IMG/VR virus record: IMGVR_UViG_3300036859_000044 | Coordinates: 1-29,877 of that record | DNA length: 29,877 bases | Strand: one strand, 5' to 3' | From: a virus | Shown: one piece after another, positions 1 to 29,877 of the stretch | Position numbering within the stretch: the stretch's first letter is position 1 | Layout: each line of letters starts with the position of its first letter | Program-made: the position numbers and the translations under genes | Notes under the pieces: generated by a model | The model's input: only the letters and a program-made list of their open reading frames with translations | What the model was told of the DNA's origin: nothing | Database searches by the model: none

Positions 1-1
1 C

Positions 2-922
2 GAGCTCTACGGAGCCTTCGCACCGGAGGACGTGGAGCGTTTCCGTGGCCCGCAGCACTGTCTTGTCTGGGCGGACGAGTTCGCTGCGTGGCGAAAGCTC
101 GACGAGGCCGTGGACATGATCGAGTTCGGGCTACGGCTCGGGCCGAACCCTCGCTGGATCATCACCACGACTCCGAAGCGGCGGCCGAAGCTCAAGGAGA
201 TGCTGAGCCGACCGACCACGGTCGTGTCGCGCGCCGCCACGGCCGACAATCCGGCTCTCCCCCAGGCACGACGGGACGCCCTGTACGCACGCTACGGTGG
301 TACCACCCTCGGTCGGCAGGAGCTCAACGCCGAGATGATCGAGGACGTGCAGGGGGCACTTTGGCGCCGGGAGACGATCGAACTGCTGCGCATCGGGTCC
401 AAGCCAGACCTGACCCGGATCGTCGTGGCGATCGACCCTTCCGCTACCTCCACGGAATCAGCCGACGAATGCGGGATCGTCGCGGCTGGGCTCAACTGGC
501 AGGGTCACGCCTTCGTGCTAACTGACAAGAGCCTCCGGGCCTCGCCCAACAAGTGGGCCAGCGATGCCATCGCGCTGTACCACGAGCTGAAGGCTGATCG
601 GATCATCGCGGAGACGAACAACGGCGGCGAGATGGTCGGACAGGTTCTGCGCTCCATCGATCCCACGGTCTCGTACAAGGCCGTTACGGCATCCCGGGGC
701 AAGCAGACCCGCGCTGAACCAATCGCCTCGTTTTACGAGCAGGGGAAGGTCCACCACGTCGGCGCGTTCGAGTTGCTCGAGGACCAGATGTGCCAGTGGG
801 TCCCCGGAGAGAAGTCCCCTGACCGGATGGATGCCCTGGTCTGGGCGTTGACCGAGCTGATGATTGACGATGGCAATCCGTGGGCGGGGCTGGCCGGCGA
901 GCGAGCAGGAGCGGTGGCCTAG
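2..922 (+). CDS. terL: Terminase large subunit, 5'-truncated by window edge
   Basis: This is the DNA-packaging motor: an ATPase that drives phage DNA into the prohead through the portal, with a nuclease that cuts the concatemer. The frame is open to the left edge, so the N-terminus with the Walker A motif is missing. A GTG at 32 is only an internal codon. Visible parts are a Walker B-like stretch (LVWADEF, about residues 20-26 of the fragment), a coupling motif (TTTP), and an RNase H-like nuclease domain with the expected acidic residues: AIDPS, AETNNGG and, near the end, DRMDALVWAL. About 306 residues remain of a family usually 450-550 long. Its position before portal, protease and capsid genes fits. 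The identification rests on motif order. Confidence 0.9.
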   Translation, partial: ELYGAFAPEDVERFRGPQHCLVWADEFAAWRKLDEAVDMIEFGLRLGPNPRWIITTTPKRRPKLKEMLSRPTTVVSRAATADNPALPQARRDALYARYGGTTLGRQELNAEMIEDVQGALWRRETIELLRIGSKPDLTRIVVAIDPSATSTESADECGIVAAGLNWQGHAFVLTDKSLRASPNKWASDAIALYHELKADRIIAETNNGGEMVGQVLRSIDPTVSYKAVTASRGKQTRAEPIASFYEQGKVHHVGAFELLEDQMCQWVPGEKSPDRMDALVWALTELMIDDGNPWAGLAGERAGAVA

Positions 923-998
923 ATGCGTGTGCCCGTTAGTTTATCGAACCTGCGCATGCCTGTGACCCGCGACTACACACGAGGCGAGCGGTGAGTAG
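923..998. other. Gap between convergent genes: possible hairpin and a 23-codon reading frame
   Basis: This short gap lies between the terminase stop and the stop of a reverse-strand gene. GACTAC at 971-976 can pair with GTAGTC at 995-1000, around an 18-base loop. That is a weak candidate for a two-way terminator between convergent genes; there is no T-run. A reading frame of 23 codons (ATG 923 to TGA 994) begins directly after the terminase stop, behind a purine-rich GGAGCGGTGG. It is too short to support as a gene from composition alone. Confidence 0.25.
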
Positions 999-1181
999 TC
1001 AGCTTTGCGGAGGTCGGAACGCCTCCGCTGCCTCGTCGATCGTCAACCCGAACGCCTTCACTAGTGCCACGAGTCGCTCTTGGAACTCGGCAGCCGAGAT
1101 CTTCGGTCGGTTCGGATCATCGGCTGCAGCACGTATCTCGTCATCTGTGCCGTACAGCAGGAGCGTCGTCAGGTCATCCAC
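999..1181 (-). CDS. Small acidic protein of unknown function, second gene of reverse-strand cassette
   Basis: The 60-residue product is not recognised. It is acidic and probably helical, with an amphipathic stretch in its second half (SAAEFQERLVALVKAFGLTI) and no membrane segment. The start is GTG at 1181, one base after the stop of the upstream ribbon-helix-helix gene, with GGGAGAG seven bases before it, so the two genes are almost certainly translated together. Both lie against the direction of the late genes around them. A small DNA-binding protein followed by a small acidic partner resembles toxin-antitoxin or accessory (moron) pairs in layout, but no toxin fold can be seen. A 7-bp inverted repeat (1007-1013 with 1022-1028) lies inside its 3' end. 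Confidence 0.65.
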   Translation of the reverse strand: MDDLTTLLLYGTDDEIRAAADDPNRPKISAAEFQERLVALVKAFGLTIDEAAEAFRPPQS

Positions 1182-1182
1182 C

Positions 1183-1398
1183 TCACTCTCCCTTGTTGAT
1201 CTTGCGCAGGATGGCGTCGCGCTCTGTCTGCGTCAGAGTCAACGTCATTTTTGGTCGGACATGGGGCTGATCGAGCGAGCCGGAGATCATGGCTCGCAGA
1301 TACCCACTGATAGACATCGACATCCCGCGGGCCAGCTCCTTTATCTCCTCCCAGTCGTCATCGGACAGGTACACGATGCGGCGCTTCTGAGTAGCCAT
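1183..1398 (-). CDS. Ribbon-helix-helix (CopG/Arc-like) DNA-binding protein
   Basis: The 71-residue protein opens with the pattern of a ribbon-helix-helix repressor: a basic N-terminus, a short strand (RRIVYLS), a first helix (DDDWEEIKELARGM), a turn and a second helix (SISGYLRAMI). A tail containing TLTQTERDAILRKI follows. Such proteins bind DNA as dimers through the strand and often repress their own operon. The ATG at 1398 was chosen because the homologous-looking part begins there. A TTG start at 1434 would add 12 residues encoded by a tandem repeat. No Shine-Dalgarno sequence precedes 1398. Four 7-bp repeats lie directly upstream and are the obvious candidate operator. The gene is read with the 60-residue gene after it. 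Confidence 0.72.
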   Translation of the reverse strand: MATQKRRIVYLSDDDWEEIKELARGMSMSISGYLRAMISGSLDQPHVRPKMTLTLTQTERDAILRKINKGE

Positions 1399-1399
1399 A

Positions 1400-1427
1400 C
1401 GGTGCATGGTACACGGTGCACGGTGCA
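1400..1427. repeat. Four tandem 7-bp repeats, candidate operator
   Basis: Four consecutive heptamers read CGGTGCA, TGGTACA, CGGTGCA and CGGTGCA on the + strand; the second differs at two positions. They fill the space between the divergent starts at 1398 (reverse strand) and 1434 (+ strand). Regularly spaced short direct repeats beside a ribbon-helix-helix gene fit a cooperative autoregulatory operator. That function is inferred; the repeat itself is plain in the sequence. Confidence 0.7.
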
Positions 1428-1433
1428 CGCACA

Positions 1434-1595
1434 ATGACCCCCCCCGTCGTCAATCAGCTCGACGTGGCCTTCGTGTTGTCTGTCACCGGGGCCGCGTTGA
1501 TCTGGGCTCCGGCTGCGCTACTGGTGGCGGCTGGCTACTTCGGCCTGTCCTGGTGGCTGACCGATCGTCGCACTTCTGCTGAAACGACCGAATGA
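1434..1595 (+). CDS. Small single-helix membrane protein coupled to the portal gene
   Basis: This 53-residue product is mostly one hydrophobic stretch (about residues 11-38, beginning VAFVLSVTGAALIW) followed by a short charged tail (TDRRTSAETTE). That is a typical single-pass membrane protein. Its TGA overlaps the portal ATG in an ATGA joint (1592-1595), the main reason to believe it is real. No clear Shine-Dalgarno sequence is seen before ATG 1434. Codons 2-4 contain a run of eight C residues (1438-1445), a place where slippage or a sequencing error could change the frame. The function is unknown; nothing specific to holins or superinfection exclusion can be shown. Confidence 0.6.
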   Translation: MTPPVVNQLDVAFVLSVTGAALIWAPAALLVAAGYFGLSWWLTDRRTSAETTE

Positions 1596-4123
1596 GCATC
1601 TACGTTCCACCTCGGCCTGTCGTACGGCCTGTGATCGCTGAGCCTGCCCAGAAGGCCGGGCCGATCGGTCCCGGCTCGGGAGTCCTGCTGACCGAGTTCA
1701 CCCTCGATTCGGTGTTCGGGACCAATGAATCTCCGCGCAAGAAGATGGAGCGGGCTTGGAAGCTGTCCAAAGAGGTGCCGTGGATCCGCGCAGCGGAGGA
1801 CGTGATCGCCTCCCGCTTCGCCGGGGTGGACTGGCATCTCGAGGACGAGAACGACGAGGAGATCACCCAGGCGACGGAGAACGCGGACGCCAAGGCGGCG
1901 CTGGACCTCATGGAGTTCCCGCAACGGGACCCGTCCCTGGGCGCGCCGTATACGCGGACTTCCTTGTGGTCGCTGGTCTCTCGGACGATGGGGCCGTGCG
2001 GTAGCGCGTTCGTGCTCATGGACCGCCGGGAAGCGTTCGCCGGCACCCCGGCCATTCTCCAGCCCATCGCTCCGTGGCGGTTCACGGCACAGGAGGACCA
2101 GGCCGGTAACCTCATTGGCTGGTGGATCGACAAGACCCAGACCAACCCCGGCATCGCTGTGCGAACGGATGAGCTGATCCACTTCGCCCTGGAACGCGAC
2201 TACCGGGGCCACTTCGGGGTTGGGCTGGTCGAGTCGGCCCTGCTCAAGCTGCGCAACACTCAGGGGCTCGACCAGCATCTGGGCATGGTCATCTCGGCTG
2301 GCGGTCGACTGTCCGGGATCATGTCCCCAGAGCAGGGACTGATCGAGCCCGAGACGATGCTCCAGATGGAGCGCGATTGGCGAACGGTCGTCGAGCAGCA
2401 GGACGCGGCCAAGCGGCTCCAGCTCGTGCGCGCTCCGGTCAAGTTCACCCCGACGACCCTGACCCCCCACGAGCTCATGTTGAAGGACATGATGAACGCC
2501 ACGCGAGACGATCTGCTGGCGCTGTGGGGCGTGCCCTTCCGGATGATCGGCGGCCAGGCGCCCACCGGCCTGAACTCCGGGGAGGCCGCCAAGCAGGATG
2601 AGGCGAACCTCTGGCAGGGACCGGTCCATTCCCGCCTCCTTGTGTTCAAGGAAGGCATCCAGTACCAGATGCTGGATCTCTGGGCACGGCGCGGGGCGAT
2701 CATCGAGTTCGAGGTGGAAGAACCCGAGTTCGACGACGATTCCCCGAGATACGACCTCCTGGGGAAGTCGCTCAACACCCCACTCCGCAACGCCGAACGA
2801 CGGGCCATCATCAACCTCCCGCCGCTGGGCGATCCGCTCCTCGACAACGAGATCCTGCTCCCGGCGACGATGGTCCCCTACGCTTCGGCCCCAGATGAGG
2901 AGGCAGGAACGGTGCTCACGGCCATGCCGCCCGAGCCCGCCCTGCTGGGTTCAGGTACGCCTCAGTCCTTGGCCGCTGGTGAGACCTCCGATAACGAGGA
3001 GCAGAAGGCCGCGCTCGATCTTGACCAGGATGAGATCGACGAGGAGATCGCCCTCTACGACGAAGAGGATGACTGGGGCGAGGACTTCGAGGGGAAGGCC
3101 AAGGCTCCCAAGTTCATTTTCGGCCGACTCAACCCGGCGTACCAGTCGACCGCGACGAGCAAGGATGTCTCGGCTGAGAAGGAATCCATCCGCAAGCGGG
3201 CCATCGCCAAGTACGGCAAGGAGCCCAGCCAGGCGGCGATTGACGCGACATACAAGCGCAACCTCGAACGCAAGCAGCGGCAAGGTATCCACTCACGCGC
3301 CAAGCGCAAGTTCGGGAGGACGGCGAGTGAGGCCGCTGTCACTGCCACGCTTCGCCGGAACCGGACCCGAGATTCCCGACTCAACGCGCTCTTCGAGGGC
3401 AAGGCGCGGATGGATCCCTTGCGGGCCAGCCTGACCAAGCTCCGGGCCAACCTCGACCGGACCATGACTCCGCAGATCCGCAAGCGCGTAGCCAACGTGC
3501 TCGATCGGCAGAAGGCCGAGATCGCGGAGCGCATCCGCAAGCACTCAGCGGCCATCGAGCGCAACCCCAAGGACCAGTCGGTCTGGTGGAACCAGGACAA
3601 ATGGGATAGGGAGATGGCCGCCGCTCTGCGGGGTTCGCTGGAGGGGATGGCCCAGACCGTCTCGACCCATATCGGGGAGACACTTCCGGCGCAGAAGGCC
3701 GAGCCGATGAGCGCGGTCGAGCGGGTTTTGGAACGGGGAGCGGCTCGGGTCACGGAGATCAACGAAACGACACGGGATGCCGTCCAGCGGGCGATCCTCA
3801 CATCCATCGAGGCCGGTCATACGGCGAACGAAGCAGCAGACGCCGTGTCCGAGGCTGCGACCTTCGATTCCTACCGCTCCGAGCTCATCGCCCGGACCGA
3901 GCTGATGGACGCCTACAACACGGCCGCCATCTCCAGCTACCAGGACGCCGGGATCAAGGAAGTCCAGGCGGTCGATGGAGACAAGGATGAGGAGTGCGCC
4001 GCGAGGGACGGACGGATCTTCCCGGCCGACGAAGCCTTCGACATCTCCGACCACCCCAACGGGACCCTCGACTGGATCCCGGTCATCAACTACACCGAGC
4101 TACGCGAGGCGTTCAATGGCTGA
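1592..4123 (+). CDS. Portal protein fused to a C-terminal MuF-like head morphogenesis domain
   Basis: The portal forms the dodecameric ring at one capsid vertex through which DNA passes. Residues 1 to about 470 have HK97/SPP1-type portal character: a variable N-terminus, then a core with GVGLVESALLKLRN and, later, LLALWGVPFRMIGG. An acidic linker follows (about 470-500). Residues about 533-600 contain two similar basic helical units, the first with KYGKEPSQAAIDATYKRN and the second with KFGRTASEAAVTATLRRN. The last 150 residues match the phage Mu F-like family: a long helix, the ARTELMDAYN segment and a D-x-C-x-x-x-DG segment (DEECAARDG) near residue 800. In many phages the portal and MuF are separate genes; here they are one 843-residue product. 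The start is set by the ATGA overlap with the gene before it. Confidence 0.88.
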   Translation: MSIYVPPRPVVRPVIAEPAQKAGPIGPGSGVLLTEFTLDSVFGTNESPRKKMERAWKLSKEVPWIRAAEDVIASRFAGVDWHLEDENDEEITQATENADAKAALDLMEFPQRDPSLGAPYTRTSLWSLVSRTMGPCGSAFVLMDRREAFAGTPAILQPIAPWRFTAQEDQAGNLIGWWIDKTQTNPGIAVRTDELIHFALERDYRGHFGVGLVESALLKLRNTQGLDQHLGMVISAGGRLSGIMSPEQGLIEPETMLQMERDWRTVVEQQDAAKRLQLVRAPVKFTPTTLTPHELMLKDMMNATRDDLLALWGVPFRMIGGQAPTGLNSGEAAKQDEANLWQGPVHSRLLVFKEGIQYQMLDLWARRGAIIEFEVEEPEFDDDSPRYDLLGKSLNTPLRNAERRAIINLPPLGDPLLDNEILLPATMVPYASAPDEEAGTVLTAMPPEPALLGSGTPQSLAAGETSDNEEQKAALDLDQDEIDEEIALYDEEDDWGEDFEGKAKAPKFIFGRLNPAYQSTATSKDVSAEKESIRKRAIAKYGKEPSQAAIDATYKRNLERKQRQGIHSRAKRKFGRTASEAAVTATLRRNRTRDSRLNALFEGKARMDPLRASLTKLRANLDRTMTPQIRKRVANVLDRQKAEIAERIRKHSAAIERNPKDQSVWWNQDKWDREMAAALRGSLEGMAQTVSTHIGETLPAQKAEPMSAVERVLERGAARVTEINETTRDAVQRAILTSIEAGHTANEAADAVSEAATFDSYRSELIARTELMDAYNTAAISSYQDAGIKEVQAVDGDKDEECAARDGRIFPADEAFDISDHPNGTLDWIPVINYTELREAFNG

Positions 4124-5144
4124 GCTGACAGCCGCGGCGATCAACGACCTTCCCGATAGCGACTTCGCCTACATCGAATCCGGAGGCAAGGAAGTCGACG
4201 GCAAGACCGAACCCCGCTCACTTCGCCATTTCCCGATCCACGACAAGGCGCACGTCCGCAATGCCCTTGCCCGTCTGTCGCAGTCCGAGTTCGGCGAGAA
4301 GGCCCGCGCCAGGGTGGAAGCTGCGGCAAAGCGGATGGGCATCGGTGACTCGACCAAGGCGACCGGCGACATGAAGGCCGAGCCGATGGACACGAGCCAG
4401 CTCGACCGCTGGCTGTCGGGCAGGATCCCTCGGCGCATCCTCATGCTGCCCTTCGGTGGTCCGCTGCCAGGGGGCAAGGCCGGTCTCGATCTCGATGGCG
4501 AGTACATGGATGAGGCGACCGACATCTACGGTCCGTTTCCCTCGCTGCGGGCTACCCGAGAGCGAGTGGTGGACTGGCATCACGACGATTTCGGCGTGCC
4601 GCCCGACCCCAAGCTGCACTCGATGAAGGGCGCCATCATCGGTCATCTCCAGTTCGACGAAGACCCCGAAGCCGACGGCTACTGGGCGGATTGGTGGGCC
4701 AATGCCGGCGAGAAACGGCGACGGCTGATCGGGCTGCTCGAGCGCAAGGGCGTGCCGCTCTTCGGCTCCACCCAGGCGGTCAAGGGGGCGCGCCTGCTGT
4801 GGCCACCGGAGGAAGACGGGCACATCACCGTCTGGCCAGTCACCCGCCACACCATCTCCACCTCTCCCCAGAACACCTACGCCGTGGTCCCTGCCCTCAA
4901 GGCAGTCCTCGGCTCATCCATCGACGAGATCCCGGCCGAGGCGCTCAAGGCGTTCCTGGTCGGACTCGACGCAACCACGACGGAGCTTCTTCTGAGCTCG
5001 TCTGGGACGGCGGTTGACGCTTCCGTCCAGACCGGTGACGAAGCGGTGAAGACGGAGGCAGACGAGGCGAAGCTCGAAGCGGCCCTCGATGCCCTGGGAA
5101 GCGTGCTCCCCAACCTATCCGACTTCATCAGAGGGAAACCATGA
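4116..5144 (+). CDS. Prohead (capsid maturation) protease with N-terminal DUF6582-like segment
   Basis: This 342-residue product should be the serine protease that trims capsid and scaffold during head maturation. ATG 4116 overlaps the portal stop by 8 bases. Residues 3-75 (SDFAYIESGG, HFPIHDKAHVRNALARL, AAAKRMGI) resemble the small domain often called DUF6582 beside phage head genes. The protease part, about residues 105-280, has a candidate catalytic His in DWHHDDFG, a candidate Ser in FGSTQA, and a C-terminal WPVTRHTISTSPQN stretch like the strand closing the HK97 protease fold. Its place between portal and capsid supports the call. The active-site assignment is inferred from pattern and spacing. 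Confidence 0.75.
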   Translation: MAELTAAAINDLPDSDFAYIESGGKEVDGKTEPRSLRHFPIHDKAHVRNALARLSQSEFGEKARARVEAAAKRMGIGDSTKATGDMKAEPMDTSQLDRWLSGRIPRRILMLPFGGPLPGGKAGLDLDGEYMDEATDIYGPFPSLRATRERVVDWHHDDFGVPPDPKLHSMKGAIIGHLQFDEDPEADGYWADWWANAGEKRRRLIGLLERKGVPLFGSTQAVKGARLLWPPEEDGHITVWPVTRHTISTSPQNTYAVVPALKAVLGSSIDEIPAEALKAFLVGLDATTTELLLSSSGTAVDASVQTGDEAVKTEADEAKLEAALDALGSVLPNLSDFIRGKP

Positions 5145-6577
5145 GCACAGAAGAGAAGCTCGATCAACTTCTGGCTGGCATCGGCCAGTTGACGAAGGTG
5201 ATCGAGGAATCCAAGGCATCCGACGGTGGCCGAGTGGCCGCTGCGGAAGACGGGCGAACCGAACTCGCCCAGAAGGCGACCGCGGTCGCCCGTGAGCGCA
5301 CGGACGCCGAGATCGCCAAGGAGAAGGCCGATCGCAAGGCCGAGATCGACGAGGCGGTCAAGGCGGCACTGCTGAACACGCGGACACCGAGTCTGCTGGC
5401 AGCCATCGGCCAGGGCAGCGGTGCTCCGACCGAAGGCCGGATGATCCGCCAGGCCGCCCTGCCGCCCCACGACGCTCTCAAGGCGATCTTCACCGATTAC
5501 CAGGCAGGCGAACTGCTCGGTGGCCTGGTGGATGTCATGTGGGGCATGAAGGCCGCCGACTTCGCAATGGTCAATCAGGGCAAGGCGAAGCTCTCCGAAC
5601 TGACCGAGTGGGCCGGCGTCCCTGAAGCGTCCAAGGCCACCCTGGGTGCGACCGGAGCGACCGGCGGGTACGTCCTGCCGAACAATCTGGTCGACACGCT
5701 CATCAAGCCCAACGTCCAGGAGGCTCTGTATCAGAACCTCGTGACGGTGCGCTCGGGCGTCAACGTCCGGGGTGTCGACATCCCCTACCGCACCGGAGCA
5801 CCGGCGCGGATGACCTTCCAGGACTGGGGCACGACCAAGGAGAACGTGGACGAAGCCTACGGCTCGTACACCGCGCTCCTGGGCACCATCGCCCGGATCT
5901 ACGACATCGGCAAGCAGTACGCCCGGTTCTCATCGGGCGCCGCCGAACGCGATGTCATGGATGAACTCGGCAAGGCTGCGATCCTTGGCGAGAACTTCTA
6001 CGTCCTCGCGGGTGCGGGGACCGGCTCGCTGGGCTCGGGCGATCCCACGACCGGTGTCTACACCGCCCTGACCGCGGCCGGTATGGGTGGGGCGTTCACC
6101 ACGACCGGCGCTCCGGCTGCCGGCACCGTGGCGGGTTCTGCTGCCGCCCAGTTCGCCACGGCCTTCGGGGCGATGGCGACACGTTCCCGCCGACCTACGG
6201 CCGTCGTGACCGATGCCGTCACCTTCTGGTCGCTGTACTCGCAGGGCTCGGACAACGCCGGGTTCTGGATGAGCGACCTCCTCGGTGCCGGGTTCACGAT
6301 CGGGGCCGACACGGCTCTCCGCTGGAGGGGCGTGCCGATCCTGTACGACGCCAACTTCGACACCAACACCGGAACGACCAAGCGCGCCATCGCGGCCGAC
6401 TGGCCGGAGTTCAAGCTCTATCGCGGGATGGAGTTCCGGGTCGATACCTCCGATGTCGCCGGAGAACGATGGGACAAGAACCTCATCGGCTTCCGTGGCG
6501 AGGAGGAGATCGGCTTCAACGCCAAGTCGGCGATCTTCACCGGCGCGGCACAACTCATCACCGGCGTCATTCCGTGA
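5141..6577 (+). CDS. Major capsid protein, HK97 fold, with N-terminal scaffold (delta) domain
   Basis: This is the shell-forming protein. The first 110 or so of 478 residues are highly charged and predicted to form a coiled coil (EEKLDQLLAGIGQL, ARERTDAEIAKEKADRKAEI), as expected of the delta domain cut off by the prohead protease upstream. The HK97-type body follows: a GGYVLPNNLVDTLI segment near residue 180, a VRGVDIPYRT strand, and a C-terminal IGFRGEEEIGFNAKSAIF stretch. ATG 5141 overlaps the protease stop (ATGA). The gene ends before a strong hairpin at 6598-6629, so capsid expression may be separated there from the sugar-modification genes that follow. Confidence 0.9.
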   Translation: MSTEEKLDQLLAGIGQLTKVIEESKASDGGRVAAAEDGRTELAQKATAVARERTDAEIAKEKADRKAEIDEAVKAALLNTRTPSLLAAIGQGSGAPTEGRMIRQAALPPHDALKAIFTDYQAGELLGGLVDVMWGMKAADFAMVNQGKAKLSELTEWAGVPEASKATLGATGATGGYVLPNNLVDTLIKPNVQEALYQNLVTVRSGVNVRGVDIPYRTGAPARMTFQDWGTTKENVDEAYGSYTALLGTIARIYDIGKQYARFSSGAAERDVMDELGKAAILGENFYVLAGAGTGSLGSGDPTTGVYTALTAAGMGGAFTTTGAPAAGTVAGSAAAQFATAFGAMATRSRRPTAVVTDAVTFWSLYSQGSDNAGFWMSDLLGAGFTIGADTALRWRGVPILYDANFDTNTGTTKRAIAADWPEFKLYRGMEFRVDTSDVAGERWDKNLIGFRGEEEIGFNAKSAIFTGAAQLITGVIP

Positions 6578-6597
6578 CGTTGGCCTAAACCCCCATA

Positions 6598-6629
6598 CCC
6601 CCGGTCGGTTCTCACCGGCCGACCGGGGG
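6598..6629 (+). terminator. Strong GC hairpin after the capsid gene
   Basis: CCCCCGGTCGG (6598-6608) pairs perfectly with CCGACCGGGGG (6619-6629) around a 10-base loop, an 11-bp stem rich in G and C. No T-run follows, so it could be an atypical terminator, a partial attenuator that lowers downstream expression relative to capsid, or an mRNA 3'-end stabiliser. It lies 21 bases after the capsid stop and just before the AGGAGA ribosome-binding site (6638-6643) of the next gene. Confidence 0.6.
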
Positions 6630-6646
6630 GCACCTACAGGAGACAG

Positions 6647-7126
6647 ATGCACGCCTCGGTCATGGAGTACGTCGGGCAGGCCATATCGACCTACGGTCTC
6701 GCTTCGCTGCGCACCCTGGAACTCGGCAGTACGGACATCAACGGCTCCGTGCGGGGCCTGTTCATGGGCGAGTACATCGGCATCGACCACGCGACCGGAG
6801 AAGGCGTCGACCTTGTGATGAGCGCCAGTGCACTGACGTTCCCCGACGCCAGCTTCGATGTCGTGGTATCCACTTCGATGCTCGAGCATGACCCGGCCTT
6901 CTGGCTGACGCTGCCCGAGGTCGGCCGGGTTCTGCGACCCGGTGGGCACTTCATCCTGACCACCGTCTCGACTGGCTGTGACCCGCACAACCCACCCGAT
7001 TACTGGCGCTTCCTGCCCGACACGTGGCCCCTGCTCATGGACATGGCCAGGTGCCGAATCATCGATGCGCGCGACGATCCCGACATGCCCAAGGGCGGCC
7101 CGCAACTCACGGGGGTCCGGCGGTGA
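6647..7126 (+). CDS. Class I SAM-dependent methyltransferase
   Basis: The 159-residue protein has the core motifs of a Rossmann-fold methyltransferase: LRTLELGSTD (SAM-binding motif I, about residues 21-30), GIDHATGEGVDLV (motif II region), FDVVVSTSMLEHD (motif IV) and LRPGGHFILTT (motif V/VI region). It lacks the C-terminal half of larger family members but keeps a plausible minimal fold. Its substrate cannot be read from the sequence. It is the first gene of a run of sugar-active genes, so methylation of a glycan or nucleotide sugar is the favoured inference. The start has a good AGGAGA site four bases before ATG. The joint with the next gene is GTGA. Confidence 0.82.
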   Translation: MHASVMEYVGQAISTYGLASLRTLELGSTDINGSVRGLFMGEYIGIDHATGEGVDLVMSASALTFPDASFDVVVSTSMLEHDPAFWLTLPEVGRVLRPGGHFILTTVSTGCDPHNPPDYWRFLPDTWPLLMDMARCRIIDARDDPDMPKGGPQLTGVRR

Positions 7127-7332
7127 CCGCGCTCGAAGCTATCGACCTCGAACGGTGGGCCTATGATCAAGTGGACATGTTCCCCCATTACCGGACCCTG
7201 ACCAGCTACGCCCGCGAATGCCTGACCATCGTCGAGTTCGGGGTCCGAGGTGGGGTCTCGACTTGGGCGCTGCTGGACGGATTACCGGAGGACGGCTACC
7301 TCTATGGCCTTGCCACGCTGGAGACGGCATGA
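7123..7332 (+). CDS. Short methyltransferase-like protein, apparently truncated
   Basis: This is a 69-residue product starting at GTG 7123 (GTGA overlap). Residues about 31-55 (IVEFGVRGG then VSTWALLDGL, followed by DGYLYGL) match the SAM-binding motif I region of small-molecule and sugar O-methyltransferases of the Methyltransf_24/TylF type. The protein ends where the acidic residue of motif II would be expected, so it cannot be a complete catalytic domain. The reading frame after it does not continue the family, so a single frameshift does not explain the loss. It may be a remnant kept by translational coupling, or a non-catalytic partner of the methyltransferase before it. Confidence 0.6.
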   Translation: MTALEAIDLERWAYDQVDMFPHYRTLTSYARECLTIVEFGVRGGVSTWALLDGLPEDGYLYGLATLETA

Positions 7333-7538
7333 CGACCTGGGACACCCGCGCGCCGATTGACGTGCTCGACAACGCGCAGACGCGCCGGACGGTCTTGTAT
7401 GGCCCGCGCGGTGAGGCGTTGGTCGTGCGCGAACCTCGCCGGCTTGGTTTCCGGGAGCCGTCAACCTGCGAGCGGCACGGACATGCACCGGACAACCATC
7501 CCCCGCAGTCCAACCTCCCCGGATGGCACTCGCCATGA
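7329..7538 (+). CDS. Hypothetical protein, 69 residues
   Basis: The product is not recognised. It starts at ATG 7329 (ATGA overlap) and ends in an ATGA joint with the glycosyltransferase at 7535. The first 45 residues (APIDVLDNAQTRRTVLYG, EALVVREPRRLGFREP) look like a small folded beta-rich segment. The tail is rich in His and Pro (GHAPDNHPPQSN) and probably disordered. No membrane segment or metal-binding pattern is evident. Only its setting inside the methyltransferase and glycosyltransferase run suggests a role there. Confidence 0.6.
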   Translation: MTTWDTRAPIDVLDNAQTRRTVLYGPRGEALVVREPRRLGFREPSTCERHGHAPDNHPPQSNLPGWHSP

Positions 7539-8536
7539 GATCCGCCCTCCTCCCCACCCCCGGCGACCCGTTCATGCTCAGCTACTGGCTGCGCAACTAC
7601 GAGACGTGGCGCGATCAGGTGGACGAGCTGGTGGTCTGCATCAACGGCAACCAGACGCCCGAGGTACTCGATTACGACCAGCGCATCGTGGAGCGGGCGG
7701 GCGGGCGGGCGATGATCTTTCCGCAGTCCATCGGCCACGACGGGGCGATGCTGTGGCTGCTCCAGAACATCAGCGCCGAGTACATCGTCATGTGCGAGGA
7801 CGACGCTTACGTCCGCCACCCCGAAGCCGTGGGTCAGGCGTTCGTCAAGATCAAGACAGGGCAGACCGATATCGTCGGTAGCCCGCGCCACGAGGACTAC
7901 GCCACGTCGCCTCGCCAGGAGTGGGGGCCGTATACCCCAGGCGACCTCGCCGAGCTCCGGCATGGCCTGTGGCCAGCCTTCCTGTTCATTCGGCGGGAGG
8001 AACCCCTAGCGACGGACAGGGTATTCGGGGACCGCGGCTGGCCGAGAGGCGGACACATCGCCGGTTGGGGTTCAGTGACACCAGAGGCGTGCGCGTTCGT
8101 CGGGATCGCCGCGGAATACCTCCACCTCGATACCTTCTTCGGAACGACGTTCCAGTTGCGCGCCAAGGGCCTCCGAACCGAACTCGTCCACAACGTCCGG
8201 GTATATGACGCGCAGGCCACGGAGGATTGGGTCGCCCTCGATCCACCGTGGTTCCACGTCACCAACCTGTCCACCATCAACTACGTGCTGGACGGCACGC
8301 CGATCGACCAGATCCCTGACTGCGGTCCGGGCGGTGGACTGTGGACACGGCGGGTCGCGTGGTGGACGAGAACGTGGAAAGAGGCCGACTTCGGTAGCCC
8401 CGGTTGGGAGGAGCGCGGGCGCGTACTGATCGAGTTCATGCAACGTGCCGAGATGGTGAATAGGTCAGTCCGAGCGTGGGGTGAACGCTTCGATCCGTGG
8501 GTCACTTGGAACGAACGCGCGGCGGTGCCAGCATGA
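7535..8536 (+). CDS. GT-A fold glycosyltransferase-like protein
   Basis: The 333-residue product has an N-terminal nucleotide-sugar-binding pattern of GT-A (GT2-like) enzymes: LRNYETWRDQVDELVVCINGN, cut here to its core ELVVCINGN, then YIVMCEDDAYVRHPEA with EDD at about residues 88-90 as the DxD-type metal motif. A mid-section (HGLWPAFLFIRREE, GHIAGWGSVTPEACAF) fits the acceptor half. Such enzymes move a sugar from a nucleotide donor to an acceptor in the cytoplasm. ATG 7535 gives an ATGA overlap; an ATG at 7523 is in frame but would overlap by 16 bases. Donor and acceptor are unknown; virion proteins or host surface glycans are possible. Confidence 0.72.
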   Translation: MRSALLPTPGDPFMLSYWLRNYETWRDQVDELVVCINGNQTPEVLDYDQRIVERAGGRAMIFPQSIGHDGAMLWLLQNISAEYIVMCEDDAYVRHPEAVGQAFVKIKTGQTDIVGSPRHEDYATSPRQEWGPYTPGDLAELRHGLWPAFLFIRREEPLATDRVFGDRGWPRGGHIAGWGSVTPEACAFVGIAAEYLHLDTFFGTTFQLRAKGLRTELVHNVRVYDAQATEDWVALDPPWFHVTNLSTINYVLDGTPIDQIPDCGPGGGLWTRRVAWWTRTWKEADFGSPGWEERGRVLIEFMQRAEMVNRSVRAWGERFDPWVTWNERAAVPA

Positions 8537-9588
8537 CCCGCGTCGTCCAGTGCCTGTCTCACTCGATCGAGTCCTACGATCAGCTCAGGCTCTACACCGA
8601 CCTCGGCATCGAGGCGGTCGACATTGGCGGCTACATCGACCCGAGGTTCCCCCATGATCCGAAGCGTCCGCCAGTTCCTGATGCGCCGTTCGTCCCGGAG
8701 ATCAAGGCGGCTATCGATGCCCTGGGTACGACCGACAACCTCGGCGCCGCCCAGAGCTGGACTCCCGATGCGGTCCTGGACTGGCTCGGCGATGACGGGG
8801 TACTCATCTACCACCACTATCTCGAACGACTCTTCGGGCAGTGGGACCGTATCCGTGACTGGAAGCGGGGTAACGCTGGCCGGCGGGTCATCTGGCGCAC
8901 CGTAGGGCAGTCGGTCGAGGCCAATGAGAAGCGCGCCGCGCCGTTCCGGGCCGACGGGCTGGAGATCGTCCGCTATTCGCCCAAGGAACGGAACATCCCG
9001 TCGTACGCGGGTGAGGACGCCCTGATCCGGTTCTACAAAGACCCCGATGAGTGGACCGGGTGGACCGGCCACATCCCGGCGGTCATCAACATCACGCAAC
9101 ACCTCGCGCAGCGTGACCCGTATACCAACTACGGCTTCTGGCGGCAGGCCACCGAAGGGCTCAACGCGATACCGATGGGGCCGGGCTCAGAGGCCATCGG
9201 CGGACCGGGCGAGATGACCCACGCGGCCATGAAGCAGGCCCTCCGGGACCATCGCGCCTATCTCTACACCGGCACTCAGCCGGCCAGCTACACCCTCGGT
9301 CTCATTGAAGCGATGATGACGGGCATCCCCGTCTACTCGATCGGGCCGAAATGGATGAGCATCTTCCCTTACGGACCTGACCTGTTCGAGGGACACGAGA
9401 TCGCCATGGACGCCAGTGATGATCCATCGCGCACGCGCGCGAGAATGGGCGAATGGCTTGATGACCTCCACTTCGCGCAGATGATCAGTGAAGACATTCG
9501 CGAGCGCGCCATCGAACTCTTCGGCAAGGAGACTATCGGCGCCCAGTGGGCTCAGTACCTCGGTGTGAAGGTGCCCGTTCATGCCTAA
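8533..9588 (+). CDS. GT-B fold glycosyltransferase-like protein
   Basis: The 351-residue product begins at ATG 8533 (ATGA overlap). Its C-terminal half carries the donor-binding signature of GT-B enzymes: AYLYTGTQPASYTLGLIEAM and then MTGIPVYSIGP (about residues 240-275), where the Glu of LIEAM normally contacts the nucleotide sugar. The N-terminal half (VVQCLSHSIESYDQLRLYTD, then AVDIGGYIDPR) fits the acceptor domain less clearly. Family membership is supported by this motif only. It overlaps the next gene by 8 bases. Confidence 0.7.
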   Translation: MTRVVQCLSHSIESYDQLRLYTDLGIEAVDIGGYIDPRFPHDPKRPPVPDAPFVPEIKAAIDALGTTDNLGAAQSWTPDAVLDWLGDDGVLIYHHYLERLFGQWDRIRDWKRGNAGRRVIWRTVGQSVEANEKRAAPFRADGLEIVRYSPKERNIPSYAGEDALIRFYKDPDEWTGWTGHIPAVINITQHLAQRDPYTNYGFWRQATEGLNAIPMGPGSEAIGGPGEMTHAAMKQALRDHRAYLYTGTQPASYTLGLIEAMMTGIPVYSIGPKWMSIFPYGPDLFEGHEIAMDASDDPSRTRARMGEWLDDLHFAQMISEDIRERAIELFGKETIGAQWAQYLGVKVPVHA

Positions 9589-10567
9589 CGTCCTCGTCGA
9601 CCGTCACCACTCGGGGCTGTTCCATAGCTGGCAGCTCATGGCGCGTCGGTTCGGCTGGACGCTCTACACCCCGGTCGGCATGGACTGGTGGGATCGCTGG
9701 TACTGGAGCTTCGGGCGCTCGACCTACAACGACGACCGGCTGGCGCAGCAGTTCCTCATGGGCCATCCCGGCGTAGACGGGCTCGGCCCGCTGATCGACG
9801 GAGAGTTCCCCGACTGGCCGATCATCGGCGTGACCCTCGACGAGGCATTGCGCATGGACTGGGACTACGTGATCGCCACGGTCCCCGACAACGAACCAGG
9901 GTTCTCCCGCTTTGCCCGCGAAGTGGTGGCGCAGTACGTCATCGGGGTCGGCAACACCGGGCAGTTCGTGAACTGGAGTCTGGACCCATTGGCTCTCGTG
10001 TCATCCGAGATGCCGATCGAGGGACGGGGGATCAGATACCACCAGGAGATCGACCGGATCGAGTACGTACCACCGGAGAGTCCGTGGGGCGCAGCCTCAT
10101 TCGTCAACTGCATGCCGCAGATGGGCTCGTGCTGGGATTACCTAGAAGCAGCCAAGGAGCACATGTCCGTGCTCGTCTTTGGCATCAACGGGCCGGACGG
10201 CATCGTCAAGCCCTACTCCAAGATGATCCAAGCGATGGGCTCAGTTGGCTGGGGCTGGCACGACAAGGCGCAGGGCGACGGTTTCGGCCACGTCATCCAT
10301 TCATGGGCAGCGGTAGGCAGGCCGCTGATCGGCCACGCCTCCCACTACCGGGGCAAGATGGCCGAGCCGTTCTGGGTGGACGGCGAGACGTGCATTGACC
10401 TCGACAAGCACTCAGTAACGGAGGCGCTGCATATCGTCACCGAGATCGATCCGCTCGAGCACATCCAGATGTGCGAGCGGATCAGGGCACGGTTCGAGCG
10501 TGAGGTGGATTACGACGCGGAGGCTGACAGGATCGCGGAGTTCCTTGGCGTGAGGGTGCTAGCGTGA
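9581..10567 (+). CDS. Probable glycosyltransferase, GT-B-like, divergent
   Basis: The 328-residue product is less clear than its neighbours. It opens LVDRHHSGLFHSWQLMARR, as an N-terminal Rossmann domain might, and is rich in Trp and Tyr. Near residues 225-265 is a donor-site-like region (GFGHVIHSWAAVGRPLIGHA, then a Glu-rich GETCIDLD), and the C-terminus is a helix typical of GT-B enzymes. Similar proteins in phages are usually annotated only as hypothetical or glycosyltransferase. Position supports the call: it sits between two better-supported glycosyltransferases with an 8-base overlap before and GTGA after. Confidence 0.55.
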   Translation: MPNVLVDRHHSGLFHSWQLMARRFGWTLYTPVGMDWWDRWYWSFGRSTYNDDRLAQQFLMGHPGVDGLGPLIDGEFPDWPIIGVTLDEALRMDWDYVIATVPDNEPGFSRFAREVVAQYVIGVGNTGQFVNWSLDPLALVSSEMPIEGRGIRYHQEIDRIEYVPPESPWGAASFVNCMPQMGSCWDYLEAAKEHMSVLVFGINGPDGIVKPYSKMIQAMGSVGWGWHDKAQGDGFGHVIHSWAAVGRPLIGHASHYRGKMAEPFWVDGETCIDLDKHSVTEALHIVTEIDPLEHIQMCERIRARFEREVDYDAEADRIAEFLGVRVLA

Positions 10568-11808
10568 CCCGCATCCTGTGGCTCGGGGATCTCGGCGGGA
10601 CTGGCTTTGGCACCGTCACGCAGGATCTGTGCCACGCCCTCGTGGACCGGGGCGAGGACGTGCGGGTGTTTGCCTTCCGCGACACCCTGCCATCTATCGT
10701 GCCGGAGTGGGCTGAGGGGCGAATCGTCAGTCTCGAGCGCGCCGGACAATGGTTGACCTGGGACGAAACGATCAGCGCCGGCGAGCGGATGCGCCTCGCT
10801 TTCGCGAAGCTGTTCACCGCTGAGGGATATGACGACGGCTGGGCACCCGATTGCGTGATCGTGCTCGGCGACCCCGCTGCGATCATTCGCTCAGAACTGC
10901 TGGGCGTCCTCCCTCCAGGGCTTCCCGCCTATCACTACGTGCCGATCGAGGGAATCGGACTGCCTCCCTCGTGGCGGACGATCTGGCAGCGGATCAAGCC
11001 GATTGCCATGAGCAAGGCGGGCGCGGCAGAGATCGGGCGGCTGATGCTCACTTCGGACATCCCGGTGGTCTACCACGGGGTCAACACCGACGACTTCTAT
11101 CCGGCCACGCCCAGTCACCCGATCACCTGGCCGGGGGAGGAGAAGATCATCACCTCGCGGAGTGATGCCAAGGCGGCGTTCGGGATCGATCGCAAGACGA
11201 CGGTCCTTCTTCGGACGGATGCCAACATGCCGCGCAAGTCATACGGGGCGCTGTTCCGTTCGCTGGCTCCCGTTCTCGCTGCCCACCGGGATCTCATGCT
11301 GATCGTCCATGCCCGACGGATCGGGGAGGGCGGCAACCTCGACGAGTTCCGCTCGCACTTCCCTCCGGAGATCTCGGGCAAGATCGCCGTTCCCGACTTC
11401 CACGACAAGTACGGCGGTCTCCCTCGCTACGCCCTGGCCACGCTGTACAACGCGGCCGACATCTACGTCAGTAACTCATGTGAGGGGTTCGGTCTGACCA
11501 TCGCCGAGGCCATCGCCTGCGGCGTCCCTGCGGTCGGTCTCGACTTCTCTGCCGTGCCGGAGGTCATCGGCCCGGCCGGGGTCGTCGTGCGGCCGGGCCG
11601 GTTCGTGGAGAACATCTACGCCCACTGGTGGGCGGTGGCCGACGAGGAAGCCTTCGGCATCGCGGTCAACGACCTCATCCGTAACAAGCCCGCTCGCTGG
11701 AAGTACGCTGGGCAGGGTCCAGAGCACATCCGCTCATCGTTCACCTGGGGCCAGGCTGCCGCGCAGCTGTCGGAGATCGTTGGAGTCAGGGAGGCCGTCG
11801 CCGCATGA
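10564..11808 (+). CDS. Glycosyltransferase family 4-like (GT-B)
   Basis: This 414-residue protein is the best-supported glycosyltransferase here. The N-terminus has the acceptor-domain start (ILWLGDLGGTGFGTVTQDL, glycine-rich loop then helix). Residues about 300-335 carry the EX7E donor motif (EGFGLTIAE) followed by ACGVPAVGLDFSAVPEVIG, diagnostic of the GT4 retaining class. An interdomain VYHGVNTDDFYP element precedes it, as in GT4 enzymes. GTG 10564 overlaps the previous stop, and the stop overlaps the connector gene start (ATGA), so sugar genes and head-tail genes are in one coupled transcript. Confidence 0.85.
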   Translation: MTRILWLGDLGGTGFGTVTQDLCHALVDRGEDVRVFAFRDTLPSIVPEWAEGRIVSLERAGQWLTWDETISAGERMRLAFAKLFTAEGYDDGWAPDCVIVLGDPAAIIRSELLGVLPPGLPAYHYVPIEGIGLPPSWRTIWQRIKPIAMSKAGAAEIGRLMLTSDIPVVYHGVNTDDFYPATPSHPITWPGEEKIITSRSDAKAAFGIDRKTTVLLRTDANMPRKSYGALFRSLAPVLAAHRDLMLIVHARRIGEGGNLDEFRSHFPPEISGKIAVPDFHDKYGGLPRYALATLYNAADIYVSNSCEGFGLTIAEAIACGVPAVGLDFSAVPEVIGPAGVVVRPGRFVENIYAHWWAVADEEAFGIAVNDLIRNKPARWKYAGQGPEHIRSSFTWGQAAAQLSEIVGVREAVAA

Positions 11809-12689
11809 CCGTCGCAGCTTGGCAGGCCACCCACGTCTACGTGGCAGGGAACATCGTCAACCCGACCGTCGCCAACGGCCACTCATACATCTCGATCGTC
11901 GGAGGGACGTCTGGAGGCACGGAGCCTACGTGGTCGGGGCGTTGGCCGGCCGTTGCCGACGGGGTGGCGAACACTTGGGCGCCATACTCGATCATCACTC
12001 CGGCGACCCTTCGTTCACAGATGAACTGGGACTCCTCGACCGGGCAGTACACCGACACAATCCTCGGCAACTACATCCTCGACGCCATCGCGTCACTGGA
12101 ACTCGCCACGTCGCGGTACCTGGTCAATCGACCCGGCGCGACGTATGCCGTGACATCCAATGGGCGGCCGCTCCTTCCGCTCCCGAACCTGCGCACGGCC
12201 ACTTCGGTGGTCTGGCAGGGCGCCACCCAGACAGCCGGGACCCCAGGAGGAGGGGGCTCCGGCTACATGCTCCTGCCGGACATCCAGCAGACCGGGGTGT
12301 ACACGGGAATCCAGTTCCGGCCGTTCAACGTCGATCCTCGGGGTCCGTGGTGGCTGTCACTCGGAGGGGCGACGTCCAACTGGTTCGACACCGGGGCCGA
12401 TTCACCCTTCGATCCGCGCAACTACGCCTCGGGCTACTTCTTCACCTCGACCTCGCAGGACACCGTGATCGTCGGGGACTGGGCATGGGAGCCGCTCTTC
12501 GAGCCGGGGAACGTGACCCATGCGGTCGAGGTCCTCGCAGCGTGGTACGGAATGCGCCCAGCGGCCATCCTCGCGGATTCGGTCATCACCCCAGCCGGTG
12601 GGATCGTGTCCTATTCCCAGATGCCGCCGGAGGTCCAGCAGTTCGTCAAGAGCTTCACCGCCGGGCAGCAAGTCGTGAGCATCGGCTGA
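11805..12689 (+). CDS. Head-tail connector with extra N-terminal carbohydrate-binding-like domain
   Basis: The 294-residue product has two parts. Residues 5-60 (AWQATHVYVAGNIV, then GGTSGGTEPTW and a final W) resemble short beta modules of the CBM5/12 chitin-binding type, also found in phage tail proteins; an equivalent domain opens the protein at 13280. From about residue 65 the pattern LRSQMNWDSSTGQYTDTILG with LELATSRYLVNRPG matches the helical connector (adaptor, HK97 gp6/SPP1 gp15 type) that docks under the portal. A longer beta-rich extension than in minimal adaptors follows (about 120-250). It is the first neck gene after the sugar island and ends with a TGATG joint. Confidence 0.7.
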   Translation: MTVAAWQATHVYVAGNIVNPTVANGHSYISIVGGTSGGTEPTWSGRWPAVADGVANTWAPYSIITPATLRSQMNWDSSTGQYTDTILGNYILDAIASLELATSRYLVNRPGATYAVTSNGRPLLPLPNLRTATSVVWQGATQTAGTPGGGGSGYMLLPDIQQTGVYTGIQFRPFNVDPRGPWWLSLGGATSNWFDTGADSPFDPRNYASGYFFTSTSQDTVIVGDWAWEPLFEPGNVTHAVEVLAAWYGMRPAAILADSVITPAGGIVSYSQMPPEVQQFVKSFTAGQQVVSIG

Positions 12690-12823
12690 TGTGCATTCAT
12701 TGTCGGAGGCGACGGGGGTTCCCTGTGCCCCTTCCGCTCATCGGCAAGATCGTCTCCCTGTGCAACCGCTGTCGAGGCGCGGCGTTCATTGCCTGCATGC
12801 GCGAGTTGGTGGCGCATGGCTGA
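12689..12823 (+). CDS. Zinc-knuckle microprotein in the neck gene block
   Basis: This 44-residue basic product has two CxxC pairs, CIHC at residues 2-5 and CNRC near residues 25-28, spaced as in a single zinc ribbon. It begins in a TGATG joint with the connector and overlaps the next gene by 8 bases, so it is very likely translated. It is too small for a catalytic domain. A structural zinc module or a nucleic-acid-binding peptide is possible. Its role among neck genes is unknown. Confidence 0.62.
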   Translation: MCIHCRRRRGFPVPLPLIGKIVSLCNRCRGAAFIACMRELVAHG

Positions 12824-13280
12824 GCTCGAAGGGTTCCGCCAGGTGATGGCCCGCTTCGAGGCGATCCGCAGTCCGCGCGCGAGCACGGATCGGATGAAGC
12901 TGCTGGCCGTCGCCGCGAATCGGGAGCAGCGGATCCTGACCCAGCCGAACAAAAAGACCGGGATCACTCAGAACTCGATCGGCTACTCGAGCCTCTCGGC
13001 CACGAGCGTGACGACGCAAGCCGCAGGTGCGGCGATCTGGCTCGAACGCGGAACCAAGCCGCACATCATCCGTCCGCGAGTCGCCAAGGTCCTGGCATGG
13101 GGCGGGGCGCGCCGGTTGAGCGGAGCACTGCGCAAGGGGGCCAGGGCCGAGTTCTTCGCCCGGATCGTCCACCATCCGGGCTCGCGGGCCTTCCCGTTCA
13201 TGCTCCCAGGCGCGCGCAAGGCGCTCGAAAAGGCCGGCATCGTCGAATCCATCGTTGACGACTGGAACAGGGCTGCCTGA
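12816..13280 (+). CDS. Neck/minor head-tail protein, HK97 gp10-like
   Basis: The 154-residue product starts at ATG 12816 (8-base overlap). An N-terminal helix (FRQVMARFEAI) is followed by AAIWLERGTKPHIIRPR, the motif typical of the HK97 gp10 / tail-completion family, in which a short strand and 'E.GT..H.i.P' precede the C-terminal part. It ends HHPGSRAFPFMLPGARKAL, again as in that family (PGs...PFl.pA). These proteins join the completed head to the tail. Order and size fit the connector - gp10 - tail terminator series. Confidence 0.78.
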   Translation: MAELEGFRQVMARFEAIRSPRASTDRMKLLAVAANREQRILTQPNKKTGITQNSIGYSSLSATSVTTQAAGAAIWLERGTKPHIIRPRVAKVLAWGGARRLSGALRKGARAEFFARIVHHPGSRAFPFMLPGARKALEKAGIVESIVDDWNRAA

Positions 13281-13897
13281 TGGCGAACGTCGTTCCCGCC
13301 TGGACCGCCCTGACCGTGTATGCCCTTGGTGCCCGTGTCTCGAAGGTCACCGATGACGGGCTGATCTTCCAGGCATCCACCGGAGGGACATCGGGGGCGG
13401 CTCAACCCACTTGGCCGACCGTGCATCCGTGGACCGTCGTGGACGGAACGGTCACCTGGATGCTGGCTTCCTCGTTTCGCCAGCAGACGGTGGCTGGTGT
13501 CGAGACAGTCCTGCTTGCGTTCAAGGCAGCTAATCCGACGCTGCTGGTCCAGGTAGACACGGCCAAGCCCAGGTCAGGCTCGACGTTCACGATGCCCGGA
13601 GCGTACGTCGACGCCCGCTACGAATCGGTCGTGTTCATGCACGACATCCGCCAGACGACCCTGACGACTCCCGTCGTGGTCCTGGTCCAGGTCTCGGACA
13701 ACCAGCTGGCCGAGCGACAGATGGACGCGATCATGGACGGCCTCCGGGACGCCTTCACCCTCGCCTACCACGCCACCAACGCGATCTCGATCACCGCCCA
13801 GAACGTCGCCCAGGACACGGACTTGCCGGAGTTGGGCGTGCCCTATCTCGCCAACGTCATCGGCATCGTGTCCACCATCGCTGAGGGCCGTACATGA
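13280..13897 (+). CDS. Tail terminator/completion protein with the same N-terminal domain as the connector
   Basis: The 205-residue product opens with residues 7-63 (AWTALTVYALGARV, GGTSGAAQPTW, DGTVTW), which align position by position with the N-terminus of the connector at 11805. The remaining 140 residues (VETVLLAFKAANPTLLVQVD, later LAERQMDAIMDGLRDAF and YLANVIGIVSTIAEG) fit a small alpha/beta tail terminator, the hexameric ring that caps the tail tube and meets the neck. That assignment comes mostly from position just before the major tail protein. It starts in a TGATG joint. Confidence 0.65.
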   Translation: MANVVPAWTALTVYALGARVSKVTDDGLIFQASTGGTSGAAQPTWPTVHPWTVVDGTVTWMLASSFRQQTVAGVETVLLAFKAANPTLLVQVDTAKPRSGSTFTMPGAYVDARYESVVFMHDIRQTTLTTPVVVLVQVSDNQLAERQMDAIMDGLRDAFTLAYHATNAISITAQNVAQDTDLPELGVPYLANVIGIVSTIAEGRT

Positions 13898-13924
13898 CCG
13901 ACGGCCAGCCGTAACCAACCCTGC

Positions 13925-13950
13925 CCGGCCCGAGTGCGAGTGAAGGCCGG
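13925..13950 (+). other. Intergenic inverted repeat before the major tail gene
   Basis: CCGGCC (13925-13930) can pair with GGCCGG (13945-13950) around a 14-base loop. It lies in the only sizeable gap of the neck-tail block (13898-13983). A second small repeat, GGCCGT at 13886-13891 with ACGGCC at 13901-13906, spans the preceding stop codon. No T-run follows either. They may mark an attenuation or processing point that lets the major tail gene be expressed separately. Confidence 0.35.
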
Positions 13951-13983
13951 TGACAGTTCCCCTTACTCGCAGGGAGATCCTGT

Positions 13984-15024
13984 ATGGCCCTCACCCCGAT
14001 TCCCGGCGTTACCCGGCTCCGCAAGTTCCAGTTGGGACCGGAGTCGACCTTCAAGACACAGGTCGCAGCGACACGGCGGATGCCGTGGTCCTTCGTCCCC
14101 GACGTCAACCCGAACTGGACGAATACCACAGCCGATACCGGCACGCTTTCCCAGGCGTTGCCGCCATATCGCGCTGCCCTAGATATCACCGGCCCCGCGA
14201 CGGGCCAGCTCTTCTTCAACGACATCCCGGCATTGCTCCTGTATGGAGTGGGCCCCGGTGCCACCACCCCGACCGGCGGCGGTACGGCCAAGACCTGGAC
14301 TTTCGCCCCGGCGGATACCACCCAGGACATCTTCGACACTGCGACCGGCGAGTGGTTCGACGACGCCACCGCAGACGCCTTCGCCTTCACTGGCGGGGTC
14401 ATCAACGATTTCTCGCTGACCTATCCCCAGTCCCTGGGGCCGGTCGACCTGTCGGCCAACTGGCGTTTCGCGTCACTGGTGACGTATCCCGCAACCCCGA
14501 CGGCAGGTTTGTCCACCGATCCTGCCCCGGTGCCCGTCTACGCCGCGGACACCACGGTCTCGATCAACGACTCGTCGGGCACGATTGGGGTCAGCCCGTT
14601 CATCAACCAGATCTATGACACGGCGGTCAACGTCAACAACAACCTCGACGTCAAGCGGTTCATCAACGGCTCCAACACCCGCTTCGATGTCACCAACTAC
14701 GGGCGCGGCGAGCGGATGCTCGAAGTCACCTTCACTTTCGCCAAGGCAACGGCGGCCATCGCCGAGACGGCCAAATGGCTCAACGCCAATGCCCAGGAGC
14801 GGTTCGTCGAGATCAACACGGTCTCCACGGAGCTGGCCCAGGCGGGCATCCCCTACCAGTCCCGCCTTCGTTTCTCGGGCTTCTGGTTCACTCGGACCAA
14901 CACCGAGATCAATACCAACACGGGCTTCCAGCTCGTGTGCCGAAACCGGTTCAACTCGGCCGGCCTCAACTACCCGTTCCAGTTCCTGGTCGTCAACACC
15001 CAGTCCACAGTCCTCGCGGCATGA
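13984..15024 (+). CDS. Major tail protein
   Basis: The 346-residue product has the features of a tail tube subunit. It is beta-rich with many Thr and Asn, opens with a strand that begins FQLGPESTFKTQVAATRRMP (like tube proteins that start with a 'G.E...gt...a' segment), and ends in a strand pair (FQLVCRNRF, YPFQFLVVNTQ). It is followed directly by a frameshifting chaperone and a tape measure gene, the conserved siphovirus order. It has its own ribosome-binding site (AGGGAG about 9 bases before ATG 13984) and follows an 86-base gap, which fits high, independently tuned expression. Confidence 0.85.
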   Translation: MALTPIPGVTRLRKFQLGPESTFKTQVAATRRMPWSFVPDVNPNWTNTTADTGTLSQALPPYRAALDITGPATGQLFFNDIPALLLYGVGPGATTPTGGGTAKTWTFAPADTTQDIFDTATGEWFDDATADAFAFTGGVINDFSLTYPQSLGPVDLSANWRFASLVTYPATPTAGLSTDPAPVPVYAADTTVSINDSSGTIGVSPFINQIYDTAVNVNNNLDVKRFINGSNTRFDVTNYGRGERMLEVTFTFAKATAAIAETAKWLNANAQERFVEINTVSTELAQAGIPYQSRLRFSGFWFTRTNTEINTNTGFQLVCRNRFNSAGLNYPFQFLVVNTQSTVLAA

Positions 15025-15512
15025 GCGGCCTCGTGAAGGTGGCGGTCCCGAAAGGGACCGTCTACCTCGCTCCCAAGCTCACCGTCCCGATGGGAGCCGC
15101 CGCGATGGCGGTCATCAACTCGGCTCCCGAAGGGATCGGGCCGATGCAGGCTGCCATCACCGGATCCCTCTTCGCTCCCACACCTTCGGGCTGCATCGTG
15201 GCCTGGGACGGCTCGCGGTTCCAGTCAAAGACAGACGGAATCGTGGGAACCGAGGAGATCACTCCCGAAGCGATCGAACGCCTGCTGCCCTGGGCCGAGG
15301 GCGGGGCGGACATCGCGGAGCAGATCGAGAAGCTCTATTCGGGGGACCTGTTCCGCCCTTTAGAGGAACGACGGAAGCGGCTATCAGCGGATACGCCGAC
15401 GGAACTATCGACATCACCGAAGACCGATGGTGGCTCGAAACCCCCGAAGTCATCCAAGCGATCCTCGCCGAACGGCACGGCTGGGATGCAGTCCGTGGTC
15501 CCGGTCCCCTGA
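15021..15512 (+). CDS. Tail assembly chaperone, unshifted product (gpG-like)
   Basis: The 163-residue product starts at ATG 15021 (ATGA overlap with the major tail gene). This is the short chaperone expected between the major tail and tape measure genes; it helps assemble tail subunits around the tape measure and is not in the virion. The folded part runs to about residue 113. After the slippery site at 15356-15362 the zero-frame tail becomes low-complexity Ser/Thr/Pro/Lys, as is usual when most of the second domain is reached only by frameshifting. Confidence 0.78.
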   Translation: MSGLVKVAVPKGTVYLAPKLTVPMGAAAMAVINSAPEGIGPMQAAITGSLFAPTPSGCIVAWDGSRFQSKTDGIVGTEEITPEAIERLLPWAEGGADIAEQIEKLYSGDLFRPLEERRKRLSADTPTELSTSPKTDGGSKPPKSSKRSSPNGTAGMQSVVPVP

Positions 15513-15646
15513 CCTGGATCGAGGCCCGCTTGAGCATCCGTCTTGCCGAGGAGAAGCGGCTCGGTGCCGTCATGCGCCGCGACGCCTACGAGGCGAAAGC
15601 CAACGAGGATTCGGTCGCTGATGCGTTGAGGGTGGTTGCCTCGTGA
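15021..15646 (+). CDS. Tail assembly chaperone, -1 frameshift fusion (gpGT-like)
   Basis: A -1 shift at the CCCTTTA heptamer joins 114 zero-frame codons to 94 codons of the -1 frame, giving about 208 residues. The -1 segment (EDRWWLETPEVIQAILAERH, then WIEARLSIRLAEEKRLGAV) has good coding character and no credible start of its own; its TGA overlaps the tape measure GTG (GTGA). In lambda-like phages the G and GT products are both needed in a fixed ratio for tail assembly. The shift is inferred from the canonical heptamer in the right phase. Confidence 0.8.
15356..15362 (+). promoter_or_regulatory. Programmed -1 ribosomal frameshift site
   Basis: The heptamer C CCT TTA fits the X XXY YYZ rule exactly in the zero frame: codons CCT (15357-15359) and TTA (15360-15362) can re-pair as CCC and TTT. 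It lies at codon 113-114 of the chaperone gene, where the -1 frame opens into a coding-like segment ending at the tape measure start. A downstream stimulatory structure is possible in the following GC-rich bases, but I did not establish one. Confidence 0.82.
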
Positions 15647-18444
15647 TCGGGGACACCGCCCAACTCGCCGTCGAGCTCAAGCTCAAGGACCAGCAGTTCC
15701 AGTCGAACATTACCCGCGACGAAGCGAGCCTCCGCAAGCTCAATACGACCGTTGGTAAGACTGGAACTGCGTTCTCGGCCGTCGCGGGGCACATCGGCGG
15801 GTTCCAGAGGAACATGGGCCGGGCGGTCTCCAATCTCGGCAAGGGGGTGTCGACCGCCGCTGCGAATCTCGAACGTCTGGCGATTGCAGGAGGGGCTCTT
15901 GCCATCGGCGGCGGGATCGCCGCAGTCAAATGGGCCGGCGATTTCGAGGCCCAGCTGCGCACGATCAACACCATCGCTCGGGAGACCCCCGAAGGCCTCA
16001 ACAAGATCGGCGATGCCATCCGCGAAGTGGCGCGCAGGACCGGAACCCCCCTCGAAGAGCTGACCCAGGGCTACTACGATCTCCTGTCGGCAGGGATCAA
16101 GGCCGCAGACGCCTCCAACGTCCTCAACCAGGCCAACAAGCTCGCCATCGGCGGCCTGGCTTCCACGGCTGAGACGGTCGACCTTCTTACAACGGCCATC
16201 AACGTGTACGGCGGGGATGCCTCCAAGGCTGCCCAGTACGCCGACGAATTCGCCAAGTCGATCGAGCGTGGCAAGGTCACCGCGGCGGAACTGGCTGCCA
16301 GTTATGCCCAGGTCGCTCCGCTCGCCCGATCCCTGGGCATCGAGAACAAGGAGCTGGCCGCTGGCTACGCCCGTCTGACCGCGGCTGGAACCCCGGCCGG
16401 TGAAGCCTCGACCCAGATGGCGTCGGCCTTGACGGCGCTGCTCAAGAAGACCCCGGACCTGGAGAAGCTCCAGAAGCAGACCGGCAAGAACTACTCGGCC
16501 ATCGCCGGATCGCAGGGGCTCAATGTCGCGCTCGAACAGATGCGGAATGACGCCGACAAGGCGGGTATCGAGCTGGTCAAGCTCGTCGGCCGCAAGGAGG
16601 CGCTGCTCTACATCCTCCAGACCACCGGCCCGAACCTCAAGGCATACAACGCCGATCTGGCGGCGATGGCCGATGCCGAGGGCACGGCCGCGGCGCAGAT
16701 GGCCGAACGCCAGCAGGGGCTGAACTTCCAGCTCGCCCGGTTCAAGGCGCTGGTCAAGGACGCCGGAATCACCATCGGCTCGGCATTGATACCCAAGCTC
16801 ATCCCCCTGATCGAGAAGTTCAACGACTTCATCAACAACAACCAGGAGGGGATCAAGCGGTTCGGGGCCGACCTCGCCTCGGCGTTCGAGAACGTGGCGA
16901 AGTGGATCGCCAAGCTCGATTTCAAGCAGATCGGGGATTCGCTCAAGACCGCGGCCTTCTTCGGGCGGGGATTGATCCAAGCATTCCTCGCCGCCCCGCA
17001 GTGGCTCCAGACCGCCGTGGTCACGGGTTGGGGATTGAACAAGCTCACCGGCGGGGCGGTCCAGAACATCATGGCCGACCTGACGAAGGCGGTCATCGGC
17101 GGCGCGATGCAGCAGTTCATCGCTCGCGGGGCGACGCCGGCCAATCCGTTGTTCGTGGCCGATGTTTCCGGCGGGTTGGGTAAGGGGATCCTTGGAGCCG
17201 GCGCAGCGGCAGCGGGCATCGGAACGGGGACAGCGGTAGCGGCTATAGCGGCAGCCGCAGTCGTGACGATCCTCTCGACGCAGGACCTCCTATCCAAGAC
17301 GAGCCGTGAGGAACGACTCCGAGAAGGCGGGCTGCGCGCCCAGCAGTACCGAGGTTCAGCGGCAGCGTTCGTGTCGCCCGTCCATGTCATCGACATGTCG
17401 CCCGAAGCCCGCCAGCAGCGGAGCGACCTGCACAAGGTGGCGCTCACGGCTCTTGCCGAGCAACGCCGGGGTGAGCGTGGCCTGACGGCGGGCACGATGG
17501 CCGATGCAGTTGCTCTTGGCACTGAACGTGGCATCGTCCATTCGGGCGTGTTCAAGAAGGCGCAGACAGTGCGGGAAGCGGGCGGGTTCGCGACCTCGCG
17601 TGAAGCCCTGATATCCATGCTTCACGAGAAGAAGCCGCTGGGCGTAGATGCTCTCGTCACGGGTCAGGCGATCGCCTTGGCCGTTGGAAACCATCTGCGC
17701 AACGACCGCAATCCCGATCTCAAGTCGGCGGTCTACAACCTCGGACTGCTGCGGCGGCTTCAAGCGCAGATGCCGAGGGATCTCGCCGCCAGGCTGGAGC
17801 CCAAGATCCATTCGCTGGAAGTTGCCATTGATCGAACGACAGCAGCGGTCAATGCCATCAAGATCAACGCCTTCACCGGGTTCAACGTTGGCGATGCCGG
17901 GAGCAGGTGGAAGCCGACTTCACAACCCACGCCGCTGGCTCGCAGGACGCCTACCGTCAACCCGTACACCGGCTTCACAACCCACGCCGCCGGCTTCCTC
18001 GGCCTGACCACCGGGCCATCCGAGATCGGGGTTGCGGGAGAGGCCGGAACCGAAGCCGTCGCCATCATCAAGAACCCTAGGCGTATTACCGCCCAATCGA
18101 CCAAGGTCTACGTCACCAACTGGCCAGGCGGCTTTGGGAGCGGGGCGTCAGCAACGGATGCGGTCTCCTCGGTCAAGAAGACCATGTCTCACGCCGAGCG
18201 GATCGCCGCTGCGCTAAAGGCCATCAAGGCCCGTGCCATTAGCGCGGGTCATCTCGGGCGAGAGGGTGAGGTTCGAGACACCTTGCGCGATGACCGCGAG
18301 CGCGGCATGTCATGGGACAAGATCATTAACGCCAAGCCGATCACGGTCAACGCCAACGTCGCGGTGTCCACCCGCGACGTGAACACGGCCCAGAGCATCA
18401 AGCGAAGGTACGGCCCGACGCCGACGCAAGCGGGCGCGGCGTGA
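15643..18444 (+). CDS. Tape measure protein, TP901 type
   Basis: This 933-residue protein sets tail length and passes through the tube at DNA ejection. The N-terminal 60 residues are helical; residues about 100-330 carry the TP901-type core (AIREVARRTGTPLEELTQGY, ELAASYAQVAPLARSLGI, GTPAGEASTQMASALTALL). Hydrophobic stretches lie near residues 78-98 and 510-545 (AVAAIAAAAVVTIL). The C-terminal third ends with the frequent SEIGVAGEAGTEAVAI motif. At the usual 1.5 angstroms per residue the tail would be about 140 nm (inference). GTG 15643 is coupled to the chaperone stop. Confidence 0.88.
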   Translation: MIGDTAQLAVELKLKDQQFQSNITRDEASLRKLNTTVGKTGTAFSAVAGHIGGFQRNMGRAVSNLGKGVSTAAANLERLAIAGGALAIGGGIAAVKWAGDFEAQLRTINTIARETPEGLNKIGDAIREVARRTGTPLEELTQGYYDLLSAGIKAADASNVLNQANKLAIGGLASTAETVDLLTTAINVYGGDASKAAQYADEFAKSIERGKVTAAELAASYAQVAPLARSLGIENKELAAGYARLTAAGTPAGEASTQMASALTALLKKTPDLEKLQKQTGKNYSAIAGSQGLNVALEQMRNDADKAGIELVKLVGRKEALLYILQTTGPNLKAYNADLAAMADAEGTAAAQMAERQQGLNFQLARFKALVKDAGITIGSALIPKLIPLIEKFNDFINNNQEGIKRFGADLASAFENVAKWIAKLDFKQIGDSLKTAAFFGRGLIQAFLAAPQWLQTAVVTGWGLNKLTGGAVQNIMADLTKAVIGGAMQQFIARGATPANPLFVADVSGGLGKGILGAGAAAAGIGTGTAVAAIAAAAVVTILSTQDLLSKTSREERLREGGLRAQQYRGSAAAFVSPVHVIDMSPEARQQRSDLHKVALTALAEQRRGERGLTAGTMADAVALGTERGIVHSGVFKKAQTVREAGGFATSREALISMLHEKKPLGVDALVTGQAIALAVGNHLRNDRNPDLKSAVYNLGLLRRLQAQMPRDLAARLEPKIHSLEVAIDRTTAAVNAIKINAFTGFNVGDAGSRWKPTSQPTPLARRTPTVNPYTGFTTHAAGFLGLTTGPSEIGVAGEAGTEAVAIIKNPRRITAQSTKVYVTNWPGGFGSGASATDAVSSVKKTMSHAERIAAALKAIKARAISAGHLGREGEVRDTLRDDRERGMSWDKIINAKPITVNANVAVSTRDVNTAQSIKRRYGPTPTQAGAA
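17918..17995 (+). repeat. Pair of 18-bp direct repeats inside the tape measure gene
   Basis: CTTCACAACCCACGCCGC occurs at 17918-17935 and again at 17973-17990. Each copy is followed by GGCT after one differing base. The copies are 55 bases apart, not a multiple of three, so they encode different peptides (TSQPTPLA and FTTHAAG). This looks like a short duplication in the flexible C-terminal linker. Confidence 0.75.
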
Positions 18445-20177
18445 TTCAGGTCGTCTATTCGAGTCCGACCACTCCGGGTGGAGCGGGCTGGGGCGAGGAT
18501 GTCACGACTTCGGTGCGCCTCGGTTCGATCACCGGACTCGCCGGTGAAGCGGAGCTCGGGGCGGTTGGGACAGGCAACGTCGTTCTTGACGACCCGAACG
18601 GAACCGTTGGCCATCTCGGTGACGGGATCGTCGGACTCAAGCAGATGTCCTTCATCGAGTGGGCCTGTCCGCTCGGGAACCGACGGCTCTACACGGCCTA
18701 CGTCGGAGATCGTCGGTATCACCGAGGCCAGCAGGATTCGCTCATCACCGGTCCTGCCCGAAAGATCGACGTCACCCTCACTGACCTCAACTCGTTCCTG
18801 ACATTCCGGGTCTTCGCGCCCACGGCAGACGATCCGACCTCGGACTTCGTTCGGCCAGCGGAGACCCACATCCAGCGCATCCAGGCCCTTCTGACGACGG
18901 TCGACTTCATCTCGACCACGCTCTTCGACATCGGCTACATCCCGACGACGGGCGGCGTGGCGATGTCGGCCAACGACTACACCGGATTCCGGCCGATCGA
19001 TGTGCTGAACGACTGTGCCCAAGTGTCCGGGTGGAACTTCTTCATCCTCTACAACGAGGCCACCAACAAGCTGGTCCTGTGGTTCGACCGGTACGACACC
19101 GACGGTTCAACCACGCTCGCTTATGACTCGACCCTGCGCCTCACCAACATCGAGGCTCAGCAGGACAACACGACGACGTTTGCCATCGAGCCCGATGCGG
19201 TCGAAGTCCTCGATCCCTCCCGCGTCATCTCGGCGGCCTATGGAACGGGCACCGGGATCACCGGTTACGAGACCAGCCCGACCACCGCCTACACGTTCGC
19301 GTGGCGCGATGCGGTCATGCCGTCGGAGTTCGTCAAGGAGCAGGCCAAGCTCGACGCGCTCCTGACCCGCTATCTCACCGAGAATGCCACCGAGGCATCG
19401 CGGGTCTCGTGCACGGTCCGGGTCCCGAACACCAAGGTCACCGCCATCCACGAGGGGATGCGGATCGAAGGCTGGTTCACCCACCTCCCCTCGAACATCG
19501 GGGAATACCGCTGGTATCGCATTCTCCAGCGAACGATCCGCCAGGATGTCGAGAACGAGGAGCTCTACTGGCTCGACCTCGAGATGACGCCACTTCCCGA
19601 GACCGTCGAACCCGCCGCCGTCATCTACAGGGCCTTCACCGACGATGACTACCCGGCCTATAACGGGGCTACGAATCCACTCGGTTTGCCTGGCCTGTAT
19701 CCCATCGCATGGCGCTGCTCAGGCGATCTTGACGAATCTCCGCCCGACCCCTATTGCACAGGGTCCCTCAGCGACCCAACGGTCGGGCCGCTACATCCGA
19801 GCCACGGCACGATCTCAGATCCGCACGTTGCGCCATCCAACGGTCCTTACGGTAGTTACCTCGGCTTCACCTTCGAGGGATCAGGGACGATCGACTTCAC
19901 AGGCAACTTCCAGGGGTTCGGGGCAATCAACGGAAAAACCTTGCACGTTGACATCCTCATTGATGGTGTGGTCGTCGCGAGCGACACGTGCGTTACCGCC
20001 GGCGGGGCCGCGTGTGCGCTCACAGTCGTCGGTACGGCAGTCCCGGTCAATGTCGGCTCTATCCTGACGGGCAGGTTCTATACGAACCTCGGATCAGCCG
20101 GCTTCTATCTCGATGTGGGCGCCAGCGGCCCCACGGGCGTTGCTCTCCGGATCACTGGTGGGAGCCTGTTCGCGTGA
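18441..20177 (+). CDS. Tail hub/baseplate protein with C-terminal beta extension
   Basis: The 578-residue product follows the tape measure (GTGA overlap), where the distal tail or hub protein lies. Residues 1-130 form a beta-rich start (LGSITGLAGEAELG, VVLDDPNGTVGHLGDG, YTAYVGDRRYHRG). The middle (ETHIQRIQALL, FRPIDVLNDCAQVSGWNFFI, then NKLVLWF) resembles hub domains of gp27/Tal-type proteins. From about residue 420 a Gly/Pro-rich linker leads to a beta-sandwich-like C-terminus (GSGTIDFTGNFQGFG, HVDILIDGVVVAS, GVALRITGGSLFA), possibly carbohydrate- or host-binding. Exact class (Dit or Tal) is uncertain. Confidence 0.62.
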   Translation: MIQVVYSSPTTPGGAGWGEDVTTSVRLGSITGLAGEAELGAVGTGNVVLDDPNGTVGHLGDGIVGLKQMSFIEWACPLGNRRLYTAYVGDRRYHRGQQDSLITGPARKIDVTLTDLNSFLTFRVFAPTADDPTSDFVRPAETHIQRIQALLTTVDFISTTLFDIGYIPTTGGVAMSANDYTGFRPIDVLNDCAQVSGWNFFILYNEATNKLVLWFDRYDTDGSTTLAYDSTLRLTNIEAQQDNTTTFAIEPDAVEVLDPSRVISAAYGTGTGITGYETSPTTAYTFAWRDAVMPSEFVKEQAKLDALLTRYLTENATEASRVSCTVRVPNTKVTAIHEGMRIEGWFTHLPSNIGEYRWYRILQRTIRQDVENEELYWLDLEMTPLPETVEPAAVIYRAFTDDDYPAYNGATNPLGLPGLYPIAWRCSGDLDESPPDPYCTGSLSDPTVGPLHPSHGTISDPHVAPSNGPYGSYLGFTFEGSGTIDFTGNFQGFGAINGKTLHVDILIDGVVVASDTCVTAGGAACALTVVGTAVPVNVGSILTGRFYTNLGSAGFYLDVGASGPTGVALRITGGSLFA

Positions 20178-21103
20178 GCGGCTTCAAGATCACCCAGCCC
20201 AACCCGATGAGCCGGCCCGCGTCGGGTGGTACACCGGGAGGCGCCGCGGGTGGCGATCTCGGAGGGACGTTCCCTGGGCCCACGGTCTCTGGCCTCCAGG
20301 GAACGCCGATCTGTGTCACCGCACCATCGCCTGGGGAAGCACTGATCTTCGATGGAACGGAGTGGTGTCCAGCGGGACTGGTTGATAGCGTCACCGTCCA
20401 GGAACTCGATGGGACGCCCTCGGTTGCTGCCAGCCGGATCGACGTGCCCAATGGCTCCCTCACCGTCGTCGCCGGGACGGTGGCCAGGATCGCCTACGTC
20501 ACCCCGGTCCTGGGCGGCCAGGAGTTCGTCGATACCAATGCGGCTGCGGGCGCAACCGCCACCCTTGATTGCTCACTCGCCAACATCTTCGACCTGACTC
20601 TGACCGCCAACTGCACGATCTCGATCACCAACCCGCCAGCGGCCGGAGTCTCGGGGCAGATCACCGTGATCCTGCGTCAGGGGGGAACGGGCTCGTACAC
20701 CGTCACATGGCCGGCTTCTGTGGCCTGGCAGGACCCGTTGACCGGGTTGACCGGCGGCTCGGCTCCCGTCCTGTTCACGGCAGTCGGGGCCGAGAACGTC
20801 GTTGACCTGTCGACGCTGGACGGCGGGGTGACGTGGGGCGGCTCGGTTGTCGGCTCGGCTCTCACCGTCAAGGATGAGGGCTCTGCGCTCGCCACGGCGG
20901 CCACGTCGCTGGACTTCGTCGGCGCGGGCGTTGTGGCATCGGGAACGGGAGCCGCCAAGACGATCACGATTGCCGGGGTGACCGCGGCCGCGATTACCGC
21001 CCTTGGGTTCGTCGGCGGGATCCTGATGCAAGACGGCGCCACGAGCCCGCCCGTCCCGTTATGGACGGAAGCCGGCGACGATTACCTCTATGCCGATCTG
21101 TAG
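20174..21103 (+). CDS. Tail fibre-type structural protein
   Basis: The 309-residue product starts at GTG 20174 (GTGA overlap). The N-terminus (TPGGAAGGDLGGTFPGPTV) is a glycine-rich segment very common at the start of phage fibre repeats. It is followed by beta-rich, low-charge sequence (ATATLDCSLANIFDLTL, GQITVILRQGGTGSYTV with TWPASVAW), of the kind seen in trimeric fibre shafts. No enzymatic motif is visible. It probably contributes to host recognition at the tail tip, by position and composition. Confidence 0.65.
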   Translation: MSGFKITQPNPMSRPASGGTPGGAAGGDLGGTFPGPTVSGLQGTPICVTAPSPGEALIFDGTEWCPAGLVDSVTVQELDGTPSVAASRIDVPNGSLTVVAGTVARIAYVTPVLGGQEFVDTNAAAGATATLDCSLANIFDLTLTANCTISITNPPAAGVSGQITVILRQGGTGSYTVTWPASVAWQDPLTGLTGGSAPVLFTAVGAENVVDLSTLDGGVTWGGSVVGSALTVKDEGSALATAATSLDFVGAGVVASGTGAAKTITIAGVTAAAITALGFVGGILMQDGATSPPVPLWTEAGDDYLYADL

Positions 21104-21112
21104 GAGAACCTG

Positions 21113-21835
21113 ATGCCCGCCGGAAGTGACAACGTATTCCCCAAGGTCATCCTCTCGGAAGGCGCCGCGCCGGCCACACCCTCGGCCAACCAGGTGAAGA
21201 TCTACGCCAAGGCTGACGGGCTCATGTATTCCAAGGACGACGCAGGGGCCGAGACGCTCATGTCCGGTGGGGCAGGTGGCGCACCGACGACTGCCGACTA
21301 CCTGGTGGGCACGGCGAACGGCTCCCTCTCAGCCGAGATCGTTGTCGGCGCGACCCCCGGCGGCGAGCTCGGGAATACGTGGGCTTCACCGACCGTCGAT
21401 GACACTCATGCCGGCGGCCATCATCAGAGCGAACTCGATTACGTTCAGATCACATCGGCCGTCTCCCTGACCGCAACCACCGAGGGCACCGCCCACACCT
21501 GCATCACGGGCACCAGCCAAGCGTATGAGGCCGTGCCCACGCTGATCGAGGTGTCCTCACCGCATATCGGGACTCCCGCAGATGCGGCAGGACGGGCGGT
21601 CATCGTCCTGCTCTATGATGGCGCGACGCTCCTCGGCAGGATTGGGACGTTCATCACGCCGGTTGCTGCAGAAACACGATTTGCGTTCCGCGGCGCATAC
21701 CGACTCACCCCAACCGCCGCAACACATCAGTACATTATCAAGGCATACGTCACGGGTGGAACCGGGAGCTTTGCCGCGGGCGCCGGCGGCAGCGGGACCA
21801 ATCTTCCGGCCTTTCTTCGGATCACGCGCGTCTAG
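21113..21835 (+). CDS. Second tail fibre-type protein
   Basis: The 240-residue product has a good AGGAGA site (about 21093-21108 region: TAGGAGAACCTG directly before ATG 21113). The N-terminus, SEGAAPATPSANQVKIYAKA with GLMYSKDDAGAETLMSGG, is a widespread fibre/appendage opening. The C-terminal 130 residues are beta-rich with a small globular head (LIEVSSPHIG, AVIVLLYDGATLLGRIGTF, THQYIIKAYVTGGTG) and a Gly-rich loop near the end, plausibly the receptor-binding tip. Function is inferred from position and composition. Confidence 0.65.
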   Translation: MPAGSDNVFPKVILSEGAAPATPSANQVKIYAKADGLMYSKDDAGAETLMSGGAGGAPTTADYLVGTANGSLSAEIVVGATPGGELGNTWASPTVDDTHAGGHHQSELDYVQITSAVSLTATTEGTAHTCITGTSQAYEAVPTLIEVSSPHIGTPADAAGRAVIVLLYDGATLLGRIGTFITPVAAETRFAFRGAYRLTPTAATHQYIIKAYVTGGTGSFAAGAGGSGTNLPAFLRITRV

Positions 21836-21874
21836 GTTCCCCGATGCACCACCCGACCGCCTATCCTGCCGTGC

Positions 21875-23200
21875 GTGGACCGCAGACGCTTCCTGATCGG
21901 CTCGGGGCTGGCACTGATCGGCGGGGCAGAAATGCTCCGCCGCGATACCATGCTTCCTCCCCCGCATGCATCAGGGTCCGAGGCGCATAGGGTGCCGCGT
22001 TACTTCGGCTCCCCCGCCCCGACAACGCTGGCCGCCTTTGCCCTGACGACTGCCGCGGCCGGCGGCTGGTCATGGTTTGGCGATCCGCGGGCGGTCTATT
22101 ACAACGGCAAGACGTACTTCGGCTACATCCGGGGGGACAATGGGAACGTCTGCATCCGCTCGTACGATCACGTTACGGAGATTGTGAGCGCCGAAACCGT
22201 GCTTCATGCCGCGCTGGAGATCGACGACCACGATGTCCCGAGCATCCATGTCCGGCCGTCCGATGGACGGATCGTGGTGTGGTACTCGGCGCATCTTGGC
22301 CCCGCGATCTATCAGCGCATCTCGACCAACCCCGAAGACATCAGCGCGTTTGGCTCCGAAACCGACCTCGACGCGTCCTTCGGGGGGAGCCAGTACACCT
22401 ACCCGTCCCCGGTCTACACGTCTTCGGGCACGACGATCTGGCTGTTCGTTCGCAGCCACGTGGCCGGCATCGCCTACTGGTGGTACAACGCCTCCGGCAA
22501 CGGCGGCGCAACGTGGGGTTCGACGACGCAGCTCCATTCGGTGACGTATTCGAAGATCGCCAGCAACGGGACGGATCGGATCGACGTAGCCTGCTCGAAC
22601 CACCCCGACGCAGGCGCGACCAAGATCTATCACCTGTACCGCCAATCAGCGGCCTGGCACAAGAGCGACGGGACGAACATGGGTACCGGCATTCCGTTCG
22701 CCGGGACGGATATGACCACGGTCTATGACGGTGGAGCTAAGCTCGTCTGGATCTGGGACATCGCGTACAAGTCGGACGGCAACCCGGTCATCGTCTTCGT
22801 CAAGTTCGAGTCGACAACCGATCACCGCTATATGTATGCCGACTGGGACGGCTCGACTTGGACGGTGACCGAGATCGTGGCTGGTGGTTCCTACATCGCC
22901 ACCGATCTCGGATTCAATGCCAGCCAGGTTTACTACTCGGGTGGTGTGGTACTCGATCATTCGGACCCGACAATCGTATGGGCTTCGGTGGGTGTCGGGG
23001 GCGGTGTCTGGGAGATCCGTCGGCTGGTGACCGCGAATGCGGGCGCGTCGTTCAGCAGCTCGACCCTCGTGTCGTCGGGAAAGAACATGCGACCGGTCTC
23101 GGTCCGCAACCACGTGCCCGGCCTGCAGGCGCTCTATATGCCCGGAACCTACGCGAGCTATGTGACCTACAGCGTCGGGACGAGCGGCGTCGGGCTGTAG
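21875..23200 (+). CDS. BNR-repeat (BNR_4-like) beta-propeller protein with Tat-like leader
   Basis: The 441-residue product matches BNR_4-type propellers found in sialidase-like and polysaccharide-lyase-like proteins: GGWSWFGDPRAVYYNGKTYF near residue 65, then EIDDHDVPSIHVRPSDGRIV and VVWYSAHLG. It is probably glycan-active or glycan-binding. The N-terminus reads RRRFLIGSGLALIGG, a twin-arginine-type export leader, odd for a virion protein. GTG 21875 keeps this leader but has no clear ribosome-binding site. ATG 21932, with GGGG upstream, would give a leaderless form. It is the last + strand gene of the tail block. Confidence 0.7.
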   Translation: MDRRRFLIGSGLALIGGAEMLRRDTMLPPPHASGSEAHRVPRYFGSPAPTTLAAFALTTAAAGGWSWFGDPRAVYYNGKTYFGYIRGDNGNVCIRSYDHVTEIVSAETVLHAALEIDDHDVPSIHVRPSDGRIVVWYSAHLGPAIYQRISTNPEDISAFGSETDLDASFGGSQYTYPSPVYTSSGTTIWLFVRSHVAGIAYWWYNASGNGGATWGSTTQLHSVTYSKIASNGTDRIDVACSNHPDAGATKIYHLYRQSAAWHKSDGTNMGTGIPFAGTDMTTVYDGGAKLVWIWDIAYKSDGNPVIVFVKFESTTDHRYMYADWDGSTWTVTEIVAGGSYIATDLGFNASQVYYSGGVVLDHSDPTIVWASVGVGGGVWEIRRLVTANAGASFSSSTLVSSGKNMRPVSVRNHVPGLQALYMPGTYASYVTYSVGTSGVGL

Positions 23201-23249
23201 TCGCCACGCGCCGGGAGCGTCGTGACAGCCTCGCCGCCGCCGACCCGGG

Positions 23250-23537
23250 TCACGGTCGATTGAACTTCAGGTCTGGGCACCCGATCGCAGCGGCTCTATC
23301 GCTGATCGCAGCCTGGAAGCCCACCGTCTTGTTCTCGGTGGCTGTGTACATTTCCTCCTGGAGCGTGACGCAGTTCGTCTCGTCGAGGATCGAGCGGTAG
23401 GCGCCCGTCAGTCCGCCATATATCCGGGCGTAGTCCTCCGCGTCGAGTGGTGCCGAGGTCCTGTTAGGTTCGGCCGTCGCGGTTGCTCCCCCGCTGCACG
23501 CCGCCGCCAGAAACGCGATCACGAGCAGTTGCTTCAT
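23250..23537 (-). CDS. Small secreted lipoprotein
   Basis: The 95-residue product begins MKQLLVIAFLAAAC, a short signal peptide with a lipobox (LAAAC, Cys at residue 14), followed by SGGATATAEP, a typical flexible linker. The mature part (about residues 30-95: AEDYARIYGGLTGAYRSI, ETNCVTLQEEMYTA, DRAAAIGCPDLKF) has two further Cys that could pair. GGGAGTGGGGGA just before ATG 23537 is a good ribosome-binding site. It lies on the reverse strand between the tail genes and the switch region, the usual place of genes expressed from a prophage. Superinfection exclusion is a possible role but only by analogy. Confidence 0.75.
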   Translation of the reverse strand: MKQLLVIAFLAAACSGGATATAEPNRTSAPLDAEDYARIYGGLTGAYRSILDETNCVTLQEEMYTATENKTVGFQAAISDRAAAIGCPDLKFNRP

Positions 23538-23590
23538 TCCCCCACTCCCTTATCCGGTGCGTGTCGTCAAGTCCGAAAGTTTGATTGCGC

Positions 23591-23617
23591 TTGACTCGTT
23601 GCCGGGTGCACTATCGT
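23591..23617 (+). promoter_or_regulatory. Possible promoter for the small + strand gene at 23667
   Basis: TTGACT (23591-23596) and TATCGT (23612-23617) are 15 bases apart, shorter than ideal. The -35 box lies in an imperfect inverted repeat: GTCAAG at 23566-23571 and CTTGAC at 23590-23595, similar to the half-sites of the palindrome at 24197-24217. The whole gap 23538-23666 between divergent genes holds nothing else recognisable. Confidence 0.3.
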
Positions 23618-23666
23618 CCGGTCATCATCTGCTCGGGTATCCGGGCCTTCACGGGAGGGGGTCATT

Positions 23667-23864
23667 GTGTCGGGACCTGTCAATCCTGATGTCGTCATCC
23701 CGCTGTCCCGCCAGGAGCGGCGGGCATTGTGGACTCTCCGGTTGCTGAAGGCGTGGGGCGTGATCCAAGCACCTCAGCAGCCTTCAGGAGCGCCGAAGCT
23801 GCATCTTCTCCCCGCTCCCGATCCTCACGCATCTCCTTCACCAGCGCCTGAATTTCTCGGGTGA
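23667..23864 (+). CDS. Small hypothetical gene antisense to the repressor 3' end
   Basis: The 65-residue product is not recognised. The first half (VVIPLSRQERRALWTLRLLKAWGVI) looks like a real basic helix-containing segment with G/C at third positions. The second half is Pro/Ser-rich and weaker. GGGAGGGGG lies 5 bases before GTG 23667, an unusually strong ribosome-binding site. It overlaps the reverse-strand repressor gene by 170 bases. Either it is a real gene whose transcription would oppose the repressor, or the overlap part is a shadow of that gene. Confidence 0.42.
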   Translation: MSGPVNPDVVIPLSRQERRALWTLRLLKAWGVIQAPQQPSGAPKLHLLPAPDPHASPSPAPEFLG

Positions 23865-24126
23865 GTTCGGCGATAGCGTCGGTCAGTGGTGGCGGTTCCG
23901 GGTCGCGGCCATCGTAAGCGGCTTGGAGGACCCAGATCGACGTACCAAGTGCTAGGGCGACTTTCTCTAGCTCGTGGCCTCGCGGGACGGTCTTACCGCC
24001 GAACCAGTTCATCAGGGTGTCATAGGAAACGTGCGCGCGCAGGGCCAACTGCATGTCGCTCGTAATCCCGGCCTTTGCGCGAGCGACATGGATGGCTCGT
24101 TTCAACGCGGGGCCGCCGCTCACCAT
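23695..24126 (-). CDS. XRE-type repressor-like regulator (CI analogue)
   Basis: The 143-residue product starts at ATG 24126 and carries a helix-turn-helix in residues about 10-60: LKRAIHVARAKAG, then SDMQLALRAHVSYDTLMNWF and TVPRGHELEKVALALG. The second half is a charged coiled-coil-like helix (LTDAIAELTREIQALVKEM) that may make it dimeric, with a flexible tail. There is no LexA/CI-type self-cleaving peptidase domain. A frame-open ATG at 24216 was rejected because it lies inside the operator palindrome. Divergent orientation to a small HTH gene and a shared palindrome support a lysogeny repressor. Confidence 0.78.
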   Translation of the reverse strand: MVSGGPALKRAIHVARAKAGITSDMQLALRAHVSYDTLMNWFGGKTVPRGHELEKVALALGTSIWVLQAAYDGRDPEPPPLTDAIAELTREIQALVKEMREDRERGEDAASALLKAAEVLGSRPTPSATGESTMPAAPGGTAG

Positions 24127-24175
24127 CAACGTCCCAGCCCTTTGCGTCGCGCGCCCGGACCAGTTGCGTCGGCGC

Positions 24176-24204
24176 ACCGTATTACTTCGGACATGTTGTG
24201 TCAA
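24176..24204 (-). promoter_or_regulatory. Probable repressor promoter
   Basis: On the reverse strand TTGACA (24204-24199) is followed after 17 bases by TACGGT (24181-24176), a good -35 with a weak -10. Transcription would start near 24169, about 40 bases before the repressor ATG at 24126. The -35 is part of the palindrome at 24197-24217. Confidence 0.5.
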
Positions 24205-24217
24205 GAGTATTGACACA
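24197..24217. promoter_or_regulatory. Operator palindrome between divergent regulators
   Basis: TGTGTCAA and TTGACACA are perfect inverted copies separated by GAGTA, an 8-5-8 palindrome. Each arm holds a TTGACA -35 hexamer, one for each direction, so one bound protein would affect both promoters. This is the expected form of a phage switch operator. Which regulator binds it is not shown by the sequence. Confidence 0.78.
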
Positions 24218-24237
24218 GATACCGGAATGGATATAGA
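24210..24237 (+). promoter_or_regulatory. Early rightward promoter
   Basis: TTGACA (24210-24215, consensus) and TATAGA (24232-24237) are 16 bases apart. The ATG of the next gene is at 24246, nine bases after the -10, so transcription should begin at or within a few bases of the start codon. The transcript is therefore probably leaderless. It would drive the whole coupled early block. Confidence 0.68.
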
Positions 24238-24245
24238 GTCCCGGC

Positions 24246-24458
24246 ATGACCCAACCCGAAGTCCTGCCGACCGAGGATCTACGTGCCTGGGATTGGCGAG
24301 CTGATCTCAAACGCGACGAGCGGGGGATCCCCTGGCTCGCACGTCAGACCCATAAGAGCCAGACGACCGTCTACTCCTACGCCTATGGAACGCGGGCGAC
24401 ACCGATCGCGTGGCTGGAGGAAGTCGCGCGTCTGCTCGGAAAGGCGACGACACCGTGA
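24246..24458 (+). CDS. Small HTH regulator (Cro-like), first early gene
   Basis: The 70-residue product fits a minimal helix-turn-helix protein: RDERGIPWLARQTHKSQTTV is the candidate HTH (about residues 26-45), followed by SYAYGTRATPIAWLEEVARLLG. It faces the repressor across the operator and is the first gene of the early block, the position of Cro. The start appears leaderless (see promoter). It ends in a GTGA joint with an HNH endonuclease gene. DNA binding is inferred. Confidence 0.65.
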   Translation: MTQPEVLPTEDLRAWDWRADLKRDERGIPWLARQTHKSQTTVYSYAYGTRATPIAWLEEVARLLGKATTP

Positions 24459-25069
24459 CTGGACTTCGGGTAGATTGGCCTAAGACGGACCTTACATTAT
24501 CGGCATGGGCGGAAGTACCACGGCCGTCTACCCTAAGTCGTACTGACCCCCACGCAGTCTGCCGAACGCTGGCGCTGCCGTCTGACAGACGCCGTGGCGA
24601 TTTCTGGTCGAAGGTCTACAGGACCGAATGCTGCTGGCTGTGGGCTCGCGCTCGCTTGGCGGTCACAGGCTATGGCGCTGCGTGGCGGGATGGCCGGGTC
24701 GTTGGCGCACACCGCGTCGCCTATGAGGACGCGATCGGTCCGATCCCGGCTGGCCTCGATGTCATGCACTCGTGCGATGTCAGGCACTGTGTCCGACCCG
24801 ATCATCTCCGCGCCGGCACCCGCGTTGACAACCAGCGCGACATGGTCACCAAGGGTCGGAACGGTCCGCAGCACGGCGAATACAACCACCACGCCAAGTA
24901 TACGTGGGCACAGATCCATGCCATTCGGGATCGCCGCCGCCAAGGTGAAAGCAGACAGGCTCTAGCCGCTGAGTTTGGCACTCCCGCGCACTACATCTAC
25001 AGCATCACTTCCGAACGGGTCTGGCCCGAGTCAATCTGTCCTGTCCACGGATCTCAGGCAGCGGCATGA
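24455..25069 (+). CDS. HNH endonuclease with C-terminal helix-turn-helix segment
   Basis: The 204-residue product starts at GTG 24455 (GTGA). Residues about 50-125 are a typical phage HNH domain: ECCWLWARARLAVTGYGA, GAHRVAYEDAIGPIPAGLDV, MHSCDVRHCVRPDHLRAGT, with the His/Asn-type core and two Cys pairs for structural zinc. A C-terminal segment (KYTWAQIHAIRDRRRQG, then SRQALAAEFGTPAHYIYSI) looks like a resolvase-type HTH. Such proteins are often homing-type or packaging-associated nickases; here it sits inside the early operon with coupled ends and no split host gene. Confidence 0.82.
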   Translation: MTGLRVDWPKTDLTLSAWAEVPRPSTLSRTDPHAVCRTLALPSDRRRGDFWSKVYRTECCWLWARARLAVTGYGAAWRDGRVVGAHRVAYEDAIGPIPAGLDVMHSCDVRHCVRPDHLRAGTRVDNQRDMVTKGRNGPQHGEYNHHAKYTWAQIHAIRDRRRQGESRQALAAEFGTPAHYIYSITSERVWPESICPVHGSQAAA

Positions 25070-25266
25070 TCGCGCCCCCTCCCCCTCTCCCCTCTCGGCC
25101 AGTCCTACTGCCAGATGACCGAAGTGCCGCCGCCCGCCTCGAGGATCTGCTAGAGCTCCGGGACCGAGCTCGCGTCCGAGGCTACGCGGACCTCGTCGAA
25201 CTCTACACCGACCGCATCCTCGATGACGCCTTCGGCTTGAACGGCCCTGGCGGACACGCTGCCTAA
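25066..25266 (+). CDS. Hypothetical protein between two HNH genes
   Basis: The 66-residue product is not recognised. A Pro-rich start is followed by a charged helix pair (AAARLEDLLELRDRARVRG, YADLVELYTDRIL), and the end is Gly-rich. It overlaps the HNH gene before (ATGA) and the HNH gene after (TAATG), so it is probably translated. Its function is unknown. Confidence 0.6.
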   Translation: MIAPPPPLPSRPVLLPDDRSAAARLEDLLELRDRARVRGYADLVELYTDRILDDAFGLNGPGGHAA

Positions 25267-25628
25267 TGGACGGCTGCATCTTCTGGCCCGGGAGGATCAA
25301 CAAGAAGGGCTACGCCTATCTCGGCGGGATGCCCGCGTACCGGCTGTTCTACGAACGGAACATCGGCTCGATCCCTTCCGGTTATCACGTGGACCATACG
25401 TGCTTTGTGCGCGACTGCATCAATCCCGCCCATCTGCGTCTCCTCCTGGCAGACGAGAATCGGAGTTTGCAGCGCGAGTCGATCAAGACCCATTGCATCA
25501 ATGGCCACGAGTTCACGGTCGAGAACACCTACATCCGCCCGAAGGTGCATCGCGGTGGTAATCGCGACTGCCGGACGTGCATCCGTGATCGAGTAAGCCG
25601 ATATAAGGCTAGGCGGGACGCTGCATGA
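25266..25628 (+). CDS. Second HNH endonuclease, with a C-terminal zinc knuckle
   Basis: The 120-residue product holds a compact HNH domain: CIFWPGRINKKGYAYLGG, PSGYHVDHTCFVRDCINPAH, then LRLLLADENRS. The HxxH-type core (VDHTC, INPAHLR) is intact. Residues about 78-113 add a Cys/His knuckle (THCINGHEF, then DCRTCIRDR), common in phage HNH proteins. It is not a close copy of the HNH protein at 24455. A role in DNA processing or mobility is likely; the exact one is unknown. Confidence 0.8.
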   Translation: MDGCIFWPGRINKKGYAYLGGMPAYRLFYERNIGSIPSGYHVDHTCFVRDCINPAHLRLLLADENRSLQRESIKTHCINGHEFTVENTYIRPKVHRGGNRDCRTCIRDRVSRYKARRDAA

Positions 25629-25843
25629 GCGGTTTCGGGTGGTCCGCTGAGGAATTCCCCGGCGATCCGAGTCCGTGGCGATTCGTCCTGTTCGACGTGC
25701 GCTGTAAGTGCGGCTGGTTCCTCGCCAAAGCGGCGCCGGTCATGGGGCGGAATGGCGTCCATGACGTTGAGGGTGACTGCAAGCGGCACGGCCACGTCAC
25801 CGCCGAGTCGTGGAACATCATCGACCGGGCGGATCTCGCATGA
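25625..25843 (+). CDS. Hypothetical protein with zinc-ribbon-like Cys/His
   Basis: The 72-residue product starts in an ATGA joint. It has CKCGWFLAKA near residue 28 and DCKRHGHV near residue 52, so CxC and C-x2-H could bind one zinc ion. Acidic and aromatic residues surround it. It is not recognised. Coupled overlaps at both ends support expression. Confidence 0.58.
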   Translation: MSGFGWSAEEFPGDPSPWRFVLFDVRCKCGWFLAKAAPVMGRNGVHDVEGDCKRHGHVTAESWNIIDRADLA

Positions 25844-25974
25844 GCGCCGCCGCCGACCTCCAGGCCGCCATCGAAGGCTTCACAACGGCCGTCTTGGGCG
25901 CCGGCCCGCTGCTGTTGCTGGGTTGCGGGCTGCTGCTGGGCGTGGTGTTGGTGTACGGGCTGGGACGACGATGA
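25840..25974 (+). CDS. Small single-helix membrane protein
   Basis: The 44-residue product has a short soluble start (MSAAADLQAAIEGFTTA), then a strongly hydrophobic Leu/Gly/Val stretch (about residues 18-39, LLLLGCGLLLGVVLVYG) and a GRR end. This gives one membrane helix with the basic tail probably inside. It overlaps both neighbours by ATGA. Holin-like size and shape are noted, but it sits in the early block with no lysis enzyme nearby. Confidence 0.58.
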   Translation: MSAAADLQAAIEGFTTAVLGAGPLLLLGCGLLLGVVLVYGLGRR

Positions 25975-26222
25975 GCCGCGTGCTGGATACAGACCGTCTC
26001 GCGACTGCGATGGTGGCGGCGTTCCGGGCCGAGGCCGTGAAGCATTGGCCGTGGCTCCGCGGTGACGGCTGGCCGGCCTATTCCGAGAATCGGCCGCAAA
26101 GCACGCAGACGTTCCGAGTGAGCGACATCGCGGAGGCACTCGCCCTCGAATACGAGGCGACGCTCGACGCTGAGGAATTGGACCCGGCGGCGCCATGGAA
26201 TATCGCGGGCGCCGACCGGTGA
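25971..26222 (+). CDS. Hypothetical early protein, 83 residues
   Basis: The product is not recognised. It has an amphipathic start (DTDRLATAMVAAFRAEA), a Trp-rich middle (HWPWLRGDGWPAY) and an acidic helical end (VSDIAEALALEYEATLDAEE). It looks like a small soluble protein without metal or membrane motif. ATG 25971 overlaps the previous stop (ATGA) and its TGA overlaps GTG 26219. Confidence 0.58.
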   Translation: MSRVLDTDRLATAMVAAFRAEAVKHWPWLRGDGWPAYSENRPQSTQTFRVSDIAEALALEYEATLDAEELDPAAPWNIAGADR

Positions 26223-26353
26223 CCCCCCGCTGCGCCACCAAGGGTTGCCAGCGAGCACGCGAGGCGCACCGGGCGCTCTGTGAAGCATGTTTGCGGGCGC
26301 TTCTGGATCGCGTATTCGGGCGCAGCGCGGACGTCCCGGTAGCGCGGCCATGA
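26219..26353 (+). CDS. Zinc-knuckle microprotein, early block
   Basis: The 44-residue product has C-x4-C (CATKGC, residues 5-10) and C-x2-C (CEAC, residues 21-24), enough for one zinc site, followed by a helix (LRALLDRVFG). It is basic and may bind nucleic acid. It begins with GTG 26219 (GTGA) and ends in an ATGA joint. Confidence 0.52.
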   Translation: MTPRCATKGCQRAREAHRALCEACLRALLDRVFGRSADVPVARP

Positions 26354-26478
26354 ACCGCCTCTTCCAGGCCCGCTCGCGCCGCTCGATCGCGCTTGAGCTG
26401 GTCTTCCAGACCATCGTCTTCGGGCTCTGCCTGGTGGGCATCGTTGTCCTGTTCGGGCTCGCTGGACCGGCGACGTGA
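26350..26478 (+). CDS. Small single-helix membrane protein, basic N-terminus
   Basis: The 42-residue product begins with an Arg-rich segment (NRLFQARSRRS) and continues into one hydrophobic helix (about residues 17-38, LVFQTIVFGLCLVGIVVLFG). The positive start would stay in the cytoplasm, the opposite orientation to the protein at 25840. Overlaps with both neighbours support it. Its function is unknown. Confidence 0.55.
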   Translation: MNRLFQARSRRSIALELVFQTIVFGLCLVGIVVLFGLAGPAT

Positions 26479-27008
26479 TGCGGAGCGTGCTATTCCCGGA
26501 GGTGATCGCGCGGGATCCTGACAACAAGTTCCACGCCGGGAACGGCTCGGACGGCAAGCACTACTGGCTCACGCCGCCGGACCTCTACGCCGCGTTGTAC
26601 GCCGCGTTGGATGCCGAGTTCCACTTCGACTTCGACCCCTGTCCCTACCCGCTGCCGGACGGTTTCGATGGCCTGACCTGCGATTGGGGCCAGTCGAACT
26701 ACGTCAACCCGCCGTTCGGTTCGATCCTCCATGAAGGGCGCATGAAGGGCGCAACGGCGTGGGTTCGTAAGGCCATCGCGGAGCATCGCAAGGGCAAGAC
26801 CGTGGTCCTCGTCTACCCGATCGACAAATGGGTACTCATGCTGCTCGCGGAGGGTCAAGTCAACCAGGACCGAGCCAAGATGTATGGCCTCCCCTACTCG
26901 GAGGTCCGCAATCTCGGGGACGTGAAGTGGCTCGCTATCGAGGACGGTTCCGCCGGTAACGGGACCGGGCGGCATATCGCGTGCTTCGTCCTCCGGGTCT
27001 CCGCATGA
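26475..27008 (+). CDS. DNA N-6-adenine methyltransferase (phage Dam-type)
   Basis: The 177-residue product matches the small phage Dam family: KHYWLTPPDLYAALYAAL, then FHFDFDPCPYPLP (about residues 50-60) and SNYVNPPFGSI with the NPPF catalytic motif near residues 78-81. It transfers a methyl group to adenine N6 and may protect phage DNA from host restriction or from its own HNH nucleases. The start is GTG 26475 or the next codon, ATG 26478; the first overlaps the previous stop. Confidence 0.85.
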   Translation: MMRSVLFPEVIARDPDNKFHAGNGSDGKHYWLTPPDLYAALYAALDAEFHFDFDPCPYPLPDGFDGLTCDWGQSNYVNPPFGSILHEGRMKGATAWVRKAIAEHRKGKTVVLVYPIDKWVLMLLAEGQVNQDRAKMYGLPYSEVRNLGDVKWLAIEDGSAGNGTGRHIACFVLRVSA

Positions 27009-27298
27009 CACCTGTCACCCTCCACCACTCGTGTGCCGTGTGCCGGCGCCCCATCGTCGTCGGCCGCCTCCTGCCGTGGACACACGCAGCTGGCCGGGTC
27101 GGCGAACCGCATTACGCAAGACCCCTCCGAGCCCCAGCGATGGGCTCCCCCGCCGAGCCCGGCGCCACTGCTGTCCGGGGGCAGCTAGCCGGTTCACCAA
27201 TAGCGGGCCGCCAGTCCAGACCCACTTCTCCGATCGAGCAATCGGCGGACTCCCTGGGCTGGCGGCCACATCGAACGAGGGGCGACAGATATGTGTGA
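27005..27298 (+). CDS. Hypothetical protein with N-terminal CxxC
   Basis: The 97-residue product starts at ATG 27005 (ATGA). The first 40 residues (HHSCAVCRRPIVVGRLLPW, then HAAGRVGEPHY) look like a half zinc ribbon. The rest is Pro/Arg/Ser-rich and weakly coding-like, so part of the region may belong to another arrangement. It overlaps the next gene by 8 bases, which favours the frame shown. Confidence 0.45.
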   Translation: MTPVTLHHSCAVCRRPIVVGRLLPWTHAAGRVGEPHYARPLRAPAMGSPAEPGATAVRGQLAGSPIAGRQSRPTSPIEQSADSLGWRPHRTRGDRYV

Positions 27299-27503
27299 CA
27301 GCAGCAGCGACCCGACCACCTATGACACGCCGCGCAAGCGGCCCGCCTGCCAGCGCCGGATCTGGGTACGCGGCGTCGACCGGCCATGCGGTATCGAGTT
27401 CGGCGTGACGACCTGGACCGATGAGCACGGCGTGGTCCACACCGCCTGTCGCCACCACAAGGCCGAGGTGCTCTATCGCCACCCGGAGGCGATGCCCGCA
27501 TGA
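27291..27503 (+). CDS. Hypothetical protein with zinc-binding Cys/His
   Basis: The 70-residue product has CQRRIWVRGVDRPCGIEFG and a later ACRHHKAE, a C-x12-C plus C-x-H-H arrangement that could hold zinc. It starts at ATG 27291 (8-base overlap) and ends in an ATGA joint with the exonuclease gene. It is not recognised; its place suggests a link to the recombination genes. Confidence 0.57.
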   Translation: MCDSSSDPTTYDTPRKRPACQRRIWVRGVDRPCGIEFGVTTWTDEHGVVHTACRHHKAEVLYRHPEAMPA

Positions 27504-28432
27504 CCCATGTTGCCGTCGCTCAGGGTTCGGACGCCTGGCTGGCCGCGCGCCGAACACTCGTCACCGCCACGGACATTCCCGTCCTACTCGGGTTGTCGCC
27601 ATACAAGTGCGAGGCCGATGTTGCCGACGAGAAGCTGAACGGCATGCTCGTTGAGCCGAACCTGCGAATGCGCGTCGGCAGCGCTGTCCAAGACTTGATC
27701 GGCGAGGAGTACAGCCGCGTAACCGGGCGTCGGGTCCGTCGCTATCTCGGGCTTGTGACGCACCCGACGCTCGAATGGGCCGGTGCCTCCCCGGATTTCC
27801 GCGTCGTCGGCGACCGTCGGCTCGTGGAGGCCAAGCGCTCGTCGAGCCGGACGCGCTTCGCCGATGGACTGCCGCAGGACGTTGAGGCCCAGGTGGCGTG
27901 GCAACTCGGCGTGACCGGCTACCCGAAGGCCGATGTGGCGGTGCTCCTCGGCGACGACGAACTCGAAGTGTTCGAGATTGCGGCCGACGCTCAATTGTTC
28001 GGCGACCTCGTGGCGATTGCCGAAGACTTCCGCGCGCGATTGGCGGCCGGTGGCCCGTTCGCCCGGGACACGAACCGGATCAAGCGCGACTTCCCGTCCG
28101 ACAACGGGGCGGAGATGGTGGCCGACGCCGAACTCACCGAGGCAGTGTCCGCACTCGTGGCGCTCCGCGCGCAACGCAAGGACATGGAAGCCGCCGAGGA
28201 GCGGATCGAGACGGCCGTCAAGGCCCGCATGGGCGAGGTGGCCGTGCTCGTCGGTCAGGGGTTCCGAGTCACCTGGAAGCAGACGAAATCCGTGGAACAG
28301 ACCGATTGGAAGTCGGTCGCCGACGGACTGCTGCGCCAACTCCCCGAGACAGAGGCGCGAAGCCTCGTCGGGATTGCAACGACGGTCAGGCAGGGCTTTC
28401 GACCCTTCCGCGTCACCCTCGACAAGGAGTAG
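27500..28432 (+). CDS. YqaJ/lambda-type recombination exonuclease
   Basis: The 310-residue product fits the YqaJ-like viral recombinase family, which degrades one strand of duplex DNA to expose single strands for annealing. It opens with the family pattern SDAWLAARRTLVTATDIPVL (W...R...iTASd), has a helix with Glu (GEEYSR), and the catalytic core near residues 95-111: ASPDFRVV with the Asp, then LVEAKRS giving the E-x-K. The C-terminal 100 residues are helical. The RecT-type gene follows after 3 bases. Together they form a two-component recombination pair like lambda Red. Confidence 0.85.
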   Translation: MTHVAVAQGSDAWLAARRTLVTATDIPVLLGLSPYKCEADVADEKLNGMLVEPNLRMRVGSAVQDLIGEEYSRVTGRRVRRYLGLVTHPTLEWAGASPDFRVVGDRRLVEAKRSSSRTRFADGLPQDVEAQVAWQLGVTGYPKADVAVLLGDDELEVFEIAADAQLFGDLVAIAEDFRARLAAGGPFARDTNRIKRDFPSDNGAEMVADAELTEAVSALVALRAQRKDMEAAEERIETAVKARMGEVAVLVGQGFRVTWKQTKSVEQTDWKSVADGLLRQLPETEARSLVGIATTVRQGFRPFRVTLDKE

Positions 28433-28435
28433 TTC

Positions 28436-29272
28436 GTGGCAATCGCAACCGTGCCCACAGTCACCGACCCGCGCGAACTAGCGCTACTCAAGGCCGTCGG
28501 CCTCGACAGGGTGAGCGCCGAGCAGCGGGAACTCGCGCTCAACATCGCCCAGCGGTACGAACTTGACCTGCTCCTCAAGCACCTCGTGATGATCGACGGA
28601 CGACCCTACGTCACCCGAGACGGCCTGCTCCATATCGCGCACCGCTCGGGACAACTCGACGGCATGGAAACGAGCGAGCCCGTCGTCGTCGACGACTATT
28701 GGCGCTCGACATGCTCCGTCTATCGCAAGGACATGAGCCGGCCGTTCACCTACACCGGGCGCTATCCGACGAAAGGCGGTAACGCTAAGTTCGCGCCTGA
28801 GATGGCTGTCAAGGTGGGTGAAGTGATGGCGCTGCGTCGGGCCTTCGATGTGGCCGCACCGACGGCTGAGGAACGCTGGGATGTGGATGTGGCTCTGCCC
28901 ACGGAGGCGGCGCCAAAGCCGACCCTGGCCGAACGCGCTGCTGAGAAGCGGGCCGAGATTGAGACGCCAACAGAGTCGGTGAAAGAGGAGCCACCGGCTC
29001 CCGTTGGCCCCTACACCCAGGCAAAGTACGACGCTGAACTGCCCGGCCTGACCAAGCGGCAGTTTGTGGAGGCGTTGGCTGAACACAACGTCGACCCGAA
29101 GTACGCAACCAGCGTCCGCGTCGAGATGTTTCCCGACGTGAAGGCTGAGCTCAGCGACTCGGAACGGCGCCTACTTCTGGACGCGCTCCTGGCCGACGTG
29201 ATTCCCGAAGCCCAGTCCGCGCCGCTGTTCACGGAAGGCGAGTGGGCTCCGGCCGAGACGACGACGGCATGA
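28436..29272 (+). CDS. recT: RecT-type single-strand annealing protein
   Basis: The 278-residue product matches the RecT family: RPYVTRDGLLHIAHRSGQLDG (core YVTRDGLLHIAH, about residues 59-70), VYRKDMSRPF, and APEMAVKVGEVMALRRAF (about residues 120-138), which mirrors the typical 'P..M..K.ae..alRraF'. It anneals complementary strands made by the exonuclease before it. The C-terminal 130 residues are a linker and a second small helical domain. GTG 28436 has AAGGAG about 6 bases upstream, so this gene has its own strong ribosome-binding site. Confidence 0.85.
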   Translation: MAIATVPTVTDPRELALLKAVGLDRVSAEQRELALNIAQRYELDLLLKHLVMIDGRPYVTRDGLLHIAHRSGQLDGMETSEPVVVDDYWRSTCSVYRKDMSRPFTYTGRYPTKGGNAKFAPEMAVKVGEVMALRRAFDVAAPTAEERWDVDVALPTEAAPKPTLAERAAEKRAEIETPTESVKEEPPAPVGPYTQAKYDAELPGLTKRQFVEALAEHNVDPKYATSVRVEMFPDVKAELSDSERRLLLDALLADVIPEAQSAPLFTEGEWAPAETTTA

Positions 29273-29823
29273 CGGATCTGTTCGAGCCTCTCACGCCAGC
29301 CAACCCGGCGGCACCGGTGCCGCGTCCCTGTCGCCGCCACGCCTCGCTCAAGGTTCACTTCGCCACGGACCCGGACGGAGTTGATCGACAGCTCTGGCAC
29401 GTCGAGCAAGCCCACCACGGCTATGTGAGCCCTTGCGAGCCGGGGATTATCTGTACGCGATGCTGGAAGCGGCTCGACGAGACCGCCGTGCGACGTGGCC
29501 GGACGAACCGGGCGCGCGGCAACTCCATTGAGCGCGAAGTCGGCAAGCAACTCGGCCTCAAGCGCGTCGGCCAGTTCGGCGGCGCCACGGATTTAGGCGT
29601 CTCGGCTGACCCGTTCGCAGTCAGCGTCAAGTCTGGCTCGGGCTACTTCTCCAACCGTTACTGGGATCAGCTCAAGCGGCAACCAGTGGCCGCCGGACAG
29701 ACGGCGCTCCTCGTCGTCACAGACGCGCCAGGAGCGGGCCACAGGCGGCGAGCCGTAGTTGTGCTCGATCTGGCTGATTGGCTGGCGCTGCATGGCCCGA
29801 GCGGCGTTGAGACGGTCCTATGA
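29269..29823 (+). CDS. Resolvase-like nuclease (PD-(D/E)xK type), divergent active site
   Basis: The 184-residue product starts at ATG 29269 (ATGA). The first 75 residues hold a Cys pair (CTRCWKRLDE). The second half resembles archaeal-type Hjc resolvases: SIEREVGKQLGLKRVG (helix with the first Glu), GGATDLGVSAD (Asp), and FAVSVKSGSGYF, where the expected E-x-K reads S-x-K. A Q..A....ALLVVTD strand follows. If the Glu is truly absent, catalysis may use another residue or be lost. Its place after exonuclease and RecT genes fits DNA recombination. Confidence 0.55.
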   Translation: MTDLFEPLTPANPAAPVPRPCRRHASLKVHFATDPDGVDRQLWHVEQAHHGYVSPCEPGIICTRCWKRLDETAVRRGRTNRARGNSIEREVGKQLGLKRVGQFGGATDLGVSADPFAVSVKSGSGYFSNRYWDQLKRQPVAAGQTALLVVTDAPGAGHRRRAVVVLDLADWLALHGPSGVETVL

Positions 29824-29877
29824 CCGACTGGCAAAGGGTGGTCGCGTATTTCCAGGACCATCCCGGCTCATCCCGTG
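29820..29877 (+). CDS. Early gene cut by the right window edge
   Basis: Only 19 codons are present (MTDWQRVVAYFQDHPGSSR). ATG 29820 overlaps the previous stop (ATGA), so it is probably the next coupled early gene. The segment reads like the first helix of a winged helix-turn-helix domain, but too little is seen to assign a role. Confidence 0.5.
   Translation, partial: MTDWQRVVAYFQDHPGSSR

Follow-up and report, generated by a model that had tools for sequence, protein, structure and literature searches.

In the mycobacteriophages of cluster J (Omega, Thibault, LittleE) a block of 8-10 genes, among them several glycosyltransferase (GT) and SAM methyltransferase genes, lies between the genes of the major capsid protein and the head-to-tail adaptor; the paper describing it assigned it no function (PMC3706429). 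Re-reading of the Thibault and LittleE genomes gave the order capsid - GT/methyltransferase block - adaptor. The locus described here, found in a 29,877-nucleotide stretch of viral DNA (IMG/VR record IMGVR_UViG_3300036859_000044, referred to as the window), has its GT and SAM methyltransferase genes inserted at exactly the same junction. The capsids are distantly related, the Thibault protein matching the HMM of the window capsid (3.7e-18). However, most of the cluster J GTs are GT2-like, they show no homology to those of the window (g4-g7 in Table 1; HMMs, no match), the block contains a Ser/Thr kinase, and the genomes are about 106-109 kb long.

Cluster O phages (Corndog, Firecracker) carry an O-methyltransferase gene and three GT-like genes with short overlaps within the head operon, and their methyltransferase shares Pfam family PF13578 with full-length homologues of g2. 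PMC12363180, citing Freeman 2023, describes Corndog gp38 as essential if the capsid is to be glycosylated. In contrast to the window, the cluster O genes are located between portal and protease and not 3' of the capsid gene, and their GTs are not homologous to g4-g7. HMMs of g4-g7 did not match the enzymes of Firecracker, Thibault or LittleE. By analogy, the cluster O, cluster J and window systems may work alike, although the enzymes are not the same.

Homologues of g7 (2e-60), g1 (2e-21) and the connector (1e-8) are encoded by Pontimonas phage phiPsal1 in the order capsid-GT4-methyltransferase-GT2-neck; the genome paper does not discuss these GT4, methyltransferase and GT2 genes (PMC6106888). 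In Microcystis phage Mae-JY09 the capsid gene is followed by a hypothetical gene, a GT4 gene (2.5e-70), an epimerase-like gene and the adaptor. Both phages differ from the window in lacking g4, g5 and g6. In chlorovirus PBCV-1 the glycan of the major capsid protein is assembled and O-methylated by virus-encoded enzymes, mostly soluble GTs together with SAM methyltransferases of class I (A064R-D3, A061L; PMC9614988). The window resembles PBCV-1 in the types of enzyme encoded, but PBCV-1 is a eukaryotic giant virus whose glycan genes do not form a capsid-linked operon, and the likeness is one of working, with no relatedness claimed.

Composition of the block

Seven ORFs occupy positions 6647-11808, flanked by the gene of the HK97-type capsid protein and that of the connector, and neighbouring ORFs overlap by 4-10 bp, mostly by 4 bp (Table 1). 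The coordinates, the strand and the number of genes given in the initial annotation were correct. Co-transcription with head genes would equally suit any late function. Scanning the window for Rfam families and tRNAs gave no match.

Table 1. Features of the block and its borders (positions in the window)
Feature	Coordinates	Strand	Evidence
Major capsid protein, HK97 type	5141..6577	+	PF05065 (Phage_capsid) 7.3e-9, phrog_10; 5' of block in all relatives
GC-rich stem-loop in the gap between capsid gene and g1, without T-run	6598..6632	+	Fold -28.5 kcal/mol
g1, class I SAM methyltransferase (Methyltransf_11), intact	6647..7126	+	PF08241 1.9e-10; phrog_32762 6.5e-19
g2, internally deleted 69-aa remnant of a 169-aa Methyltransf_24 enzyme	7123..7332	+	Full-length homologues in relatives
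g3, 69-aa ORF without assigned family	7329..7538	+	No match in Pfam or PHROG
g4, glycosyltransferase, GT-A (GT2-like) fold, EDD motif at residues 88-90	7535..8536	+	Foldseek/VIA
g5, GT-B-like glycosyltransferase, block core	8533..9588	+	Profile match to g7
g6, GT-B glycosyltransferase, block core	9581..10567	+	AlphaFold2 model, fold matches
g7, GT4 glycosyltransferase, core, directly 5' of connector	10564..11808	+	PF13692 8.7e-11
Head-tail connector, 3' border of block	11805..12689	+	Position and family in relatives

The product of the 3' border gene has a carbohydrate-binding-like domain at its N terminus, matches phrog_20658 (7.4e-9) at residues 5-64, and behaves as a head-tail connector in every relative. 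The hairpin noted earlier ahead of the block is present, with 11 perfect pairs (13 pairs in the folded model), though 16 of 200 shuffled sequences folded equally well. Stems of at least 10 bp were found 3' of the capsid gene at 19 of 88 loci, some of which lie on one contig. A role as intrinsic terminator was rejected: the T-run is missing and terminator prediction does not call the structure. That the hairpin holds expression of the block below that of the capsid gene, as first suggested, is therefore no more than a possibility.

Two methyltransferase-like genes had been proposed, and this holds for g1 only as an intact gene. The g1 orthologue in L004/L111 is 69% identical. Full-length homologues of g2 (169 aa) were found in four relatives, L002, L108 (=L003), L111 (=L004) and L081, and the one from L002 matches PF13578. 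The g2 ORF of the window joins residues ~1-62 to the C-terminal GLATLE with an in-frame loss of about 100 residues; judged from this structure, it appears to be a former second methyltransferase that is dead in this genome. For g3 a 36-aa similarity was found in L036 and L222.

All four GT-like genes of the initial annotation were confirmed: Pfam identified g7, the predicted fold g4 and g6, and profile comparison g5. The g7 protein matches PF00534 as well as PF13692, both above cut-off. Its catalytic residues K225, E307 and E315 are present in 108-110 of about 110 relatives (R217 in 84/110), and it has the EX7E motif (E307, E315) and the basic pair in the C-terminal domain expected of GT4 (retaining GT-B) enzymes. 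The g6 model (pLDDT 78) has a GT-B fold, with matches to HepE (Foldseek, 7e-8) and TarM (VIA, Z 21) as well as to BshA and PglA. The g4 model, whose mean pLDDT is only 63, shows a GT-A/GT2 fold, with PcManGT (Z 14.4), AvpGT, RmlT and TarP among its Foldseek/VIA matches, and residues E88 and D90 are invariant in 24 sequences. Comparison of the g5 and g7 profiles gave a probability of 97, and g5 occurs in at least 160 viral contigs. Among the structures nearest to g4 and g6 are not only teichoic-acid and lipid-linked GTs (TarM, TarP, PimA) but also protein O-GlcNAc transferases (GtfA, SdgB), so the acceptor cannot be read from the fold. None of the window enzymes has a hydrophobic segment and there is no membrane partner among them; one hydrophobic stretch each was detected in 12 of 248 cassette proteins.

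Conservation of the locus in relatives

In scans started from the enzymes, 49/49 contigs had g7 between the capsid and connector genes and on their strand, and the order g5-g6-g7 was kept in 41/41. A scan starting from the capsid gene, in which about 20 of the 53 contigs were outside the reach of the enzyme scans, gave a GT between capsid and connector in 53/53, with no relative lacking it at this junction. The search for the same gene order, suggested with the first description of the block, was successful. Because the order is conserved in relatives, a chance arrangement is excluded, and the block is not a random insertion. Pairwise distances of g7 correlated with those of the connector (0.79) and the capsid protein (0.70), close to the capsid-connector value of 0.77, indicating that the GT4 gene has evolved together with the head genes. 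The median dN/dS of about 0.2 is like that of the capsid gene and indicates purifying selection.

GTs of the same families are also encoded 3' of a P22-type capsid gene (11 contigs), a phrog_1623 capsid gene (L020) and a phrog_14242 capsid gene (L022), none of which was matched by the HMM of the window capsid. (L018 and L024 were excluded from this count, as the phrog_14242-derived HMM matched many places and their capsid gene is uncertain.) The internal order of the genes differs across the capsid families; therefore it is the place itself that is kept. As in Corndog/Che8-type virion glycosylation, the phage encodes its own GTs, and GT and methyltransferase genes lie inside the virion-structure operon, in the relatives too.

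The DNA that separates the capsid gene from the core GTs is hypervariable. It encodes FkbM methyltransferase (41 copies), epimerase, FdtA, GNAT, KAS III, cytidylyltransferase, acyltransferases, GT2s, hexapeptide transferase and PIG-L, which are sugar-building or sugar-modifying proteins. HNH endonucleases have entered this stretch in L004 and L016.

Among isolated phages no match was found for g4, g5, g6, the capsid protein, the divergent g5 homologues or the FkbM protein. When about 85,000 genomes of bacteria and archaea were searched with g7, all GT4 matches were weak or partial; a host origin of the enzymes was rejected, as neither a recent host donor nor a prophage was found. The locus is novel in being near-obligatory, phage-restricted and hypervariable.

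Function of the encoded enzymes

Since dozens of distant relatives keep the block in the same place, a variable, methyl-capped sugar coat is most likely on the phage's own particles. We consider it probable that this capsid-linked, late-expressed locus supplies the enzymes with which the phage attaches a methyl-capped glycan to one of its virion proteins. The major capsid protein is likely the acceptor or a co-expressed partner of the enzymes, and the most likely target of the glycan would be this protein or a head-neck partner. The soluble GTs g4 (GT-A) and g5, g6 and g7 (GT-B) would use host or phage NDP-sugars to assemble an oligosaccharide on the virion protein, with g7 as the constant enzyme of the pathway, and g1 would cap one sugar by O-methylation. 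The hypervariable region ahead of the core GTs may be exchanged in the manner of an O-antigen locus, which would give sister phages chemically different coats. The benefit could be shielding or adhesion of the particles.

Alternatively, late in infection the enzymes might remodel a glycan of the host envelope, such as teichoic acid, capsule or LPS, either for superinfection exclusion or so that progeny do not stick to debris. This role has been suggested for the GTs that freshwater actinophages and pelagimyophages encode (PMC10202952, PMC7029224), and the teichoic-acid GTs TarM, TarP and RmlT are among the fold neighbours. It is nevertheless unlikely here: flippase, polymerase and GtrA-type membrane partners are missing (PF04138 in 0/26 contigs), the window enzymes lack hydrophobic segments, and attachment to capsid genes of several families is left unexplained. 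Integrase was present in only 4/26 contigs, so prophage serotype conversion would not be the usual lifestyle, and Gtr-type O-antigen conversion was rejected.

DNA base glycosylation systems depend on a hydroxymethyl-base synthase, an enzyme from the thymidylate synthase family. PF00303 was detected in only 1/26 contigs and was absent from the window and the other contigs, several of which are perhaps incomplete; this counts against T4-type glucosylation. Glycosylation of modified bases as a defence against restriction is therefore very unlikely, even though the g6 model resembles the T4 beta-/alpha-glucosyltransferases (Z about 17) and the phage HY126 GT, a level of similarity common to all GT-B enzymes. 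Moreover, FdtA, epimerase, acyltransferases and KAS III suit complex glycans, and the linkage is to capsid, not replication genes. DNA glucosylation and host-surface modification are thus both disfavoured. Still less probable is that the capsid-connector junction merely tolerates cargo, the GTs being generic morons or selfish genes with no function in the virion. The high variability of the capsid-to-core-GT stretch and its invasion by HNH endonucleases would fit such a hot spot, but not the GT in every relative, its co-evolution with the head genes, the purifying selection, or a cargo consisting almost wholly of glycan enzymes. As little weight is given to the idea that the enzymes make a free or lipid-linked small molecule, e.g. 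a glycolipid or a compatible solute, on which the late phase of infection depends: MshA, BshA and PimA are among the GT4 relatives, but there is no conserved acceptor-making gene to match and capsid linkage is not predicted.

Decoration of the virion, possibly by a methylated sugar, as the initial annotation proposed, is supported by the gene order, the association with several sequence-unrelated capsid families and the sugar-enzyme cargo. It also fits the lack of membrane proteins, the near absence of base-hypermodification genes and the mycobacteriophage head-operon precedent. More tentatively, capsid glycosylation could be an obligatory step of head assembly in a widespread uncultured clade, in which a constant GT trio anchors a rapidly exchanged glycan locus, chemical 'serotypes' are set by capsid-locked genes, and the same enzymes are coupled to several sequence-unrelated capsid families; we regard this wider proposal as possible rather than probable.

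Phage GTs are usually assigned to DNA protection or to lysogenic conversion. In this locus a GT gene is no less constant than the connector gene. This constancy opens virion glycosylation to direct testing and suggests that it is the rule in a large group of environmental phages. The phage-restricted GT families could supply new glycan-building enzymes, and a swappable sugar coat would alter the sticking, persistence and recognition of the particles.

Enzymes of the block between capsid and connector genes

The window, a linear 29,877-base IMG/VR virus record, carries in a single + strand run terL, portal-MuF, protease, HK97-type capsid, a seven-ORF block (g1-g7), connector, tail genes, tape measure and early genes. 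The block was found where the initial annotation had described it, two corrections aside. Its four glycosyltransferases (GTs) were confirmed, but of its two methyltransferases (MTs) only g1 can be counted as intact, since g2 appears to be a remnant. No family match was obtained for g3 in Pfam and PHROG searches. The corrected content is one intact MT (g1) and four GTs.

Features of the window and of related contigs
Feature	Contig	Position	Strand
Two small ORFs between terL and portal	window	999-1434	-
Portal-MuF ORF	window	1592-4123	+
Stem-loop 3' of capsid gene	window	6598-6632	
Seven-ORF block	window	6647-11808	+
W/Y-rich domain, connector	window	11805-12000	+
W/Y-rich domain, tail-completion protein	window	13280-13480	
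BNR_4 protein	window	21875-23200	
First HNH-type gene (HNH_3 by Pfam)	window	24410-25069	
Second HNH-type gene	window	25266-25628	
Relative of first HNH-type gene	L004	7848-8318	
Glycan block	L134	5058-9396	
Asparagine-synthetase-like gene	L114	7132-7968	
Thymidylate-synthase-family gene	L249 (G019)	C1:8941-9279	

By Pfam match g7 is a GT4, and its active-site residues K225, E307 and E315 are near-invariant in ~110 relatives. Library searches gave no useful match for g6 or g4. Structure prediction, which the initial annotation had proposed for the enzymes, was applied to these two. The g6 model (pLDDT 78) is a GT-B fold (best matches TarM, Z 21, and HepE, 7e-8), and the g4 model (pLDDT 63, poor in the C-terminal half) is GT-A/GT2, with PcManGT as best match (Z 14.4) and RmlT, TarP and AvpGT among the top ones; g4 residues E88 and D90 do not vary across 24 sequences. 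Assignment of g5 was by profile comparison, which linked it to g7 (probability 97, E 2e-10); the g6-g7 link was weaker (probability 91). These tests bear on fold and family rather than on donor or acceptor.

The g2 homologues of L108 (=L003), L111 (=L004), L002 and L081 are 169 aa long, and that of L002 matches Methyltransf_24 (PF13578). Window g2 retains residues ~1-62, joined in frame directly to the C-terminal GLATLE, so the bulk of the enzyme is lost. Judged from its sequence, g2 is probably a remnant of a Methyltransf_24 enzyme, although the deletion may be an assembly error.

Elsewhere in the window, portal and a MuF-type minor head domain are fused in a single 843-aa ORF. One of the two - strand ORFs is ribbon-helix-helix regulator-like; they are possibly a toxin-antitoxin or regulator pair. 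The BNR_4 (sialidase-like propeller) protein has at its start a twin-arginine-like signal (RRRFLIGSGLALIG), which is unusual in a tail or lysis protein of a phage.

Position of the block in related contigs

The four first relatives kept the order capsid-[MT]-g4-g5-g6-g7-connector wholly or mostly (L005 was without g4). In three of them the enzymes shared with the window were 42-67% identical, whereas the capsids were only 36-37% identical. Scans with g5, g6 and g7 alignments yielded at least 116 viral contigs, and iterative HMMs were run over all their ORFs. A search for the same gene order in relatives had been proposed in the initial annotation; the order was indeed found. Among the matches listed, g7 lay between capsid and connector on the same strand in 49/49 contigs having all three, and the order capsid, g5, g6, g7, connector was found in 41/41; the contigs surveyed may be fragments, and the HMMs were grown from these same loci. 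Because these contigs had been fetched by the enzymes themselves, a converse scan was run with ten capsids as queries. Among the matches listed, g7 again lay in between in all 53 contigs with capsid and connector (or gp10); in none were capsid and connector adjacent, the gap being at least 2.2 kb. By contig name ~20 of the 53 were absent from the enzyme-first set, some few of which look like mutual near copies.

A second group of contigs carried the same GT families in different orders (g7-g7-g5-g4-g6). In 11 of them the block was downstream of a P22-type coat gene (PF11651), mostly 170-420 nt off; in L020 it followed a phrog_1623 HK97-type capsid and in L022 a phrog_14242 capsid. A head-tail adaptor was downstream of the block in L082 and L020. 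The window-capsid HMM did not match the P22-type, phrog_1623 or phrog_14242 capsids of this group. The conserved feature is attachment of the GTs to the capsid gene, not whole inheritance of one operon.

Protein-distance matrices correlated at 0.79 for g7-connector, 0.70 for g7-capsid and 0.77 for capsid-connector, and more loosely for g5 and g6 (0.39-0.52). Median dN/dS was ~0.2, alike for g5, g6, g7, capsid and connector (some duplicated loci included). Together these values argue that the GTs are maintained and that g7 is inherited along with the head genes.

The hairpin between the capsid gene and g1 is real. Strong stem-loops without a T-run directly 3' of the capsid gene recur (19/88 loci) and could be mRNA-stabilising or processing sites setting the capsid:enzyme ratio. 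Connector and tail-completion protein have similar W/Y-rich N-terminal domains, with resemblance to CBM5/12 (E 0.04) and to a head-decoration domain in PHROG (7e-9). In L002, L004 and L005 the match to the connector starts only past this domain.

Variable genes between capsid and core GTs

Between capsid and the core GTs (g5-g7), 39 clusters of non-core proteins were found, among them FkbM methyltransferase (PF05050; 41 copies), GT2s, NAD epimerase, FdtA (dTDP-sugar ketoisomerase), GNAT, KAS III, CTP transferase and hexapeptide acyltransferase; PIG-L occurs in L020. These are tools for sugar making and decoration. None of 248 cassette proteins was an obvious multi-span membrane protein; 12 had a single hydrophobic window, none of them the window's own. 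GtrA was absent from the 26 long contigs searched. Gene junctions in the called cassettes had 4-bp overlaps in 143 of 233 cases (our own gene caller).

The L134 block contains FdtA, GNAT, short-chain reductase and KAS III genes, which suggests a phage-made acylated amino-sugar. The L114 asparagine-synthetase-like (amidotransferase) gene stands in a glycan block beside an epimerase, an SGNH hydrolase and a hexapeptide transferase. The HNH relative lies within the L004 glycan block; homing endonucleases therefore visit the locus. The L249 gene was the sole thymidylate-synthase-family gene in 26 contigs searched.

Known parallels and proposed mechanism

The best experimental parallel is Corndog, with MT and GTs in its head operon. 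Few peptides of its capsid were recovered, its authors proposed glycan plus methyl modification, and the enzymes themselves were not detected in virions (PMC4351075); according to a later report, its capsid is not glycosylated without gp38 (PMC12363180). In cluster J mycobacteriophages the layout is the same but the enzymes are non-homologous (PMC3706429), and phiPsal1 and Mae-JY09 share it, including g7 homologues; the idea was therefore already known. What is new is the constancy of the block across an uncultured clade, the way one set of GTs is tied to capsids of four families, and the GT families of g4, g5 and g6, which had no match in 50,697 phage records.

The block encodes multiple GTs of two folds and one SAM methyltransferase or more. 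These genes can be transcribed together with the capsid gene, are under selection and lie in a glycan locus that is prone to exchange. Since the cluster O O-methyltransferase belongs to the Methyltransf_24/TylF family and the PBCV-1 capsid-glycan methyltransferases are proven (PMC9614988), sugar O-methylation would be, by analogy, the natural reading of the block methyltransferase. The enzymes would be cytosolic and modify a late virion protein, the GTs assembling a short glycan and the methyltransferase capping a sugar hydroxyl; exchange of the variable genes would then alter the coat.
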